A DNA stretch of 64,000 bases from Allgaiera indica (GTDB taxonomy: Bacteria > Pseudomonadota > Alphaproteobacteria > Rhodobacterales > Rhodobacteraceae), in contig NZ_FNOB01000001.1 of assembly GCF_900106675.1 (NCBI RefSeq), forward strand, positions 236,531 through 300,530, given 5' to 3'. Below the pieces are notes generated by a model, which saw nothing but the letters and a program-made list of their open reading frames with translations, did not search any database and had not been told where the DNA came from. How positions within the stretch are numbered: position 1 is the stretch's first letter; every line of letters starts with the position of its first letter. A program made the position numbers and the translations under genes. Positions 1 through 64,000 of this stretch are shown here, in pieces.

Positions 1-267
1 GACCAGGATGTCGACCCGGTCGAAGGCGTCGATCGTGGCCGACAGCAGGTTGGCGATGGTCAACTTCTGGCGCAGATCGCCGCCGAACATGCGGATCGGG
101 CCGTCATCGCCCGCCGCGTCGCCCAATTCGTTGGCCAGGCGGGCCTCATCCATATCGGCGAACATCACGTTCGCGCCTTTCTCGACGAACTGGCGGGCGA
201 TGGCCAGGCCGATGCCCTTTGCGGCACCCGTGACGATGGCGGTCTTTCCGGCGATGGCGAAGGACAT
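1..267 (-). CDS. Short-chain dehydrogenase/reductase, N-terminal fragment
   Basis: This is the N-terminal 89 codons of an SDR-family NAD(P)-dependent oxidoreductase; the rest lies beyond the window edge. The protein opens MSFAIAGKTAIVTGAAKGIG, and the TGAAKGIG stretch is the glycine-rich TGxxxGIG cofactor loop of classical SDRs. An acidic residue follows the second beta strand (FADMD), which favours NAD(H) over NADP(H). It is the third gene of a minus-strand run after clpS and the RsmC-like methyltransferase, 43 nt downstream of the latter. The catalytic Ser-Tyr-Lys part is not visible, so the substrate cannot be named. Confidence 0.85.
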   Translation of the reverse strand, partial: MSFAIAGKTAIVTGAAKGIGLAIARQFVEKGANVMFADMDEARLANELGDAAGDDGPIRMFGGDLRQKLTIANLLSATIDAFDRVDILV

Positions 268-310
268 GACTTCCTCGTGATCGGTTTTGGCGTTTGGGGG
301 CGGTTCGGTA

Positions 311-1309
311 TCAGCGCGCGTTGGGCGCGGGGCGCGTGGCGTGAAGCACCTTGAAGGCTGAATCTCCGGCGATTTCCTCGACCTCGCGGAACAGCGTTGC
401 AAGGCTGCGTTCATAAGGCAGGTTGCGGTTCGCGACAAGCCAGAGCTGCCCCGAACCCGTCAGCATCCGCGCGGCCGAGGCAATGAAGGCCACGCCCAGC
501 GCCGGGTCGGCGGCACGGCCCGCATGAAAGGGCGGGTTGGTGACGATGGCCTGAAACGGCGCGCCCGGGCAGGGCTGGGTCGCGTCGGCCCAGTGAAACC
601 GCGCCCGCGGATCAGTGATGTTTTGCCGCGCGCAATCAAGCGCGGTCCTCTCGGCCTCGATCAGGTGCAGTTCCTCGACGCCGTCGCGGGCCAGGATCGC
701 ACGCGCAAGGTATCCCCAGCCGGCGCCAAGATCGGCCACCCGGGTAGGCAGCTTCGCCGGCAGCGACCGGGCCAGCAGAACCGAGGCCTTGTCCGGCCCG
801 TCGGCCGAGAAGACGCCGGGCAGGGTGATGAAGCCCTCTGCCACCGGCTGCGGCGCGGCCAGCCAGTCGGCGAAGGCACGCGCACCGGGATTTTCCAGGG
901 CGAAGAGCTTGCCATGCGCCTTTGACAGCGGCACGCCTACCGGGGTGCGGGCGCGCAGTTCTTTCAGCATGGAATCTATGCCGTCGGTCTTTTGCCCGTC
1001 GATCAGAAGCGGCGCGCCCGGGGGAAGGTGCGCGGCGGCGGCGGCGATCAGCGCGCGGCCTTCGGCGCGGGCGCGGGGCAGGCACACCAGCGCCGCGGCG
1101 TAATCGCCCTCTGGCACGGCGACGACCTTTAGCCCGCGCCGGGTCAGCGCATCGTGATCGGGCCGAAAGCTTTGGATCACCTCGATCCTGTCCGCCGGCA
1201 GCGGGGAAAGATCCTCGTCCCCCGCCGGACGAAACAGCGCGATGCGCCCCGAATCGGGTAGGCGAACGGCGCCGGTTTCCAGCGCAAGCGAAAGGCGGGA
1301 TGAACGCAT
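311..1309 (-). CDS. rsmC: RsmC-like class I SAM-dependent rRNA methyltransferase
   Basis: This 332-aa protein is built like RsmC, which methylates N2 of a guanine in 16S rRNA (G1207 in E. coli). The N-terminal half is a degenerate methyltransferase-like domain. The C-terminal half carries the SAM-binding motif VADLGAGWGY (about residues 191-200) and the catalytic NPPFH motif (258-262) typical of N2-guanine methyltransferases. Length matches the RsmC/RlmG group. The ATG start lies 25 nt after the clpS stop, so the two genes are probably co-transcribed. The exact target base is inferred from the family, and RlmG-like specificity is possible. Confidence 0.8.
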   Translation of the reverse strand: MRSSRLSLALETGAVRLPDSGRIALFRPAGDEDLSPLPADRIEVIQSFRPDHDALTRRGLKVVAVPEGDYAAALVCLPRARAEGRALIAAAAAHLPPGAPLLIDGQKTDGIDSMLKELRARTPVGVPLSKAHGKLFALENPGARAFADWLAAPQPVAEGFITLPGVFSADGPDKASVLLARSLPAKLPTRVADLGAGWGYLARAILARDGVEELHLIEAERTALDCARQNITDPRARFHWADATQPCPGAPFQAIVTNPPFHAGRAADPALGVAFIASAARMLTGSGQLWLVANRNLPYERSLATLFREVEEIAGDSAFKVLHATRPAPNAR

Positions 1310-1334
1310 GGCGGTGCGGCCGCGGGCTGCGGCG

Positions 1335-1709
1335 CTACTCCTTTTCCATCGTGCATTGCAGCGGGTGCTGATGACGGCGCGCGAAATCCATCACCTGCGC
1401 GACCTTGGTCTCGGCCACCTCGAACGAGAACACGCCGACCACGGCCAGGCCCTTCTTGTGCACCGTCAGCATGATCTCGAAAGCCTGTGCATGGGAAAGG
1501 CCGAAGAAGCGTTCCAGCACATGAACCACGAATTCCATCGGCGTGTAATCGTCGTTCAGAAGCAGCACCTTGTACAGCGGCGGGCGCTGGGTCTTGCTCT
1601 TGGTCTGGGTCAGCAGCCCGCCCTCGCCCTCGCGGTCGCCCTGACGATTGCCAGTGCCACCCTTCTGGGCGGACAGGTTCAAGGGCGAAATGGTCGCCGG
1701 GAAAATCAC
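1335..1709 (-). CDS. clpS: ClpS, ATP-dependent Clp protease adaptor
   Basis: ClpS delivers N-degron substrates to the ClpAP protease. The core from about residue 40 onward ([19 protein letters not shown], then [10 protein letters not shown] and MLTVHKKG) is the conserved ClpS fold. It includes the [10 protein letters not shown] pocket residues that bind the N-terminal side chain. The roughly 38 N-terminal residues are a variable, Gly/Gln-rich extension. The start chosen is a GTG with a GGAG-like site about 8 nt upstream; an internal start is possible because the extension is not conserved. No clpA lies alongside. The protein ends in the usual ClpS manner ([10 protein letters not shown]). Confidence 0.95.
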
Positions 1710-2007
1710 AAGGCAGGCTCCGGTCGAAGGGTGTCTGGTCGAAGGTTCAATATAACCTGCCTGGCGTCTGAGAAAAGAGGCGCGTGGCCGCAGGCGGCAT
1801 TCCCGGCGCCTGCGCAGACCTTATCGGCGTTTGCGCCGCACGCAGCGGCCCGCCAGCGATTCACAGCCTGGGCGGGGCTTGGCGGCGCGTCCGGATACAC
1901 TTGCGAACATGCACTCGCGAACGGTATGCCCTGTCGCCGCCACCGCCGCTTGCCGGGGTTCGCGGGCTTCGCTAAAACCGCGCAACCCGGCGAAAGGATC
2001 CCCAATC
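1710..2007. other. Intergenic region between divergent clpS and pyrF
   Basis: About 300 nt separate the divergent clpS and pyrF starts. An AT-richer patch near 1744-1757 (containing TTCAATATAA) is the likeliest promoter area for clpS, and GAAAGGA at 1992-1998 is the pyrF ribosome binding site. Open frames here have no recognisable content and I do not call them genes. Confidence 0.5.
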
Positions 2008-2757
2008 ATGAACTCACGCTCTAATCCGGGCCCTGCGGGGCTGTCCCAGGCGGATGATCGGCTGATCGTGGCGCTGGACGTGCCGAACGTGATCGAGGGG
2101 CTGGATCTGGCCGGGCGCATCGGGGATGCGGTCAGCTTCTACAAGATCGGGCTGGGCATGCTGGCGGGCGGCGGGATGGCGCTGGCGAACGAGCTGAAGG
2201 CCGAGCACGGCAAGCGCATCTTCCTGGATCTGAAGCTGTTCGACATCGGCGCGACGATCGAGGCCGCGGCGCGCGGGATCGCGCAGTTCGAGCTGGATTT
2301 CCTGACCGTCCATGGCGACCCGCAGGTGGTGCGCGCGGCACAGGAGGGCAAGCGCGGCTCGGATCTGAAGATCCTGGCGGTGACGGTGCTGACCTCGCTC
2401 GATCGGGAGGACCTGGACGCCAACATGATCCGGCCCGGCGATCTGACCGAAATTACCGTGGAACGCGCGGCGCGGGCGCTGGCGGCCGGGGCCGACGGGG
2501 TGATCGCCTCTCCGGCCGAGGCCGCGCAGATCCGGGCGCTGCCCGAGGCCGCGGGCAGGCTGATCGTGACGCCGGGCGTGCGCCCCGTGGGCGCGGCGCC
2601 GGGGGATCAGAAACGCGTGGCGACGCCGGCCCAGGCCATCGCGCGCGGCGCCGATCATGTCGTCGTAGGGCGGCCGATCCGGTCGGCCTCGGATCCGCGG
2701 GCCGCGGCGCAGGCCGTGGTGGCGGAAATCCGTGCCGCGGGGGCGAGCCGGCCCTAG
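2008..2757 (+). CDS. pyrF: Orotidine 5'-phosphate decarboxylase
   Basis: PyrF converts OMP to UMP, the last step of de novo pyrimidine synthesis. The 249-aa protein begins MNSRSNPGPAG and quickly enters the TIM-barrel core DRLIVALDVPN. The catalytic DxKxxD signature is present as FLDLKLFDIG, and the phosphate-binding end as VTPGVRP followed by DHVVVGRPI. The ATG at 2008 was chosen because GAAAGGA lies just upstream and because an upstream in-frame extension (from 1831) has no family similarity. The gene stands alone, convergent with the NfeD/stomatin pair. Confidence 0.97.
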   Translation: MNSRSNPGPAGLSQADDRLIVALDVPNVIEGLDLAGRIGDAVSFYKIGLGMLAGGGMALANELKAEHGKRIFLDLKLFDIGATIEAAARGIAQFELDFLTVHGDPQVVRAAQEGKRGSDLKILAVTVLTSLDREDLDANMIRPGDLTEITVERAARALAAGADGVIASPAEAAQIRALPEAAGRLIVTPGVRPVGAAPGDQKRVATPAQAIARGADHVVVGRPIRSASDPRAAAQAVVAEIRAAGASRP

Positions 2758-3058
2758 GAATGCAGGACCGACCCGCCAGGCCAGACGGCCGAGAATTGCC
2801 GCGCAGGCCAACTGCCCGATCCTACCTGGGGGTGCGGAACCGGCAGCCTTCGCGGGGTGGTCCCGGGCGGTCGGCCACGCCGTTCCTATGCCCCGCGATG
2901 GAAGGAAAACCCGCAACCCGCCGGCCCGGTTCATCCGCCGACGCCGTCACCGGCGGGGACTTGCCCGACAGGCCGCCCCGGATCGGCAAACACCCGCTGT
3001 CAGGCGTGCGCGTTTCGCTTGCGGCGACCGCCGCACCCCGGGGCCGCTGAGCCGCGGC
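2758..3058. other. Intergenic region between convergent pyrF and nfeD-like gene
   Basis: About 300 nt of GC-rich sequence lie between the two convergent stops. I see no tRNA, no clear terminator with a T tract and no recognisable coding content. A 96-codon open frame at 2760-3050 has low-complexity Pro/Arg-rich composition and looks spurious. Confidence 0.5.
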
Positions 3059-3346
3059 CTAGTTGTCGTTGATATCGTGATGGATGATCCGCACCTGCCC
3101 CTTGCGCAGTCCGACGACCGCGCGCAGACCCAGCCAGGCGATCAACGACAGCACCCCGAAGATCAGGAAATGGCGGAACAGATCATCCCCCATCCAGGCC
3201 GCGGGCGGCAGCCCTGACCAAAGGATCAGCCCGGTCAGCACCGCGCCGATCGCGAAGCCCAGAAAGACGAAGGCGGGCATCAGGATCTCGAAGATCCCCA
3301 GCAGCAGCCCGCCGACCACCCAGACCCACCAATCCGTCCAGCTCAT
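3059..3346 (-). CDS. Short NfeD-family membrane protein
   Basis: A 95-aa integral membrane protein of the truncated NfeD type (NfeD1b/YbbJ-like). Two or three hydrophobic helices (about residues 7-45 and 60-78) are followed by a short charged tail instead of a full soluble OB-fold domain. It overlaps the stomatin-like gene upstream by 4 nt (ATGA). This pairing of NfeD with an SPFH protein is the standard arrangement in bacteria, where the two are thought to act together in membrane quality control or microdomain organisation. It lacks the serine-protease domain of long NfeD proteins. Confidence 0.85.
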   Translation of the reverse strand: MSWTDWWVWVVGGLLLGIFEILMPAFVFLGFAIGAVLTGLILWSGLPPAAWMGDDLFRHFLIFGVLSLIAWLGLRAVVGLRKGQVRIIHHDINDN

Positions 3347-4230
3347 GCGCCCCCCTTGCCCTTGAGCATCTTGAAGGCGTCGCCGAAGGCTTCCAGGGCA
3401 TTCGCCGGCACGAAGATGGTCTGCTTGCCCGCGCCCTGGCCCACGGCGGTCAGCGCCTCGACCTGTTTCAAGGCGACCTGGTATTGCGCGGCCTCAAGCC
3501 CGTTGTCGGCGATCGCCTTGGCGACGACCTGGGTCGCGTAGCCTTCGGCATCGGCACTGATCCGGCGGGCCTCGGCGGCCTTCTGGGCGGCGTAGAGGTC
3601 GGCATCGGCCTTCAGCTCGATCGCGCGCTTGCGGCCCTCGGCCTCGGTCACCTGGGCGCGGCGGGCGCGTTCGGCGTTGAGTTGCTGAAGCATGGCGTCG
3701 CGGGTCTGCTGGTCGAGGTTCACATCCAGGATTTCGGCCCGCGTCACCTCGATTCCCCAATCTTCGACCGCATAGGCCACCTGGGCCTTGATCTGGTCGA
3801 TCAGCTGCTGGCGATTGGACTGCACCTCGTCAAGGTCCATCTCGCCGATACCGGCGCGCACGATGCCCGCCACGGTGGTCGAGATCGCACCGTCGACGTC
3901 CCGGATGCGGTAAACCGTCTTTTCCGGCTGCAGGATGCGGTAGAAAACGCTGGTTTCGACCTTCACCAGCACGTTGTCCTTGGTGATCGCGTCCTGTTCG
4001 GCATTGGGCAGCTGGCGTTCGAGGATGGAAATCCTGTGCGCCACCCGGTCGAGAAACGGCACGATGAAGTTGATGCCGGGGCCAAGCACCGCGCGCAGCC
4101 GGCCGAAGCGCTCGACCACATGCTTTTCCGATTGCGGCACGATGTTCACCGCTTTCCAGACCGCGAGGATGACCAAGGCGGCTAGGAAAAGCGTCACCCC
4201 GTTCGTTGCGAGAAACTCGTTGATGTCCAT
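3343..4230 (-). CDS. qmcA: SPFH/stomatin-like membrane protein (QmcA-type slipin)
   Basis: A 295-aa SPFH-domain protein. One N-terminal membrane segment (about residues 10-28, FLAALVILAVWKAVNIV) is followed by the SPFH core (VVERFGR, GPGINFIVPFLDRVAHRIS, then the DNVLVKVETSVFYRI block). An Ala/Glu/Arg-rich coiled coil (about 170-240) leads into a small C-terminal domain. The ATG at 4230 (MDINEFLATNG) was preferred over an upstream extension with no family similarity. It precedes and overlaps the NfeD gene, matching the qmcA-ybbJ pair of E. coli. Likely role is a membrane scaffold influencing FtsH-type proteolysis; this is inference from the family. Confidence 0.9.
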   Translation of the reverse strand: MDINEFLATNGVTLFLAALVILAVWKAVNIVPQSEKHVVERFGRLRAVLGPGINFIVPFLDRVAHRISILERQLPNAEQDAITKDNVLVKVETSVFYRILQPEKTVYRIRDVDGAISTTVAGIVRAGIGEMDLDEVQSNRQQLIDQIKAQVAYAVEDWGIEVTRAEILDVNLDQQTRDAMLQQLNAERARRAQVTEAEGRKRAIELKADADLYAAQKAAEARRISADAEGYATQVVAKAIADNGLEAAQYQVALKQVEALTAVGQGAGKQTIFVPANALEAFGDAFKMLKGKGGA

Positions 4231-4378
4231 GACCTGCCTCGAAAACCTGGCCGGAGCGCGGCCTGCGGGACAAGTATGCCCCTGAATCGTGGCTGCGGGC
4301 AAGTTCCGCACGGCCCGGCACGCCCGCAGCGCCTATGCAAGCCGGCTTGCAAGCGCCGCGGCCAGGGCTATGCTGGTG

Positions 4379-4464
4379 CCACCTCGGGGTGCCGCAAGCC
4401 GGGCTGAGATGCGATCGCAAACCCGTTGAACCTGAACCGGTTAAGACCGGCGGAGGGAAGGTGA
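4379..4464 (+). promoter_or_regulatory. TPP riboswitch (THI element)
   Basis: The conserved THI-box blocks are in order: CTCGGGGTGCC, then GGCTGAGAT, then ACCCGTTGAACCTGA, then an apical stem around CCGGTTAAGACCGG, closing with CGGAGGGAAGGTG. These are the pyrimidine- and pyrophosphate-sensor parts of the TPP aptamer. It ends about 45 nt before the thiB start, so thiamine pyrophosphate should repress the thiBPQ importer. The short distance to the SD suggests translational or mixed control; no clear U-tracted terminator is visible. Confidence 0.96.
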
Positions 4465-4509
4465 CAGGATGATCCTCCACTGCCCCGGCCGCCGCGAATG
4501 GAGGAACGC

Positions 4510-5502
4510 ATGAAACTTTCGATGCTTGCCGCGGGCCTATTGGCGCTTGCGCTTGGCACTGCGGCGCAGGCCGATGAGAAGCCCGTTCTGACCGTGTATA
4601 CCTATGACAGCTTCGCCTCGAAATGGGGACCGGGACCAGAGGTCAAGACAGCCTTCGAGAAAACCTGCGGCTGCACGCTGAAATTCGTCACCGCCGGCGA
4701 CGGCGCGGCCCTTCTGTCGCGCATCCGGCTGGAAGGGAAACGTACCAAGGCCGATGTGGTGATCGGCCTCGACACCTCTCTGACCGCCGCGGCGCGCAAG
4801 ACGGGCCTCTTTGCCGATCACGGGCCGCTGCCCAAGCTGGACATGCCGGTGACATGGACCGATCCCACCTTCGTGCCCTTCGATTGGGGCTGGTTCGCCT
4901 TCGTTTATGACAAGGCCAAGGTCAAGGACGTGCCGCGCAGCTTCGAGGCGCTGGCCAAGTCGAACCTGAAGATCGTGATCGAGGATCCGCGCTCTTCCAC
5001 GCCGGGGCTGGGGCTGCTGCTTTGGGTCCAGAAGCTCTATGGCGACAAGGCCGGCGAGATGTGGAAACGGCTTGCGCACAACATCGTCACGGTCACGCCG
5101 GGCTGGGACCAGGCTTACGGGATGTTCCTGAAGGGCGAGGCCGACATGGTGCTGAGCTACACCACCTCGCCCGCGTATCACATCAACGTCGAGCATGACG
5201 ACAGCAAGGGCGCGGCGCTGTTCGACAAGGGCAATTACATGGAAATCGAGGTCGCCGGAAAGATCGCCGGCACCAAGCATCCGAAGCTTGCCGACGCCTT
5301 CATGCATTTCATCACCACCGAGGCCTTCCAAAAGCTGATCCCCACGACCAACTGGATGTATCCGGTGATCAAGCTGTCCTCGCCGCTGCCCAAGGGCTTT
5401 GCCGAATACCGGCCGAAGATCTCGCTGCTTTACCCCTCGGCGGAGGTGCCGAAGATCAAGGACAAGGCGCTGGCGGAATGGCGCGACGCGCTCAGCCAGT
5501 AG
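4510..5502 (+). CDS. thiB: Thiamine/TPP ABC transporter, periplasmic binding protein
   Basis: ThiB captures thiamine and its phosphates in the periplasm for the ThiPQ importer. The 330-aa protein has a clear signal peptide (MKLSMLAAGLLALALGTAAQA), followed by the mature start PVLTVYTYDSFASKWGPGP, which is characteristic of this family. WTDPTFVPFDWGWFAFVYD is the core block. The ATG at 4510 was chosen over one 12 nt earlier because GAGGAA sits just upstream and the protein then starts at the signal peptide. It is directly under the TPP riboswitch and overlaps thiP. Confidence 0.96.
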   Translation: MKLSMLAAGLLALALGTAAQADEKPVLTVYTYDSFASKWGPGPEVKTAFEKTCGCTLKFVTAGDGAALLSRIRLEGKRTKADVVIGLDTSLTAAARKTGLFADHGPLPKLDMPVTWTDPTFVPFDWGWFAFVYDKAKVKDVPRSFEALAKSNLKIVIEDPRSSTPGLGLLLWVQKLYGDKAGEMWKRLAHNIVTVTPGWDQAYGMFLKGEADMVLSYTTSPAYHINVEHDDSKGAALFDKGNYMEIEVAGKIAGTKHPKLADAFMHFITTEAFQKLIPTTNWMYPVIKLSSPLPKGFAEYRPKISLLYPSAEVPKIKDKALAEWRDALSQ

Positions 5503-7046
5503 GCCGCCGCGCGGGCGCCGCCGTGGCCCTGGGGCTGGTGGCGCTGACGCTGGGCACGCTGGGCGCGGTCGCGTGGCGGGCGGTCGGAACATGGGGGCTG
5601 GTCGAAGGGCTGGGGCCCGCCGACTGGGCCGCGCTGCGCTTCACGTTGCTGCAGGCGGGGCTTTCGGCGGTGCTTTCGGTAGCGCTGGCGGTGCCGGTGG
5701 CGCGCGCGCTGGCGCGGCGGCGGTTCTTCGGGCGCCGCGCGCTGATCGCGCTGATGGGGGCGCCGTTCATCCTGCCGGTGATCGTGGCGGTGCTGGGGCT
5801 GCTTTCCGTCTTCGGGCGTGGCGGGATCCTGAACGCGGGTCTGGCCGCCCTTGGCCTGGCGCCGCTGTCGATCTACGGGCTGCATGGCGTGATCCTGGGC
5901 AATGTCTTCTTCAACCTGCCGCTGGCGGTACGGCTGATCCTGCAAGGCTGGCTTTCGATCCCGGCAGAGCGGTTCCGCCTGGCCGCCGCCCTCGGCTTTG
6001 GCCCGTCCCAGATCGCGCGCCAGATCGAAGGCCCGATGCTGCGAGAGGTCATCCCCGGCGCGGCGCTGGCGATCTTCCTGATCTGCCTGACCTCCTTCGC
6101 CATCGCGCTGACCCTGGGCGGCGGCCCCCGGGCGACCACGATCGAACTTGCCATCTATCAGGCCTTTCGCTTCGATTTCGACCTGGGCCATGCCGCCCTG
6201 CTGGCGGCACTGCAATTCGCGATCTCGGGGGCGGCGATGCTGCTGGCCCTGCGCCTGACCCTGCCCCAGGCCAGCGCGGCAGGACTCGACCGCCCGGTCG
6301 AGCGCTGGGACGCGGCAAGCCCCTGGCTGCGCGCCCAGGACGCCGTGCTGACCACGCTTGCCGCGCTATTTCTGCTGACGCCGCTGGCGTTGATCGTGAC
6401 CCAGGGGCTGCCCACCCTTCTGTCGCTGCCCGGTATCGTCTGGACCGCGGCGCTGAATTCGCTGGCGGTGGCGCTGGCCTCGGCGCTGCTGGCCACGGCG
6501 GCGGCCCTTGCCCTGGCGCTGGCCATCTCCGGCCCCCGCCCCGCGCTTTACGAGGCTGCGGGGATGCTGCCGCTGGCGACCTCTCCGCTGGTCCTGGGCA
6601 CGGGGCTGTTTCTGATCCTCAACCCGGTGATCGACCCGTCGCGACTGGCGCTGCCGGTCACCGCGCTATCGAATGCCGCGATGGCCCTGCCCTTCGGGCT
6701 GCGCGCGCTGGTCCCCGCCCTGCGCGAGGTCGAGGCCAGCCATGGCCGCTTGGCCGATGCGCTGGGGATGCGGGGCCTGGCCCGGCTGCGGCTGCTGATC
6801 GTGCCGCGCCTGCGCCGGCCCCTGGGCTTCACCCTGGGTCTGGCGGCGGCGCTGTCGATGGGGGATCTGGGGGTCGTGACGCTGTTCGCCCCGCCCGAAG
6901 GCGGCACCCTGCCGCTGCAGCTTTACCGGCTGATGGGCGCCTACCGGATGAACGAGGCCGCGGGCGCCGCCCTGCTGCTCCTGATCCTCAGCTTCGCGTT
7001 GTTTTGGGTCTTCGACCGCGGAGGCCGCGCCGATGCTGACACTTGA
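5478..7046 (+). CDS. thiP: Thiamine/TPP ABC transporter, permease
   Basis: A 522-aa fused permease with two homologous halves of about six helices each, as usual for ThiP. The start MARRAQPVGRRAG overlaps the end of thiB by 25 nt in another frame, so translation is probably coupled. Each half has an EAA-type loop near its end (ALGFGPSQIARQIEGPMLREV and later ALGMRGLARLRLLIVPRL), the contact site for the ThiQ ATPase. The 3' end overlaps thiQ by 14 nt. The start is the first plausible ATG; a GTG further in would still leave all membrane helices intact. Confidence 0.93.
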   Translation: MARRAQPVGRRAGAAVALGLVALTLGTLGAVAWRAVGTWGLVEGLGPADWAALRFTLLQAGLSAVLSVALAVPVARALARRRFFGRRALIALMGAPFILPVIVAVLGLLSVFGRGGILNAGLAALGLAPLSIYGLHGVILGNVFFNLPLAVRLILQGWLSIPAERFRLAAALGFGPSQIARQIEGPMLREVIPGAALAIFLICLTSFAIALTLGGGPRATTIELAIYQAFRFDFDLGHAALLAALQFAISGAAMLLALRLTLPQASAAGLDRPVERWDAASPWLRAQDAVLTTLAALFLLTPLALIVTQGLPTLLSLPGIVWTAALNSLAVALASALLATAAALALALAISGPRPALYEAAGMLPLATSPLVLGTGLFLILNPVIDPSRLALPVTALSNAAMALPFGLRALVPALREVEASHGRLADALGMRGLARLRLLIVPRLRRPLGFTLGLAAALSMGDLGVVTLFAPPEGGTLPLQLYRLMGAYRMNEAAGAALLLLILSFALFWVFDRGGRADADT

Positions 7047-7731
7047 GAACCTGCGCCTGACCCATGGCGACTGGACGCTTGAGGCCGATCTGAACCTGGC
7101 CGCGGGCGCCCGCTGTGCGCTGATCGGGCCCTCTGGGGCGGGGAAATCGACGCTTCTGGGCGCGATCGCGGGCTTCATGGCACCCACGCGGGGCCGCATC
7201 CTGTGGCAGGCGCAGGATCTGGCGCAGCTGGCACCGGGCGAACGGCCGGTCAGCATCCTCTTCCAGGACAACAATCTTTTCCCGCATCTGACGGCGGCGC
7301 AGAACATCGGGCTGGGACTGCGTCCCAACCTGCGCCTGTCGACGGCCGAAAAGGCCCGCGTGGCCGAGGCACTTGGCCGCGTCGGGTTGGCTGACTACGC
7401 CGATCGCAAACCCGCCGCGCTGTCCGGCGGACAGCAAGGCCGGGTGGCGCTGGCACGGGCGCTGCTGCGGGCGCGGCCGCTTCTGCTGCTTGATGAACCC
7501 TTCGCGGCACTCGGCCCCGCGCTTCGGGCCGAAATGCTGGATCTGGTCGCCAGCATCTGCTCCGAGACCGGGGCGACGCTCTTGATGGTCAGCCACGATC
7601 CCGGCGACGCGCGCCGCATCGCCGACCAGACCATCGTGATCGGAGACGGGCGCGCCGCCCCACCGCAGAAGACCGAGGCCCTGTTCGCCGACCCTCCGCC
7701 GGCGCTGCGGCGCTACCTGGGCACGAACTGA
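7033..7731 (+). CDS. thiQ: Thiamine/TPP ABC transporter, ATPase
   Basis: A 232-aa ABC ATPase completing the thiBPQ operon. Walker A is GPSGAGKST (about residues 32-40), the signature loop is LSGGQQGR, and Walker B is LLLLDEPF, followed by the H-loop in MVSHDPGDARRI. SILFQDNNLFPHLTAAQNIGLG is the typical ThiQ Q-loop region. It overlaps the thiP 3' end, shares the TPP riboswitch and ends 7 nt before the convergent amidohydrolase gene. Confidence 0.95.
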   Translation: MLTLENLRLTHGDWTLEADLNLAAGARCALIGPSGAGKSTLLGAIAGFMAPTRGRILWQAQDLAQLAPGERPVSILFQDNNLFPHLTAAQNIGLGLRPNLRLSTAEKARVAEALGRVGLADYADRKPAALSGGQQGRVALARALLRARPLLLLDEPFAALGPALRAEMLDLVASICSETGATLLMVSHDPGDARRIADQTIVIGDGRAAPPQKTEALFADPPPALRRYLGTN

Positions 7732-7738
7732 GCCTGCG

Positions 7739-8929
7739 TCACCCCAGAAGATCGCGCAGGGTGCGGTGGAAGATCTGTGTGCCCAGGGCAATCAGTTCGT
7801 CTGGGAAATCATAGTCGGGATTGTGCAGCGCCGGCCGGTCGCGCCCGGCCCCCAGCAGGAACATCGCCGACCGCGCCACCGCCCCGAAGCGGCCGAAATC
7901 CTCCGAAGCGCGCATCGGCAGGTTCTCCGCGTCATGGGCGATGCCCTCGGCCCCTAGCGCCGCGCGCAGCCGGACCACGGCCTCGGCATCGTTGCGGCAG
8001 GCCAGGAACAGGTCATGCTCGGAAAACGCGATCTCAAGGCCATCCGCGCGGGCCTCTTCGCGGGCGATCTCCTTCGCCCGGGTCAGCAGGTCTTGCAGAT
8101 CGTCGTCCAGCAGCGCCCGCAGCGTCAGCCACAATTCGCCCGCGCCCGGGGCCACGCCGAAGGCCGGCGCGCCCAGCCGCGCATGGGTAATGGTCGCCAG
8201 CCGAAAGCCCGGCACCAGCGCGCCGCCGGGGCCCAGCGCCGTCAGCACGGGGATCAACCGGGCAAGGGCGGCGGCGGGCGAGACCCCGTCCTCGGGCATC
8301 GAGGCATGGGCGGTGCGCCCGCTCAGCGCGATCCGCAACCCGACCGAGGCGCAATTCGCCGGCCCCTCGGCCAGCGAAACCCTTCCCAGGGCCAAGCCCG
8401 GCATGTTGTGCAACGCAAAGGCCCAATCGGGCGCGATCTGGCCGAAGGCGGGATCTTCCAGCACCGCGGCCGCGCCCTCGCCGGTTTCCTCGGCCGGCTG
8501 AAACAGCAGCACCGCCCGCCCCCGCGCGGGGCGCCGACGGCCCAACAACCGGGCAAGGCCGACCAGAATCGTGGCATGGCCGTCATGGCCGCACAGATGG
8601 CCCTTGCCCGGGGTTTCCGAACGATAGGGTAGCGTGCCGACCTCCTCGATCGGCAGCGCGTCCAGTTCGGCCCGGATCAGCACCGTGGGCCCGGGCGCCC
8701 CGCCCGCATAGACGGCGGCAACGCCGTGACCACCCAGATCGGTAAGCAGTGCATCCGGGGCGGTCGGGCCAAGCGCGGCGACGACCGCGCGGGCGGTCTC
8801 GCGCTCCTCTCCCGAAAGTTCGGGGCGGCGATGCAGGGCGCGGCGAAACTCTGTCAGTTCGACGATATCGCGGTTGCTCAGCCCCCGCGCCCCGTCCTGC
8901 GCCGCCGTCGATCCAATATCCTGCCGCAA
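7739..8929 (-). CDS. M20-family metallo-amidohydrolase (hippurate/N-acyl-amino-acid hydrolase type)
   Basis: A 396-aa M20D peptidase-like amidohydrolase, likely releasing an amino acid from an N-acylated substrate. It opens with the family hallmark LTEFRRALHRRPELSGEE. It has the metal-binding CGHDGHATILVGLA block, the catalytic glutamate region LLFQPAEETGEGAAAVLED, and a C-terminal SEDFGRFG motif carrying the last metal ligand region. The start is a TTG with a GGGGGCAGG stretch upstream; no ATG or GTG lies closer to the conserved N-terminus. The true substrate is unknown, and indole-acetyl-amino acids are another substrate class of this family. Confidence 0.88.
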   Translation of the reverse strand: MRQDIGSTAAQDGARGLSNRDIVELTEFRRALHRRPELSGEERETARAVVAALGPTAPDALLTDLGGHGVAAVYAGGAPGPTVLIRAELDALPIEEVGTLPYRSETPGKGHLCGHDGHATILVGLARLLGRRRPARGRAVLLFQPAEETGEGAAAVLEDPAFGQIAPDWAFALHNMPGLALGRVSLAEGPANCASVGLRIALSGRTAHASMPEDGVSPAAALARLIPVLTALGPGGALVPGFRLATITHARLGAPAFGVAPGAGELWLTLRALLDDDLQDLLTRAKEIAREEARADGLEIAFSEHDLFLACRNDAEAVVRLRAALGAEGIAHDAENLPMRASEDFGRFGAVARSAMFLLGAGRDRPALHNPDYDFPDELIALGTQIFHRTLRDLLG

Positions 8930-9078
8930 GCCTGCCCCCGGTCCGTCCTGGTGACGGACCCTATCAGCCCTTCACGGCGCGGCAAGGGTCAGAACGAACG
9001 GCGCGATCGCCGGCCGACCCGATCACAGCCCGCAAAGAACATCCGCGCGGAAGCGAAGGCCGAACAGCACCTCTGCCC

Positions 9079-9121
9079 TTCATCTTGGCAGAAATACTCC
9101 GGGGGTGCAGGGGGCAGCGCC
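9079..9121 (-). terminator. GC-rich hairpin with AT-rich tail downstream of petC
   Basis: On the minus strand, after the petC stop, a strong GGGGGC-GCTGCCCCC hairpin (about 9104-9120) is followed by GGAGTATTTCTGCC. This fits a terminator for petABC. The same kind of block (hairpin plus an AAATACTCCGGGGG-type box) recurs in intergenic regions of Rhodobacteraceae genomes in my recollection, so it may also be a dispersed repeat. Only one copy is seen in this window. Confidence 0.55.
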
Positions 9122-9171
9122 CCCGCCGCCGAGCCGGCCACCAGGGCCGCCGCCGCCCCCCGGATCAGCGG

Positions 9172-10053
9172 TTACAACCGGGTCTGCTTGCGCTTGATCG
9201 GCGCCCAGAGCTTCTTGTTGGTCAGGTAGAGCAGCGTCGCCAGAATGCCCAGGAAGATCACCGCCAGGAAGCCGGTCTTCTTGCGGCTGTCCAGCTTCGG
9301 CTCTGCCGTCCACATCAGGAAGGCGGCAACGTCCTTGGCCATGTGCGGCACGTCGTTGGGCGAACCGTCGGCGAATTCCACCTGGCCCTTCTGCAGCGGC
9401 GGCGGCATCGCGATCCAACCGCCCGGGAAGGTCCGGTTCTGGTAGAAGGTCTTGCCCGCCTGCTCCTTGGTCTTGCCGGTATAGCCCGTCAGGATCGAAT
9501 AGATGTATTCCGGCCCGCCGATGCCATGGATCAACTGGTTGACCCCCAGCCCATATGGCCCCGAGAAACCCTTGCGCGCCTTGGCCATCAGGCTGAGGTC
9601 CGGCGCCTGGGGATCGCTCGACTTCGGGAAGAAATCCGACGCCTTTCGGTCCCGCGACTCTCCGGTTTCTGGGTCGTCGACCGGGGCCAGGTTGGCGGCA
9701 TAGGCCCGCACCTGCTTGGCCGGAAGCTCCGGCCCGCCCTTGTCGCCCAGGGTGCGGATCGGCACATATTTCAACCCGTGGCAGGCCGAACACACCTCGG
9801 TATAGACCTGCAGGCCGCGCTGAAGCTGGTTGCGGTCGTACACGCCGAAGGGGCCTTCGAACGGGAAGGCCACGTCGGTGACATGGCTTTGCGCATGACC
9901 GCCGGCGTTCTGGTCGGCCGCCGCCTGGGCATCGGCATGGCTGGTCTCGGTCGCGCTGAGCGCGACGTTGCCGGTTTCCGAGGCAGTCAGCGCGAAGGGC
10001 GCGGCCAGCGCCAGGACGGACAGGGCCGTGGTGAGAACGATTTTCCGGATCAT
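9172..10053 (-). CDS. petC: Cytochrome c1 of the bc1 complex
   Basis: Cytochrome c1 passes electrons from the Rieske protein to soluble or membrane-bound cytochrome c. The protein has a signal peptide ([20 protein letters not shown]), heme motif CSACH at about residues 88-92, the block [12 protein letters not shown], the axial-Met region around WIAMPPPL, and a C-terminal membrane anchor ([20 protein letters not shown]). The start is one of three clustered ATGs; 10053 has AAGGA at the best spacing, while 10074 would overlap the petB stop as ATGA. An Ala/His-rich linker of about 35 residues separates the signal peptide from the conserved core, longer than in Rhodobacter capsulatus. Confidence 0.94.
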
Positions 10054-10070
10054 CTCCATCGGTCCTTTCG

Positions 10071-11408
10071 TCATTCTGCCGGTTCGGCCAGATCGGCCGC
10101 CGGGTAATGGGCGTCGAAATCGGCCTCGATCGTCGCCGGCAGCGGATCCGGGCGCTCGAACACGCCCAAGAGCGGCAGCAGGATCAGGAAGTAGAAGAAC
10201 CAGTAGGCCGAGGCCAGCAGCGAGATCGCCGGCATCCACCCCCCAAGCGCGTCAGGGCTTTGCGAACCGGCCCACATCAGCACCAGGAAATCGACCACCA
10301 GGATCCAGAACCACCAGCGAAAGCTGGGCCGGTACTTGCCCGAGCGCACCGAAGAGGTATCCAGCCAGGGCGCCAGCGCCATCACCAGGATCGCGCCAAA
10401 CATCGCGATCACGCCGAAGAACTTTGCGTCGATGATGCCGAAGCTGACGAAATGCGCGATCTGCACGATCCAGACATCCGAGGTGAAGGCCCGCAGGATC
10501 GCGTAGAACGGCAGGAAGTACCATTCCGGCACGATATGCGCCGGGGTCATCAGCGGGTTGGCCTCGATATAATTGTCGGGCTCGCCCAGGAAGTTCGGCA
10601 TGAAGCCCACGATCGCGAAGAAGACCGCCAGGATCACCGCCAGGGCGAAGAGATCCTTGATGACGTAATAGGGCCAGAACGGCACCGTATCCTTGGCGGC
10701 CTCTTCCTTCGATCCGCGCCGCACCTCGACCCCGGTGGGATTGTTGTTGCCGGTGGTGTGGAAGGCCCAGATATGCACCGCCACCAGGCCCGCGATGACG
10801 AAGGGCAGCAGGTAGTGCAGCGAGAAGAAGCGATTCAGCGTGGCGTTTTCCACCGCCGGTCCGCCCAGCAGCCAGGTCTGGATATCGGGGCCGATGCCGG
10901 GGATCGCGCCGAACAGGCCGGTGATCACCGTGGCGCCCCAGAACGACATCTGCCCCCAGGGCAGCACATAGCCCATGAAGGCGGTGCCCATCATCAGCAG
11001 ATAGATCAGCATGCCGATGATCCAGGTCACCTCGCGCGGGGCCTTGTAGCTGCCGTAGTAGAGGCCGCGGAAGATGTGCAGATAGACCGCAAAGAAGAAC
11101 AACGAGGCGCCGTTCGCATGCAGGTAGCGCAGCATGTAGCCGCCGTTCACGTCACGCATGATATGCTCGACCGAGGCGAAGGCCAGCTTGGTATTGGGCG
11201 TGTAATGCATCGCCAGAACCACGCCGGTGACGATCTGCAACGCCAGGCAGAAGGTCAGCACGATGCCCCAGATCCACATCCAGTTCAGGTTCTTGGGCGT
11301 GGGGATCATCAGCGTGTCGTACAGCAGCCCGACGATCGGCAGGCGCGAATGCAACCACTTCTCAAAACCCGCCCTGGGCTTGTAATGGTCGTGCGGAATA
11401 CCGGACAT
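10071..11408 (-). CDS. petB: Cytochrome b of the bc1 complex
   Basis: A 445-aa cytochrome b, the diheme quinol-oxidising and quinone-reducing core of complex III. Eight hydrophobic segments are evident. The heme-ligating histidines lie in [20 protein letters not shown] and [21 protein letters not shown]. The Qo-site PEWY motif is present in [18 protein letters not shown] charged loop follows the second heme helix, as in other alphaproteobacteria. It lies between petA (15-nt gap) and petC, in the conserved petABC (fbcFBC) order. Confidence 0.98.
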
Positions 11409-11423
11409 ACCTGCGTCCCTCCC

Positions 11424-11990
11424 CTAGCCGAGCTTGATGGTTTTTTCGTCCTCGAACTTCACGACCGGAATTTCGAGATTGCGAGGGGCGGGGCCTTTGC
11501 GGATGCGGCCCGCGCTGTCGTAATGCGAGCCATGGCAGGGGCAGAACCAGCCGCCGAAATCGCCGGCATTGCCCAGCGGAACGCAGCCCAGATGCGTGCA
11601 GACCCCGATCATCACCAGCCACTTGCCCTCCTTGTCGAGGGTCCGGTTCTCATCGGTTGCCGGCGCGTCGCGGGCGATATTCTCGTTCTCGGCCAGCGGA
11701 TCGACCAGTTCGCTCAGCTTGACCGAACGTGCCAGGTCGATGTCCTTCTGGTCGCGGTGGCGGATGAACACCGGCTTGCCGCGCCACTTGACCGTCAGCT
11801 GGGTGCCGGTCTCGACCCCCGAGATATCGACGAAGATCGAGGCAAGCGCCTTGACGTCGGCCGAAGGATTCATCTGGTTCACCAGTGGCCAGACCGCAGC
11901 CCCGGTGGCGACGACGCCGGCGGCGCCGGTCGCGTAATACAGGAAATCCCTGCGGCTCCCGCCTTGGTCTTCAGTGTTGGACACAGGCAT
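11424..11990 (-). CDS. petA: Rieske iron-sulfur subunit of the bc1 complex
   Basis: A 188-aa Rieske protein that oxidises ubiquinol at the Qo site. The N-terminus carries a twin-arginine motif ([14 protein letters not shown]) before a single membrane helix, as expected for Tat-dependent insertion of a folded Fe-S protein. The cluster ligands are in CTHLGC (131-136) and CPCHGSH (150-156). The GG hinge region and cluster-binding fold are of standard length. The ribosome binding site AAGGAGGATGCCT is strong. It is the first gene of petABC. Confidence 0.97.
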
Positions 11991-12177
11991 CCTCCTTCCC
12001 CGGGATCCTTACCGGATCATTGATCGCGAAGCCGTGAACGAATGCAAGACTTCCTTTTTGCGCTGTTTAGCCTTCGAAAATTACTGCGTCCAGCGGTCAA
12101 TAGGTCCCACCCCGCCCTTCGAAGCCGCGCGCGACCTAATGGCCGCACTCCGGCTCAGGCCCGGAGATCACGAATGA

Positions 12178-12786
12178 TCACGCCGGCGGCACCGTGCTGC
12201 ACAGGCTGTCGCGGGCGGCGAAGCCCTCGTGCCAGGCGGCCAGCGCGTCATGTCCCTTGCGCCAATCGCGTGCGCCATGACGGAAATCCAGATAGCCCAG
12301 CGCACAGGCGATCGCGATCTGCCCCATGTCCAGCGGCCCCTGCAGATGCGACATCCAGCGGCTTTCCAGAGCGTCCAGCGCACGCCCTACCTTGGCCCAT
12401 TGGCCTTCGACCCAGGCCTCGAAACGATGGGTCTCGGGGCGCAGGCGGCCCTCGTAAACCATCAAGATCGCAGCATCGAGGATGCCGTCGGCGGTGGCTT
12501 CCAGCGTCAGCGTGTCCCACAGGCGCGGCGCCGCCGGGTACAGGCCCTTGCCGCCGCGATCGTCCAGATAGCGGCAGATCACCCGGCTGTCGTAGAGCGT
12601 CGGGCCGTCGCCGCGCTCCAGCGCCGGGATCTTGCCCAGCGGATTGTGCGCGACAGGCATCGATCCGGGATCGACCGGCGTGCCGGCGGCGGGGACAAGG
12701 TCGACATCCCCCTCCTGTCCGGTCTCCTTGAGCAGCACCATGACCTTGCGGACATAGGGAGAGGTGGGCGAATGATAGAGCCGCAT
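12178..12786 (-). CDS. Glutathione S-transferase family protein
   Basis: A 202-aa GST. The N-terminal thioredoxin-like domain begins MRLYHSPTSPYVRKVMVLL, with SPYVRK at the position of the catalytic Ser/Cys and NPLGKIPALERGDGPTLYDSRVICRYL forming the glutathione-binding cis-Pro and D-S-R segments. The C-terminal helical domain follows, with the N-capping region DIAIACALGYLDFR-like (IAIACALGYLDFRH). AAGGAGG precedes the ATG. It lies downstream of the paiB-like gene on the same strand. The physiological substrate cannot be deduced. Confidence 0.9.
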   Translation of the reverse strand: MRLYHSPTSPYVRKVMVLLKETGQEGDVDLVPAAGTPVDPGSMPVAHNPLGKIPALERGDGPTLYDSRVICRYLDDRGGKGLYPAAPRLWDTLTLEATADGILDAAILMVYEGRLRPETHRFEAWVEGQWAKVGRALDALESRWMSHLQGPLDMGQIAIACALGYLDFRHGARDWRKGHDALAAWHEGFAARDSLCSTVPPA

Positions 12787-12878
12787 AGGTTCCTCCTTGA
12801 TGGCTAACCGCGACCATAGGACGCGGGCGGGCTTTGGGGCAATGGGGCGTTTTCGAGGGCGCAGACCCCGCCGGCGGC

Positions 12879-13505
12879 TCAGGCAGGGCCGAGCGCGCGC
12901 ATCAGGTCGGACAGCGCGGCCGCCTCGGGCGAGATGCCCGCCGCCTGCAGCCTTTCGGCAGCGGCCAGGCGCACCGGGTCGGGCTTGTTCTGGCTTAGCT
13001 TCCAGGTGCTGTCGACATGGGCAATCTCCAGCGTCGCGGGCACGATCTGGCGCATCATCCGGTCCAGGGCCGCCGAATCCATCTTGGCCGCGGTCCAGGG
13101 CGCCTTGGGGGCCAGATCGGATTCGAACCGGGCCGAAAGCGCGTCCAGATGGGCGCGCAGCGCCTCGGGCGGAAGCAGCGACAGCGGGCCGCGCAGATGC
13201 ACGGCGACATAATTCCAGGTCGGCACCTGATCCTCGATCCCGTACCAATCCGGCGAGACATAGCCCTGCGGCCCGGTGACGGCGAGCACCGCGGGGCGCG
13301 GACCCTCGGCCAGCGCCCGCGCGATCGGGTTCGAGCGTACCAGATGAAAGGCCGCCTGATGCCCGCCCTGCGCAAGCACGAAGGGCACATGCGACAGCAG
13401 CGGCCCCTCGGGGCCGTTCAGCGCCAGGGTGCCAAAGCCGCGCTGCGCCGCGAACTCCAGGCTTTGTTCGGGCGGCACCTGGCGAAAGGCGGGATTGGGG
13501 TGCAT
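12879..13505 (-). CDS. PaiB-family FMN-binding protein
   Basis: A 208-aa member of the PaiB/Protease synthase and sporulation regulator family, a split-barrel FMN-binding fold. It begins [19 protein letters not shown] and contains the conserved LLSHVPFVL, HLVRSNPIARAL and YVSPDWYGIEDQVPTWNYVAVHLRG segments, with ATLEIAHVDSTWKLSQNKPD near the C-terminus. In Bacillus, PaiB is reported as a negative transcriptional regulator, but many homologues are probably flavin-dependent enzymes. The ATG overlaps the yejF stop by one nucleotide, so it looks like the last cistron translated with the yej genes. Confidence 0.9.
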   Translation of the reverse strand: MHPNPAFRQVPPEQSLEFAAQRGFGTLALNGPEGPLLSHVPFVLAQGGHQAAFHLVRSNPIARALAEGPRPAVLAVTGPQGYVSPDWYGIEDQVPTWNYVAVHLRGPLSLLPPEALRAHLDALSARFESDLAPKAPWTAAKMDSAALDRMMRQIVPATLEIAHVDSTWKLSQNKPDPVRLAAAERLQAAGISPEAAALSDLMRALGPA

Positions 13506-15124
13506 CAGGCGCCTTCCCCGATTTCCCCGGCGGACTTCAGGTTGAAGGCGGCGGCAAGCAGCGCCCGGGTATATTCCTCTTGCGGGTTGTCGAAGATCGC
13601 CTCGCCCTCGCCGGTTTCCACGACGTCGCCCTGGCGCATCACCATCACCTTGTGCGACAGCGCCCGCACCACCCGCAGATCGTGGCTGATGAACAGATAG
13701 GCCAGGCCATGGCGGCGCTGCAGGTCGCGCAGCAGATCGACGATCTGCACCTGCACGGTCATGTCCAGCGCCGAGGTGGGTTCGTCCAGCACCACCAGCC
13801 GCGGCCGCAGGATCATCGCCCGGGCGATGGCGATGCGCTGGCGCTGCCCGCCCGAGAATTCATGCGGGTAGCGTTCCATCGCGGCGGGATCAAGGCCGAC
13901 CTCGGCCATGATCTCGGCCACCATCTGGCGCGCGTCCTTGCCCGGCGCGGTCCCATGCACCCCCAGGCCTTCGGCGATGATCTGGCCCACGTTCATGCGC
14001 GGGCTGAGGCTGCCGAAGGGATCCTGGAACACGATCTGCATGTCGCGCCGCAGCGGCCGCATGGCGCCGGTCTTCAGCCCCTGGATATCCTGCCCCAGAT
14101 AGGTGATCGGTCCTTCCGACGAAATCAGCCGCATGATCGCCAGCGCCAGCGTGGTCTTGCCAGAGCCGCTTTCACCGACGATCCCCAGCGTCTCGCCCGC
14201 CCGGACCGACAGGCTGGCGGCATTCACCGCCTTCACATGGCCGACCGTGCGGCGCAGAAAGCCGCGCTGGATCGGGAACCAGATGCGCAGCTTGTCGGTG
14301 CGCACGATTTCCTCGGCGCCCTTCGGCACCGGATCGGCGCGCCCCCTGGGTTCGGCTGCCAGCAGCTTCTGCGTGTAGGGATGCTGCGGATTGGCGAAGA
14401 TCTCCCGCGTGGTCCCGTGCTCGACGATCTCGCCGTCCTTCATCACGCAGACCCGGTCGGCGATCTGGCGCACGATGCCCAGATCATGGGTGATGAACAG
14501 AAGGCTCATCCCCTCTTCGCGCTTCAGATCGGCCAGCAATTCCAGGATCGTCGCCTGAATGGTCACGTCCAGCGCCGTGGTGGGTTCGTCCGCGATCAGC
14601 AGGTCCGGGCCGTTGGCCAGCGCCATGGCGATCATCACCCGCTGCCGCTGCCCGCCCGAAAGCTGGTGCGGATAGGCCCCCAGGCGTTCCTTCGGGTCGC
14701 GGATGCCGACCTTGGTGAGCAGGTCGATGACCCGGGCGCGGGCCTTTTCGCCGCGCAGGCCCTGATGCAGCAACAGGCTTTCGGTGATCTGACGCTCCAG
14801 CGTGTGCAGCGGGTTGAGCGAGGTCATCGGCTCCTGGAAGATGAAGCTGATGTCGTTGCCGCGCACCGCGCGCAGCTGCGCCTCGGGGGCGCCGACCATC
14901 TCTTTGCCCATGTAGGTGACGCTGCCCTCGACCTGGGCGCTGTCGCCCAGAAGCTGCACCGTGGACAGCGCCGTCACCGACTTGCCCGAGCCGCTTTCGC
15001 CCACCAGCGCCACGGTCTCTCCGCGGCCCACGGAGAAGCTGACGCCCTTGACCGCCTGGGTCAGCCCGCCGTCCTGACGGAAGCTGACGCGCAGGTTCTT
15101 GATTTCCAGCACCGGCGCGCTCAT
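13505..15124 (-). CDS. yejF: Peptide ABC transporter, double ATPase (YejF)
   Basis: A 539-aa fused pair of ABC ATPases energising the YejABEF importer. The N-terminal half has Walker [10 protein letters not shown] and signature LSGGQRQRV. The C-terminal half has GESGSGKTT and FSGGQRQRI, each with a [16 protein letters not shown] Walker B region. The start [15 protein letters not shown] at 15124 overlaps the yejE stop by 4 nt; an upstream open extension within yejE was discarded. Such dual ATPases are typical of Yej-type oligopeptide and microcin C systems. Confidence 0.95.
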
Positions 15125-16230
15125 CGGAAGGTCTTTCGCGGGTCGAAGGCGTCGCGCACGCCCTCGAAAATGAACACCAGAAGCGACAGCATGATCGCGA
15201 AGGTGAAGAAGGCCGAGAAGCCCAGCCACGGCGCTTGCAGGTTCTGCTTGGCCTGTAGGGTGAGTTCGCCCAGCGACGGATAGGACGCGGGCAGGCCGAA
15301 GCCGAGGAAATCGAGCGTCGCCAGCGACGAGATTGCGCCGGTGATGATGAAGGGCAGGAAGGTGACGGTCGCGACCATGGCGTTGGGCAGGACGTGGCGG
15401 AACATGATCACGCGGTTCCTCACCCCCAGGGCGCGCGCCGCGCGGACATATTCGAAGTTGCGCGCGCGCAGGAATTCGGCGCGCACGACATGCACCAGCG
15501 CGGTCCAGCCAAACAGCACCGACAGCCCGACCAGCAACCAAAAGTTCATCCGCCAGATCGCGGCCACGATGATGATGACGTAAAGCGACGGGGTAGAGCC
15601 CCAGATTTCGATGATGCGCTGGAAGATCAGGTCGACCCAGCCGCCGAAATAGCCCTGCACCGCGCCCGCCGTGATCCCCAGCAGCGAGGTGAACAGCGTC
15701 GTGGCCAGCGCGAAGATCACCGACATGCGAAAGCCGTAGATGACGCGCGCCAGCACGTCGCGGGCGGTGTCGTCGGTGCCCAGCCAGTGCTTCCAGTCCG
15801 GCGCCGAGGGGGCGGCGCCGTTGACGTTGTTGATCGTGTCGTAGCTATAGGGGATCACCGGCCACAGGATCCAGCCGGCATCCACCTTCTTGCCGTCGTA
15901 CTGGCCGGTCTTCGCGGCCTCTTCCATCACCTTTTCGGGCGTGTCGAAACAGGCCTGCACGCCGCCTGTCCTGATCAGGCACTCGACCGCCGGGTCGCGG
16001 TAATCGGCCTCGGTCTTGAACTCTCCGCCGAAGGCGGTCTCGGGGTAGAAGTTCAGCACCGGCGTGTAATATTGGCCACGATACTGCACCAGCAGCGGAT
16101 GGTCGTTGGCGATGAATTCGGCAAACATCGACAGCACGAAGAGCACGCTGAACAGGATCAACGACCAATAGGCGCGCCGGTTGGCGCGGAAATTCCGCCA
16201 GCGCCGGCGGTTCAGGGGGGAAAGCGCCAC
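15121..16230 (-). CDS. yejE: Peptide ABC transporter, permease (YejE)
   Basis: A 369-aa permease of the DppC/OppC type. One N-terminal helix (SLILFSVLFVLSMFAEFIAN) is followed by a large periplasmic insertion of about 130 residues (YYTPVLNFYPETAFGGEF onward). This insertion is characteristic of YejE. The BPD_transp domain follows, with the EAA loop around VRAARALGVRNRVIMFRHVLPN. It sits between yejB and yejF with a 4-nt overlap to the latter, and should form the heterodimeric pore with YejB. Confidence 0.95.
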   Translation of the reverse strand: MALSPLNRRRWRNFRANRRAYWSLILFSVLFVLSMFAEFIANDHPLLVQYRGQYYTPVLNFYPETAFGGEFKTEADYRDPAVECLIRTGGVQACFDTPEKVMEEAAKTGQYDGKKVDAGWILWPVIPYSYDTINNVNGAAPSAPDWKHWLGTDDTARDVLARVIYGFRMSVIFALATTLFTSLLGITAGAVQGYFGGWVDLIFQRIIEIWGSTPSLYVIIIVAAIWRMNFWLLVGLSVLFGWTALVHVVRAEFLRARNFEYVRAARALGVRNRVIMFRHVLPNAMVATVTFLPFIITGAISSLATLDFLGFGLPASYPSLGELTLQAKQNLQAPWLGFSAFFTFAIMLSLLVFIFEGVRDAFDPRKTFR

Positions 16231-16233
16231 GCG

Positions 16234-17328
16234 TCAGGTCTCCCGCGTCTCGAAATCGATGCGGGGATCGACCCAGACATACATCAGGTCGGACAGCAGC
16301 CCCATCACCAGCCCGATCAGCCCGAAGACGAAAAGCGTGCCGAAGATCACCGGATAATCGCGCGACACGGCGGCCTCATATCCCAGCCGCCCCAGACCGT
16401 TGAGCGAAAAGATCGTCTCGATGATGACGGAGCCCCCGAAGAACACGCTGACGAAGACCGCAGGGAAACCCGCGATCACGATCAGCATGGCGTTGCGGAA
16501 GACATGGCCGTACAGCACGCGCCGTTCGGTCAGGCCCTTGGCGCGGGCGGTCATGACGTAATGCTTCTTGATCTCGTCTAGGAAGGAGTTCTTGGTCAAG
16601 AGCGTCAGCGTGGCAAAGCTGGCGATGGTCGAGGCCAGCACCGGGAGGGTGATGTGCCAGAAATAATCGGTGATCTTGTGGAACCAGTCGAGCTGGTTCC
16701 AGTCGTCCGACACCAGCCCCTTCAGCGGAAAGATCTTCCAGTAGGAGCCGCCCGCGAACAGCACCAACAGAAGGATCGCGAACAAAAAGCCCGGGATCGC
16801 ATAGCCCACGATGATCGCGCCCGAGGTCCAGGTGTCGAAGCGCGACCCATCGCGCACCGCCTTGCGGATCCCCAGCGGGATCGACACCAGATAGGCGATC
16901 AGCGTGGACCACAGCCCCAGCGACAGCGACACCGGCAGCCGTTCGATCACCAGCTGCACCACCGAGACCGACTGAAAGTAGCTTTGCCCGAAATTGAAGT
17001 GCAGGTAATTCCACATCATATCGAGAAAGCGTTCCAGTGGCGGCTTGTCGAAGCCGAACTGCTTCTTGAGATCCTTGATGAAATCCGGCGGCAACCCGCG
17101 CGCGCCCAGATACTGGCTGTTATCCCCGACACCGGCGCCGCCCGATTGCTGGCCCGCATCGCCCGACCCGGCGATGGATTGGAACACGTCGCCCTGACCC
17201 TGGACCTTGGCAATGATCTGCTCGACCGGGCCGCCGGGGACGAACTGCGTGAGGGTGAAGTTGATCACCATGATCCCGAACAGCGTCGGGATCATCAGCA
17301 GCAGCCTGCGAAGGATATAGGCGCCCAT
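16234..17328 (-). CDS. yejB: Peptide ABC transporter, permease (YejB)
   Basis: A 364-aa permease of the DppB/OppB type starting [20 protein letters not shown], the family's standard first helix. A periplasmic segment (about residues 40-110) contains [17 protein letters not shown] and a Gly-rich linker. The EAA loop is within [24 protein letters not shown]. The gap to yejE is only 3 nt, and the gene follows yejA by 11 nt. Confidence 0.95.
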
Positions 17329-17339
17329 CCGATCCTGCC

Positions 17340-19310
17340 CTAGTTCAGCACGCCCGCGGCCTTCAGCGCGGCGGCCTTTTTGGCGTCATACCACCACAGG
17401 TCCAACTCGCCCAGCGCATAGCGCGGCAGGGTCTTGGGATGGTCGAAGATATCGTAATAAGCGACATTGTAATTCGGATTGTACCATTGCGGGATCCAGA
17501 AGCGGATCGCCCGCAGCGCGCGGTCCAGCGCATGGACGGCGGTGTCCAGCTGATCTTGGGACTTGGCCTCGGTCACGTCGTCGATCAATTGGTCGATACC
17601 CTTGTTCTTCAGCCCCATCAGGTTGAAGATCGAACTGTCCGCGCTTTGCGACCCGAAGTACTGCCGCAGCGATGCGCCCGGGGTATAGCCCATCGAGAAT
17701 TGCGCGGTGACGATGTCGAAATCATAGGTGCGCTCGCGGTCGGCCATCTGGGCGTTGTCGATCCGCGTCAGCCGCGCCTCCACGCCCAGGCGGCGCAGGT
17801 TCTCGACATAGGGCACCAGGATGCGGTCGAAGCTGGGGCTGTCGTTCAGGATCTCGATCCGCAGCGGCACGCCCTTGGCGTTCTGGCGCATCCCGTTCTT
17901 GCCGACCTTCCAGCCGGCCTCGTCCAGCAGCACCGAGGCCTTGCGCAGATTGCGCCGGTCAAGCTGGCGCGGCCCCGAGGTAGGCGCCATCACCGCATCC
18001 TCGGTCAGCACGCCCGTGGGCAGGTATTTCGCCACCGGATCCAGCAGCTTCAGCTCGGCCGGGCTGGGCTTGCCCTTGGCCTGAAGGTCCGAATTCTGCC
18101 AGAAGGAATTGATCCGGTGGTAAAGCCCGTAGAACAGCGTCTTGTTCGACCAGTCGAAATTGAACATCAGCGCCAACGCCTCGCGCACGCGGATGTCGTC
18201 GAACTTTGGCCGCCGCAGGTTGAAGACAAAGCTCTGCCCCGAGGCGATGTTGCCGTTGGGCAGGCTGACCTTCTTCACATAGCCCTTCTCGACCGCCGGA
18301 AAGTTGTAACCGGTGGCCCAAAGCTTCGACAACGCCTCGTTGCGGAAGGTGTAGGAGCCGCCTTTGAAGCCCTCGAACGCCGCATTGTAATCGGCGTAAT
18401 ATTCGATCCGGATCTTGTCGAAATTCCAGCGCCCGACGTTCAGCGGGTTGTTCCAGCCCCAGTATTTCGGATTGCGCTTGTACACCAGTTCCTGCCCGGT
18501 CTTCATCGTGTCCAGCACATAGGGCCCGGTGCCCACGAAAGGTTTGAGGCCGCTCTTGTCCAGGCTGCGGTGATCGCGCACGAACTCGGCCTTCTCGAAG
18601 ATCGGCAGGCTGCCCACCGTCTGTGGAAGATCGCGGGTGGGGATGCCCTTCTTGAAGGTGAACTTGATCTTCAGCGGGCCCAGCACCTGGGCGCTTTCGA
18701 CTTGCGACCCAAGCACCGCGCGGAAGCTGGGCAGCCCATGGCGCAGGAACTCCTCGTAGGAGAATTTCACATCCTCGGCGGTCAGCTTGGTGCCGTCCGA
18801 GAATGTCACGTCGGGGCGCAGCGTGAAGATCACCCAGGCGCGATTCTTGGGATATTCGATCGTTTCGCACAGCAGGCAATAGGCGGCGCCGACCTCGTCA
18901 TCGGTCTTGGTCATCAGCGATTCGTAGAAGATCGACGACAACGCCCCCGACCGGCCCATCACCGAATAGGGGTTCATGCTGTCGAAGCCGCCGAACGCCC
19001 ATTCCGAAATCTCGCCGCCCTTTGGTGCGTCGGGGTTCACGTAATCCAGATGCTTGAAGCCCTTGGCGTATTTCAATGGCCCGAAGGTCGAGATCCCGTA
19101 GGAGGTGATCACCTCCGCCGCCGCCTGATCCGCGGCGGGTGCGGCGGGCTGCGCGGATGGGGCCGACGCCGATGGGGTTGGCGCGGACTGGGCCACAGCG
19201 GCGCCGGCAAGCATCAGACCCGCCAACAGCCCGGCCGCCCCGAAAGCTGCACGCCGGTGGGGCCCGGGCCCGAAGGCGGCATTCTGGGTGGCGGCTGGGG
19301 TCGTTGTCAT
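17340..19310 (-). CDS. yejA: Peptide ABC transporter, extracellular solute-binding protein (YejA)
   Basis: A 656-aa family-5 solute-binding protein, the first gene of yejABEF. The start at 19310 ([14 protein letters not shown]) is preceded by GGAGG. An N-terminal signal region ([18 protein letters not shown]) is followed by an Ala/Pro/Ser-rich linker. The conserved YejA opening then appears: [11 protein letters not shown]-like ([32 protein letters not shown]). Length is usual for the large YejA group, which binds oligopeptides and in E. coli also microcin C. The specific ligand here is unknown. Confidence 0.94.
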
Positions 19311-19416
19311 CCAATCCTCCGGTCGCGGGGCGGCGCCCGCCGACCGGGCGCACTTGTCAGACAGGCTATTGACCCCTGCCGAATGTGCAAGTTGCAAATC
19401 CGTAATCGCCCAGGGC

Positions 19417-19444
19417 GCAAAAGGCCGCCTCCGGGGCGGCCTTC
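19417..19444 (-). terminator. Rho-independent terminator of the cycM-like gene
   Basis: On the minus strand the stem AAGGCCGCC pairs perfectly with GGCGGCCTT around a CCGGA loop and is followed by TTTT. It begins about 34 nt past the cycM stop. The stem is symmetrical, but the T run is on the minus strand only. Confidence 0.85.
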
Positions 19445-19477
19445 ACGGCAGAGCATCCCGGGCAGGTCGTCCCAGCC

Positions 19478-19996
19478 CTATTGCTTGAGCGACGCCAGAT
19501 AGGCGATCACGTCGGCCCGGTCCTGCGCCTTGGGCAACCCGGCGAAGCCCATCTTGGTGCCTGGTGCGAATTTCTTCGGGCTATGCAGGAATTGCTGCAG
19601 GCGATCGGGTGTCCAGTCTCCGCCCAGCCCCTTCAGCGCGGCGTCATAGGAATAGCCCGCGACCGAGGCCACGGGTCGCCCGACCACCCCATCCAGATGC
19701 GGACCCACGGCATTGTTGCCGTCGACCTTGTGGCAGGCCTTGCACTTGCCGAAGATCTTCTCGCCCTTGGCGACATCGGCCTTGGCGAAAAGCTCCTCGA
19801 ACGTGGGTCCGGCGGCCTTGCTGGCGGTCTGGGTCTCGCCGGTGTCGATCACATAGGCCTGATGGGATTCGCCGTCATCCCCACCCTGACCTTCCTCCAG
19901 ATAGATCGCCCCCGCCGCCCAATCGATCAGCAGGAACACCAGAAGCGACCCGCAGAGCGCCCCAAAAATCTTCGTGAACGTCATGGTGTCAGACAT
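19478..19996 (-). CDS. cycM: Membrane-anchored cytochrome c (CycM / c552 type)
   Basis: A 172-aa class I cytochrome c with an uncleaved N-terminal anchor (IFGALCGSLLVFLLIDWAAGAIY). A variable linker follows, then a single heme domain with CKACHK as the CXXCH site and GTKMGFAGLPKAQDRADVIAYLASL carrying the axial Met. CycM-type proteins carry electrons from bc1 to cytochrome oxidase in Paracoccus and relatives, which fits the presence of petABC 8 kb away. The ATG at 19996 (MSDTMTFTKIFG) places the anchor at the usual position. A clean terminator follows. Confidence 0.93.
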   Translation of the reverse strand: MSDTMTFTKIFGALCGSLLVFLLIDWAAGAIYLEEGQGGDDGESHQAYVIDTGETQTASKAAGPTFEELFAKADVAKGEKIFGKCKACHKVDGNNAVGPHLDGVVGRPVASVAGYSYDAALKGLGGDWTPDRLQQFLHSPKKFAPGTKMGFAGLPKAQDRADVIAYLASLKQ

Positions 19997-20127
19997 TTTG
20001 TGTCCCGTTTTTCGAAGTTTGGAATATCTACGCCCTTCCAAACCGCGTTTTCAAGTTTTAGTTACCGCGACCAATGGCCCCGGTTCGGCTATGCCGGTGC
20101 AGCCATGCAGAATCAGACGAGGTGACC

Positions 20128-20973
20128 ATGAACGGGCGGATTTCCTTCCAGGGCGAACCGGGGGCCTATTCCCACCAGGCCTGCCACGAGGCCCGGCCCG
20201 ATCATGAGGCCGTTCCCTGCCGCACCTTCGAGGAGGCGGTCGAGATGTGCCGCTCGGGTCAGGTCGACCTGGCGATGCTACCGGTCGAGAACACCACCTA
20301 CGGCCGGGTGGCGGATATCCATCGGCTGTTGCCCGAATCCGGCCTGCATATCGTGGACGAAGCCTTCGTGCGCGTGCATATCAACCTGCTCGGCACGCCC
20401 GGCGCCACGCTGGCGGGGGTGAAGCGCGCCCACAGCCATGTGGTGCTGCTTCCGCAATGCGCCAGCTTCCTGCGTGAACACGGCATCGAGGGCTGCATCA
20501 GCTCTGACAACGCCCGCGCCGCGCGCGAGGTGGCCGAGGGCGGCGACCCGGCCGAGGCCGCGCTGGCCTCGGAACTGGCGGCCGAGGTCTATGGCCTCGA
20601 CATCCTGGCGCGCCATATCGAGGACCATGCCCACAATACCACCCGCTTCCTGATCATGTCGCGCCAGCCGGACCTGTCGCGGCGCGGCGAAAGCGGCATG
20701 ATGACCACCTTCGTGTTCCGTGTCCGCAACATCCCCGCCGCCCTTTACAAGGCGATGGGAGGGTTCGCGACCAACGGCGTCAACATGACCAAGCTGGAAA
20801 GCTACATGGTCGACGGCTCGTTCACCGCGACACAGTTCTACGCCGATATCGAGGGCCACCCCGACGATCCGGGCGTCCGGCTTGCGCTGGAAGAGCTGAC
20901 CTATTTCACCAGCGAGATGAAGCTTTTGGGCGTCTACCCGGCCGATCCCAAACGCCACGAGATGGCTGCCTAG
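20128..20973 (+). CDS. pheA: Prephenate dehydratase
   Basis: A 281-aa monofunctional prephenate dehydratase, producing phenylpyruvate for phenylalanine synthesis. The catalytic domain begins ISFQGEPGAYSHQACHEA and contains AMLPVENTTYGRVADIHRLL and the conserved substrate motif in EDHAHNTTRFLIMSRQ (the TRF motif). A C-terminal ACT domain (about residues 195-275) has the phenylalanine-binding block KLESYMVDGSF and the companion FYADIEGH. The ATG at 20128 follows AGACGAGGTGACC. No chorismate mutase domain is fused. Feedback inhibition by Phe is expected from the ACT domain. Confidence 0.96.
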   Translation: MNGRISFQGEPGAYSHQACHEARPDHEAVPCRTFEEAVEMCRSGQVDLAMLPVENTTYGRVADIHRLLPESGLHIVDEAFVRVHINLLGTPGATLAGVKRAHSHVVLLPQCASFLREHGIEGCISSDNARAAREVAEGGDPAEAALASELAAEVYGLDILARHIEDHAHNTTRFLIMSRQPDLSRRGESGMMTTFVFRVRNIPAALYKAMGGFATNGVNMTKLESYMVDGSFTATQFYADIEGHPDDPGVRLALEELTYFTSEMKLLGVYPADPKRHEMAA

Positions 20974-21066
20974 CCGAGCGCCCGGACCGGTTCCGCCGCT
21001 TTCGCCCGCCAGGCTGGAAGCGCAAGGGCCGCGCGCGCCGGTCCGTCAGCCCCGTGCGACGCGCAA

Positions 21067-21076
21067 GGGGGGGGGG
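21067..21076. repeat. Poly-G homopolymer tract
   Basis: An uninterrupted run of ten G residues in the gap between pheA and the convergent SRPBCC gene. It is not in a coding region. A similar tract of nine G residues lies just before the acoR-like start at 32972-32980. Confidence 0.7.
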
Positions 21077-21123
21077 CATCGACCGCCAGCTTCCCGCATG
21101 GACGGCACGAGCGCCCCGTCTCG

Positions 21124-21594
21124 TCAGGCCCGGCCGTCCCGGTAGCGACGCTCGATCTCGCCCGCCTGGTTGCGCACCCGGTTGCTGAACCTTGCTCGCG
21201 TACGCGCCTTGGCCAGCTTCAGCGATTGCAGCACCACCCGCGCCGCCAGCGTCAGCGGCCGCACATCAAGCTTGACCAGAACCCGCGTCCGGCGCGGCGA
21301 CACTTCGGTCAATTCGACCGTAAGAGCGCCCGACAGATTCTGCGATTCACCATCGAACACCAGCACTGTCGTCGGCTCGAACTGCTGCAAGGTGATCTCC
21401 AGGCGTCGGGGCTTGCCGCGCAGCATGAACAGGCAGCGCCAGGACATCCCCGCCCCGCGAGAGGTTCGCCGGTCAATGCGCTCTACCTCGACACCGCGCG
21501 ACAGCGCCGCACGCTGGTGGCGGTCGAAATTCGTCAGTTGCTCGAACACGAAGCCGATCGGGGCTTCGATTTCCTCCCGCGTCGAGAATTGCAT
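21124..21594 (-). CDS. SRPBCC-fold protein of unknown ligand
   Basis: A 156-aa protein predicted to have the START/Bet v1-like helix-grip fold. The opening FSTREEIEAPIGFVFEQLTNFDRHQRAALSRG matches this family's first strand and helix. Strands with alternating hydrophobic residues follow (LEITLQQFEPTTVLVF, ALTVELTEVSPRRTRVLVKLDV). A long Arg-rich C-terminal helix ends the protein (LKLAKARTRARFSNRVRNQAGE). It is probably in one transcript with nudC 38 nt upstream. No catalytic residues can be assigned, so the ligand is unknown. Confidence 0.8.
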   Translation of the reverse strand: MQFSTREEIEAPIGFVFEQLTNFDRHQRAALSRGVEVERIDRRTSRGAGMSWRCLFMLRGKPRRLEITLQQFEPTTVLVFDGESQNLSGALTVELTEVSPRRTRVLVKLDVRPLTLAARVVLQSLKLAKARTRARFSNRVRNQAGEIERRYRDGRA

Positions 21595-21632
21595 AGGCCG
21601 CCAATCCCTTTCCGTCCCGCTTCAATCTGCGG

Positions 21633-22598
21633 TCAATCAAGACGGTCCGCAAGCCAGTTGGACACGAGGAAGTGAGCAATCGACCCCTTCCGCGCCGGCG
21701 TGATGCGGGGATGCGACCCCGCCATGGCCGTCAGCATTTCCTCGCGCGGGACCCACAGCGCATCCTCGATCTCGTGCGGATCTATGGTGATCGCGTCCGA
21801 CAATGCCTCGCCCCGGCAGCCGATCATCAGCGACGCCGGAAACGGCCAGGGCTGGCTTGCCAGATAATCGACGCGCCCGACCCGGATGCCGGTTTCCTCA
21901 GCCACCTCGCGGCGCACGGCGGCCTCGATCGGCTCGCCCGGTTCGACGAAACCGGCCAACAGCGAATACATCCTGTCGGGCCAGCCGTTCGAGCGGCCCA
22001 TCAGCACCTTGTTGCCGCGGGTGATCAGCATGATCACCACCGGATCGGTGCGCGGGAAATGCGGCGCCCCGCAGGCCGGGCACTGCCGCTGCCAGCCCGC
22101 CTGTGACACCTCGCTTGCGGCGCCGCAGCGGGCACAGAAGCCATGGCTGTGGTGCCAGGCGAAAAGCGCGCGCGCCGTGGCGGCCAGTTCGGCATCGCGG
22201 GGGCTGAGCCGCGTCATCACGGCGCGCAGTTCGGCAAAGGCCTGATCGCCGGCCAAGGCCGGGTGGCGCTGTTCGCTTCGGTCGAGGAAGCCGTCCAGCG
22301 CCGCCGCCTCGAGATTCTCGGGCTGCCATGCGGACAGATCCAGCGCGAAGACCGGCGCCCCGCCATCGCACCCCAGAAAGATCCTCAAGGCCCCGTGCCC
22401 GGCCTCTTGCAAGGCCGGGTGATCGGTGGGCAGCCGTACCAGGCCTTCGGGTCCGATCAGCGGCTTGCCGCGCCAAAAGGCAAGCACTTGTGCCTCTGGC
22501 TGCGCCCAGATCCGCGCCTGCGCCATTTCGTCGCCCCGAAGATGCGCCGCCCGATCCATCGACGAGCCGCCAAACGTCACCTCTTCCGCGATCCGCAT
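21633..22598 (-). CDS. nudC: NADH pyrophosphatase (Nudix, NudC)
   Basis: NudC hydrolyses NADH to NMNH and AMP and, in E. coli, removes NAD caps from RNA. The 321-aa protein has an N-terminal non-catalytic domain and a four-cysteine zinc ribbon (CARCGA ... CPACGA). The Nudix box is GFVEPGEPIEAAVRREVAEE, continuing TGIRVG. The conserved SQPWPFPASLMIGC that defines the NudC subfamily follows. The start MRIAEEVTFGGSS at 22598 has an AGGGC-like site; an earlier ATG at 22631 lacks one. Confidence 0.94.
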   Translation of the reverse strand: MRIAEEVTFGGSSMDRAAHLRGDEMAQARIWAQPEAQVLAFWRGKPLIGPEGLVRLPTDHPALQEAGHGALRIFLGCDGGAPVFALDLSAWQPENLEAAALDGFLDRSEQRHPALAGDQAFAELRAVMTRLSPRDAELAATARALFAWHHSHGFCARCGAASEVSQAGWQRQCPACGAPHFPRTDPVVIMLITRGNKVLMGRSNGWPDRMYSLLAGFVEPGEPIEAAVRREVAEETGIRVGRVDYLASQPWPFPASLMIGCRGEALSDAITIDPHEIEDALWVPREEMLTAMAGSHPRITPARKGSIAHFLVSNWLADRLD

Positions 22599-22904
22599 GC
22601 CCTGCCCTTTCAGTTTTCCCTTTCCTGCCATAGGTTGCAGGTAGGTGCAAAACCCCCGCCGACCGGCCAAGCCGGGGTGCGGCAAACTCCCTTTACGGTT
22701 GAATCGCGGTGCGCCAAGACCCGCAAAAATGCATTGAGCCGCATGTTGCGGTCTGGCAGGATCGCGCCTCGCACCTATATCACGTAATCGTGACAACCTT
22801 CCTGACGCTCTGCCAGCGGCGGATCATCAGGGCCATCGCGATGGCGACACACCATAGCAACGACCCGCCTTGTCATCCTTGCGGGAAATACCGCAGGAGC
22901 AGGC
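22599..22904. other. Divergent intergenic region with an inverted repeat
   Basis: About 300 nt between divergent nudC and the cpdB-like gene. An inverted repeat TCACG-TAAT-CGTGA lies at 22780-22793, about 110 nt before the cpdB-like start; it could be an operator, but its owner is unknown. GCAGGAGC just before 22905 serves as the ribosome binding site for the TTG start. Confidence 0.45.
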
Positions 22905-24815
22905 TTGATCGCGCTACATCCGTATTCCGCCCTTAGGGCCTGCCAACTGGCCCATCTGCGGATCATGGAGACGACGGATATTCACGTCCACGTCTACCCC
23001 TACGATTACTATGGCGACCGCCCATCCGACGCCGTGGGACTGGCACGCACGGCGACGCTGATCAACGGCATCCGGGCCGAGGCCACGAATGCCGTCCTGG
23101 TCGACAACGGCGATTTCCTGCAAGGCAATCCGCTGGGCGATTACATGGCCTACGAAAAGGGCATGAAGCTCGGTGACGTGCATCCGGTCATCGCGGCGAT
23201 GAATACCCTGGGGGTCGAGGTCTCTACCCTGGGCAACCACGAATTCAACTATGGCCTGAGCTTTCTGGAAAAATCCCTGGCCGGCGCGAATTTTCCGGTG
23301 GTTTCGGCCAATGTGATCAAGACACCGGGCGCCACGCCGCGCAAGGATCAGACGCTGCTACCGCCCTATGTGATCCTCGATCGCGAAATCTGCGACGGAG
23401 CCGGCCAGCTGCATCCGATCAAGATCGGCTTTATCGGTGCGGTGGCGCCGCAGATCACGCAATGGGATCATCAGCACCTGCACGGCAACATCGTCACGCG
23501 CGATATCGTCTGGGCAATCGAGGCCTATGTGCCCGAAATGAAGGAGCGCGGCGCAGATCTGATCATCGCGCTGGCGCATTCCGGCATCGGCCGTCCCGAC
23601 CATGTTGAAGGGGCCGAGAACGCTGCGATACCGGTCGGGCGGATAGCGGGCGTCGATGCGGTGATGACCGGGCATCAGCATCTGGTCTTTCCGTCCGCCA
23701 GCTTCGCCAACATGAAAGAGGTCGACGTCCGGGCTGGCACGATCGGCGGAACGCCCGCTGTCATGGGCGGGTGCTGGGGGTCGCATATGGGCTTGATCGA
23801 CCTGCTTCTGGAACGTGATGGAAACTGCTGGAAGGTGATCTCGGCAGAATCCGAAGCCCGCCCAATCTACCTGCGCGGCCAGGACCATAAGGTGAGGGCA
23901 ACCGTCGTGTCAGAGGCGCAGGTGCTCGACTCTGCCCGGGCCGATCACGAGGCGGCGCTGACCTACATACGTCGTCCGGTTGGCCGCACCACGGCGCCGC
24001 TGCACAGCTATTTCGCGCTGGTCGCCAACGATCCGTCCGTACAGATCGTGTCGATTGCGCAGCATTGGTACATGCACCAGATGCTGCGAGGCAGCCCCTA
24101 CGCGGAGCTGCCGCTTTTGTCGGCGGCGGCCCCCTTCAAGGCGGGGGGGCGGGGCGGCCCCGGCTATTACAGCGATGTACCGGCGGGTGATCTGGCCATC
24201 CGCAACGTGGCCGATCTGTACCTTTATTCCAACACCGTGCGGGCGGTGAAGGTCACGGGGGCGTCACTCAAGAACTGGCTTGAACGCTCGGCGGGGGCCT
24301 TCAATCGGATCGTTCCGGGCCAGCCGGAACAGCTGCTGCTGAACCCGGATTTCCCCAACTACAATTTCGATGTGATTGACGGGGTTAGCTACTGCATAGA
24401 TCTGTCCCAGCCATCCAGATACGATGTCGATGGCGTGCTGGCCGATCCCGATGCGAGCCGCATCGTGGACCTATCCTACCGTGGCACACCGATCGACCCG
24501 GCGCAGGAATTCGTAATCGCCACGAACAATTTCCGGGCGAACGGCGGTGGAAATTTTCCGGGCACCGGCGTCGAGACGATCATCTTCGAAGGACCCGATA
24601 CCAACCGCGACGTCCTGCTGCGCCACATTATGGAAAAGCGTACGATCAGCCCCTGTGCCGCCGACACCTGGCGTTTCAGCCCGATGCCCGGAACATCCGT
24701 GCTGTTCGACACCGGCCCCAAAGCCCAGGCCTATGTGCAGGATCTGACGTCGCTGAACATCACCCCCTTCGGCACGGGCCCAGACGGTTTTGTCCGCTAC
24801 AAGATCTCGCTGTGA
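22905..24815 (+). CDS. cpdB: CpdB-like 2',3'-cyclic-nucleotide phosphodiesterase / 3'-nucleotidase
   Basis: A 636-aa two-domain 5'-nucleotidase-family enzyme. The N-terminal metallophosphatase domain shows METTDIHVHVYPYD (metal site), DNGDFLQGNPLGDYMA, LGNHEFNYGL, LAHSGIGRP and MTGHQHLVFP. The C-terminal nucleotide-binding domain contains VADLYLYSNTVRAVKVTGASLKNWLE and NFRANGGGNFPG. It releases Pi from 2',3'-cyclic nucleotides and 3'-nucleotides. The start is a TTG with GGAG upstream; the only ATG nearby (22965) falls inside the first conserved motif. No clear signal peptide precedes the domain, which is odd for a normally periplasmic enzyme. Confidence 0.9.
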   Translation: MIALHPYSALRACQLAHLRIMETTDIHVHVYPYDYYGDRPSDAVGLARTATLINGIRAEATNAVLVDNGDFLQGNPLGDYMAYEKGMKLGDVHPVIAAMNTLGVEVSTLGNHEFNYGLSFLEKSLAGANFPVVSANVIKTPGATPRKDQTLLPPYVILDREICDGAGQLHPIKIGFIGAVAPQITQWDHQHLHGNIVTRDIVWAIEAYVPEMKERGADLIIALAHSGIGRPDHVEGAENAAIPVGRIAGVDAVMTGHQHLVFPSASFANMKEVDVRAGTIGGTPAVMGGCWGSHMGLIDLLLERDGNCWKVISAESEARPIYLRGQDHKVRATVVSEAQVLDSARADHEAALTYIRRPVGRTTAPLHSYFALVANDPSVQIVSIAQHWYMHQMLRGSPYAELPLLSAAAPFKAGGRGGPGYYSDVPAGDLAIRNVADLYLYSNTVRAVKVTGASLKNWLERSAGAFNRIVPGQPEQLLLNPDFPNYNFDVIDGVSYCIDLSQPSRYDVDGVLADPDASRIVDLSYRGTPIDPAQEFVIATNNFRANGGGNFPGTGVETIIFEGPDTNRDVLLRHIMEKRTISPCAADTWRFSPMPGTSVLFDTGPKAQAYVQDLTSLNITPFGTGPDGFVRYKISL

Positions 24816-24913
24816 CAACGGGTTGCCGGATCCAAGACATCGGACACCTTGGACCCAATGGCGGTCGTGACAGGGGGTTGGTCACGCGCGCCGGCCAGGT
24901 TCGTTCCCAGGAT

Positions 24914-24929
24914 GGCCCTTCGCAGGGCC
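24914..24929. terminator. Short GC hairpin after the cpdB-like gene
   Basis: A perfect GGCCCT-TCGC-AGGGCC hairpin lies about 100 nt past the cpdB-like stop, in the gap between convergent genes. It has no T run on either strand, so termination is only a possibility. Confidence 0.3.
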
Positions 24930-24990
24930 TCTGCCGGCCGCGCCGCAACCGCCGCCAGGACCGGGTCCTCGCGAAACCGCCGATGCGCGA

Positions 24991-25764
24991 TCAGGTCAAC
25001 TGGTCATAGGCGGCGATGGCGATGCGGCGCAGGTCCTCGCGGCCGATTTCACCCACCAGCGCGTAGCCGAACGGCCCATCGGTCCACCAGAAGCCCTGAT
25101 CCTGGCCCTTGCTGAAGAAACGAAAGGCGGTATCGCCCGTCTTGCCCCCGCGCGGCGCGACATAGAGCGTGACCCGACCCCCGGCATCGTTTTCATACAT
25201 GAACAAAGCCGCCGTGCCGGTGTCGCCCGGCAGGATGCGGCCGCCCATCAAGCGGTAGCCGAGCTTGCCGAAGGCCGGCGCATGGATCTTGTGGCCAAGA
25301 CGCTTCGAAATCCAGCCGGTCAGATGCGCCCCGTCGCTGGCCGGCACCTCGACCGGATGGACGACTTCGACGGCATAGGTGCGGTAGGCCTCGGTCGCGG
25401 CCTGGGCCAGGCTGCGGCCGGGCGGCGGCGCCCCCGGACCCCGGGCCAGCCAGCCGCCGCCGGCGCCCATCGCCAGCAGCACCAGCGCGGCCGCAGAGCG
25501 GGTCAGGGCACCACGCCACCCGCGCGCCCCCGGATGGGCGGGGTTGCGGGCGGCAGCGACCACCGCAGTCAGCCGCGCGGGCACCGGATCCTCGGCGACC
25601 GCGCCATAGGCCGCGGCCAGCGCGGCGTCCTGAGCCACCCAGTCGACCAGCCGCGCCTGCGCCGCCGGGTCCGCAGCCAGACGCGCGGCGATCTGCGCGC
25701 GCTCGGCCTCGGACAGCGCGCCCGCGTGATAGGCCAGCAGTTCTTCGTCGCTCAGCGGAATCAT
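24991..25764 (-). CDS. Anti-sigma factor, membrane-anchored
   Basis: A 257-aa anti-sigma factor partnering the ECF sigma gene immediately upstream (4-nt overlap). The N-terminal anti-sigma domain (SDEELLAYHAGALSEAERAQIAARL) resembles the RskA/RsiW-like helical domain but lacks the zinc-binding HXXXCXXC motif. One membrane helix (SAAALVLLAMGAGGGWLARG, about residues 90-108) leads to a periplasmic C-terminal domain with HLTGWISKRLGHKIHAPAFG, as found in the ChrR/RsiW-like alphaproteobacterial group. The sensed signal is unknown. Confidence 0.85.
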   Translation of the reverse strand: MIPLSDEELLAYHAGALSEAERAQIAARLAADPAAQARLVDWVAQDAALAAAYGAVAEDPVPARLTAVVAAARNPAHPGARGWRGALTRSAAALVLLAMGAGGGWLARGPGAPPPGRSLAQAATEAYRTYAVEVVHPVEVPASDGAHLTGWISKRLGHKIHAPAFGKLGYRLMGGRILPGDTGTAALFMYENDAGGRVTLYVAPRGGKTGDTAFRFFSKGQDQGFWWTDGPFGYALVGEIGREDLRRIAIAAYDQLT

Positions 25765-26264
25765 CGGCTCATGCCTTTCGAACTGGGCTCACGACCGGTC
25801 AGCGCGCGCAGGTTGGCCCTTGCCCGCGCCAGACGCGACATCAGCGTGCCCCTGGGTATGTCCAGCGCCGCGGCCGCGGCCTCGAAGCTGAGGCCTTCCA
25901 GCGCCACCAGAAGAAGCGCCTGGCGCTGCTCGTCGGGCAGGCGTTCCATCGCCGCGCGCACTTCCGCGACGGCGAGATGGCCGTCCTGCGGCGGCGGTGC
26001 GGAAGGTTCGGGGAAAAGCCCCTCGACCGGCACCAGATGGCCCGGACGCGGCGCCGCGCGGCGCAGATCGCGATGACGGTTGAGCAGGATGCGAAACAGC
26101 CAGGCCCGCACCGGGCCCTGGCCGCGCCAGGCATCGCGTCGCGCCACCGCGCGTTCCAGGCAGTCCTGGACAAGATCGTCGGCCGCGTCGCGGTCACGCA
26201 CCAGCGCCCCGGCATAGCGGCGCAGGGCGGGGATCGCGGCCTCGATCTCGTCCAGGATGGTCAT
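25761..26264 (-). CDS. ECF-type RNA polymerase sigma factor
   Basis: A 167-aa extracytoplasmic-function sigma factor. Region 2 (about residues 10-75) has LVRDRDAADDLVQDCLERAV and AWLFRILLNRHRDLRR. Region 4 (about 105-155) has RLPDEQRQALLLVALEGLSFEAAAAAL and the recognition helix RGTLMSRLARARANLR. It overlaps the anti-sigma gene by 4 nt and follows the small secreted-protein gene by 17 nt, so all three form one operon. A candidate ECF promoter lies upstream of the first gene, suggesting autoregulation. Confidence 0.95.
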   Translation of the reverse strand: MTILDEIEAAIPALRRYAGALVRDRDAADDLVQDCLERAVARRDAWRGQGPVRAWLFRILLNRHRDLRRAAPRPGHLVPVEGLFPEPSAPPPQDGHLAVAEVRAAMERLPDEQRQALLLVALEGLSFEAAAAALDIPRGTLMSRLARARANLRALTGREPSSKGMSR

Positions 26265-26281
26265 CTGTTCCGGGCTTTCGT

Positions 26282-26659
26282 TCAGGGCCGGGCGAGGTGC
26301 CAGACCCCCTTGACGCCGTCGCCGCTGACATCACCGGATTTCGTGTCCTTCACCCAAGTGTAGAGCGGCTTGCCCTTGTAGGTCCACTGCAGCGCGCCAT
26401 CGTCGCGGGCGATGATGCCGAAGCGGCCCTCGGGCTTGTCGCCGGGCTTGGCAGTGAGCGGCGGCCATTTGGCGGCGCAATCGCCGTTGCAGGCCGAACG
26501 TGCCTGCTTGTCCTTGGCGAAGGTGTAAAGGCTCATGCTGTGGCTGTCGGTGAGGATCGTGCCCTTCGGGCTTTTGCCGTTCATCGCCGGCGCGGCGGAC
26601 AGGGCGGCGGGAAGCGCGACTGCCAGCGCAAGCGGCAGGATCAATTGGCGGAAGGTCAT
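26282..26659 (-). CDS. Secreted COG4315-type repeat protein
   Basis: A 125-aa exported protein with a signal peptide (LILPLALAVALPAALSAAPA) and two copies of the short secreted-repeat module of the Lipoprotein_15/COG4315 family. The copies are SLYTFAKDKQARSACNGDC with CAAKWPPL, and PLYTWVKDTKSGDVSGDGV with VWHL. There is no lipobox cysteine at the cleavage site, so it is probably periplasmic rather than a lipoprotein. AAGGAG precedes the ATG at 26659. It leads the operon with the ECF sigma and anti-sigma genes and is the most likely regulon output or accessory sensor. Its biochemical role is unknown. Confidence 0.88.
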   Translation of the reverse strand: MTFRQLILPLALAVALPAALSAAPAMNGKSPKGTILTDSHSMSLYTFAKDKQARSACNGDCAAKWPPLTAKPGDKPEGRFGIIARDDGALQWTYKGKPLYTWVKDTKSGDVSGDGVKGVWHLARP

Positions 26660-26710
26660 GGCGGGGTCTCCTTGGTTGCCGTCGCGGGCCGGTTTGGTGC
26701 GGCCCGACAT

Positions 26711-26740
26711 GAATGACGCGCGCGGCGCGAAAATAATCCC
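26711..26740 (-). promoter_or_regulatory. Candidate ECF-sigma promoter
   Basis: On the minus strand GGGATTA (26740-26734) is separated by 16 nt from GTC within CGTCATTC (26718-26711), matching the general ECF pattern of a GGNA-type -35 and a GTC/CGTC -10. It ends about 52 nt before the start of the secreted-repeat gene. The placement suggests that the ECF factor drives its own operon. The remaining 26741-27000 shows no gene or clear signal. Confidence 0.5.
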
Positions 26741-27000
26741 TGGGCTGCGGAAATTTTCTGCCGCGTCGGGTGGCGGACCCGCGGCATGGCCGGGCCGTCG
26801 CGGGCGCGGCGCTAGCCGCCTTGTTAGTCCTGGCCCCGGCTTAGACCGGCCCGCCAGCTGGCCAAAGACCCGCCCCCGGGGGGTATGCGCGGCTGATCCG
26901 GCGCTTGCGTCGCATGGCACAGCGCGTTCCGCCATCGACGCATCATCCTGGCCCGCATCCAGCACGGCCGCGCGCTGCTGCAAAGGCCCGGAGGCCCCAT

Positions 27001-27699
27001 TCAGCCGACGCTCCAGACCTGGGCGGTATCGTAGCGCTTCACATAATCGACCCGCGCGCCGTTCCAGTGGTAGCAGAAATGCGCGCCCTGGACCGGGATC
27101 GACACGACATCAGGCCAGAAGGCACCGATGCAGCGGCCTTCGGGCAAGCGCACGCTGTTCCACAGCAGCCCATCGCTGCCGCCCGCGCGCAGGGCCGCGC
27201 CGACCTTCTGCGAGGGCGCGTAATCGGTGGGATTTCGCACATCGGGTATGTCGTTTACATCATGCAGATCGCGGTCGACCGAGCCGATCAGCACGCGGAA
27301 ATCCGAGGTCCAGCCCGGCGGTTCCCTGGTCGCGGCCATGAACCTCTGATGGTGGTGGATGGTCTCGGCCAGCGCCACCTCTTCGCGATCGCCGGCATAG
27401 TAAAGGCCGTAAGAGCCGTCGGTGAAGCGCCCCGGCCGGTCGGACGAACAATGCACGAAGGGCGCCATCACCAAGCTTGCGCCCGGGCCCGACACGCGCC
27501 GCGCCGGGGGCACCTTGCCGAGATCGCCGATCTCGTCACGCAGGCGGGGGTTGGTCTTGGCCTCGACGGCGGCCAGGGCCTCCCAGTCGCGGGGATCGGC
27601 GATGTCCTCGAACAGATCGACCGGCGGGTAGATGGAACGGATGATGCGCCAGGTCTTCGCCCAGGACACGCGGACAAGCGGCGCCTGTGGTGTCACCAT
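27001..27699 (-). CDS. RES-domain toxin
   Basis: A 232-aa RES-family toxin of the RES-Xre class. Characterised members degrade or phosphorolyse NAD+. The RES core is visible: GRFTDGSYGLYYAGDREEVALAETIHHH carries the conserved Arg, Tyr and Glu, and a later TDYAPSQKVGAALRAGGSDGLLWNSVR has the GxDGLxYxSVR-like stretch with the catalytic Ser. The ATG at 27699 overlaps the antitoxin stop by 7 nt, ensuring coupled translation. The protein appears full-length and undamaged. Confidence 0.9.
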   Translation of the reverse strand: MVTPQAPLVRVSWAKTWRIIRSIYPPVDLFEDIADPRDWEALAAVEAKTNPRLRDEIGDLGKVPPARRVSGPGASLVMAPFVHCSSDRPGRFTDGSYGLYYAGDREEVALAETIHHHQRFMAATREPPGWTSDFRVLIGSVDRDLHDVNDIPDVRNPTDYAPSQKVGAALRAGGSDGLLWNSVRLPEGRCIGAFWPDVVSIPVQGAHFCYHWNGARVDYVKRYDTAQVWSVG

Positions 27700-28106
27700 G
27701 CGCCGCGCTCGGCATCCAGCCAATCGCGCATTCGCGCCAGATCCGCCAGCTCTCCGCGCAGCATATAGTCAAGCGCCGACTGCCCGCCGAAGGCGGCATT
27801 GGGTTTGCGCACCCAAGCATAGCCCCGGGCCGGATCCTTGAACAGATAGCGCAGCCCCTTGTGGATACCCATCAGGTGGGCCATGCGCATCTTCAGGTCG
27901 CGGTCCACGCGGCCGATCGTGCCATCCTTCCAGCGCGCCCAGGTCCGGGCGGACATGCCGCCCAGAAGCGTCCGCGCCTCGGCATCCGTCAGGCCCCAGG
28001 CCCGCAAGAGGTTCACCGTGGCACGCGCCAACGCGCCGCCCTCGGCATCGGTGATCGCGCCGATCTGGTCTCGGGAAGGGGTGGGCTCGATCGGGTGAAG
28101 CTGCAT
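27693..28106 (-). CDS. Xre/MbcA/ParS-family antitoxin of the RES toxin
   Basis: A 137-aa antitoxin. The central part (VNLLRAWGLTDAEARTLLGGMSARTWARWKDGTI) is an Xre-like helix-turn-helix. The C-terminal part (GLRYLFKDPARGYAWVRKPNAAFGGQSALDYML) is the DUF2384/ParS toxin-binding domain that blocks the NAD+ site of RES toxins. The start at 28106 is decided by the promoter: the -10 box is at 28127-28132, so an ATG at 28121 would lie at or before the transcript start. GGAGG sits 5-6 nt before 28106. It is expected to repress its own promoter. Confidence 0.9.
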   Translation of the reverse strand: MQLHPIEPTPSRDQIGAITDAEGGALARATVNLLRAWGLTDAEARTLLGGMSARTWARWKDGTIGRVDRDLKMRMAHLMGIHKGLRYLFKDPARGYAWVRKPNAAFGGQSALDYMLRGELADLARMRDWLDAERGAW

Positions 28107-28121
28107 CAGCGCCTCCTGCAT

Positions 28122-28496
28122 ATGGCATTATATAGATCATTTCTGCCAATTGGCAATAATCACGCTGTCTTTTCCGCCCTCGGCGATCCCACGCGGCGGG
28201 CGATCCTGACCAGGCTTGCACGGGGAGAGGCCAGCGTGACCGAGTTGGCCGCGCCGCATGACATGGCGCTGCCGTCGCTGATGAAGCATCTGCGAAAGCT
28301 GGAGGCGGCGGGGCTGATCACCTCGGTCAAGGAGGGGCGCATCCGTTCCTGCGCATTGGCGCCCGAGCCGTTCGTGCCGGTTCAGGACTGGCTGAGCGCG
28401 CAGCGCAAGATGTGGGAAGACCGGCTCGACCGGCTTGACGACTACGTCCGCGACATCACCAGGAGACGCGACGATGGACCTGGATCCGAAGACTGA
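28122..28496 (+). CDS. ArsR-family transcriptional regulator (AHSA1-linked type)
   Basis: A 124-aa winged-helix repressor of the ArsR group usually paired with an AHSA1/SRPBCC gene. It shows VFSALGDPTRRAILTRLARGEASVTELAAPHDMALPSLMKHLRKLEAAGLI, with ALPSLMKHLRKLE as the recognition helix. There is no metal-binding CXC motif. The ATG at 28122 is the only usable start before the conserved region, yet codons 2-12 overlap the toxin-antitoxin promoter and operator, and there is no clear SD. A non-canonical or leaderless start is possible. It overlaps the AHSA1 gene by 23 nt. Confidence 0.85.
   Translation: MALYRSFLPIGNNHAVFSALGDPTRRAILTRLARGEASVTELAAPHDMALPSLMKHLRKLEAAGLITSVKEGRIRSCALAPEPFVPVQDWLSAQRKMWEDRLDRLDDYVRDITRRRDDGPGSED
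28127..28156 (-). promoter_or_regulatory. Sigma-70 promoter and palindromic operator of the RES-Xre operon
   Basis: On the minus strand TTGCCA (28156-28151) and TATAAT (28132-28127) are spaced by 18 nt. This is a near-consensus housekeeping promoter, unusual in such GC-rich DNA. A perfect 12-bp palindrome TGCCAATTGGCA (28144-28155) overlaps the -35, ideally placed for autorepression by the antitoxin-toxin complex. Confidence 0.8.
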
Positions 28497-29070
28497 CCTG
28501 AAACTGGAACGCAGCATCCACGCGCCGCGGGCCCTTATATGGGAATGCTGGACCCGGCCCGAACATATCCCCCAATTCTTCGTACCCCGGCCGCACCGGG
28601 TGACGGCCTGCGAGATCGACCTGCGGGTCGGGGACCGCTTCAACACGACCTTCGAAGTCGACGGCAAGCAGATACACAACCCCGGCGTCTATCTGGAGAT
28701 CATCCCCGGGAAGAAGCTTGTCTTCACCGACGGCTATAGCAAGGACTGGAGGCCCAGCGAGACCCCGTTCATGACGGCGATCGTACTGCTTGAGGACGCA
28801 AGCCCCGGCGTCACAAGCTATACCGCGATCGTCCGGCTCCCCACCCCCGAGACACGCGAAACGCACGAAGACATGGGCTTTTTCGAAGGCTGGGGCACCA
28901 TGGTCACCCAGCTTGAGGACTACGCCGCGGGGCTTGGCCGCTGGACCCGGCGCCAGGGCGGATTTCTGGCGCGCGGCGGGCCCCTCCCGACAAGAGGTCG
29001 CGGCGATCCGGCGCGCGCCATCGGGCGACGTGCCCCCTTCGGCGGGCGCGACCGGTCCGGGCCGGCTTGA
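28474..29070 (+). CDS. AHSA1/SRPBCC-family protein
   Basis: A 198-aa protein of the activator-of-Hsp90-like (AHSA1) SRPBCC family. The core runs from LKLERSIHAPRALIWECWTRPEHIPQFFVP through ACEIDLRVGDRFNTTF to MGFFEGWGTMVTQLEDYAAGL at about residue 157. CAGGAG precedes the ATG at 28474. About 40 further residues rich in Arg, Gly and Pro follow the natural end of the domain and look like read-through into non-coding sequence. A small 3' mutation that removed the original stop is a plausible cause. It is regulated with the upstream ArsR gene. Confidence 0.82.
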   Translation: MDLDPKTDLKLERSIHAPRALIWECWTRPEHIPQFFVPRPHRVTACEIDLRVGDRFNTTFEVDGKQIHNPGVYLEIIPGKKLVFTDGYSKDWRPSETPFMTAIVLLEDASPGVTSYTAIVRLPTPETRETHEDMGFFEGWGTMVTQLEDYAAGLGRWTRRQGGFLARGGPLPTRGRGDPARAIGRRAPFGGRDRSGPA

Positions 29071-29112
29071 CGGGCTCCGCACGCCCCTTCTGCCGGGGTG
29101 GGGCGCGGGCGT

Positions 29113-32100
29113 CTAGGATGCCGGCGAGGCCACCAGCGGCACCGTGAACCAGAAGGTCGTGGCGGTGCCGGGATCGGAGGTGAAATCGATCTCTCCCCCC
29201 ATTTCCTCGACGATCTGCCGCGAAATCGACAGGCCCAGGCCGGTCCCGCCCTTGGCGCGGGTCGCGGAGGAATCCGCCTGGCTGAAGGCGGTGAAGATCT
29301 TGGCGCGAAACGAATCCGGCACGCCCGGCCCGTGATCGGTCACCGACACGCATGCCATGGATCCCTGGCGCCGGGTCGCGATCTCGACCGAGCCACCGGA
29401 CTCCGAGAATTTCACCGCGTTCGAAAGCAGGTTGGTCAGCACCTGCTGGAAACGGTTGGCATCGACCCGGCCGATCAGGTCCTCGTCCGGCGCAGCAAGG
29501 GTGAAGTCGACCTGCGCCTGCGCCGCCAGGGGGCGGGTGTTCGCAACCGCCTGATGAACCAGCGTCGGGATCGAGGCCTCGGCAAGATCGAAGGTCATCT
29601 TGCGGGAGGCAAGCTTCTCCATATCCAGGATGTCATTGACCAGCAGGATCAACCGCCTGCAATTCCGGCGGGCGATCGAAAGCATCGACTGCGCCTTCTC
29701 CGGCATCGTTCCGGCCGCCCCGTTTGCCACCAGATCGAGAGAACCGCTGATCGAGGTCAGGGGGGTGCGCAATTCGTGGCTGACGGTCGCGATGAACTCG
29801 TTCTTCATGCGCTCGGCGCGGCGCTGATCGGTGAGGTCATGCACCTGGATCACGAATGTCGCGGGCGCGCCTTCGTGGTTGCGAACCGCAGCAAGGCTGA
29901 GCTTGCCCCAGATCGCGCTGCCATTGGCGTGGAGCGCGCGCAGCTCGGTCTCGAAGCTTTCACGCCGGCCTTCCAGCACCGACGCGACCATGCCGCGTAC
30001 GCGCCGTCGGTCGTCGGGATGCAGGAAATGGTGGAAAGGCTGGCTGTCGGCCATCGAGGCCTGGATGCCGACCATCCGGGTCAATGCGTCATTTACCTTC
30101 AGGAACCGCCCGTCCGGCGCGATGATCGCCATGCCGACTGGGGCGGCCTCGAACGCCGAACGGAACCGCTCTTCGCTTTGACGCAGCGCCTCGCGGTGTT
30201 GCTCTAGCTCGGTGACATCGGTCATGGCGCTGATCAGGCTCGCGGCGCGGCCTTCGGCGTCGCGGGCCCCGGCCACCGATTCCGACCTGATCCAGCGCCA
30301 ATCCCCCTCTGCCCGGCGGAAACGGACCTCGCAGATCGAGCGTTCGGTCCGGCCTTCGATGCAGGCGCGGTCGCTGGCCTCCAGTTTGGCGCGGTCCTCG
30401 GGACGCAGATGGCGCATGAATTCAGCCCGCGGGTCGATCTGCGCGGCGGGGTCGAAGCCGCAGATCCGCATCCAGGTCGGAGAGGCGACCGCGGTATCCG
30501 TCGCGAGATCGAACTCCAGCACACCTATCTTGGCCCCTGTCAGGGCAAGATCCAGGCGATTGCGCGCCTCCAGCAAAGCTTGTTCGACCCGCCGCTTGTC
30601 GCTGACGTCGGTGATCAGGCAGGTGTGGCGCCGCAGCCCGTCGGCGGTATTCCAGGTGTTGATCTGGACATCGAGCACCAGCGCCATGCCGCCGGTCCTG
30701 GTGGCCCGCACCTCGGCGCGAAAATCAGCCGGCGACTGCTGCTGCCGGGTACTGTCGAAATGGTCTCGCACCGCGCCGCCAAGCAGGTCGGGCAACGGCC
30801 GGCCGGTAAGGATATCGCCGGGCGCGGCGAACAGCTTCTTGAAGGATTCGTTGGCAAACAGGATCGTGCCAGCCCCATCGAGCAAGGCGATATTGGCGTT
30901 CGGGGTCTGGATGATGGACCGGTTTTCCTCGATCCGGGCGGCAAGTTCGCGGGTGCGGGCCCTCACCTCCTGGCTGATGCGGTCTTCGCGGCGGCCAAGC
31001 GACAGCAAATAAATGGTCAGCATCGTCGTGAACGCGACCCCGGCGGCAAGGATCGAGGAAGGCCCGATCCGGTTCGCGGTGTTCTCGAACGCCGCCGTGC
31101 TGTGCGATGCCAGGGTCCAGGTCCGCCCGAAGGCCGAAATCCGGCTGACATCCCGGTAGATCGGCCGGCGGCCGTCGCCGGGCTCGGCATTGACCAGGCT
31201 GTCGGGACCGGTGGCGGCGCCGTCGTAGAGCGCGACGCGCAGGTCACGCGAACCGGCCGATGCGGCGCTGGACAAAAGCTTTGCATAGACGACCGGCGCG
31301 AACACCCAGCCAAGGAAGGTTCCACGCCGGTCGCGCGCCGCCCCCGGCCGCCCGCCGGCATCCGGCGCAGGGCGATAGACCGGGGCGAATAGCAACGCCT
31401 GGGACACGCCGGCACCCGCCTGCGCCGATGACGATGACGACGACGACGGCCCCGGACCGGAAAGCCGGATCTCGCCGCTGTCGCGTGCGGCCTCCGCCGC
31501 CGCGCGCCAGGCCGGGACCAAGGCGATGCCGGCGCGCGGCAGGCCGGGATAGGCCGCGCCGGACGCGAACTGCCGGATCGCGATTGTCGCGCCGCCGGGG
31601 TGTTTCGCGGCGGCGGCGGGGGCCGCATCCACCGTCGCCCCTGTCGTGCGATCGGCGCCCACGCCGCCGCCCGCCGGAACGGCGAACCCGATCCCGCCCA
31701 GGCCAGGCAATCTTTTGGACAGGTCGATCGCATGCAGGTAACCCTGCCATTGCGCCGCCGAGACCTGCCCCTGTGCCTTGAACAGCTGCGCCGCGCCGGC
31801 CAGGCCAAGCGCATAGGCGCTTAGCCGGCGTTCCACGACATGGCGCAGGTCGCGCACCCTGGTGTCGAACTGGTTTCGCTGGTCATGCACCATCAGCGCG
31901 GTCATCACCTGCCAGGCGGCAAGCGTGATGGCGAAGGACCCCAGCACATAGGCCAGCGACGCGCGCTGCAGGCGGGGCAGTGGATCGCCTTGCCATCGGA
32001 TAGGGGAAGGCGCCTGGCCGGGCCAGAGCATGATGAGGGTGGTGACGGTCAGGATCGCGATCGAGTCGCCGACCCACCAGGCAAGCCAGTTCCCAATCAG

Positions 32101-32586
32101 GCCCGACAGGGTGATCTGACCAAAGAGCCCGAAGATGGCGATACCCGCCGAAGCGGTCATGATCCCAAGTGCAGGCCCCACCAACAGGAAACCGCGCAGC
32201 AGATGAGCCCGCCCCTGAATATTGATCGGTGTACCGAAGCAGCGCCGCAGGATGGCTTCGCCGGCCACCGCCTGAAGGGTCGTCAGCAGCGCGATGGCGA
32301 TCGCACTGGCGATCGGGACGGCGTCGAGGCCGGCCCCGGAGGCGGCTGATACGATCAGCCGGGCCAGGATCGCGCCAAGAAGGACGATCGGCCATCGCCT
32401 GCGGCCGAACAGCAGCAGGATCGCAAGTGCGAGCGCCGCGCCGCGCGGCAGTGCCAGCGCATCGGCATAGGACGGCCTGAGAACCAGCCCCGAACATGAC
32501 AGAACCACATAGATGACGAGCAGCATTCCCCAGTTGGCGGCGACGCGGGCGGGGGCGTCATACGAAGGTTCTGCGGTTGTGCTCAT
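29113..32586 (-). CDS. Multi-PAS membrane sensor histidine kinase (MASE1-CHASE-PAS3-HK)
   Basis: An 1157-aa hybrid-size kinase without a receiver domain. An MASE1-like block of hydrophobic helices (about 20-230) precedes a periplasmic CHASE domain (240-490) and a further helix (510-530). Three PAS domains with PAC tails follow (about 555-665, 675-795 and 805-925). The HisKA box has FIATVSHELRTPLTSISGSL with His at 937. The ATPase domain (1040-1150) has N box NLLSNAVKF, G1 DHGPGVPD and G2 GGTGLGLS. A seven-serine run (381-387), encoded by a GTC/ATC triplet tract, interrupts the CHASE domain. No cognate response regulator is adjacent. It is divergent from the acoR-like gene. Confidence 0.92.
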   Translation of the reverse strand: MSTTAEPSYDAPARVAANWGMLLVIYVVLSCSGLVLRPSYADALALPRGAALALAILLLFGRRRWPIVLLGAILARLIVSAASGAGLDAVPIASAIAIALLTTLQAVAGEAILRRCFGTPINIQGRAHLLRGFLLVGPALGIMTASAGIAIFGLFGQITLSGLIGNWLAWWVGDSIAILTVTTLIMLWPGQAPSPIRWQGDPLPRLQRASLAYVLGSFAITLAAWQVMTALMVHDQRNQFDTRVRDLRHVVERRLSAYALGLAGAAQLFKAQGQVSAAQWQGYLHAIDLSKRLPGLGGIGFAVPAGGGVGADRTTGATVDAAPAAAAKHPGGATIAIRQFASGAAYPGLPRAGIALVPAWRAAAEAARDSGEIRLSGPGPSSSSSSSAQAGAGVSQALLFAPVYRPAPDAGGRPGAARDRRGTFLGWVFAPVVYAKLLSSAASAGSRDLRVALYDGAATGPDSLVNAEPGDGRRPIYRDVSRISAFGRTWTLASHSTAAFENTANRIGPSSILAAGVAFTTMLTIYLLSLGRREDRISQEVRARTRELAARIEENRSIIQTPNANIALLDGAGTILFANESFKKLFAAPGDILTGRPLPDLLGGAVRDHFDSTRQQQSPADFRAEVRATRTGGMALVLDVQINTWNTADGLRRHTCLITDVSDKRRVEQALLEARNRLDLALTGAKIGVLEFDLATDTAVASPTWMRICGFDPAAQIDPRAEFMRHLRPEDRAKLEASDRACIEGRTERSICEVRFRRAEGDWRWIRSESVAGARDAEGRAASLISAMTDVTELEQHREALRQSEERFRSAFEAAPVGMAIIAPDGRFLKVNDALTRMVGIQASMADSQPFHHFLHPDDRRRVRGMVASVLEGRRESFETELRALHANGSAIWGKLSLAAVRNHEGAPATFVIQVHDLTDQRRAERMKNEFIATVSHELRTPLTSISGSLDLVANGAAGTMPEKAQSMLSIARRNCRRLILLVNDILDMEKLASRKMTFDLAEASIPTLVHQAVANTRPLAAQAQVDFTLAAPDEDLIGRVDANRFQQVLTNLLSNAVKFSESGGSVEIATRRQGSMACVSVTDHGPGVPDSFRAKIFTAFSQADSSATRAKGGTGLGLSISRQIVEEMGGEIDFTSDPGTATTFWFTVPLVASPAS

Positions 32587-32985
32587 CCGTCTACCTGCCC
32601 TGCCTGCTTTTCTTTGTTTGTATCATATGTCCGGTAATTTGTGGGCAGCCCCTCTTTTGCAAGATTTTTCTGACGCACCAATGCGGCCGACCGGCCCGGC
32701 GCACCTCGAACAGCCACCGAGCGCGTGCTTGGGATGTCGGACGACGGCGTCACGCCCGCTTCTCCCGCGCACAGGCGACATGCCCGACCAAGCCACGACC
32801 CGCCCTTTTCGCGGCGCGCCAGGAAGCCATGCGGGAAATCCGCGGATATGATAGGCTGGACATGGCGTCGCGACCCATGGCCCTGCCGGCGGCACCGAAT
32901 CGGGGCCGGGGCATCGGGGCGTGGGCCGGACAGGCACCGGAACGATCCGTTCCAAGCTGTCCACGACCAGCGGGGGGGGGCGTGA
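32587..32985. other. Divergent intergenic region between kinase and acoR-like genes
   Basis: About 400 nt hold the promoters of both divergent genes. The first 90 nt near the kinase start are AT-rich for this genome, but I could not place a -35/-10 pair with confidence. A run of nine G residues (32972-32980) lies 5 nt before the acoR-like ATG and probably doubles as its ribosome binding site. No gene is seen. Confidence 0.5.
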
Positions 32986-34824
32986 ATGCGTCAGCACCAG
33001 GACACTACCGGCCCTTCGGCACGCAACGCCCCGCATCCGTTGCTCGCCGCATCCTGGCGGCGTTGCGAAGACCGGTATCACCTTGTCCCGGATGTCTTGC
33101 GTCCGATCCTGCGCTACCGGCAAAGCGAGATCCGCCTGCGGGCCGAACGTTTCGCCGACACGCTGGGCGACGGGGCTGGCCATCTCGGCGCGCTGGGAAA
33201 TGCGGTCGCCGGCGGAGGCGGGGCGCTTCTGGTTTCCGATGTCGAACAGGTGCTGCTGCCGCTTTCGTCCGCCCCGCCCGCCGACGAGGCACTGGTGCAG
33301 CGCGGTATCGTGCCGGGCAGCTGCTGGGACGAACGTATCGCCGGAACCAACGGCATCCAGATGGCACTTGCGTCGCAGGGCCCATTCACGGTGCGCGGGG
33401 CAGAGCATTTCTTTGTCGGGCTAAGGCAGTTCATCTGTTGTTCGGTCCCGCTTCTCGATGGCGACAACAGGATCATCGGCACCCTTACATCGGCAGCAGT
33501 CGAGCAAAGCGCCGGCGCCGGGCAGCCGCTGGCCGCCGTGGTCATGCAGATCGCCGCGCGCCGCCTGCAAGCGGCGATGTTCCGGCGCCGCCATGCCGGG
33601 CGGATCATGCTCTCGCTCGCGCCGCTCGGCAGCCCGGAACTGGACGGCGCGGTCAACGCGCTTGTCGCACTTGATGAAACGGGCCGTATCCTTGCCGCGA
33701 CGCGGCGGGCGGCGCGGATCGCCGGAAGCCAGCGCCCCGATGCGATGGTCGGTCAGGACATCGCGGCGCTGTTCGGCGTCGGGCTGGACCGGTTGCTGGA
33801 CGCGCCGGGCTGGTTCGCGCGCAGCGAAGGCAACCATCCCTCCGCCATCGGCCTTCATGTGACATTGCCGATCGGGATCCATGCCGCGCCCGGTTTCGCG
33901 CCCCGCGCCACACCCGATGCCGGCGCAAGGATGCCACCCGTTCCATTGCTGCCCCGCCCCGGCTGGACCGAGGCCATGGCCGAGACCGAAGCGGCGTTCC
34001 GGCAAGGCCTGCCCGTTCTGCTGATCGGCGAGACAGGTACCGGCAAGAGCGTTTTCGCACAGACGCTTCATTCGCGTGCCCGCGCGCCGGTCGCGAAGTT
34101 GGTCACGATCGACTGCGCGCAGATCGAGCCAAGTGCCGAAGGCCGGCTGCGCATTCGCCTGGTCTTTGAACATGCCCTTCAGACCGCCCGCGAAACCGGC
34201 GCCGCGTCCACCGTGATCCTGGACCATCTGGAAGCGCTGGGCGCCGCGCCGCAGGGGTTCCTGGTCGAGATCCTGGCGATGCTCGAAGACCAGCCAGAGA
34301 CCTTGCGCGGGGTCCCGGCCCCGAGGATCGTCGCCCTGTGCGGCCGCCCGCCCGAAGCGCTGATCGCTGCCGGTGTGCTGCGCGACGATCTGCTTTACCG
34401 GATGCAGGGCACGCGCGTGGTGCTGCCCGCCTTGCGCGAGGATGCCGTCGCGCTGGGGGAAACGCTGATCCGCCTGGCGCAGGATGCAGCGGGCTGGAAC
34501 GTCCCGATCCGCGAGGACGCCCTGGCCGCCCTGATGGCCCATGCCTGGCCGGGCAACCTGCGCGAAGCCCGCCGCGTCATCGCCCTGGCCTGCAGCCGCG
34601 CGCATGGCGGGCCCATCCGCCTGGCGCATCTGCCGTCGTATCTTTCGGCCTGCGGCGCCTCCGCCGCGGCTTGTGCCCCACCGGAGGCCCGCATTCTTCA
34701 TGCCCTGAACGCGGCGGGATGGAACGTCTCGGCCGCGGCGCGGCGCCTGGGCATCAGCCGCGCGACGCTGCACCGCAAGATCCGCCGCCTGGGGTTGGGA
34801 CGCCCTGGCAGCCGACCCTCCTGA
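32986..34824 (+). CDS. acoR: AcoR-type regulator with degenerate AAA+ domain
   Basis: A 612-aa regulator arranged as in AcoR. A GAF-like sensory domain (about 65-190, with GTNGIQMALASQGPFTV and HFFVGLRQFICCSVPL) is followed by a PAS-like segment (225-290), an AAA+ domain (330-530) and a Fis-type HTH (565-605, NVSAAARRLGISRATLHRKI). Walker A is GETGTGKS (348-355) and the arginine-finger region is LRDDLLYRM. The GAFTGA loop that contacts sigma-54 is absent, and Walker B reads VILDHLEAL, with His in place of the catalytic Glu. It probably activates the downstream aco genes without sigma-54. Confidence 0.9.
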   Translation: MRQHQDTTGPSARNAPHPLLAASWRRCEDRYHLVPDVLRPILRYRQSEIRLRAERFADTLGDGAGHLGALGNAVAGGGGALLVSDVEQVLLPLSSAPPADEALVQRGIVPGSCWDERIAGTNGIQMALASQGPFTVRGAEHFFVGLRQFICCSVPLLDGDNRIIGTLTSAAVEQSAGAGQPLAAVVMQIAARRLQAAMFRRRHAGRIMLSLAPLGSPELDGAVNALVALDETGRILAATRRAARIAGSQRPDAMVGQDIAALFGVGLDRLLDAPGWFARSEGNHPSAIGLHVTLPIGIHAAPGFAPRATPDAGARMPPVPLLPRPGWTEAMAETEAAFRQGLPVLLIGETGTGKSVFAQTLHSRARAPVAKLVTIDCAQIEPSAEGRLRIRLVFEHALQTARETGAASTVILDHLEALGAAPQGFLVEILAMLEDQPETLRGVPAPRIVALCGRPPEALIAAGVLRDDLLYRMQGTRVVLPALREDAVALGETLIRLAQDAAGWNVPIREDALAALMAHAWPGNLREARRVIALACSRAHGGPIRLAHLPSYLSACGASAAACAPPEARILHALNAAGWNVSAAARRLGISRATLHRKIRRLGLGRPGSRPS

Positions 34825-34836
34825 CAGGACGCCACC

Positions 34837-34864
34837 GCGACACCTGTCGCAGCCGCCTGCGACA
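34837..34864. promoter_or_regulatory. GCGACA/TGTCGC half-site cluster upstream of acoA
   Basis: Three half-sites lie within 28 nt right after the acoR stop: GCGACA (34837-34842), TGTCGC (34845-34850) and GCGACA (34859-34864). TGTCGCAG-CCGC-CTGCGACA is a perfect 8-bp-arm inverted repeat, and the two direct copies are 22 bp apart. The position, about 100-128 nt before acoA, suits an activator binding site for the AcoR-like protein. Confidence 0.6.
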
Positions 34865-34964
34865 CCGCCGCCCCCCCGACGACAGCGTTTGGCACCAACC
34901 GCCAAGCCCGCCGAAAGTGGTGAGGGGAACGCCGTCACGCAGGACCGCACGGGAGGAGGACACG

Positions 34965-35951
34965 ATGACACCGTCCAAGGAACAACTGCACTGGATGTAC
35001 GAGACGATGGTCACCAGCCGCCGTTTCGAAGAGACGATCGAGAAGATCTACCTGGAAGGAAAGCAGCCCGTCTTCAACATGGCCAGCGGCCCGATCCCGG
35101 GCGAAATGCACCTGTCGAACGGGCAAGAGCCGGTGGCCGTGGGCGTCTGCGCGCATCTTCACGACGAAGACATCGTCACGGCGACGCATCGCCCGCATCA
35201 CGAAGCCATCGCCAAGGGTGTCGACCTCAAGCGCATGGCGGCCGAGATTTTCGGCCGCGCGACCGGCCTAAGCGGCGGGCGCGGCGGCCATATGCATCTG
35301 TTCGACGCGAAGGTGAACTTTGCTTGCGCCGGGATCATCGCCCAGGGCATGGGACCCGCCGTCGGCGCCGCGCTGTCGCGCAAGATGCAGGGCAAGCCCG
35401 GCGTGGCGGTGGCCTTCATCGGCGAAGGCGCGGCGAACCAGGGCGCCTTTCACGAGGCGATGAACCTGGCCGCGCTGTGGAAGCTGCCCTTTATCTGCGT
35501 GATCGAGGACAACAGCTGGGGCATTTCGGTCGCCAAGGCGGATTCGACCTCGGTGCCGCGCAACGATGTGCGCGCGTCGGCCTATGGCGTGCCCGGGGTC
35601 TATGTCGCGGACAACGATCCCTGGAAGATCTTCGAGGCCGCGGGCGACGCCGTGGCGCGGGCCCGCGCGGGCGACGGCCCCACCTTGATCGAGGTTGAGA
35701 CCTTTCGCCTTGCCGGGCATTTCATGGGCGATGCCGAAGGCTACCGCCCCAAGGGCGAGAAAGAGGCGCTGTTCGCGCGCGACCCGATCCCCGCGATGCG
35801 CAAACGCCTTCTAGCAGACGGCACTGCCGACGAGGCGCAGCTGAAGGATCTGGAAGCGCGCGCCGAGACCCGCGTGACCGAGGCGATCGACTTCGCCCGC
35901 TCCAGCCCCGCCCCGGCGCCGAAGGATGCGCTGACGGAAATCTTCGCGTGA
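34965..35951 (+). CDS. acoA: Acetoin/pyruvate dehydrogenase-type E1 alpha subunit
   Basis: A 328-aa TPP-dependent E1 alpha subunit. The core has RRFEETIEKIYLEGK, SNGQEPVAVGVCAHL, the HRPHHEAIAKGVD segment and HMHLFD. The TPP/Mg motif begins FIGEGAANQGAFHEAMNLAA and ends at EDNSWGISV (GDG-type motif seen as GEG...N). GGGAGGAGGACACG precedes the ATG at 34965. It follows the acoR-like regulator and precedes the beta subunit, the order of acetoin dehydrogenase loci. Substrate assignment as acetoin rests on the regulator type and the neighbours; a related 2-oxoacid or 2-hydroxyketone is possible. Confidence 0.88.
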   Translation: MTPSKEQLHWMYETMVTSRRFEETIEKIYLEGKQPVFNMASGPIPGEMHLSNGQEPVAVGVCAHLHDEDIVTATHRPHHEAIAKGVDLKRMAAEIFGRATGLSGGRGGHMHLFDAKVNFACAGIIAQGMGPAVGAALSRKMQGKPGVAVAFIGEGAANQGAFHEAMNLAALWKLPFICVIEDNSWGISVAKADSTSVPRNDVRASAYGVPGVYVADNDPWKIFEAAGDAVARARAGDGPTLIEVETFRLAGHFMGDAEGYRPKGEKEALFARDPIPAMRKRLLADGTADEAQLKDLEARAETRVTEAIDFARSSPAPAPKDALTEIFA

Positions 35952-35973
35952 GGACCGGTCAGGAGGACATGAC

Positions 35974-36993
35974 ATGACCCAGAGCAACGAACGCAAACTG
36001 ACCATCGCCCGCGCCATGGCCGAGGCCATCGCCCAGGAAATGCGCGCCGATCCGGGCGTCTTCGTGATGGGCGAAGACATTGCCGCGCTTGGCGGCGTCT
36101 TCGGCAACACCCGTGGCCTGGTCGATGAATTCGGCCGCGACCGCATCCGCGACACGCCGATTTCCGAAACCGGCTTCATCGGGGCGGCGGTGGGGGCCGC
36201 GCAGGACGGGATGCGCCCGGTGGTCGAACTGATGTTCGCCGATTTCTTCGGCGTCTGCTTCGACGCGATCTACAACCTGATGGCCAAGAACACCTTCTTT
36301 TCGGGCGGCAATTTCAAGGTGCCCATGGTGGTGATGACATCGACCGGGGGCGGCTATTCCGACGCCGGCCAGCATTCGCAATGCCTTTACGGCACCTTCG
36401 CGCATCTGCCGGGCATGAAGGTGGTCATGCCGTCGAATTCCTACGACGCGAAGGGGATGATGACCGCCGCCATCCGCGACGACAGCCCCGTCGTCTACAT
36501 GTTCCACAAGTCGCTTCAGGGCATGGGATGGCTGGGCACCGAACAGGGCGCCTCGGTCCATACCCCGGAAGAGGATTACATCGTCGATTTCGGCAAGGCC
36601 AAGGTCGTGCGCGAGGGCCGCGATGTCACGATCGTCAGCCTGGCGATGGGGGTGCATCACGCGCTGAAGGCGGCGGCGGAACTGGAAAAGGCCGGCGTCA
36701 GCGCCGAGGTGGTGGATCTGCGCTCGCTGGTCCCGCTGGACCGCGACACGATCCGCGCCTCGGTGGCCAAGACCGGTCGCCTGATCGTGGTGGACGAGGA
36801 TTATCACAGCTTCGGCGTTTCCGGCGAGGTGATCGCCTCGGTCGTCGAGCATGACATCTCGGTCCTCAAGGCGGCGCCGCAGAGGGTGACCTCGCCCGAC
36901 GCGCCAATCCCCTATGCGCGCGAGATGGAGGCATTCTTCCTGCCCAGCCCCGCCAAGATCGTCGATGCCTGGGGCCGGATGAGGGCGGCCTGA
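35974..36993 (+). CDS. acoB: Acetoin/pyruvate dehydrogenase-type E1 beta subunit
   Basis: A 339-aa E1 beta subunit that pairs with AcoA to bind TPP. Typical blocks are GVFVMGEDIAALGGVFGNTRGL, DTPISETGFIGAAVGAAQDG (contains the TPP-activating Glu), MRPVVELMFADFFGVCFDAI and the C-terminal transketolase-like domain with DVTIVSLAMGVHHALKAA and LIVVDEDYHSFGVSGEV. SLVPLDRDTIRASVAKTGR matches the family. It begins 22 nt after acoA. No E2 or E3 subunit gene follows. Confidence 0.9.
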   Translation: MTQSNERKLTIARAMAEAIAQEMRADPGVFVMGEDIAALGGVFGNTRGLVDEFGRDRIRDTPISETGFIGAAVGAAQDGMRPVVELMFADFFGVCFDAIYNLMAKNTFFSGGNFKVPMVVMTSTGGGYSDAGQHSQCLYGTFAHLPGMKVVMPSNSYDAKGMMTAAIRDDSPVVYMFHKSLQGMGWLGTEQGASVHTPEEDYIVDFGKAKVVREGRDVTIVSLAMGVHHALKAAAELEKAGVSAEVVDLRSLVPLDRDTIRASVAKTGRLIVVDEDYHSFGVSGEVIASVVEHDISVLKAAPQRVTSPDAPIPYAREMEAFFLPSPAKIVDAWGRMRAA

Positions 36994-37063
36994 CGCCCCG
37001 CCGGGGGCCGCATGATTGTCCCCCGGCATACCTATAAGCCAAGCCATTCAAAGGAAGGACGCA

Positions 37064-37294
37064 ATGACCGCCATCACGATCCCGACCGACCTGTGGGAAG
37101 GCGATGACGAGACCGTCATCACCGCGTGGTTTGCCAGCGAGGGCGCGACCGTGTCGGAAGGCGCGCTGATCGCCGAGATCATGACAGCCAAGACCCAGTA
37201 TGAGATCCACGCCCCGGCGGGCGGCAGGTTGCATATCTTGCACGATGTCGACGCGGTCGTGGCCAAGGGCGCGGTCATCGGCGAGGTGACGTGA
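37064..37294 (+). CDS. Free-standing lipoyl-domain protein
   Basis: A 76-aa protein consisting of just one lipoyl/biotinyl domain. The hairpin turn that carries the modified lysine reads EIMTAKTQYEIHAPAGG, with K at about residue 47; Met-Thr-Ala-Lys replaces the usual ETDK. AAAGGAAGG lies before the ATG at 37064. It has no peripheral-subunit-binding or acyltransferase domain, so it can only act as a mobile swinging arm. It follows acoB by 70 nt and overlaps the lipoate-ligase-like gene by 4 nt. Confidence 0.88.
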   Translation: MTAITIPTDLWEGDDETVITAWFASEGATVSEGALIAEIMTAKTQYEIHAPAGGRLHILHDVDAVVAKGAVIGEVT

Positions 37295-38013
37295 CCGGAC
37301 CCGACGCCGCGACCGGATCGCACCGTTTCGCGACCGCATCCGAGGGGATCGCGGCTGAGCATGCGCTGTTGCAGGCGGCGCGCGACGGGCAGCACGGCGC
37401 CTTGGTCTGGGGCGCTGAACGGCCCGGCCTGGTGGTGCCGCGCGCGATGTCGCGACGGCCGGGCTTTGCGGCGGCGGCAAGGGCCAGCGCGGCCCGGGGC
37501 TGGCCGGTTCATCTGCGCGCGACCGGCGGCGGGATGGCGCCGCAGGGGCCGGGCATCGTCAACCTTTCGCGCGCGGGCCCGGCACTTGGGCGATCGGCCG
37601 AGGCCATCTATCAAGACCTGTGCAATACGGTCGGCGCGGCGCTGGCGACGCTGGGCATCACGACCGAAACCGGCCCCCTGCCCGGCAGCTTCTGCGACGG
37701 CCGGTGGAACCTGCTTGCGGAGGGCCGCAAGATCGCCGGCACGGCGCAGCATTGGCAACCCCGTGCGGACCCGCATTCCGGCTGGGCGGTTCTGGCACAT
37801 GCCGTCATTCTGGACGAGGCGATGCCAGAGGCCTGCCTGGCCGCCATCGACGGGTTGAGCGCGGATTTGAACCTGCCGCCGACCCTGGGTCCGCGCGCGC
37901 ATACCACCGTTGCGGCCCAGCGCGCAGCGGATAGTGGCGCGACGCTGTGCGAGGTGCTGGGCGGGATCGGGGCGCTCGCAGCCCTGGGCCAGCCTTTGCC
38001 GGTGGCGCGGTGA
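37291..38013 (+). CDS. Lipoate-protein ligase A family protein
   Basis: A 240-aa member of the LplA/LipM/biotin-ligase fold family. The signature RATGGGMAPQGPGIVNLS corresponds to the RRxSGGGAV-type lipoate loop, and NLLAEGRKIAGTAQHW contains the catalytic Lys of KIAGxAQ. It starts with GTG, overlapping the stop of the lipoyl-domain gene (GTGA), so it is almost certainly made to modify that protein. The length lacks the LplA accessory C-terminal domain, so it may be an octanoyl/lipoyl transferase (LipM-like) rather than a complete ligase. Confidence 0.85.
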   Translation: MTGPDAATGSHRFATASEGIAAEHALLQAARDGQHGALVWGAERPGLVVPRAMSRRPGFAAAARASAARGWPVHLRATGGGMAPQGPGIVNLSRAGPALGRSAEAIYQDLCNTVGAALATLGITTETGPLPGSFCDGRWNLLAEGRKIAGTAQHWQPRADPHSGWAVLAHAVILDEAMPEACLAAIDGLSADLNLPPTLGPRAHTTVAAQRAADSGATLCEVLGGIGALAALGQPLPVAR

Positions 38014-38087
38014 GACAGGCCGTTGGGGGCTGCCCGCCCGCGCGATCAGCCCCTCATGTTCGCGCCCGAACGCCGGCTGCCTTCGGA

Positions 38088-40760
38088 TCATGGCCCGGTT
38101 TTCGGCAGAGCCTGCGCGCCACGCACTGATTGGAGCAGCATCGTGGCCACTTGCCACAGAAGCATCGGAAGCGCGCTGAAGAAGACGACAAACCGCCAGT
38201 GCGCCGCGTCGAGCGGCACGAGGCCAAGCAACCCCGCGAGCGCCGGGACATGGGGCGGCAGAACCAGCAAGGTCACGCAAAGCGCGAGCGAGGCCCATAT
38301 CCAGGGGTTCCTGGTGATCTCGTTGTTCAAGGCCCGTGTCCGGTCCGACCGCATGTTGAACACCTGCCAGAGCTGGGCGAAGGCAAGCGTCAGGAAGGTT
38401 ACGGTGACGATCGTATCCGGCCTGTAGCCAAGCCACAGGCCGGTGCCCATCGCGGCAAAGGTTCCGGCCGTCATCAACAGGCTTTGCCCGGCGATCCGTG
38501 TCCATTGGGGGCGGCCCAGAAGCGGCTCACGCGGGGGGCGCGGCGGTTGATCAAGCACGTCGCTTTCGCCTTCTCCCAGGGCAAGGGCAAAGGCGGGGAA
38601 GACGTCGGTGATCAGGTTCAGGTAAAGGATCTGCAGGGGCAGGATCGGCAGAGGCAAACCGGCAAGGACCGCAACCCCGACCACCAGGATCTCGGACAGG
38701 TTGCACGCCAGCAGATATGCGGCGAAGCGGCGGATGTTGCCGAAGATGTTCCGCCCCTCGCGGATGGCCGCGACGATCGTCGCGAAAGCGTCGTCGAGCA
38801 GGATCATCGCCGCCGCCTCGCGCGCCACATCGGTACCGCGCAGCCCCATGGCCACCCCGATATCGGCCTGGCGCAGAGCCGGGGCATCGTTGACACCATC
38901 GCCCGTCATGGCGACGATTTCGCCCCTGTCCTGATAGGCGCGGACGAGGTCGAGTTTGTCCTTCGGGCTGACCCGGGCGAAGATTCCGACCCGCGTGAAA
39001 TCCTTCCCGCCGTCGCCCTCGGGCCTTGTCATCTCGATGCCTTCGGCCACGTCGCCCGCGTCGAAGCGCAGGCCGACCTTGCGGCCGATGCTGCGCGCGG
39101 TGGCGGCGTGGTCGCCGGTGACCATCACAACCTTGATGCCGGCCCGATGGCAGGCCTCTATCGCGGGCGGAACGTCAAGGCGCGCCGGATCCTCAAGCCC
39201 GATCAGCCCAAGAAACGTCAGCCCTTCGTAGGGGTTCGCATCGGTTCCAGCCTCGGTCTTGGCGGCACAGGCCAGCACGCGCAGACCGTGACGCGCAAGC
39301 TCTTCGACCCTGCGGGTCCATACGCGCCGGTCTTGCGCCGTGAAGGGGTGAAGCTGCCCATCCACGGACAGATAGGCACCTGCCGCCAGCACCGGCTCCG
39401 GCGCGCCCTTGACCGCATAGAAGTGGCCGTCTTCGCGCCGGTGGACGGTCGCCATCATCTTGGTGGCACTGTCGAAGGCGACCTTTCTGACGATGGGAAA
39501 ATGTTCGAGCAGATCGCCGCGCCGCTGTTCGGTCGCAAGGCCCGCGCGCAACAGGGCAAGCTCCATCGGGTCGCCGGCGCCCGCCTCTCCGGTTTCGTCA
39601 AGCGCCGCGTCGTTGCAAAGCACCGCGACCTTTATCAGCGCGGCGCGTTGGCGCGCGCATTCCGGCGAAAGCGTCTTCGTTTCCTCGCCGATCCGCACCA
39701 TTCCCGCCGGCAGCCAAAGCCGACGCGCGGCCATTCTGTTCTCTGTCAGCGTGCCGGTCTTGTCAGTCAGGATCACGGTCGTCGCGCCGAGGGTCTCGAC
39801 CGCCGAGAGACGCTCGACCAGCGCGTTCTTCCGCGCCATTCGCCACATGCCGCGGGCCAGGGCAAGCGTCGCCACGATCGGCAGCCCTTCGGGGATGGCG
39901 GCGACGGCAAGCGCGACCGCCGCCTCCGCCATCAGGAACGCGTCCCTTCCGGTCAGGATACCGAACCCCGCGATCGCCCCCGCCAGTATCAGCGCCGCCC
40001 AGACCAACTGCACCGAGAGATGTGCAAGCTTCCTTTCGATCGGAGAACTTCCGCCGCCCGCCTGCGCGACAAGTTGCGACACCTGACCGATCTGCGTCGA
40101 AAGGCCGGTGCCCATGACAACGGCAAGAGCGGTGCCGCGGGTGATGGCCGTGCCCTTGTACAGCATGGAATGCCGGTCGCTTGGCCGCGCGTCTGGCGGC
40201 ACCGGCGATACGGCCTTGGCAACGGCGACGGATTCGCCTGTCAGCGCGGATTCGTCGACCTGAAGCCCCGAGCATTCAAGCACGCGCAGATCCGCGGGGA
40301 TCGCGTCCCCTGCATCGAGCAGGACGATATCTCCCGGCACCAGCTTCTCGGCACGGACCAACCTATCCCGGCCATCCCGGCGTACCCGCGCTGTCCGGGG
40401 TTCGAGGGCGCTCAATGCCTCGATGGATCGGGTCGCCTTGAACTCGGTATAGAAGCCGATGACGGTGTTGATGGACAGGACGATCGCGATGGCGATCGCC
40501 TCTTCGATCTCTTTGAAATAGGCGGCAAGGACCGCAGCCCCGGCAAGTATGTATACGACGGGGCCCTGAAGCTGACGCAACAACAGCGCAAGGCTGCCGA
40601 CCCTGTGCCTGACCTCGACGGAATTCGGCCCGAACATCGCACCGCGCCGCGCGGCCTCGGTCTCGGACAGGCCCGCGGCGGCCGTGACCCTCTGCTGATC
40701 GAGGGCTTCCTGCGCCGTCAACGCGTGATACGGGAGGGCAGGAATGTGCTGGCTTGCCAC
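38088..40760 (-). CDS. P2-type cation-transporting P-type ATPase
   Basis: An 890-aa P-type ATPase of the Ca2+/Na+-like P2 group. An N-terminal cation-ATPase domain (PALPYHALTAQEALD) precedes the actuator with LTGES (173-177), the M4 motif IPEGLP (289-294) and the phosphorylation site DKTGTLT (333-339). The hinge is MTGDGVNDAPALRQADIG and the M6 motif is LNLITDVFPA. The ion is not certain. The GTG at 40760 was chosen because AGGAAG lies 7 nt upstream and the protein starts right before the conserved domain; an 80-codon upstream extension is unlikely. A candidate FNR-type box lies about 72 nt upstream. Confidence 0.92.
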   Translation of the reverse strand: MASQHIPALPYHALTAQEALDQQRVTAAAGLSETEAARRGAMFGPNSVEVRHRVGSLALLLRQLQGPVVYILAGAAVLAAYFKEIEEAIAIAIVLSINTVIGFYTEFKATRSIEALSALEPRTARVRRDGRDRLVRAEKLVPGDIVLLDAGDAIPADLRVLECSGLQVDESALTGESVAVAKAVSPVPPDARPSDRHSMLYKGTAITRGTALAVVMGTGLSTQIGQVSQLVAQAGGGSSPIERKLAHLSVQLVWAALILAGAIAGFGILTGRDAFLMAEAAVALAVAAIPEGLPIVATLALARGMWRMARKNALVERLSAVETLGATTVILTDKTGTLTENRMAARRLWLPAGMVRIGEETKTLSPECARQRAALIKVAVLCNDAALDETGEAGAGDPMELALLRAGLATEQRRGDLLEHFPIVRKVAFDSATKMMATVHRREDGHFYAVKGAPEPVLAAGAYLSVDGQLHPFTAQDRRVWTRRVEELARHGLRVLACAAKTEAGTDANPYEGLTFLGLIGLEDPARLDVPPAIEACHRAGIKVVMVTGDHAATARSIGRKVGLRFDAGDVAEGIEMTRPEGDGGKDFTRVGIFARVSPKDKLDLVRAYQDRGEIVAMTGDGVNDAPALRQADIGVAMGLRGTDVAREAAAMILLDDAFATIVAAIREGRNIFGNIRRFAAYLLACNLSEILVVGVAVLAGLPLPILPLQILYLNLITDVFPAFALALGEGESDVLDQPPRPPREPLLGRPQWTRIAGQSLLMTAGTFAAMGTGLWLGYRPDTIVTVTFLTLAFAQLWQVFNMRSDRTRALNNEITRNPWIWASLALCVTLLVLPPHVPALAGLLGLVPLDAAHWRFVVFFSALPMLLWQVATMLLQSVRGAQALPKTGP

Positions 40761-40825
40761 GCTGCGTCTTCCTGGCTGGGACCGGACGGTTGCCGCAAGC
40801 CTATTGGAAGACGCGGCACCGGCCA

Positions 40826-40839
40826 TTGATCCTGAGCAA
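40826..40839 (-). promoter_or_regulatory. FNR/FnrL-type box upstream of the cation ATPase
   Basis: TTGAT-CCTG-AGCAA differs from the consensus TTGAT-N4-ATCAA at one position. Its centre is about 72 nt upstream of the GTG start of the P-type ATPase, a distance that fits activation from -41.5 with a 30-nt leader. Confidence 0.5.
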
Positions 40840-41118
40840 ACCCTGCGCTGCGCAACACCGAAGCTGCGCGAAAGCGTCCAGCGCCCGGCCCGCAGGCGTT
40901 TCGCCACGCTTCCTGGCGGGTTTCGATGCCGGATCACCAAGCCCCGCCTCGGCCGCGCCTTGTACCCGGCGATGACCTGTCCGCCGTTTCCAGGCCGCAA
41001 AACGAAGGCGCCGGCGGCGCGCGCGATGCCGCGTTGCGCGGCGTCAATGTTTGCGCAGGCGGGCGGCGGCGGGGTGAAGGCCGCACCAGCACAACACTAC
41101 AGCACAAGGAGAGCAGCG
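40840..41118. other. Divergent intergenic region between ATPase and CBS genes
   Basis: Together with 40761-40839 this makes a gap of about 360 nt between the ATPase and CBS starts. Apart from the FNR-like box and an AAGGAGAG ribosome binding site just before 41119, I see no gene or clear signal. Confidence 0.5.
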
Positions 41119-41436
41119 ATGAACGTTTCGGAGGCAATGCACAAGAAGGCGCAATGGGTCAGCGCCGACACGCCGGTGACCGAGATCGCGCGTCTGATGG
41201 CCAAGGGGGATATCGGCGCGGTACCGGTGGGCAAGAACGACCGGCTGATCGGCGTGATCACCGGCCGCGACATCGCGCTGCGGATAGTGGCCTCGGGCCG
41301 CGATCCGGCCTCCACCCTGGCCGAAGAGACGATGACCGCCGGCATCGTCTATTGTCGCACGGATGAAGCCGTCGATGACGCGATCCATCTGATGGACCAG
41401 CGCAAGATCCGCCGCCTGCCGGTGCTATGGTCCTGA
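41119..41436 (+). pseudogene. CBS-domain protein, 3' end lost to IS insertion
   Basis: The gene encodes MNVSEAMHKKAQWVSAD, one complete CBS motif (IARLMAKGDIGAVPVGKNDRLIGVITGRDIALRIV) and the start of the second (TDEAVDDAIHLMDQRKIRRLPVL). The frame then ends with Trp-Ser-stop encoded by the left end of the IS element. Intact homologues are about 140 aa, so about 35-40 residues finishing the second CBS motif are missing. Paired CBS motifs normally bind adenine nucleotides, and this copy is unlikely to be functional. GCACAAGGAGAGCAGCG precedes the ATG. Confidence 0.85.
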
Positions 41437-42294
41437 CCCATTGATCTCCGCGTAGGGGCGTGATTCACGGTTCGAAGACCGAGCGGTGAACATGCCTGAT
41501 CTCTTCTGGCTGAGCGACGCGCAGATGGCGCGTCTTGAGCCTTTCTTCCCAAAGTCACACGGTAAACCAAGGGTCGATGACCGATCTGTGTTGAGCGGGA
41601 TTATCTTCTTCAATCGCAATGGCTTACGATGACGTGACGCTCCAAGCGCTTACGGCCCGCCAAAGACATTCTACAACCGTTGGAAGCGGTGGAGCGACAA
41701 GGGCATCCTTGCGCGGATGATGGTGGGTTTGGCCGCCGCGCACGGCGAACAGAAGACCATCATGATTGAAGTGAGCAGGCGAACGCCGTGCGTTCGAGTG
41801 AGCCTGCGCAAGGACCTCAAAAGCTCACCGGACCGCGACCAGCATGGGCGTGAAAAAGGGGGGCGTGGACGCGTGATTGGCCGGACGAAAGGCGGCATGA
41901 ACACCAAGCTACATGCGATCTGCGACAGCCAGGGCCGACCGCTCAACCTGTTCGTGACTGCCGGCCAAGTCAGTGACTACATCGGAGCACGGGCATTGTT
42001 GCGCAGCCCGCCGGATGTCGATTGGCTGCTCGGGGACTGCGGATACGATGCCGACTGGTTCAGAGGTGCGTTGAAAGACAAAGGGATACGCGCATGCACC
42101 CAGGTCGGAAACAGCGCAAGAAAACTGTGAAGTATGACAGGCGCCGATACAAACGACGCAACCGGATCGAGATCATGTTCGGCAGGCTCAAGGATTGGCG
42201 GCGTGTGGCAACAAGATACGACCGCTGTCCGAAGGTCTTCCTCTCAGCAATCGCACCCGCTGCAACCGTCATCAATTGGCTATGAGGCCTGACC
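41429..42294 (+). mobile_element. IS5-family (IS427-group-like) insertion sequence, decayed
   Basis: About 866 bp run from GGTCCTGACCCATTG at the left to CATAGCC...GGCCTGACC at the right. The two ends, read inward, match at about 10 of 15 positions (GGTC..G.C.CAT.G), consistent with worn terminal inverted repeats. The encoded transposase is clearly IS427-like. The element abuts the broken ends of a CBS gene on the left and an hsp20 gene on the right, and no target-site duplication is seen. Confidence 0.85.
41492..42285 (+). pseudogene. IS5/IS427-like transposase, multiply disrupted
   Basis: The reading frame starts MPDLFWLSDAQMARLEPFFP. It has a Trp-to-stop change (TGA at 41630-41632, in NGLR*RDAP). 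The first catalytic Asp region is altered (KTIMIE instead of the KTIMID expected for the group). An aberrant segment about 41770-41850 contains the perfect hairpin CGAACGC-CGT-GCGTTCG (41780-41796). A one-base frameshift near 42105 moves the end (RIEIMFGRLKDWRRVATRYD) into another frame. The DWLLGDCGYDADW motif with the second Asp is intact. The element cannot move on its own. Confidence 0.9.
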
Positions 42295-42572
42295 TCGATC
42301 GCGTCGGGCGCGATGCCGGGCAGTTCGGCGGTGATGTCATAGGCCCCGTCGCGCTCGTAAAGGTCGCCGGCGGGGGGCATCGGCCAATCGCCAAGACCTT
42401 GCGTCAGCGCACGGGCCGCGGATGACGGGCGGCGCCAGAACGAGGGGGTGAATTCCTCGAACAGGCGGTCGATTTCATGGCGCAGCGTATCGAAGGGGGC
42501 CCAGCGTTCCGGCGCCGGCGGGTCGGAACGGGTTTCTTTGTCGACGGTCAGCTTGGTGGATTTCTCGGTCAT
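42295..42572 (-). pseudogene. Hsp20-family small heat-shock protein, truncated by the IS
   Basis: The first 93 residues remain: MTEKSTKLTVDKETRSD, then PFDTLRHEIDRLFEEFTPSFWR and the start of the alpha-crystallin domain (YDITAELPGIAPDAIEV). The frame then runs into IS sequence. Intact family members carry about 80 more residues finishing the alpha-crystallin fold, so chaperone activity is not expected. CCAGGAGCGAGAC precedes the ATG at 42572. It lies 14 nt after the DUF2267 gene in the same operon. Confidence 0.85.
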
Positions 42573-42586
42573 GTCTCGCTCCTGGT

Positions 42587-42910
42587 TCAGCGAAGCGGCC
42601 GGGGCAGCGTTTCGGTGAACTCGCCGGCGACGCGGGCAAGGAAAACGGCCTTGCCACGCGGGTGAACCGGGGTCCGGGAAGGCCCCCAGCCGTCGTAATA
42701 GGTGCCGCGGATAAGCAGCGGCAATTGCGCGGAAAGGTCGGCGGCCTCGTCGGGGCTGAGGAGATCGCGCACCGCGTGCAACGTCGCGCGCAGCAGAAGG
42801 TAAAGGCGCGATCGGTCGCGCGGCCAGTCGAGGATCTCGCCCAGATCGTTCAGCTATTCGGCGGCAACCTGGGGGGCGTGGTCGAGCGAGGGTATTCCGG
42901 TGGTCTTCAT
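42587..42910 (-). pseudogene. DUF2267-family protein with an internal stop
   Basis: Reading from the ATG at 42910 gives MKTTGIPSLDHAPQVAAE, then TAG (42856-42854), then LNDLGEILDWPRDRSRLYLL and LLSPDEAADLSAQLPLLIRG to the natural end. Homologues have Trp where the TAG occurs, so a single TGG-to-TAG change has split a 107-aa gene. AAAGG precedes the ATG. DUF2267 proteins are often found with Hsp20, CBS and universal-stress genes; their function is unknown. A restart inside the second part (for example GTG within ATLHAVRDLL) could yield a shorter product. Confidence 0.85.
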
Positions 42911-42992
42911 GGCCCGGCCTTTCGCGCGCAACCCGGGCGGAGCCCGCATGACCCTTTCACCCCGAGGATGGGCCGCGAGGGATCGCTTCTCA

Positions 42993-43006
42993 TTGACCTC
43001 GGTCAA
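42993..43006 (-). promoter_or_regulatory. FNR/FixK-type box upstream of DUF2267-hsp20
   Basis: TTGAC-CTCG-GTCAA sits in a longer palindrome, CATTGACC-TC-GGTCAATG, with perfect 8-bp arms. It is centred about 90 nt upstream of the DUF2267 start, which suits an activator site at -41.5 with a leader of about 48 nt. The other neighbour, the agmatinase-like gene, starts 325 nt away. Confidence 0.6.
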
Positions 43007-43330
43007 TGAAGGGTCCGCCGCGGTGCGATCACGCCGATCGGGTCTGCCCCCTTCGCGACCGGAGTCTGCGCGGTGGCCCGACGGAAACGGATGCAGGGGG
43101 CCAGGCGCGGGCTTGGGCCAAGCCGCCCGGGGCCGGCCGGGATCGATCCCGAAGCATAGAAGACCCGGTGCAAGGCACAGCAGGCTTGGCCGGCGCCCAT
43201 GCCGTTGGCAGCCGGCGTCGCGCCGCCGGGCGGCGCCGTGATCGCGCGCCATCTGCGGAAGCCGCCGTGTTGCCTATCGCGCGCGCGTGCCGCAAGCTTG
43301 CACCGGGATCGCGTCAGCAAAGGGACCGGC
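43007..43330. other. Intergenic region upstream of the agmatinase-like gene
   Basis: Together with 42911-42992 this forms a gap of about 420 nt between divergent genes. Besides the FNR-like box and an AAAGGGA ribosome binding site at 43319-43325, I see no gene, RNA or clear promoter. Confidence 0.5.
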
Positions 43331-44302
43331 ATGTCAGGGCACGGCTATGAAACGGGGCGGCTGAACCTGCCCTTCGTCGGGATCTGCACCTTCGGCAAAT
43401 ACCCCTATGTCGAGGATTGGGACCGGATCGAGGCCGATGTCGCGATCCTGGGCGCGCCCTTCGACTTCGGCGCCCAATGGCGTGCCGGGGCCCGGATGGG
43501 GCCGCGCGGGGTGCGCGAGGCCTCGACCCTGTTCTCCTTTGGCCATGCCGGGGCCTATGACCACGAGGACGACATCACCTATCTGCAACCCGACAAGGTG
43601 CGCATCGTCGATCTGGGCGATGCCGATATCATCCATACCGACACGATCCAAAGCCATGCGAACATCGCCTTCGGGGTGCGCAAGATCCTGGCGGCCGGCG
43701 CGTTGCCGGTGGTGATCGGGGGCGATCATTCGGTGAACATCCCCTGCATCGACGCGTTTGCCGAGGATTGCGCGGCAAATGGCCCGCTGCATGTGGTGCA
43801 GATCGACGCGCATCTGGATTTCGTCGATGAGCGCCACGGGGTACGCTTCGGCCATGGCAATCCGATGCGACGCGCGGCAGAAAAGCCCTATGTCGGCGGG
43901 TTGACACAGATCGGCATCCGCAATGTATCGTCCACCGCGCGCGACGGCTATGTCGCGGCGCGCGAGATGGGATCGGATATCCTGTCGGTCCGCCAGGCTC
44001 GTGCGCTGGGAACCGAGGCGCTGCTACAGCGCATCCCGGCCGACGCGCGCTGCTACCTGACGATCGACATCGACGCCTTCGATCCCTCGATCGCGCCGGG
44101 GACGGGGACGCCCTCGCACGGCGGGTTTCTCTATTACGAGGTGCTGGAACTGATCGACGGGCTGGCCAGGCGCGGGCAGATCGTGGGGCTGGATCTGGTC
44201 GAGGTCGCGCCGGATCACGATCCGGCGGGGGTGACCTCGATCCTGGCGGCGCAGCTGCTGATGAACGCGATCGGACGGATCGTGCATCACCGCAGGGCCT
44301 GA
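43331..44302 (+). CDS. speB: Agmatinase/ureohydrolase-family enzyme
   Basis: A 323-aa binuclear-manganese ureohydrolase. The metal ligands are in GGDHSVNIP, QIDAHLDF and TIDIDAFDPSIAPGTGTPSHGG. Family members hydrolyse agmatine, guanidinobutyrate, guanidinopropionate or proclavaminate; the N-terminal FVGICTFGKYPYVED and the ILGAPFDFGAQWRAGARMGPRGVREAS block fit the agmatinase group. The ATG at 43331 has AAAGGGA upstream. No speA or polyamine gene is adjacent, so agmatine as substrate is a family-level inference. Confidence 0.88.
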   Translation: MSGHGYETGRLNLPFVGICTFGKYPYVEDWDRIEADVAILGAPFDFGAQWRAGARMGPRGVREASTLFSFGHAGAYDHEDDITYLQPDKVRIVDLGDADIIHTDTIQSHANIAFGVRKILAAGALPVVIGGDHSVNIPCIDAFAEDCAANGPLHVVQIDAHLDFVDERHGVRFGHGNPMRRAAEKPYVGGLTQIGIRNVSSTARDGYVAAREMGSDILSVRQARALGTEALLQRIPADARCYLTIDIDAFDPSIAPGTGTPSHGGFLYYEVLELIDGLARRGQIVGLDLVEVAPDHDPAGVTSILAAQLLMNAIGRIVHHRRA

Positions 44303-44338
44303 GGCGACGGCCGGCGGCCAGACCGGTCAAGCCTGCCT

Positions 44339-45598
44339 TCAGCCATGCGGGCCGTTCGCCCCCGCGGCAAGCGCCTTGAACAGACCCGATCCCCATGACA
44401 GCGACCGATCATAGATCTTGTCGCGGACGGCGGCGGTTGCCGCGCAAAGATCCCTGTAGGCGTGCTTGTTCTCGATCACACCGGACAGGGCCGCTGCAAG
44501 CGCCTGCGGATCGTCGGCCTCGAAGACGATGCAGCTGTCCGCAAGCAGATCCTGCGCAGGGACCACGGAACTCAGCACCGATGGGACGCCATGCGCCGCG
44601 GCCTCGAATCCGACCAGGGCCAGACCTTCGTTGAAGGTCGTCATCGTCGGGCAGACCAGAAGATCCGCCTTTGCGATGGCGACGTGAACCTGGTCGCTGT
44701 TCAGCCGTCCCGGGAAGGCAATCCTGTCGCGCTGCGGCGATGCGGCAATGCGCTGCGACAGTTCCGCATCCGCCGAGCCGGACCCGGCGATCGTCAGACT
44801 CAGTCGGGGATGGGCAGCCGCGAGTTGCTCGAACACGTCGATCAGCATGAACACGCCCTTGCTTCGCTCGATCCGTCCCAGAAACAGCAGGTCGCGCACG
44901 GCGTCGGCCTTGGCCAGCGGATGGGTTTGCAGGATCTGCGGGCACTCGACCTGCGCCGATATCCGGTTGCCGGTCAGGATCGCCAGTTGCCGGGCGCATT
45001 CGTGCGAGGTGCAGATCGCGCCATCCAGGACATGCGTCCGGTGCGACAGGACGGCCTTGCGCAACCGGCCCTTCAGGCCTTGCGGTGGGCGATGCATCGG
45101 CCAGAAGGTGTTGTGGACGCTAAGGACCAGCAGCCTGCCACGACTCAGGCGTTTCCAGGATCGGTTCGGGCCATGCGTCGATATGATGACAGCATGGGGA
45201 TCGAAGTCATTCGTCAAGCGAACCAGATCGTCCGCCAGTTGCGCCCGGCTTCGCGCGCGGTCGAACCGACCCTTTGAGGGCCTTTGGGTGACCTGATCAA
45301 AGCGAAACCGGTCTCCGGGCTCGGCGGCCGACTCACCGATCGGATGATGGGCGATGATTTGGCAGCGGGCGTCCAGTTGCTCCATCAGCTCATAGAACAT
45401 GAGCGAATAGGTGATCGACGGAACCCGCGGATCGTGCTGGCCGCGGCGCCAATAATCGAAGGTTCCCGCGACATCGCCGGGCCCTGGAATGAAGGTCACC
45501 TTCAACGGGTCCGACCCCGACAGCCCCAGCCGATGTCGCACGATCTTTCCCGCGTCATCCGGAACATGCACGACATCAGACAGTAGATTGCTGTTCAT
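44339..45598 (-). CDS. GT4-family glycosyltransferase
   Basis: A 419-aa GT-B glycosyltransferase. The N-terminal acceptor domain includes ISTHGPNRSWKRLSRG. The C-terminal domain has the GT4 hallmarks DLLFLGRIERSKGVFMLIDVFEQLA, LTIAGSGSADAELSQRI, IAFPGRLNSDQVHVAIAKADLLVCPT and FNEGLALVGFEAAAHGVPSVLSS (the E-x7-E nucleotide-sugar motif). It is the first gene of the polysaccharide region and ends 36 nt from the agmatinase-like gene. Donor and acceptor sugars are unknown. Confidence 0.88.
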   Translation of the reverse strand: MNSNLLSDVVHVPDDAGKIVRHRLGLSGSDPLKVTFIPGPGDVAGTFDYWRRGQHDPRVPSITYSLMFYELMEQLDARCQIIAHHPIGESAAEPGDRFRFDQVTQRPSKGRFDRARSRAQLADDLVRLTNDFDPHAVIISTHGPNRSWKRLSRGRLLVLSVHNTFWPMHRPPQGLKGRLRKAVLSHRTHVLDGAICTSHECARQLAILTGNRISAQVECPQILQTHPLAKADAVRDLLFLGRIERSKGVFMLIDVFEQLAAAHPRLSLTIAGSGSADAELSQRIAASPQRDRIAFPGRLNSDQVHVAIAKADLLVCPTMTTFNEGLALVGFEAAAHGVPSVLSSVVPAQDLLADSCIVFEADDPQALAAALSGVIENKHAYRDLCAATAAVRDKIYDRSLSWGSGLFKALAAGANGPHG

Positions 45599-45967
45599 CC
45601 AGGTTCGCCACGGTTGAATTAAGTTGATGATAAAAAAGCGATGTCGCTATCCTAGCCCCCCCTCTCATCCCGAATCCACCCGAAAATCCTGAGGTGGCAT
45701 CCGAAGCCCCCCCCCGGGGACCTTGAGCGCCCCCTTCAGCGCACCCTTGGCCGGCGCGAGGTCGGTCGCGACGGCCCCGCCGGCCCGACCCCGAAGCGCA
45801 GGGCCGCGCGGCCTTTCCCGACAAACATCACGAGTGTTAACGGGATCTAAAGAATTCGTGTTCAATCGCGAGAAAACGTGTTAACTTTTTGCGTGTGTTT
45901 GATGAGGTCCTCGTCCCGCGATTCTTGGGATTTATTTTTTCTGCAACATTTGAAGGGGGTAATTGAA
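45599..45967. other. Regulatory region upstream of the VPLPA-CTERM gene
   Basis: About 370 nt between divergent genes. The last 130 nt are markedly AT-rich for this genome. Three similar octamers occur on the plus strand: GTGTTAAC (45834-45841), GTGTTCAA (45858-45865) and GTGTTAAC (45878-45885), spaced 24 and 20 nt. Such spacing near two helical turns suggests a regulator binding to one face. I found no sigma-54 -24/-12 box. TTGAAGGGGGT is the ribosome binding site. Confidence 0.5.
45834..45885 (+). repeat. Three direct GTGTTAAC-like repeats
   Basis: Two exact GTGTTAAC copies and one GTGTTCAA between them lie 83-134 nt upstream of the VPLPA-CTERM start. Likely operator half-sites; the cognate factor is not evident. 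Confidence 0.55.
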
Positions 45968-46654
45968 ATGAAGTTCTCGACTCTTTCCGCCGGCGTTTTG
46001 GCGGTGGCGATGTCCTTGGGCGCGAGTATGGCCTCGGCGATGACGGCCGGAACCATTCCCGGCGGCACGTCGTTCAACGACGGGCTCGTGCCGGTCTACG
46101 GGGCGGGCACCACGTCGCGCGCCGGCTGGTATGGGGCGTCGATCTGGCTGAACGGAACGGTCGATCTGAAATTCGACTTCTACGGTTCGGAAGCCGGCTA
46201 CAACAACGGCTTCGACTTTGGTGGAAGCAACCTGTTCGCAACCGGTGGCACCACCGGCACCGGCACCTGGGGTTCGCCCGGTTCGCCGCTTGCCAGCATG
46301 ACCATCAACAACGTGTCCCACGGGCTGCTGAATTTTGACTTCACCGCCAACAGCGGTGCCCACACCGTGATGAACGGTGCCAATCCCGACGCATCGAGCC
46401 CGACAAGCGCGGTGCCGAATTTCTTCGCGTCGATCACCTCGAATCCGGTTGGCACCTCGGGCCAGGCGGTGGATCTGTGGTTCGATGACGGCGGTGCCGG
46501 CAGCGATGACAACCATGACGACATGATGGTGCGCATCTCGGTCGTCGGTGGCAATGGCGGTGTCGGCGTCGTTCCGCTGCCCGCTTCGATCCCGCTGCTG
46601 CTGTCGGGCTTCGGCCTGCTCGGGCTGATGGCCCGTCGCCGCAAGCAGGCCTGA
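45968..46654 (+). CDS. VPLPA-CTERM sorting-domain surface protein
   Basis: A 228-aa exported protein with a signal peptide (MKFSTLSAGVLAVAMSLGAS, then MASA). The Gly/Thr/Ser/Asn-rich mature region is probably beta-rich (WLNGTVDLKFDFYGSEAGYN, LWFDDGGAGSDDNHDDMMV). It has the C-terminal tripartite sorting signal VPLPAS (about 202-207), a hydrophobic helix (IPLLLSGFGLLGLMA) and an RRRK tail. This signal is recognised by Rhodobacterales exosortase-type enzymes. PEP-CTERM-like proteins are typically linked to exopolysaccharide loci, as here. The exosortase itself is not in the window. Confidence 0.93.
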   Translation: MKFSTLSAGVLAVAMSLGASMASAMTAGTIPGGTSFNDGLVPVYGAGTTSRAGWYGASIWLNGTVDLKFDFYGSEAGYNNGFDFGGSNLFATGGTTGTGTWGSPGSPLASMTINNVSHGLLNFDFTANSGAHTVMNGANPDASSPTSAVPNFFASITSNPVGTSGQAVDLWFDDGGAGSDDNHDDMMVRISVVGGNGGVGVVPLPASIPLLLSGFGLLGLMARRRKQA

Positions 46655-46675
46655 GCTTGCGCGATAGAATGATGC

Positions 46676-46704
46676 GGGGCGATCCCTTTCCCAGGGGTCG
46701 CCCC
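46676..46704 (+). terminator. Terminator after the VPLPA-CTERM gene
   Basis: GGGGCGATCCC pairs with GGGGTCGCCCC (11 bp with one G-T pair) around a 7-nt loop, 22 nt after the stop. The tail is TTACCGTT rather than a long T run, so termination may be partial. Confidence 0.65.
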
Positions 46705-46774
46705 TTACCGTTCCGGCCGCATCGGGGTTGACGGTTTTCCTTGCATCCGCGGCCCGCCGGCTACGAGTTTCCAG

Positions 46775-48367
46775 ATGAAGCGGCGCTCTGTTCTTCTTGC
46801 AGCCACTGCACTGGCGTTGATCCCGGTACGTCCGCGGGCCGCCGGGGACGGCGGGATGGCTGTTTTGCGGCTGACCGCCGACATGCTGGCAAAGGATCCC
46901 GCTTCCGGCCGTCTGACCCTGGATGCGGCAAAGCTGCCGCCACCCGCCGTCCGGGCCCCTGTCGTCAATACCGCCGATGGCGACCCCGCAGCGGCGCGGG
47001 TACGGATGCTGTTCGCCAGGGGGCAGGCGGCAGGTCTGGCCGGGGTACTCTACGACAATCGCGACCGCGGCCATTCCGAGCTTTCCTTCGATGCCTTTCC
47101 GCAGTTGACCCGCGTCGTCTACGGCCCCGAGTTGAAGGCGCGGCAGCTTGACTACGGGCTGGCGGGTGCCTTTCGATTTCCCGCGATCGTGCTGGGCAAT
47201 TCCTCGACCGCGCTGGTACGCAGCCCGCAGGCGCGCAGTCAGGCGCGGCTGGCGATGACGCAGCCCGGCGGCGCCGCGCGCGCGGCAGAGGATTACTTTG
47301 CGAACGCGCTATATTGTTATCCCGAGCATCACGATCACGACCGGTTCGATTACTTCCCCGCCGCCTGGCCCTACATGACCGTCTCGCAGGGGTCGTCGTA
47401 CAGCGATCAACCTTTCCTGCGCATCCAGGCACTGATCCTGGCCGCCTTCCGCCCCGATACGCGCGCCAGGATGGAACGGCTGGGCTTGGTGGCGCCGACT
47501 GTGCAATGGGTGATGCGGCGCACCCAGAAGGGCCTGCGCGGCGCGGCCGCCTACATGTCGGGCGCGGCCCATCCCTCGGCGTTTGCCGGAGCGGCGCTGA
47601 ACCCCGTCGCGGCGGTGGCGCTGGCCGCCAGCCTTGCACCGGATGAGATCCCCCCCGCGCCTCGGCTGGCGGTGCTGTCCGAGGATTTCGGCGACCGCGC
47701 CGGTCTTGCCGGACTAAGCGAGCGGCTGTTCGACACCCCCGCCGCCATCGCCCGGCTGTGGCGTTCGCTTGCGGGCCGGCACGAGATCACGCTGACCGCG
47801 GCGAACACACGCGATCCCGCCGGCCGGGCGCTGCAATTCCACTGGGTCCTTTTGCGCGGCGATCCCCAGGCGGTGCGGATCCTGACCCAAGGCGCGCAGG
47901 CCCGCATCGTGCTTGATTGGCAATCGCCCCGCCCGGCACCGGCGGGTTTCGGCACCAAGGGGCAGCCGCCGGTCAGCGCGCGCATAGATATCGGATTGTT
48001 CGCGCAGGCCGGGCGCCATCTTTCGGCGCCGGCCTTCCTTTCGGTCACCTTGCCGCCCGAAGCACGCAGCTATGACTTCGGACCTGGCGGCATCCCACGG
48101 CTGGCCTCGGTCAATTACGATGCACCGGCACGGCGCGCGCGGTACGATCCGGTGCTTTTCTGGTGGGCACCCTGGCACGACGACCTGCAGTATAATGCGA
48201 GCGGCAGATTGACGGGCTGGACCCGCACGCCCACGCTTCCCACCGCCGCTGCCGCCCGGGCCGCGGGCCGCTACCGCGCCGACGGCAGCCGCGACGGCAG
48301 CCCGGCGCGCTATGCCCTTGGCCCGCTTGCCGACCGGCGGGGGCGGGAACTCGGCTGGCTGGGCTGA
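46775..48367 (+). CDS. Large secreted protein of unknown function
   Basis: A 530-aa exported protein I do not recognise. The signal peptide is MKRRSVLLAATALALIPVRPRA. The mature protein has conserved-looking, aromatic- and His/Asp-rich stretches around residues 88-120 (GVLYDNRDRGHSELSFDAFPQL) and 175-215 (CYPEHHDHDRFDYFPAAWPY). A later beta-rich part (about 345-395, HEITLTAANTRDPAGRALQFHWVLL) resembles an Ig/PKD-like domain. A Trp-rich segment (LFWWAPWHDDLQYN) precedes the tail. The clustering of His, Asp and Trp suggests a metal- or carbohydrate-related enzyme, but this is only inference. It lies between the VPLPA-CTERM gene and a convergent oxidoreductase fusion, within a polysaccharide locus. 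Confidence 0.75.
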   Translation: MKRRSVLLAATALALIPVRPRAAGDGGMAVLRLTADMLAKDPASGRLTLDAAKLPPPAVRAPVVNTADGDPAAARVRMLFARGQAAGLAGVLYDNRDRGHSELSFDAFPQLTRVVYGPELKARQLDYGLAGAFRFPAIVLGNSSTALVRSPQARSQARLAMTQPGGAARAAEDYFANALYCYPEHHDHDRFDYFPAAWPYMTVSQGSSYSDQPFLRIQALILAAFRPDTRARMERLGLVAPTVQWVMRRTQKGLRGAAAYMSGAAHPSAFAGAALNPVAAVALAASLAPDEIPPAPRLAVLSEDFGDRAGLAGLSERLFDTPAAIARLWRSLAGRHEITLTAANTRDPAGRALQFHWVLLRGDPQAVRILTQGAQARIVLDWQSPRPAPAGFGTKGQPPVSARIDIGLFAQAGRHLSAPAFLSVTLPPEARSYDFGPGGIPRLASVNYDAPARRARYDPVLFWWAPWHDDLQYNASGRLTGWTRTPTLPTAAAARAAGRYRADGSRDGSPARYALGPLADRRGRELGWLG

Positions 48368-48379
48368 AGCGGGCGGGGT

Positions 48380-50479
48380 TCAGAATCCGAACAGATTGGC
48401 CTCGGTGATACTTTTGCGGACGAAGGCGGCGCGATCGGATTCGGGAACCCAGCCCAGCATGCGCTTGGCCTTGCTGTTGTCGAACGGCGACAGATGGGCA
48501 CGCGATTTCCAGTCCTTGAGCGATCCGCGAACGGCCCCTTTGCGGTTCAGTAGATGCCGCTTGAGCGCGTATTTGAGCCCGTCGAACAGGAAATAGCCGG
48601 TAAGGTTGCCCGACCGCACCAGGATCCGCGCCCCAAGCTGGGCATGGATCGCATCGAAATAATCCCGGCCGGTCAGCATCGGCTCTCCGATCAGGTTGAA
48701 GGTCTGGCCAAGAATTCCGTCCGCGTCCCGCATCGCCACCAGCGCATCCGAGACGTCATCGACCAGCACGAAGGGCAGGATATTGCGCCCGTCGCCCCAG
48801 ATCTTCACCGCCCCCGGACCGTTCCAGCGCCCGATGCCCCAGTGCTGCAAGGGCCCGCCCCGGCCCACCACGATCCCCGGCCGCGCGATGACCAGCGGCA
48901 GCCCCCGGTCGCGGTGCAGCGCCATCAGCCGAACCTCGCATTCGGCCTTGGACCGGGCGTAGAGGTTGCGATCCGCCATATCGGCAGCAAAGCCGGTGTC
49001 CTCGGTGATCGTGCGCGCCGGATCCGACATGTCGTATGAGGCAATGGTGCCGGTATAGATCAACCGCCCGACGCCCGCGTCCAGCGCGGCTTCGGCGACG
49101 GCCACGGCCACGCCGACATCGTTGCGCAGCGCGTCTTCCCAGGTCTTGTCGTCCGATTTCGCCAGGTTGTAGACGGTGTCGATCCCCGACATCGCGCGGC
49201 GCAAACCTTCCGGGTCGCGCGGCGACGCCGAGACCATCTCGACCCGGTGGGGGAGGTCGGCGAAGGGGCCGCCCTGCCCGCGGCTGAGCACGCGCACATC
49301 CTGCCCCTTTTCGACCAGCGCGCGCGTCAGGCCGCGGCCCAGGAAGCCGGTGCCGCCGATCACCAGGATGCGCGGCGCGGGCGTGCCCTTCGGAACGGCC
49401 GGTACGGACGCCGGCGCGGGCATCCGCTGCAATGTCGCATCGATCGCGCGCATGACCTCGGTGGCCGAGGCGATCGAGAAGCGCGGATCGACCGCCATGC
49501 CCCGCGCGATCGCGCCATAGATGCTGCGCAACATGCCCCGGAAGCTTAGCCCATAGGGGGATTTCTGGTTGAGCGAGACGAATTGCACGGCGGCGTTGCG
49601 CAGCCCGCCCGCCAGGCGCTGCCCGGCAAGGGACATCTCCCCGATCAGCGGATTGAGCACGATATCGGCGGCATTTTCCATCTGCAGCTGCAGCGTATCG
49701 CGCCCCATGTCGAGACGGGCCATGCCGCTTGATCCGCGCAGCGTGACAGAGCGGTCGTCGAAGCTTTCGACCAGCGAGATCGTGAAAGTGATCTCGACAT
49801 GGCCGGCCCGGGCGAGGATCCGCCAGCTTTGCGGGCGGGTGCCATCCCCGGGCAGGGCGATCGGCATTCCCAGTTCGAGATGCTGGATCTCGATCGGGCC
49901 GAACAGATCCTGCGCGAAAGCGTACAGATGCGGCCCGATTTCAAGCAACAGGTTCTGCGGCGCGCGCAGCAGCCACAGGCTGAACGGACCCGAGCGCAGC
50001 GGCGGCAGCGGAAAGCACCATTTGATCTCGGCCGCCGAGATCCTGCCAAGCCGCCCCGACGCTTGCACGGCCTTGAGCTTCTCGTAGGACGGCAGCGCAA
50101 GAAAATTGTGCCCCGCCGCCGCCACCTTGCCCGCGGCCTGGGCGGCTTCGGCGATCTGGGCGACTTCGGGTGCCGAAAGACCGACCGGTTTCTCGATCAG
50201 CACATGCAGCCCGGCACCCAGACATTCGATCGCCAGCGCAAGATGGGTCTGCGGCGGCGTCAGAATATGGACGACATCGCAAAGATCCGCGGCCAGCAGT
50301 TCCGCGACGGATCCGAACGCCCGCGCCCCGTAGCCGGCGGCAAGGTCTTCGGCCGCGCCGCGGTTGGTGTCACAGACCGCCGTCAGCCTGGTATCCGCGA
50401 CGTCGGCAAGCGTCGCCGCATGCCAGGACGAGATATATCCGGCCCCGATCAGGCCGACGCGCAGGGGAAGGTTGGGCAC
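48380..50479 (-). CDS. Gfo/Idh/MocA oxidoreductase fused to an NAD-dependent epimerase/dehydratase
   Basis: A 699-aa two-enzyme fusion. Residues 1-350 are a Gfo/Idh/MocA sugar oxidoreductase: Rossmann GLIGAGYISSWHA, the catalytic EKP at 96-98 and a C-terminal beta domain with GPHLYAFAQDLFGP. After a linker (MPAPASVPAVPKGTPAP), residues 370-699 are an extended SDR: GGTGFLG (375-381) and the YxxxK pair in NLYARSK (Y507, K511). The start is a GTG with AAGGAG about 9 nt upstream. It is last in an operon after a sulfotransferase and a GT2 enzyme. It probably makes or modifies a nucleotide sugar by sequential oxidation and epimerisation or reduction; the substrate is unknown. Confidence 0.9.
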   Translation of the reverse strand: MPNLPLRVGLIGAGYISSWHAATLADVADTRLTAVCDTNRGAAEDLAAGYGARAFGSVAELLAADLCDVVHILTPPQTHLALAIECLGAGLHVLIEKPVGLSAPEVAQIAEAAQAAGKVAAAGHNFLALPSYEKLKAVQASGRLGRISAAEIKWCFPLPPLRSGPFSLWLLRAPQNLLLEIGPHLYAFAQDLFGPIEIQHLELGMPIALPGDGTRPQSWRILARAGHVEITFTISLVESFDDRSVTLRGSSGMARLDMGRDTLQLQMENAADIVLNPLIGEMSLAGQRLAGGLRNAAVQFVSLNQKSPYGLSFRGMLRSIYGAIARGMAVDPRFSIASATEVMRAIDATLQRMPAPASVPAVPKGTPAPRILVIGGTGFLGRGLTRALVEKGQDVRVLSRGQGGPFADLPHRVEMVSASPRDPEGLRRAMSGIDTVYNLAKSDDKTWEDALRNDVGVAVAVAEAALDAGVGRLIYTGTIASYDMSDPARTITEDTGFAADMADRNLYARSKAECEVRLMALHRDRGLPLVIARPGIVVGRGGPLQHWGIGRWNGPGAVKIWGDGRNILPFVLVDDVSDALVAMRDADGILGQTFNLIGEPMLTGRDYFDAIHAQLGARILVRSGNLTGYFLFDGLKYALKRHLLNRKGAVRGSLKDWKSRAHLSPFDNSKAKRMLGWVPESDRAAFVRKSITEANLFGF

Positions 50480-50504
50480 GGCTGAAAACTCCTTCGAAGA
50501 AAAG

Positions 50505-51482
50505 CTATTTGTATTCGATGATCCGCATCTCGCGATCGCGCAGCGCCCGCCAGTAATAGGTAAGCATGCCCTGCAGGTTGGGAAATTTCGACAAGGTCAG
50601 GAAGGCCGCCTGCCGGGCCGCGTCGGAACGCCCCAGGCCCTCGCGCCGCAGGCCGCGGATGCTGCGCAGCCAGGACAGGGCATAAAGAGCCAGGCCAAGC
50701 GCCAGGCTCCAGCCGCCCAGGACGACGATGCCCAGAAGCATCGCAAGCGGCAATGCGGCGCCCCAGGCCAGCACCCGGGCACGCTCGCGCCGGAAGTGGC
50801 CGGGGTGAAGCGCGCCGACCTGCGCATAGCCATGCCCGGCGCGTACCGCGCGCCGCCACCACTGGGCGAAGCTGGTCATCGCCGCATCATGGCGCGTCAT
50901 CGGCAGGGGAAGGCGCAGCAGTCCCCAGCCCGCCTGCCCGACCCGCAGGCAGAAATCGTCGTCCTCGGCGGCGATGACGCGGGGGTTGAACCCGCCGACC
51001 TGTTCATAGGCGGCGGCGCGCACCATCATGTCGCCGCCGCAGGTCCTGATCGGCCCCGCCGGGCGATGCCATTCGGTATCGCAGATCGCGTTGTAGACGC
51101 TGGCTTCGGGAAATTGCTCGGACCGCCAGCCGGTGACCACGCCAAGGCTTTCGTCGCGTTCGAAAGCCCCCCTTGCCGCGGTGATCCAGCCGGGATGCAA
51201 TTCGCAATCGCCGTCAATGAACTGGATCATGTCCGGCAGCCCGTCCGCGCGCAGCCGCGCGACGCCCGCGTCGCGGGCCCGGGCCGCGGTAAAGGGAGTG
51301 GCAAGATCCAGCTCGACCACCTCTACCCCCGCCGCGCGCGCGGCCGCGACGCTGCCGTCGGTGGATCCGGAATCGACATAGACGACCCGGCGGATGCCCG
51401 CGACCGACGCCAGGCTTCGGATCAGGCGCTGGCCCTCGTTGCGGCCGATCAGGACGGCACCGATGCTGGGATTGCCGCTCAT
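50505..51482 (-). CDS. GT2-family glycosyltransferase
   Basis: A 325-aa GT-A glycosyltransferase. It begins with the typical IGAVLIGRNEGQRLIRSLAS and has VVYVDSGSTDGSVAAARAAG, the DxD-like IQFIDGDCELHPGW and the acceptor-side EDDDFCLRVGQAGW. One to two C-terminal hydrophobic segments (LPLAMLLGIVVLGGWSLALGL) anchor it to the membrane. It overlaps the sulfotransferase stop by 4 nt and precedes the oxidoreductase-epimerase fusion by 25 nt. Confidence 0.9.
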   Translation of the reverse strand: MSGNPSIGAVLIGRNEGQRLIRSLASVAGIRRVVYVDSGSTDGSVAAARAAGVEVVELDLATPFTAARARDAGVARLRADGLPDMIQFIDGDCELHPGWITAARGAFERDESLGVVTGWRSEQFPEASVYNAICDTEWHRPAGPIRTCGGDMMVRAAAYEQVGGFNPRVIAAEDDDFCLRVGQAGWGLLRLPLPMTRHDAAMTSFAQWWRRAVRAGHGYAQVGALHPGHFRRERARVLAWGAALPLAMLLGIVVLGGWSLALGLALYALSWLRSIRGLRREGLGRSDAARQAAFLTLSKFPNLQGMLTYYWRALRDREMRIIEYK

Positions 51483-52324
51483 GACGTCAGGAAGGGATAG
51501 GCCGCGCTCAGCGCGGGCGCACCGGGAAACAGCGCCACCAGGCGGGCGCGATCCTCGGCGAAGACCTGTTCCAGCGCGCGCTGCCGTTCGGGGGTCAGGA
51601 CGGGCCTGTCCTGCATCTGACGAGAGGCCCGGATCCTGGCGCGGATCGCCTTCGGCACCAGGGCGCGGCGCAGCGCGGTCGCCACCGGATTGTCGATCAG
51701 CAGCCCCTGCAGGGGAAGCCTTCGCACCCGCTCGGCCGAGACGTTGACCCGTGCCGTCTCTGCCCGCCAGACGACCGGCCCCGGGTGGCGCAGGAAGGCC
51801 CCCGTGCGATCCAGGACGCCCTGCGGATCGGCCTGCATTTCCTCCAGCGAAAGAAGCAGGATGTTTCCGGCCCCGAAAGCTTCGGCCCAGGGGGCGATCT
51901 GTTCGCCGTAGCGGCCATAGGCGATCAGCTCGGGGTGCCGGTCGATCGCGCGATCCAGATCGCCGGTGATCACGCCCTGGGTCCATTCGTGGACGTAATG
52001 CGAGACCGCACGCACCAGCGGATTGCGGATCACGTAGATCAGGCGGGGGCCGGACAGGACGGCGCGCAGGCGCGGCAGGGTTTCGGGATAGGTCGGAAGC
52101 TTGGTGTAATGCGTGCTGGCCTCGCCCTTCAGATCGCCGGGGGCGGCCGCGGCAAAGAGGCTTTCATACCAGTCCAGACCCTTGGCATAGATCGCGTCGT
52201 CAGAGAAGAAATTGGGCTCTTTCGGGTCGCACATGAAGATGCCCTGCTGGGCGGCGAGTTGGGTCTGAAGGGTCGAGGTGCCGCATTTCATCGCACCGAT
52301 GATCAGGAAATCGGGAAGGGTCAT
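51479..52324 (-). CDS. PAPS-dependent sulfotransferase
   Basis: A 281-aa sulfotransferase of the heparan-sulfate-type group. The 5'-phosphosulfate loop is GAMKCGTSTLQTQL near the N-terminus. The 3'-phosphate-binding segment is YVIRNPLVRAVSHYVHEW. KEPNFFSD is also characteristic, as the partner of the catalytic region in this subgroup. It is the first gene of a three-gene operon with a glycosyltransferase and a sugar oxidoreductase, which suggests it sulfates the polysaccharide repeat or its precursor. Confidence 0.9.
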   Translation of the reverse strand: MTLPDFLIIGAMKCGTSTLQTQLAAQQGIFMCDPKEPNFFSDDAIYAKGLDWYESLFAAAAPGDLKGEASTHYTKLPTYPETLPRLRAVLSGPRLIYVIRNPLVRAVSHYVHEWTQGVITGDLDRAIDRHPELIAYGRYGEQIAPWAEAFGAGNILLLSLEEMQADPQGVLDRTGAFLRHPGPVVWRAETARVNVSAERVRRLPLQGLLIDNPVATALRRALVPKAIRARIRASRQMQDRPVLTPERQRALEQVFAEDRARLVALFPGAPALSAAYPFLTS

Positions 52325-52685
52325 TCAATATCTCTCGTGGCGGCGCGCGCCCAACTGCTACCCCTATACGCCGTTTGCAGCATTTATTTAAGCCTGGATA
52401 GCGCTTACCCTCGGTTTTTCGATCTTTCGGCAGTGGCCCGAACGCCTTCCGAACATTGCTGGCCCAGACAAGGGTATCGCGCTCTTTCTTTTACCAAGCT
52501 CCGCGCGACAGTGGAAAAACCGGCAGGCCGGGTATATGATTACCCGATCTTCCATCACCGTCGCCGCGGGGCGGCACACAGATTTGCGATTCTCATGATC
52601 GGCACGTTCTTGGCACTGACATCGATACCCGCCCCCCACGCTTTGCACCTACCGCCACGGCGGGGTCAGGCATAAAGTTCCGGTG
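52325..52685. other. Divergent intergenic region in the polysaccharide locus
   Basis: About 360 nt between the divergent sulfotransferase and GT genes. It is AT-richer than surrounding coding DNA and should contain both promoters, but I could not place reliable boxes. TTGGCAC near 52610 resembles a sigma-54 -24 element, but no GC pair lies at the right distance. Confidence 0.45.
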
Positions 52686-53546
52686 ATGGACCTCGGGCAG
52701 TTCGCCAGGAAATTGCAGCTTCGGCCGCGCCTGCGCCAAGCGATCGCCCATTTGCGATGGCGCCTCCGGCATGTGGTGCCGCACCGTCCGCATGGGCGTG
52801 ACAGGACCCTGATCATCACGCTGACCTCTTATGCGGCGCGATTTCCCACGCTGCACCTGACCCTGCGCTGCCTTCTGACCCAATCGGTGCGCCCGGATCG
52901 CGTCATCCTGTGGCTTGGCCCCGACGATCTGCGCCAATTGCCCGGGTCGGTACGCGCGCTGGAAGCCGAGGGGCTGGAGATCCGCGAAACCGAGGACCTG
53001 CGCTCCTACACCAAGATCATCCCTGCGCTGAAGGAATTTCCCGAGGCGGTGCTGGTCACGGCGGATGACGATGTCCATTACGAACGCCACTGGCTGCGTG
53101 CCTTGCTAACCGCCTGGTCGGGCGAGACCGATCAGATCGTCTGCCACAGGGCGCATCGTTTCACCTTGCGCGAGGACGGCACCGTCGCGCCCTATGAAAG
53201 CTGGCCGCACGACATCCGCAATGAGCCCCGGCCTGATCTGATCTTCCCCACCGGGGTCGGAGGGGTGTTGTATCCGCCCGGCGCGCTTGCCCCCGAGGTC
53301 ACCGACGCGGCGCGCTTTCTCGAACTTGCGCCGCGCGCGGACGATCTGTGGCTTTACTGGATGGGGCGCAGGGCCGGCAGCCACTATCGGCTGGTCACGC
53401 ATCGACAGAAGCTGGTGGTGTGGCCGAATTCCCAGGCACGCAGCCTGTATGCGGGTAACGCGCAGGCCGGCAACGACATCCAGATCGCGCCGCTTGTCGC
53501 CTGCTATGGCCTGCCGGTGCCCGCAACGCGCGGCCCCCAAGACTAG
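52686..53546 (+). CDS. GT-A-fold glycosyltransferase-like protein
   Basis: A 286-aa putative glycosyltransferase. The core has LIITLTSYAARFPTLHLTLRCLLTQ, RPDRVILWLGPDDLRQLP and VLVTADDDVHYERHWL, whose DDD is a candidate metal-binding DxD. IFPTGVGGVLYPPGAL and DDLWLYWMG follow. This is the pattern of a small GT2-related group common in polysaccharide loci. An ATG at 52686 was chosen; a GTG lies one codon earlier. The SD is weak. Its sugar specificity is unknown. Confidence 0.82.
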   Translation: MDLGQFARKLQLRPRLRQAIAHLRWRLRHVVPHRPHGRDRTLIITLTSYAARFPTLHLTLRCLLTQSVRPDRVILWLGPDDLRQLPGSVRALEAEGLEIRETEDLRSYTKIIPALKEFPEAVLVTADDDVHYERHWLRALLTAWSGETDQIVCHRAHRFTLREDGTVAPYESWPHDIRNEPRPDLIFPTGVGGVLYPPGALAPEVTDAARFLELAPRADDLWLYWMGRRAGSHYRLVTHRQKLVVWPNSQARSLYAGNAQAGNDIQIAPLVACYGLPVPATRGPQD

Positions 53547-53573
53547 CCGCCTTCGCGCAGGCCACGCCCGCCG

Positions 53574-53804
53574 CTAGAGGCGGAAGCAGAACATATCCGC
53601 CATCTGCACCTGTGCAAGAAGCGCCGTCGCAGGCGGCGCGGTCGCGCTGGAAGGCGCCGGATCTACCCCCGGCGGCGGCACCTGAGGCGCCGCGGGCGCG
53701 GCCTCTGCGTCGGGCCGCACTCCCAACAGGTAGAAAAGACCCCGGGAAGTGCCGTAGATCTCGGCCGGGATCGGGGACGAGCGCGGAGGGATCATGTCGC
53801 TCAT
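53574..53804 (-). CDS. Small hypothetical Pro/Ala-rich protein
   Basis: A 76-aa protein, MSDMIPPRSSPIPAEIYG at the start, then TSRGLFYLLGVRPD, an Ala/Pro-rich linker and a hydrophobic tail (ATALLAQVQMADMFCFRL). GAGGACCC lies before the ATG at 53804. It has no recognisable domain or signal peptide. It is convergent with the GT-like gene and 184 nt downstream of the Pr6Pr gene on the same strand. It may be a genuine small gene, given ordinary codon use in the first half, but the evidence is modest. Confidence 0.5.
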   Translation of the reverse strand: MSDMIPPRSSPIPAEIYGTSRGLFYLLGVRPDAEAAPAAPQVPPPGVDPAPSSATAPPATALLAQVQMADMFCFRL

Positions 53805-53988
53805 GCTGGCGGGTCCTCGCGGAAATCTCCGTGACATTGGTGACAGATGATTAACCAGTATCAAGGCGATTCTTCGAAGAGAATGAGGCACGCATCGGAT
53901 GCGCGGGTCATCGCCGCCCGAACCGCGGCACCGGCAAAGGCGGCGCCAGGCCCCGCGCCAGGGCACGGCCTGCCGCGCCGCGGCCGGA

Positions 53989-54609
53989 TCAGACGGGGCG
54001 GTCGGGGCCAAGACGCCGGGCCAGCGCCACCAGTGCCAGACCGCCCAGCGCGAAGGCCACGATCAGCCCCGCAACGTTGAGCGCGACCATCGCGGGCCCC
54101 AGCCGTGCGACATCGAGAAACGGATAGGGGTAGAACCCGCTGAACGCGCCGCGGGTCAACGCATAGGCACAATAGACAAGCGGCCAGATCAGCCACAGGG
54201 TCGCGTGCCGGGGCCGCAGTCCGCGCTTGTCGGCCAGCCACAGCCACCACAGCAGAACCAGCACCGGAACTGCCGTATGCAACCCCTGGTCGGCCCACCA
54301 GGCCAGGCCCTTCGGCTGCCAAAGCGCCGCCAGCACCGCATGATAGACCGCACCCACCACAAGGATCCAAAGCGTCAGGCCGCCGCTCCAGCCGGCCCCG
54401 ATGCGCCGGTCGTCCACGGCCGCCAGCGCGAAGGTGATCAAGACCAGCAGATTGGTCAGTATCGTGAAATAGCCCGCCATCCGCCACAGGACGGCGCCGG
54501 ATCCGGGCGATCCCATCAGATCGCTCGAAACCAGGAATTGCGCCACCAGGGCGGCCAGCGCGAGAACGGCAATCACTGCAGGAAGGAACCTGTGCATGGC
54601 GTATGACAT
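53989..54609 (-). CDS. Pr6Pr-family integral membrane protein
   Basis: A 206-aa protein with six predicted membrane helices, matching the Pr6Pr (FAR-17a/AIG1-like) family. Marker segments include GYFTILTNLLVLITFALAA, LHTAVPVLVLLWWLWLAD and PLVYCAYALTRGAFSGFYPYPFLDV. The family's role is unknown in bacteria; eukaryotic relatives hydrolyse fatty-acid esters of hydroxy fatty acids. The ATG at 54609 is followed by another at 54597. It is not obviously part of polysaccharide synthesis. Confidence 0.85.
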   Translation of the reverse strand: MSYAMHRFLPAVIAVLALAALVAQFLVSSDLMGSPGSGAVLWRMAGYFTILTNLLVLITFALAAVDDRRIGAGWSGGLTLWILVVGAVYHAVLAALWQPKGLAWWADQGLHTAVPVLVLLWWLWLADKRGLRPRHATLWLIWPLVYCAYALTRGAFSGFYPYPFLDVARLGPAMVALNVAGLIVAFALGGLALVALARRLGPDRPV

Positions 54610-54739
54610 CCTTTCTTCTGGTCAGCCGCAACATACGGCCGCGATCTTCCTGGCGGACGCGCCTTGCGGGCATCTGGGCGGCTTGTGCGTGATCACGGCC
54701 CGTGGCGCTGTCCCGGTGGCTGGCGGCAGCACACAGGGA

Positions 54740-55525
54740 TCACCGCTTGCCACGCTGGCGAAGCGCCCGGATCGCAAGTCCCGGAAGGATCAACCCGCAA
54801 TCGCGGTAACGTGCCGCAAGCCGCTTCCAGTCGGTCAGCATCCGCCACAGCCATTCCATCGCGATCCGGCGCACCCAGCGCGGCGCGCGCCGCTGCGTGC
54901 CGGCGATGAAATCGAGCCCAGCCCCGATCGAGACGAAGCCCAGCCGCGCGTGACGTGCATGGCCACGCGCTGCCAGTATCTCTTGCTTGGGCGCCCCAAG
55001 CGCCAGAAGGCAAAGCTGGGCACCCGCGGCGGCGATCTCGTCGATCATGCGGTCGGCCTCGGGGCCGGTGGGGTCGAAGCCGAAGGGGGGCGCGATCCGC
55101 GCGACGACCTCCAGCCCGGGGTGCCGGGCACGCAGGCTTTCCGCCGCCCGGGCCAGCACGGTGTCGGTCGCGCCAAGGAAGGCCACCTTGACGCCGTCCC
55201 GCGCCGCCATCGCCATCAGCGGGTCGATCAGGTCCGAGCCGGTCACCAGTTCGACCGGCCTTCCGGCCAGCCGCTGAAGCCAGACGATCGGGTTGCCATC
55301 GGCGACCACATGGGTCTGGGCGGCATAAGTGGCGCGAAAGGCGGGATCGCGGCGCAGCTTCACCAGATGGTCAAGGTTCACGGTGGCCACTGCAAACCCG
55401 CGGCCCGAGGCGCATCGCGCGCGAAGGTCGGACAGAAGCGCGACCCGCGTCGGCGTCGTGACCTCGGTCGCCCCAAGGACCCCCCGGTTCGCGCCTGGAA
55501 TGTTGTCGCCTACCCCGCCGTTCAA
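54740..55525 (-). CDS. WecG/TagA/CpsF-family glycosyltransferase
   Basis: A GT26 enzyme of about 261 aa, typically adding the second sugar (for example ManNAc or ManNAcA) to an undecaprenyl-PP-linked primer. Conserved blocks are VATVNLDHLVKLRRDPAFRA, VVADGNPIVWLQRLAG, VELVTGSDLIDPLM, VKVAFLGATDTVLARAAE and LLALGAPKQEI (the A-x-G-APKQE motif). The N-terminus is uncertain: no ATG or GTG precedes the domain within 70 codons, and a TTG at 55525 is the best candidate. It implies that this locus builds a lipid-linked repeat unit. Confidence 0.85.
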   Translation of the reverse strand: MNGGVGDNIPGANRGVLGATEVTTPTRVALLSDLRARCASGRGFAVATVNLDHLVKLRRDPAFRATYAAQTHVVADGNPIVWLQRLAGRPVELVTGSDLIDPLMAMAARDGVKVAFLGATDTVLARAAESLRARHPGLEVVARIAPPFGFDPTGPEADRMIDEIAAAGAQLCLLALGAPKQEILAARGHARHARLGFVSIGAGLDFIAGTQRRAPRWVRRIAMEWLWRMLTDWKRLAARYRDCGLILPGLAIRALRQRGKR

Positions 55526-55736
55526 CCTGACCTGTCCCGATGCCGCGCATGACCATTTCGGTGATGGCCCATGGGCGGGATTTTGTCCATCTTGCCCGCG
55601 ACGGCCCCGGGGCGCAGCCCTGACTGCGTCGCATGGGCACAACACTTGCGGCTTCTTTGTCCTTCGCTTCAAGCGGCCGTTGCGGTCGGCCCGACTTTTC
55701 GGACAGCGTGAAAGAGCATTCTTTTCGGATATCCTT

Positions 55737-56633
55737 ATGGCTTTGCATTTCTCGATAGTCATTCCGACCTACCGCCGTCCCGGCGATCTGTCCGCCCTGC
55801 TGGCGCTGCTGGCGCCGCAGGTCGCCGCCTTCGGGGCCGATTGCGAGGTGATCGTCGTCGACAATTGCCCCGACGCCTCGTCGCGCGCGACGGTCGCGGC
55901 CGCGCCGATGCCCGCCACCTACCGGCACGAGCCGCGCGCCGGCGTGGCCCATGCACGCAACACGGGCGTCGCCTCTGCCCGCGGGCGGCATGTGATCTTC
56001 ATCGATGACGACCAGCGCCCCGTGCCGGACTGGCTGACCAGCCTGGCCCAACTGGCCGACGCCGGCCATGCCGCCGTCTTCGGCCCGGTACGTCCGACCT
56101 TCGAAACCCCGCCCCCGGTTCATCTGCGCACCGCCCTGGAGCCGCTGTTCACCCGCGAGATGGGGGTGGCCACCGGCACCGACATCTCGGACCGGCGCGC
56201 CTATCTGGGGACCGGAAATTCGATGTTCGAACGGGCGCGCTGCTTTACCCGCAGGACACCGTTCGATCCGCGCTTCAATCGCGGTGGCGAAGACGTCTGG
56301 TTCCTGCGCGGCCTGGTGCAGGACACGGGCGTGCGGTTGACCTGGTGCGAAGAGGCCGCGGTGGACGAAACAGTTCCCGCAGCACGCATGACCGCGGCCT
56401 ATGTGCGGGCGCGCCGCTTCCGCAACGGCCAGCTGCGCTGCATCGTCGAGGCGGGCGGCGGCAACCGCGCGGCGGTGCTGTTCTGGATGGCGGCGGGCGG
56501 GGCGCAGGCGCTGGGCTATGGCCTTGGCGCGGCGGCCGTATTACCGTTCGACCGTCGGGCCTTCGACGGGCTGCGCGCCCGCGCGGCCGGCGGGCTTGGG
56601 AAACTGATGTGGTGGTGGCCGGCCGGTGGCTAG
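55737..56633 (+). CDS. GT2-family glycosyltransferase
   Basis: A 298-aa GT-A glycosyltransferase starting MALHFSIVIPTYRRPGDL. It carries CEVIVVDNCPDASSRATVAA, the GVAHARNTGVASARGRHVIFID segment with the metal-binding FIDDDQRPVPDWL, and a GEDVWFLRGL acceptor motif. The last third is hydrophobic (AVLFWMAAGGAQALGYGLGAAAV) and may anchor it. It is followed within 20 nt by a GT4 gene and then a sulfotransferase-like gene, forming a plus-strand operon. Confidence 0.9.
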   Translation: MALHFSIVIPTYRRPGDLSALLALLAPQVAAFGADCEVIVVDNCPDASSRATVAAAPMPATYRHEPRAGVAHARNTGVASARGRHVIFIDDDQRPVPDWLTSLAQLADAGHAAVFGPVRPTFETPPPVHLRTALEPLFTREMGVATGTDISDRRAYLGTGNSMFERARCFTRRTPFDPRFNRGGEDVWFLRGLVQDTGVRLTWCEEAAVDETVPAARMTAAYVRARRFRNGQLRCIVEAGGGNRAAVLFWMAAGGAQALGYGLGAAAVLPFDRRAFDGLRARAAGGLGKLMWWWPAGG

Positions 56634-56652
56634 CAATCGGGGGAATACAGAC

Positions 56653-57903
56653 GTGAGCCAGTTCTCCGCGACCGGGCCGATCGCCTATATGACCGGCAGT
56701 TATCCGATGATCTCGCATACCTTCATCCTGCGCGAGATCCAGGCGCTGCGCCGGCTGGGCCTGACGGTGCATCCCTGTGCCGCGCGCCGCCCCGATGCGG
56801 CCGATTTCACCGGCCCGGACGAGATCGCGGCCCTGGACGAGACCTTCTATGTGCTGGCCGCGGCGAAGAACCCCCTGCGTCTGGCCACGGCCCATGGCAC
56901 AGCGCTGGCGCGCGCGCCGGGGCGCTGGTTCCGGGCGCTGAAGCTGGCGCTGCGCACGCGCCCACCCGGGGCCCGGGCGCTGGCCTGGCAGATCTTCTAT
57001 TTCCTCGAGGCGGCGGTGCTGGTGCAGCATCTGCGCGCCCGTGGCGTGCATCACATCCACAACCATTTCGGCAATTCCAGCTGCTCCCTGACGATGATCG
57101 CCAGCGAGATGTCGGGCATTCCCTACAGCTTCACCCTGCATGGCCCCGCGATCTTCTTCGAGGCCCATTGGTGGCGCCTGGACGAAAAGATCGCGCGGGC
57201 GCGTTTCGTCGCCTGCATCAGCCATTTCGCCCGCAGCCAGGCGATGCTGTTCTCGGATCAGAGGCATTGGGACAGGCTGAAGATCATCCATTGCGGGGTG
57301 ATCCCGGCCAATTACCGCAAGGAAAAGGCCGACGCACCCGGGCCGCGGGTGCTGTTCGTCGGGCGGCTGGCGGCGGTGAAGGGCGCGCCGCTTCTGCTGC
57401 GGGCCTTCGCCGCGCTGGCCGAGCGCCACCCGGCGGCGCGGCTGGCGATCGTCGGCGACGGGCCCGACCGTGCCGCGCTGGAGGCCGAGGCGCGCGCGCT
57501 GGGCCTGTCCGGGCGGGTCGATTTCCTTGGCTACCAGCCGCAGGGCGCGGTCGCACAGGAATTGGCGCGTTCCGACATGCTGGTGCTGCCCAGCTTTGCC
57601 GAAGGCGTGCCCGTCGTGCTGATGGAGGCCATGGCCGCGTCCCTTCCGGTGATCGCCAGCCGGGTCGCCGGCGTGCCGGAACTTGTCGAGGACGGGGTGT
57701 CGGGCTTCGTCACCCCGCCGGGCGATCTGGAAACGCTGACGGACCGCCTGGGCCGCCTTCTGGGCGACGCCGAACTGCGCGCCCGGATGGGTGCGGCGGG
57801 ACGCGCCAAGGTGGTGGCCGAGTTCGACGTCGAGACCGAAGCGGCCAAGCTGGCCCGCGCCTTCGCCGGGGACGGGGACGGGGACGGGGACGGGAAAGGA
57901 TAG
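56653..57903 (+). CDS. GT4-family glycosyltransferase
   Basis: A 416-aa GT-B glycosyltransferase. HIHNHFGNSSCSLTMIAS and YSFTLHGPAIFF are in the acceptor domain. VLFVGRLAAVKGAPLLLRAFA, LAIVGDGPDRAALEAEARALG, DFLGYQPQGAVAQELARSDM and PSFAEGVPVVLMEAMAASLPVIAS form the donor domain. The start is a GTG at 56653 with GGGGGA upstream. The C-terminus ends in a (Gly-Asp)n tail encoded by four GGGGAC hexamers (57868-57894), which may vary in length by slippage. It is 3 nt from the next gene. Confidence 0.9.
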   Translation: MSQFSATGPIAYMTGSYPMISHTFILREIQALRRLGLTVHPCAARRPDAADFTGPDEIAALDETFYVLAAAKNPLRLATAHGTALARAPGRWFRALKLALRTRPPGARALAWQIFYFLEAAVLVQHLRARGVHHIHNHFGNSSCSLTMIASEMSGIPYSFTLHGPAIFFEAHWWRLDEKIARARFVACISHFARSQAMLFSDQRHWDRLKIIHCGVIPANYRKEKADAPGPRVLFVGRLAAVKGAPLLLRAFAALAERHPAARLAIVGDGPDRAALEAEARALGLSGRVDFLGYQPQGAVAQELARSDMLVLPSFAEGVPVVLMEAMAASLPVIASRVAGVPELVEDGVSGFVTPPGDLETLTDRLGRLLGDAELRARMGAAGRAKVVAEFDVETEAAKLARAFAGDGDGDGDGKG

Positions 57904-57906
57904 TCG

Positions 57907-58722
57907 ATGCGCAATCATATCGTTCTGACCCTTGGCCGCAGCGGCAGCAACACGCTGTGCGACATGCTCAACCAAAGCCCCGAGGTGCTGAATTACGGCG
58001 AGGTGCTGGGCCACTGGACGAAAATGCGCAAGCTCAAGAACAGGGCGCCCTTCCTGTGGCGTTCGGACGAGGCGTTCGTGCAATGGATCCTGACCTCACG
58101 CCTGCTGCGCAACCTCGCCAATGCCGAGCGCAACCTGCGCAAGCGCCGCGAGGGCAAGCAGGACGAGATCAAGCGGCTTGCCCAGGTCCGGACGATCGGG
58201 GTGAAGGAATTCTCGCTCAACTTCCAGCGCTACGGCATATCGGAACGCGTCCTGCACCGACCGGGAATGAAGGTGATCGCGCTGGTGCGGCGCAATGTGG
58301 TGGACCGGATGGTTTCGAACGCGCGGCTCGGGGCGACCGGGGTGGTCAAGGTCGGCGGCGACGACGACGATCGCGGCAGCGGCGGCCTGACCATCGATCC
58401 GGCCAGGATCGCGGACCTTCTGCGCGCGATCGAGACCGAGAACGCCAGCCTCGAACAGATCATCGCGCGTCTGCCCGAGGACGCGAAATATGTCATCCAG
58501 TATGATGACCTCTACCGCGACGAGGATACCCGCGCGGCGATCATGCACGACGCCTTCGCCTTCCTGGGGGTCGCGCCGATCAGGCCCCGCACCCGGATGC
58601 GCAAGATCATCACCCAACCGATCACCGAGGTCATCGAGAATTTCGACGCCTGCCTCGATGCCGTGCGCGGTACGCATCATGAGGCCTTGCTGCGCGCGGC
58701 GGCGGAACGCGCCACGGGCTGA
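57907..58722 (+). CDS. Sulfotransferase-family protein
   Basis: A 271-aa protein resembling Stf0/LPS-type sulfotransferases. The N-terminal VLTLGRSGSNTLCDMLNQSP is the phosphosulfate loop (GRSGSNT), and VIALVRRNVVDRMVSNARLG matches the 3'-phosphate segment with Arg and Ser. YVIQYDDLYRDEDTRAA and FAFLGVAPIRPRTRM are typical of the C-terminal half. It sits 3 nt after a GT4 gene, suggesting that it sulfates the product of that operon. Distant family, so substrate and even activity remain inferred. Confidence 0.82.
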   Translation: MRNHIVLTLGRSGSNTLCDMLNQSPEVLNYGEVLGHWTKMRKLKNRAPFLWRSDEAFVQWILTSRLLRNLANAERNLRKRREGKQDEIKRLAQVRTIGVKEFSLNFQRYGISERVLHRPGMKVIALVRRNVVDRMVSNARLGATGVVKVGGDDDDRGSGGLTIDPARIADLLRAIETENASLEQIIARLPEDAKYVIQYDDLYRDEDTRAAIMHDAFAFLGVAPIRPRTRMRKIITQPITEVIENFDACLDAVRGTHHEALLRAAAERATG

Positions 58723-58731
58723 ATCGCGCGG

Positions 58732-59667
58732 CTAGTCGGCGTCGACCGCGGCTTCGGGCCGAAGCTGCGGGAGTCGCGCAGAGATTTCCGCCTCCAGCGC
58801 GTCGAGAAACTCGAAGCGGCGGCGGTACATCGGGCGCTTCTTGGGTTTCACCGTTTCCAGATCGCGACGTTCGGGCGAGACCGGCAATTCGAAGAAACAC
58901 TTGCCCAGGCGGGTGCCGCCGCGGTCTTCCCAGACCGCATCGTAATCCTGGTGGGTGTCGGATTTCTTGCCCTTGAAATAGGGGTGATGGTGGTGGCGGC
59001 AGGCATCCGCCACGGCCTCGATCCGGGTGACGCCCATCTCGCGGCAAAGCATGCGGAACACCTCGATCAGCAGATCGCGCGGGCGCAGGCCGTGCATCTC
59101 CTTGGTCAGGTCGCGGTAGATGTCCAGAACGCCCTCGCGGTTGCGGCCCTGGAGGCCGCCGATCACCGCGATCAGTTCGTCCCCTTCGCGGATCAGCGAA
59201 AAGGCAAGGCAGAAGGCGCGGAAATTGCCCAAGAACAGATTGAGGACCAGTCCCCCCTCGCGCAGGAACCAGTGCGGCTGGTCGAGGACTAGCGCGGCGC
59301 CAAGCTCTGGCGGTCCGACGCGCGCGAGGGTCAGTCGTTCGTGGACCGAGAAGGCGTAGGGCGGGCCGAGGCGGTCGATTTCCTGGTAATGGGCGGCGAT
59401 CCGGCGCAGGCGTTCGCGCGCGTCCCAGCCGGCGCAGAGATAGGGCCAGACCAGCGCCCCCAGCATCTCGGGGCGTTCCCGAACGAGACGCTGCATCTCG
59501 CTGCCTGCGGGCGCGTTGACGATACGCCCCACCCGGCAGCGGTGACGCAGGCCGATGGCGAAGCCGCGCAGCCGCAGCTTCCACGCCGTGCGCGAGCCGC
59601 CCGGGAAGATCTCGGCCAACAGCCGCCACAGCACGCGCGGCGCCACGGAAGGGGGGCTGTGGTTCAT
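58732..59667 (-). CDS. VirK/YbjX (DUF535)-family protein
   Basis: A 311-aa cytosolic protein of the DUF535 family. Key segments are YAFSVHERLTLARVGPPELG, GNFRAFCLAFSLIREGDELIAVIGGLQGRN and EAVADACRHHHHPYFKGKKSDTHQDYDAVWEDRGG. VirK/YbjX members are linked to resistance to antimicrobial peptides or cell-envelope traits in enterobacteria, but no activity is established. The ATG overlaps the upstream GT2 stop by 4 nt, so it is co-translated with that glycosyltransferase and likely serves the envelope glycan locus. Confidence 0.85.
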   Translation of the reverse strand: MNHSPPSVAPRVLWRLLAEIFPGGSRTAWKLRLRGFAIGLRHRCRVGRIVNAPAGSEMQRLVRERPEMLGALVWPYLCAGWDARERLRRIAAHYQEIDRLGPPYAFSVHERLTLARVGPPELGAALVLDQPHWFLREGGLVLNLFLGNFRAFCLAFSLIREGDELIAVIGGLQGRNREGVLDIYRDLTKEMHGLRPRDLLIEVFRMLCREMGVTRIEAVADACRHHHHPYFKGKKSDTHQDYDAVWEDRGGTRLGKCFFELPVSPERRDLETVKPKKRPMYRRRFEFLDALEAEISARLPQLRPEAAVDAD

Positions 59668-60632
59668 CTTGCCGCGCGGCTGTCGCCGGAATGGCGGAAG
59701 GCATTGATCCAGATATCGCGCGCCTCGCGTGCATTGGGGGCGGGCACGGCCTTTCCCGCCACGCGACGCACCTGCGCAAGAGCCCGGCCCAGATGCCACA
59801 TCAGATTGGCGGCCCAAAGCCCGGCCCGACCATGGGCCTGGCGCAGAAACCGGGCGCGCGAGGCATAGTAATAGCCCGGCAGGCGCTTGCGCTCGCGTGC
59901 CAGGGTCTTGACCGGCGCGCTGCCGCCGCGGAAGTGCACGGCGCGGGCCTGGGGGATATAGGCGATGCGCCATCCGGCGCGGCGCGCGCGCAGGCAATAT
60001 TCGGTATCCTCGAAATAAAGGAAATAGCCCTCGTCCATCGGTCCTATTGCCGCGACCATCTCCTTGCGCAGCAGGATGCAGGCGAAGCTGGCCCACTCGA
60101 TCTGATCGGGCGCCGGCGGCATGGCCAGCGGCACCGCGAAACGTCCAAGCACCCGCGTGACCACGCCCGTGCTCGCCCCCCGGATCAACTCGCTTGCCGG
60201 CGAGGGGAAGCGAAAACAGCTGACCTGCCGGGTACCGTCGTCGTCTTCGAGCCGCGGAGCCAGAAGACCGGCGCGGGGATGGGCCTTTGCGGCGTCGAGC
60301 AGGGCCGCGAAGAACCCTGGACGAATCAGCGCGTCGGAATTGAGGATCAGGTAGAAATCGGCCGGCGCCGCGGCCATTCCCTGGTTGTGCCCTCCCGAAA
60401 ACCCCGAATTCGTCGGCGACCGCACCAGCGTAACCGGAACCTCGGGCCCCTGCTGGGCAATCCAAGCCTCGATCTGTTCGGCCGATCCGTCATTCGAGAG
60501 GTTGTCGACAACCACCACGCGGGCGGGGATATCGCCAAGATCGGCAAGCACCGAGCCCACGCAGGCCAGCGTCATGTCACCGGTCCGGTAATTGATGATC
60601 GAGACCGTCAGGGTCAGGTCCGAAGAACGCAT
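59664..60632 (-). CDS. GT2-family glycosyltransferase (rhamnosyltransferase-like)
   Basis: A 322-aa GT-A enzyme starting MRSSDLTLTVSIINYRTGDM. It has VVVVDNLSNDGSAEQIEAW, NSGFSGGHNQGMAAAPADFY, the DxD-like LILNSDALIRPGF and FEDTEYCLRARRAGW, a pattern close to the WbbL-like rhamnosyltransferase group. WASFACILLRKEMVAAIGPMDEG is also typical. It precedes and overlaps the DUF535 gene and is divergent from the Wzy-like gene. Donor sugar not determined. Confidence 0.9.
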   Translation of the reverse strand: MRSSDLTLTVSIINYRTGDMTLACVGSVLADLGDIPARVVVVDNLSNDGSAEQIEAWIAQQGPEVPVTLVRSPTNSGFSGGHNQGMAAAPADFYLILNSDALIRPGFFAALLDAAKAHPRAGLLAPRLEDDDGTRQVSCFRFPSPASELIRGASTGVVTRVLGRFAVPLAMPPAPDQIEWASFACILLRKEMVAAIGPMDEGYFLYFEDTEYCLRARRAGWRIAYIPQARAVHFRGGSAPVKTLARERKRLPGYYYASRARFLRQAHGRAGLWAANLMWHLGRALAQVRRVAGKAVPAPNAREARDIWINAFRHSGDSRAAR

Positions 60633-60810
60633 TTTACAAATCGGCCGTCCCGCCGCGGCAAGAAGGAATGAATAGGGTTTCTATAGGGCAGATGCGTCGT
60701 TTTTGTAAGCCCCTTGAAAGCTTGGGCGAAACTGCGCGGTGGGCAAGCGCGGCCGCGCCTGCTAGAAAAACGGCAGCGAAGCTGTACGCAAACAGGCAGG
60801 CGCGTTTTTC

Positions 60811-62346
60811 ATGCCGAATACATTTTCCTATGTCGCGCTCTTCCTATGGCCGGTCGTCGTGTTCTTTCTGTACCGTTCGCTGCCGCGCGACCGGGCGTTG
60901 ATCGCGTCGATTCTGGGGGGCTATCTGCTCCTGCCCTTCGGGGTGGGCATCAACCTGCCGGTGCTGCCCACCTATGACAAGACGCTGGTTCCGGTGCTGT
61001 CGGCGCTGATCATGGCCATGCTCGTCCCGGCCCCGCCAGAGCGCGCGACGGCGCGGGGTTCCGCGACGGTCGCGGATCGTGCCGGCAGAACCCCGTTCAC
61101 ACGCCAGCGCGAGACCCTGGCGCGGCGACAGACGCATCTGCAAACGCAGAAGGCCGGACCCGGTGAAACGACCGGTTCGGGGGGCAACCGAATCAGCAAC
61201 ATGTTTCTGGTGCTGCTGTTCGTGACCCCGTTCGTGTCGGTCCTGACCAATTCCCAGCCCGTGGACATCGGGCCGCGGGTCCTGCCCGGCCTGAGGCTCT
61301 ATGATGCATTTTCCTTCGCGCTGACCTCGCTGATCTCGGTCCTGCCTTTCTTGATGGCGCGCCGCTATCTGGCGACCCAACGTGCGCATAAATACCTGCT
61401 GATCGGACTGGTGCTTTGGGGGTTGTTCTACACGCTGCCCGCCCTCTACGAGATCCGGATGAGCCCGCAGCTCGCGCGGCGCATCTACGGGTTTCTCGCG
61501 CAGCAATTCGTCCAGGCGATGCGCGACGGCGGCTTCCGTCCCGTGGTCTTCCTGCAGCACGGCCTGTGGCTGGCGATTTATTTCGCCATGGCGATCCTTG
61601 CCGCCGCCGCCCTGTGGAGGACCTGCCGCGCCGAGGGCGACCGGAAGGCGCCGCGCTGGCTGTTCGCGCTGGTCTGGCTGCTGGGCACGCTGATCCTGGC
61701 GAAATCGCTCGGCGCGCTGGCCGTGGCGCTGGTGTTGCTGCCTGTCGCGCTGCTGTTCTCGCCGCGCGCGCAGGTGGTGGCCACGGCGATCATCGCCGCC
61801 GTGATCCTGACATATCCCGCGTTGCGCCACGCCGATCTTATCCCGGTCAACCGATTCGTCGCCGCGGCGGAATCCTATTCGCCCGAGCGTGCGCGATCGC
61901 TGGAATTTCGGCTGGTCAACGAGGACCGGCTGCTTGCCCATGCGCGCCAGAAACCCCTTGCGGGCTGGGGCGGCTGGGGCCGCGGGCGCGTCTATAGCGA
62001 ACACGGGCGCGACATTTCCGTCACCGATGGCATGTGGATCATCGTCATGAGCGATTCCGGCTGGTTGGGATATATCGCCAACTTCGGCTTGCTGACGATC
62101 CCGATCTTCCTGATCGCCCTAAGGCGCAGGGGGTCGGGGCTTCCACCGGCGACCGTGGGCCTTTCGGTGGTGCTGACGGCCAATCTGATCGACATGATCC
62201 CGAACGCGACGCTGACCCCGGTCACCTGGATGATCGCGGGCGCCTTGACCGGCTGGCTAGCGCGTCGGGAGGCAGCCAAAGCGCCGCCGGAAGGCCCGCC
62301 TGCGCGCCGTGCCCCTCCGCGGCCCCCGACAAGGGCTACTGCCTGA
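60811..62346 (+). CDS. Wzy/O-antigen-ligase-like polysaccharide polymerase
   Basis: A 511-aa polytopic membrane protein with about ten hydrophobic helices. It carries the Wzy_C-like motif around ARSLEFRLVNEDRLLAHARQ followed by PLAGWGGWGRGRVY, in a periplasmic loop. The end SGWLGYIANFGLLTIPIFLI matches oligosaccharide polymerases. A basic, low-complexity insertion at about residues 73-125 (PPERATARGSATVADRAG to TGSGGN) interrupts the first helices. The C-terminus is Pro/Arg-rich and overlaps the convergent GT2 gene by 11 nt. Likely joins lipid-linked repeat units. Confidence 0.85.
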   Translation: MPNTFSYVALFLWPVVVFFLYRSLPRDRALIASILGGYLLLPFGVGINLPVLPTYDKTLVPVLSALIMAMLVPAPPERATARGSATVADRAGRTPFTRQRETLARRQTHLQTQKAGPGETTGSGGNRISNMFLVLLFVTPFVSVLTNSQPVDIGPRVLPGLRLYDAFSFALTSLISVLPFLMARRYLATQRAHKYLLIGLVLWGLFYTLPALYEIRMSPQLARRIYGFLAQQFVQAMRDGGFRPVVFLQHGLWLAIYFAMAILAAAALWRTCRAEGDRKAPRWLFALVWLLGTLILAKSLGALAVALVLLPVALLFSPRAQVVATAIIAAVILTYPALRHADLIPVNRFVAAAESYSPERARSLEFRLVNEDRLLAHARQKPLAGWGGWGRGRVYSEHGRDISVTDGMWIIVMSDSGWLGYIANFGLLTIPIFLIALRRRGSGLPPATVGLSVVLTANLIDMIPNATLTPVTWMIAGALTGWLARREAAKAPPEGPPARRAPPRPPTRATA

Positions 62347-63403
62347 TCTTGAACTTGCCCTGATTCGCCTGCACCGACCCGACCGAGAGACTGCGGATCT
62401 CGGCATTCGCGTAATGGGCGGTCACATAGTCAAACAGCACCGCCAGCGGCATCACGAGCCATTTCAGCCCGGCCTTGAACCCGGCGTTGCGCACGGCGTG
62501 AAAGCGCCGGAAGACATAGCTGCGCGGCACGAAGGACCGGGTTTCCCTTGCGCGCGCCGCGATCAATTGCCGGACCCAATCTGGATCGGCCCGGTTGCGG
62601 CGTGCGATTTCGGCCATGCGCAGGTCGTACCCCGCGGGCATCTTTTCCATTTCCTGGTAAATCAGGCGGTTGAGCGCGGTGCCGATCGCCTGCCGCTTCT
62701 GGAAACGATACATCCGGGCAAGGCTGACATAGGCGGGATGCAGGTGATATCCGCCCGGGACATTGACGATCCGCCCCGGCGGGCCGGGAAGCCGCGTCAG
62801 CGCATCCGTCGCCACCATCGCCCCCAGATAGCCATCTTGGGACAACAGGCCCACCGGCAGCACGATCTTGCGGAAATGCGGCGCGCGGGCACAGTAGAAC
62901 TGCCCGCACATGCCCTTGGTCGCCCCGGGCGGGCGCTGGAAGACGCGGTTGAGCAGCCGCATCGGATTCAGCCGCGCGGCCCCGGTGTAATCATTGACCG
63001 ACACGTCGCTGGCGATGATCGCTTCGGCATGGGCCGCAAGCGCTGCGATGCCGCCCGCGATCAGATCGGCCTGCGGCAATCTGATATCCCCGTCGAGCAA
63101 GCAGACCACATCGACGCCATCGGGAAGCAGGTCATGCATGAACACGTTCCAGGCGTTGGTCTTGCTGGCGATCTCCAGTTCGACCGGGTGGAAGCGCACG
63201 AAATCGGGGAACTTCAGCCGCGCCACCCACTCGCGGCTTCGTTCCAGGGTGGAATCGGTGCAGCCGTTCGCCACCACGAAAAGGTCGATCCGATCGGCCG
63301 GGCCATGAGCGTCGAAAACGGTCTGACGGCGCAAATCCTGAAATAATTTCGGGACATGGGTTGCTTCATTATGCGTCAGGAGCGCAATTGCCAAATGCGT
63401 CAT
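62336..63403 (-). CDS. GT2-family glycosyltransferase
   Basis: A 355-aa GT-A glycosyltransferase. Motifs are LAIALLTHNEATHVPKLFQDL, LFVVANGCTDSTLERSREW, VVCLLDGDIRLPQADLIAGG (metal-binding DGD), KGMCGQFYCARAP and LLSQDGYLGAMVATDAL. The C-terminal part (FKAGLKWLVMPLAVLFDYVTAHYA) is membrane-associated. It is convergent with the Wzy-like gene. Its sugar specificity is unknown. Confidence 0.9.
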   Translation of the reverse strand: MTHLAIALLTHNEATHVPKLFQDLRRQTVFDAHGPADRIDLFVVANGCTDSTLERSREWVARLKFPDFVRFHPVELEIASKTNAWNVFMHDLLPDGVDVVCLLDGDIRLPQADLIAGGIAALAAHAEAIIASDVSVNDYTGAARLNPMRLLNRVFQRPPGATKGMCGQFYCARAPHFRKIVLPVGLLSQDGYLGAMVATDALTRLPGPPGRIVNVPGGYHLHPAYVSLARMYRFQKRQAIGTALNRLIYQEMEKMPAGYDLRMAEIARRNRADPDWVRQLIAARARETRSFVPRSYVFRRFHAVRNAGFKAGLKWLVMPLAVLFDYVTAHYANAEIRSLSVGSVQANQGKFKIRQ

Positions 63404-63650
63404 GAAAATCCTCTGCGCGAATGCTCCTGCGCCATCATGAGCGAAAGCCGCACTTCAACACAAGCGCGGGAATCGAGCGCGCGCCGGACCATCGACCGCA
63501 GCCGATCCGCCAACGCACCCGCTACCTCAGCCGAGTTGAGCCGCATCCTCGGGAATGCTATGGAATGACCAGAGGCGAAATTCAGGCGCCGGATGAACAA
63601 GATACTCAAGGCCCCGCACGGTGCCGGTGAAAGTGATTCGACGGCGACAT

Positions 63651-64000
63651 ATGATTGACTTCGCGCTCTGGAAAAAGGCCTGGGAACTGCTGGACCGGCG
63701 CGAGCGCCGCAATGCGTGGATCGTGTTGATCGTCGTCGTGGTCTCGGCCTTTTCGTCGGCGCTGATGGTCGGCTCGGTCATGCCGTTCCTTTCGGTCCTG
63801 TCGGACCCCGGCCGCATCCATCAGAACGCGGTCTTCGCCTGGGCCTACAGAACCGGTGGCTTCACCTCGGACTATGCCTTCCTGATCGGGCTGGGGGTCG
63901 GGTCGCTGGCGATCATCCTGCTATCGAACCTGTTGCAGATATTCCGGACGCTTGTCGTCGCGCGCTACACGACGATGCGGATGCATACCTTCAGCCACCG
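63651..64000 (+). CDS. ABC transporter transmembrane protein, N-terminal fragment (PglK-like flippase)
   Basis: The first 116 codons of a gene cut by the window end. The protein starts MIDFALWKKAWELLDRRERR, followed by two strong membrane segments (WIVLIVVVVSAFSSALMVGS and YAFLIGLGVGSLAIILLSN). LLQIFRTLVVARYTTMRMHTFS is typical of the coupling-helix entry in type IV ABC exporters. The opening closely resembles PglK/HlyB-type lipid-linked-oligosaccharide flippases, a good fit with the surrounding locus. The ATPase domain would lie beyond the window. The SD is weak. Confidence 0.8.
   Translation, partial: MIDFALWKKAWELLDRRERRNAWIVLIVVVVSAFSSALMVGSVMPFLSVLSDPGRIHQNAVFAWAYRTGGFTSDYAFLIGLGVGSLAIILLSNLLQIFRTLVVARYTTMRMHTFSH

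Follow-up and report, generated by a model that had tools for sequence, protein, structure and literature searches.

The window, a 64,000-nucleotide stretch of the Allgaiera indica genome, carries part of an exopolysaccharide locus whose genes indicate that its product is probably a sulfated, Wzy-dependent surface polysaccharide. We think it likely that this locus follows a hybrid route, in which a sulfated lipid-linked unit would be flipped by an ATP-driven transporter of the PglK/Wzk type, polymerised by Wzy and exported through an OPX protein. With somewhat less confidence, we lean towards the view that PglK/Wzk-type flipping together with Wzy is a recurrent, inherited arrangement in the Rhodobacteraceae, with flippases swapped and a mobile cassette of a glycosyltransferase and a sulfotransferase (GT2_C and ST1) setting sulfation.

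Gene content and extent of the locus

Gene reading and contig comparison placed only the left part of the locus inside the window. The first-pass annotation had assigned a polysaccharide locus to 50505–64000, and the gene content that it described there was recovered, including two sulfotransferases next to glycosyltransferases, a WecG-type enzyme, a Wzy-like protein and the first part of a PglK-like ABC gene, with orientation alternating in short runs in the gene calls; its boundaries did not hold, the true locus being larger on both sides. To the right, the locus reaches at least window position 90201, outside the window, where an XrtD gene is found. To the left, it extends over 44339–50479, with a GT4 glycosyltransferase (44339..45598, minus strand; PF00534, 85 bits; 84% counterpart in the same-genus genome G002), a VPLPA-CTERM protein that is a likely XrtD target (45968..46654, plus strand), a 503-aa protein of unknown family (46856..48367, plus strand; without Pfam, NCBIfam or PDB match) and a fused Gfo/Idh oxidoreductase and NAD-dependent epimerase (48380..50479, minus strand; PF01408, 89 bits; PF01370, 105 bits). 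Counterparts of all four are present in G002 in the same order at 80–90% identity. The fused protein, which has homologues of about 60% in other Wzy loci, is predicted to act in sugar-nucleotide modification. The 503-aa protein has homologues in four genomes (G002, G308, G201 and G136) and in five named Wzy loci, and recurs next to exopolysaccharide loci of the same sort.

Within 50505–64000, a first GT2 glycosyltransferase (GT2_A, 50505..51482, minus strand; PF00535, 45.7 bits) is overlapped by the first sulfotransferase (ST1, 51479..52324, minus strand; PF00685, 58.8 bits, cut-off 22). These are followed by a 287-aa protein without Pfam or NCBIfam match (52683..53546, plus strand; 83% counterpart in G002), a Pr6Pr-family membrane protein (53989..54576, minus strand; NF038065, 113 bits) and a WecG/TagA/CpsF glycosyltransferase (54740..about 55462, minus strand, the gene start being an estimate from the lengths of homologues; PF03808, 159 bits). 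A run of three plus-strand genes consists of a GT2 enzyme (GT2_B, 55737..56633; PF00535, 73 bits), an EpsE-like GT4 enzyme (56653..57903; PF00534, 151 bits; NF041876, 235 bits, below the cut-off of 400) and, closing the run, the second sulfotransferase (ST2, 57907..58722). Next come a DUF535 protein (58732..59646, minus strand; PF04393, 203 bits), for which a fold search gave a weak acetyltransferase-like hint and no rows at E 0.001, and a GT2 enzyme of the kind associated with ST1 (GT2_C, 59664..60632, minus strand; PF00535, 58 bits). The right end holds a Wzy-family polymerase or ligase (60811..62346, plus strand; PF04932, 34.7 bits, cut-off 31.7), a GT2-like glycosyltransferase scoring below cut-off (GT2_D, 62336..63403, minus strand; PF00535, 16.4 bits) and the start of the PglK-like ABC half-transporter (63651..64000, plus strand), whose gene ends at 65465, outside the window.

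A probable flippase of the PglK kind at Wzy loci

In the usual scheme, Wzy is paired with a Wzx flippase, and ABC transporters serve finished chains. Profile searches with PF01943 and PF13440 detected no Wzx among the locus genes, extended as the first-pass annotation had proposed; the PF01943 genes of this genome lie exclusively on two other contigs (C35 and C22), and its PF13440 matches are on C35 and at one weak, far-off place on C48. A search of the profiled locus genes likewise gave no match to an ABC-2 permease (Wzm) with a separate ATPase (Wzt).

The ABC product, read at full length from the adjoining contig stretch, has 604 aa. Its transmembrane half matched PglK twice (E 1.7e-14) and a lipid A flippase (E 1.6e-4) in the PDB, and nothing else at E 0.001; with the whole protein as query, full transporters of the P-glycoprotein type topped the list. 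On NCBIfam models, PglK leads modestly with 313.5 bits, far under its equivalog cut-off of 1000, followed by MsbA (286.6) and HepA (279.9). The lipid A exporter MsbA was rejected as its identity because the MsbA model ranks five other places of this genome above it (485 to 291 bits; this gene, 286.5), and a type I secretion transporter for the neighbouring RTX protein is not favoured, the type I models scoring below PglK; window positions 90672–95685, outside the window, hold an ABC-HlyD-OEP set of their own. Four arginines of the PglK cavity are named in PMC5395944 (R86, R260, R302 and R309). In a pairwise alignment, the window protein has lysine at the positions of R302 and R309, glutamine at R260 and serine at R86, and across 51 rows of its family arginine or lysine stands at R302 in all 51, at R260 in 46, at R309 in 10 and at R86 in none.

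We then consider how general this arrangement is. At the 80 loci fetched with the window Wzy, a PglK-like ABC gene lay within 10 kb at 27 and a Wzx gene at 17, with both at none and neither in reach at 36; this typing covers 80 loci, the Wzy stretches totalling at least 521. Wzx was sought here with a home-made profile, widened by the Pfam-recognised L276, L282 and L295, and a 198-aa fragment at a locus edge (L266) was scored as Wzx by hand. Some of the 36 loci may hold an overlooked Wzx, because the first version of the profile missed those three. As candidates for a hidden Wzx in the ABC loci, we found four other proteins of 350–700 aa with at least four hydrophobic segments; L249 12565-13944 is one of them, and for the three searched against Pfam the outcome was UbiA/HAD, a phosphopantetheine domain and nothing (L233, 15361-16899). 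Viewed from the ABC side, Wzy_C occurs within 10 kb at 11 of 29 places, and PF01943 at 0 of 29.

These results bear on the possibility that the locus follows a conventional Wzx/Wzy route with its wzx elsewhere, on C35 or C22, and that the ABC protein exports something else. The two PF01943 genes could in principle serve the locus, and for Enterobacter cloacae O13, wzy alone is annotated and a wzx elsewhere has been proposed (PMC7198725). However, the C35 gene has a priming transferase of its own about 0.5 kb away, ABC and Wzx are mutually exclusive at the 80 Wzy loci, and genome G050, rated 99% complete, has the ABC and Wzy pair without any PF01943 or PF13440 match; in three further genomes (G003, G233 and G241), PF01943 finds nothing and PF13440 a single partial match per genome. 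We regard this explanation as unlikely, and favour a route in which a dimer of the PglK-like protein would flip the lipid-linked unit at the expense of ATP, replacing Wzx.

On the Wzy tree, flippase kind has to change five times, and well-supported branches force at least three of these events. A single origin of the ABC genes at Wzy loci was rejected, with at least six changes on the ABC tree, where these genes do not form one clade and the outgroup drew long-branch warnings. The first-pass annotation had read the locus as a mosaic assembled by exchange, and the repeated changes of flippase kind and of the ST1 cassette on the Wzy tree agree with this; base composition bears no sign of it. GC content over 40–64 kb, in 1-kb steps, is 0.60–0.71, with no foreign-looking island and no sign of recent foreign origin by this measure. 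The combination of a PglK-like ABC gene with Wzy, which had been called unusual, is indeed present here, and that word proved too strong because 27 of the 80 related loci share it; the overall interpretation was supported, with priming, co-polymerase and export genes found on extension and no wzx in the locus.

HepA of heterocysts is a possible natural case of Wzy with an ABC transporter. A limited literature search found no natural Wzy-dependent pathway with a PglK-type flippase, and PMC4594306 does not mention HepA, Wzk, PglK or MsbA. As a laboratory replacement, a PglK-type protein in the place of Wzx has already been published: an Escherichia coli wzx mutant regained its O antigen with Wzk of Helicobacter pylori (PMC2841628). 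Wzk and Campylobacter PglK are ATP-driven half-transporters, as the protein here is predicted to be, and flip undecaprenyl-linked glycans (PMC2841628, PMC5395944). As described in these sources, H. pylori revealed neither Wzy nor Wzz and Campylobacter PglK serves protein N-glycosylation, whereas the ABC gene here shares its locus with Wzy, Wzz-type and OPX genes. Related loci with a shared Wzy, other genes in common and different flippases amount to a natural swap experiment on flippase substrate choice, and bear on whether a flippase must fit its Wzy.

Sulfotransferases and the predicted sulfation

ST1 matches PDB entry 3rnl and heparan sulfate sulfotransferases. ST2 falls under the Pfam cut-offs (PF13469, 25.7 bits against 27; PF00685, 16.9 against 22); in a fold search with its model (pLDDT 74.9), the first 19 Foldseek rows were sulfotransferases, with E from 4e-6 and low TM-scores (about 0.4), and on this model ST2 is assigned a sulfotransferase fold. 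ST1 was present in 15 of 16 loci with its kind of GT2_C and in none of 35 loci with the other kind, and adjoined GT2_C in 14 of the 15 loci carrying both. This cassette changes repeatedly along the Wzy tree, on which no relation between flippase kind and ST1 was seen, the pairs being too few.

The two enzymes might instead sulfate a lipid, a protein or a small molecule. The acceptor of a sulfotransferase is not readable from its sequence, and PF13469 is widespread in the family, with genes in 36 of the 38 genomes searched, which would be compatible with such a substrate; the tie of ST1 to one kind of GT2_C and their adjacency speak against it, as does a Wzx/Wzy cluster of Synechocystis that has two sulfotransferases and makes a sulfated polymer (PMC8205485). 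We judge this alternative quite unlikely, and prefer a sulfated polysaccharide, for which ST1 and ST2 would transfer sulfate from PAPS in the cytoplasm, ST1 acting on the residue added by GT2_C or on one beside it. The ST1/GT2_C pair is a concrete candidate for placing sulfate at a chosen sugar of a bacterial polysaccharide.

The Synechocystis cluster (xss of sp. PCC 6803, for synechan), as described in PMC8205485, resembles this locus in that two sulfotransferases, each from a different subfamily, are interspersed with its glycosyltransferases, and in having a Wzy polymerase with a co-polymerase. It differs in its Wzx flippase and an OPX gene located elsewhere; an exosortase is not named in the main text of that paper, whereas XrtD is present here, and sulfate and mutants were shown there, whereas here we infer glycan sulfation from genes alone. 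Sulfotransferases also accompany polysaccharide genes in Vibrio sp. KMM 8419, which has PAPS genes alongside and from which a sulfated polymer was isolated (PMC11641403). Unlike here, export of the finished chain by an ABC transporter has been proposed for that capsule.

Polymerisation, export and the exosortase setting

Extending the contig, as had been suggested, also revealed a priming transferase (PF02397, 188 bits, cut-off 27; L003:13106-13684), a Wzz-type co-polymerase (PF02706, 26.6 bits, cut-off 25.5) and an OPX exporter of 204 aa (PF02563, 60.8 bits, cut-off 28), which lie with a kinase homologue on one contig stretch past the window. The short priming transferase would place the first sugar phosphate on the lipid carrier, and the WecG-type, GT2 and GT4 enzymes would complete the repeat unit. 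After flipping, the Wzy-family protein, for which a crude count gives 11 hydrophobic segments, may polymerise it together with the Wzz-type protein, and the chain may leave through the short OPX and the neighbouring outer-membrane protein. Short OPX export is defined in PMC9601211 by an OPX protein of at most 280 aa coupled to a beta-barrel. The OPX gene here remains adjacent in several related loci to a gene whose product scores 21.2 bits against Porin_4, below the cut-off of 27. With its short OPX beside a predicted outer-membrane protein, the arrangement resembles EpsY/EpsX of Myxococcus, a short OPX with beta-barrel export (PMC9601211), with the difference that the identity of the barrel here comes from that below-cut-off match.

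The exosortase XrtD (TIGR04152, 633 bits, cut-off 400) and two VPLPA-CTERM proteins (TIGR03370, 34.1 bits for that at 45968..46654 and 32.7 for the other, cut-off 25.35) belong to the same locus and may be parts of the same surface system. PF04932 is named O-antigen ligase and includes both polymerases and ligases. The Wzy-like protein could thus be a ligase, which would put a finished, ABC-flipped oligosaccharide on VPLPA-CTERM proteins or lipid, much as PglK serves protein glycosylation, and the presence of XrtD and two VPLPA-CTERM proteins within the locus would suit such a role. We consider this distinctly improbable, as the same stretch encodes polymer-export parts (the Wzz-type co-polymerase and OPX exporter), and three genomes (G233, G327 and G119) have the ABC and Wzy pair, yet fall outside the 69 XrtD genomes; polymerisation by Wzy is the reading that we retain.

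The grouping of an exosortase, sorting-signal proteins and exopolysaccharide genes is shared with PEP-CTERM/exosortase loci, as described in PMC1569441, unlike which the system here is of the XrtD/VPLPA kind; the word sulfotransferase is absent from the main text of that paper, and two are encoded here. The homologues of PrsT, the ATPase, the Wzz-type protein and the kinase match models of the XrtA system, all below cut-offs. The exosortase setting lies beyond the sequence available to the first-pass annotation.

Extent and gene content of the locus

Gene calling over the window and the following 38.5 kb of the source genome (4.28 Mb, 77 contigs), with Pfam and NCBIfam annotation of the locus genes, recovered the whole gene content named in the first-pass annotation, but the probable sulfated exopolysaccharide locus is longer than claimed there, starting earlier, at about 44.3 kb, and running beyond the window end. 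That end is crossed by the gene for a PglK-like ABC transporter (63651–65465), followed outside the window by genes for GT25, an RTX protein, a rhomboid protein, an outer-membrane protein, a 204-aa outer-membrane polysaccharide export protein (OPX), a PrsT-like TPR protein, a priming transferase (227-aa frame), an XrtA-type ATPase, a Wzz-type co-polymerase, a tyrosine-kinase homologue, a VPLPA-CTERM protein, an MBOAT acyltransferase (PF03062, 85 bits), a large RTX protein and the exosortase XrtD. The extension of the sequence proposed earlier thereby yielded the priming, co-polymerase and export genes, and the locus showed no gene of the Wzx family. XrtD scored above its curated NCBIfam cut-off; XrtA-system models matched other parts of the locus at E 1e-24 or better, yet all below their own cut-offs. 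In G002, of the same genus, 28 of 29 called genes, from 44339 through the small gene following the second VPLPA-CTERM gene, occur in identical order at 75–91% identity; the GT2 glycosyltransferase GT2_B went uncalled there by the gene caller used. A Wzy match is absent from G001, likewise of the genus.

The rhomboid protein (6295–6957 of L003, a stretch of the source genome) gave a sub-cut-off rhombosortase match (35 bits against a cut-off of 84); its gene sits between an RTX gene and those for outer-membrane export, and in relatives recurs adjoining XrtD. A 503-aa protein (46856–48367) has no match in Pfam, NCBIfam or PDB, and homologues at 45–49% identity lie beside exosortase or Wzy loci in other genera. 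The predicted model of a DUF535 protein (58732–59646; pLDDT 76, five sequences) matched mostly GNAT-type acetyltransferases in PDB (best E 2.9e-3, none reaching 0.001), hinting that it may be an acyltransferase.

The ABC transporter and a proposed route

Genome-wide, PF01943 matched in two places, on contigs C35 and C22, the former match lying about 0.5 kb from a priming transferase; PF13440 matched on C35 and weakly on C48 at 101325, about 180 kb from the locus. A second polysaccharide locus lies on the C35 stretch (33001–53000), where a priming transferase and Wzx are accompanied by a called protein of 3213 aa.

At 604 aa, the ABC protein is a half-transporter, and its Walker A, signature and Walker B motifs are all present. 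Searched whole against PDB, it placed P-glycoprotein-type full transporters at the top, with PglK (258 bits) the top half-transporter, above the lipid A flippase (204 bits); its transmembrane half alone matched PglK (two sequences, E 1.7e-14), the lipid A flippase (E 1.6e-4) and nothing else. Four cavity arginines of PglK are reported to contact substrate pyrophosphate (PMC5395944). Across 51 aligned rows of the ABC family, including two pairs of identical rows, Arg or Lys stands at the R302 position in 51, at R260 in 46, at R309 in 10 and at R86 in none; in the window protein these positions are Lys, Gln, Lys and Ser, respectively.

In the route we propose, the priming transferase would load the lipid carrier and the unit would be assembled and sulfated in the cytoplasm, a location suggested because PAPS is cytoplasmic and neither sulfotransferase (ST1 or ST2) has a hydrophobic segment. 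An ABC dimer would then flip the unit, driven by ATP, for polymerisation by the PF04932-family protein Wzy (60811–62346, + strand) together with the Wzz-type protein, and export would proceed through OPX and its neighbouring protein. The Wzy-family protein could instead be a ligase, but the Wzz-type protein and OPX favour a polymer. A precedent for a PglK-type protein working in a Wzx-dependent pathway is H. pylori Wzk: an E. coli wzx mutant that received it regained O16 antigen (PMC2841628). A limited, open-access literature search did not turn up any account of a Wzy pathway that naturally uses a PglK-type flippase.

Flippase kind at related loci

Related loci were fetched with the Wzy protein as query rather than the transporter, leaving flippase kind free to vary. 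At least 521 related stretches were matched and the best 80 kept. Among these, a PglK-like ABC gene lay within 10 kb of Wzy in 27, Wzx in 17 (L266 entered by hand), both in none and neither in 36, many of these being short contigs; Wzx can also lie further away, about 19 kb in G007. ABC matches scored 360–1323 bits, followed by 162 bits (L250, pieces of a broken gene call, taken as ABC) and 132 bits (a different ABC kind); at L249 and L251 the calls are partial, 445 and 421 aa long. The lack of overlap has a chance of 3e-4 under independent labels, relatedness ignored. A 45-row Wzy tree (28 ABC, including the window, and 17 Wzx) calls for 5 changes of the flippase label, of which well-supported branches force at least 3; one group of 33 rows (support 97/96) takes in every one of the 28 ABC rows together with 5 Wzx rows. 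By record title, nearly all 80 loci are of Rhodobacteraceae type, the exceptions being L229, L242, L261, L275, L296 and L305; L261, L275 and L305, titled Thioalkalivibrio, Gammaproteobacteria and Frankia, reflect either transfer or mislabelled assemblies.

Starting from the transporter, matches at E 1e-100 or better occurred in 27 of 295 family genomes, and 29 places in 26 of these (G184 left out) were followed up. Wzy_C lay within 10 kb in 11 (at E 0.001 or better, with 6 of them under the Pfam cut-off), PF13469 in 8 and PF01943 in none. G050, rated 99% complete, carries the ABC–Wzy pair and matches neither PF01943 nor PF13440; G003, G233 and G241 carry the pair, lack a PF01943 match and each have a single partial match to PF13440, taken as MurJ. 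On the ABC tree, genes from Wzy loci and from other loci are interspersed, so the transporter itself was swapped or recruited on several occasions.

XrtD was found in 69 of 295 family genomes (a sample assumed identical to that of the ABC search), 14 of them among the 27 with ABC. At 26 XrtD places, picked partly for having ABC in the genome, Wzx lay within 15 kb in 14 and ABC within 30 kb in 4, including the window, with both in one (G158); at the XrtD loci examined, Wzx thus outnumbered ABC as a partner. Nor need the ABC–Wzy pair accompany XrtD, since it is present in G233, G327 and G119, none of which belongs to the 69 genomes.

Evidence bearing on sulfation

ST1 is similar to bacterial and heparan sulfate sulfotransferases. 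ST2 falls slightly below the Pfam cut-off; a fold search with the AlphaFold model of ST2, made with four sequences (pLDDT 74.9), has sulfotransferases in its first 19 rows, with low TM-scores. The conserved loops of the sulfotransferases are presumably PAPS-binding. A bifunctional ATP sulfurylase–APS kinase gene lies on contig C30 and is no more than permissive for sulfation, as APS kinase was matched in 11 of 14 control genomes too. PF13469 genes are widespread among these bacteria, occurring in 36 of 38 genomes.

The strongest evidence suggesting sulfation is comparative. Homologues of the GT2 glycosyltransferase GT2_C at the 80 Wzy loci fall into two kinds, with 59–86% versus 29–39% identity to that of the window, and ST1 (at least 50% identity) accompanies the first kind at 15 of 16 loci and the second at 0 of 35, and is present at 0 of 29 lacking GT2_C, under cut-offs chosen after the gap was seen. 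The two genes adjoin in 14 of the 15 loci, so joint transfer through linkage alone is possible; in the window and in L227, of the same genus, they are 8 genes apart and both retained. Mapped on the Wzy tree, the kind of GT2_C shows 9 changes and ST1 10; in 6–7 of 7 independent pairs the two change together (median p 0.016). ST1 occurs with both flippase kinds (ABC 6, Wzx 4, flippase not determined 5).

The same limited, open-access search gave no description of sulfotransferases within exosortase loci. The authors of the synechan study state that, to their knowledge, no other bacterial polysaccharide cluster had been seen to contain two sulfotransferase genes (PMC8205485); the present locus appears to be one that does.

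At many related Rhodobacteraceae Wzy loci, GT2_C beside Wzy is flanked by genes, absent from the window, for a polyketide synthase (about 2140 aa) and an NRPS-like protein (about 1530 aa), as at the following places (L304:11752–18180, L231:3696–8285, L230:15210–19781 and similar loci). PKS/NRPS domains were determined for three examples, the NRPS-like protein having formyltransferase, adenylation, luciferase-like monooxygenase and carrier domains, and at those loci the polysaccharide and PKS/NRPS genes seem to form one cluster.
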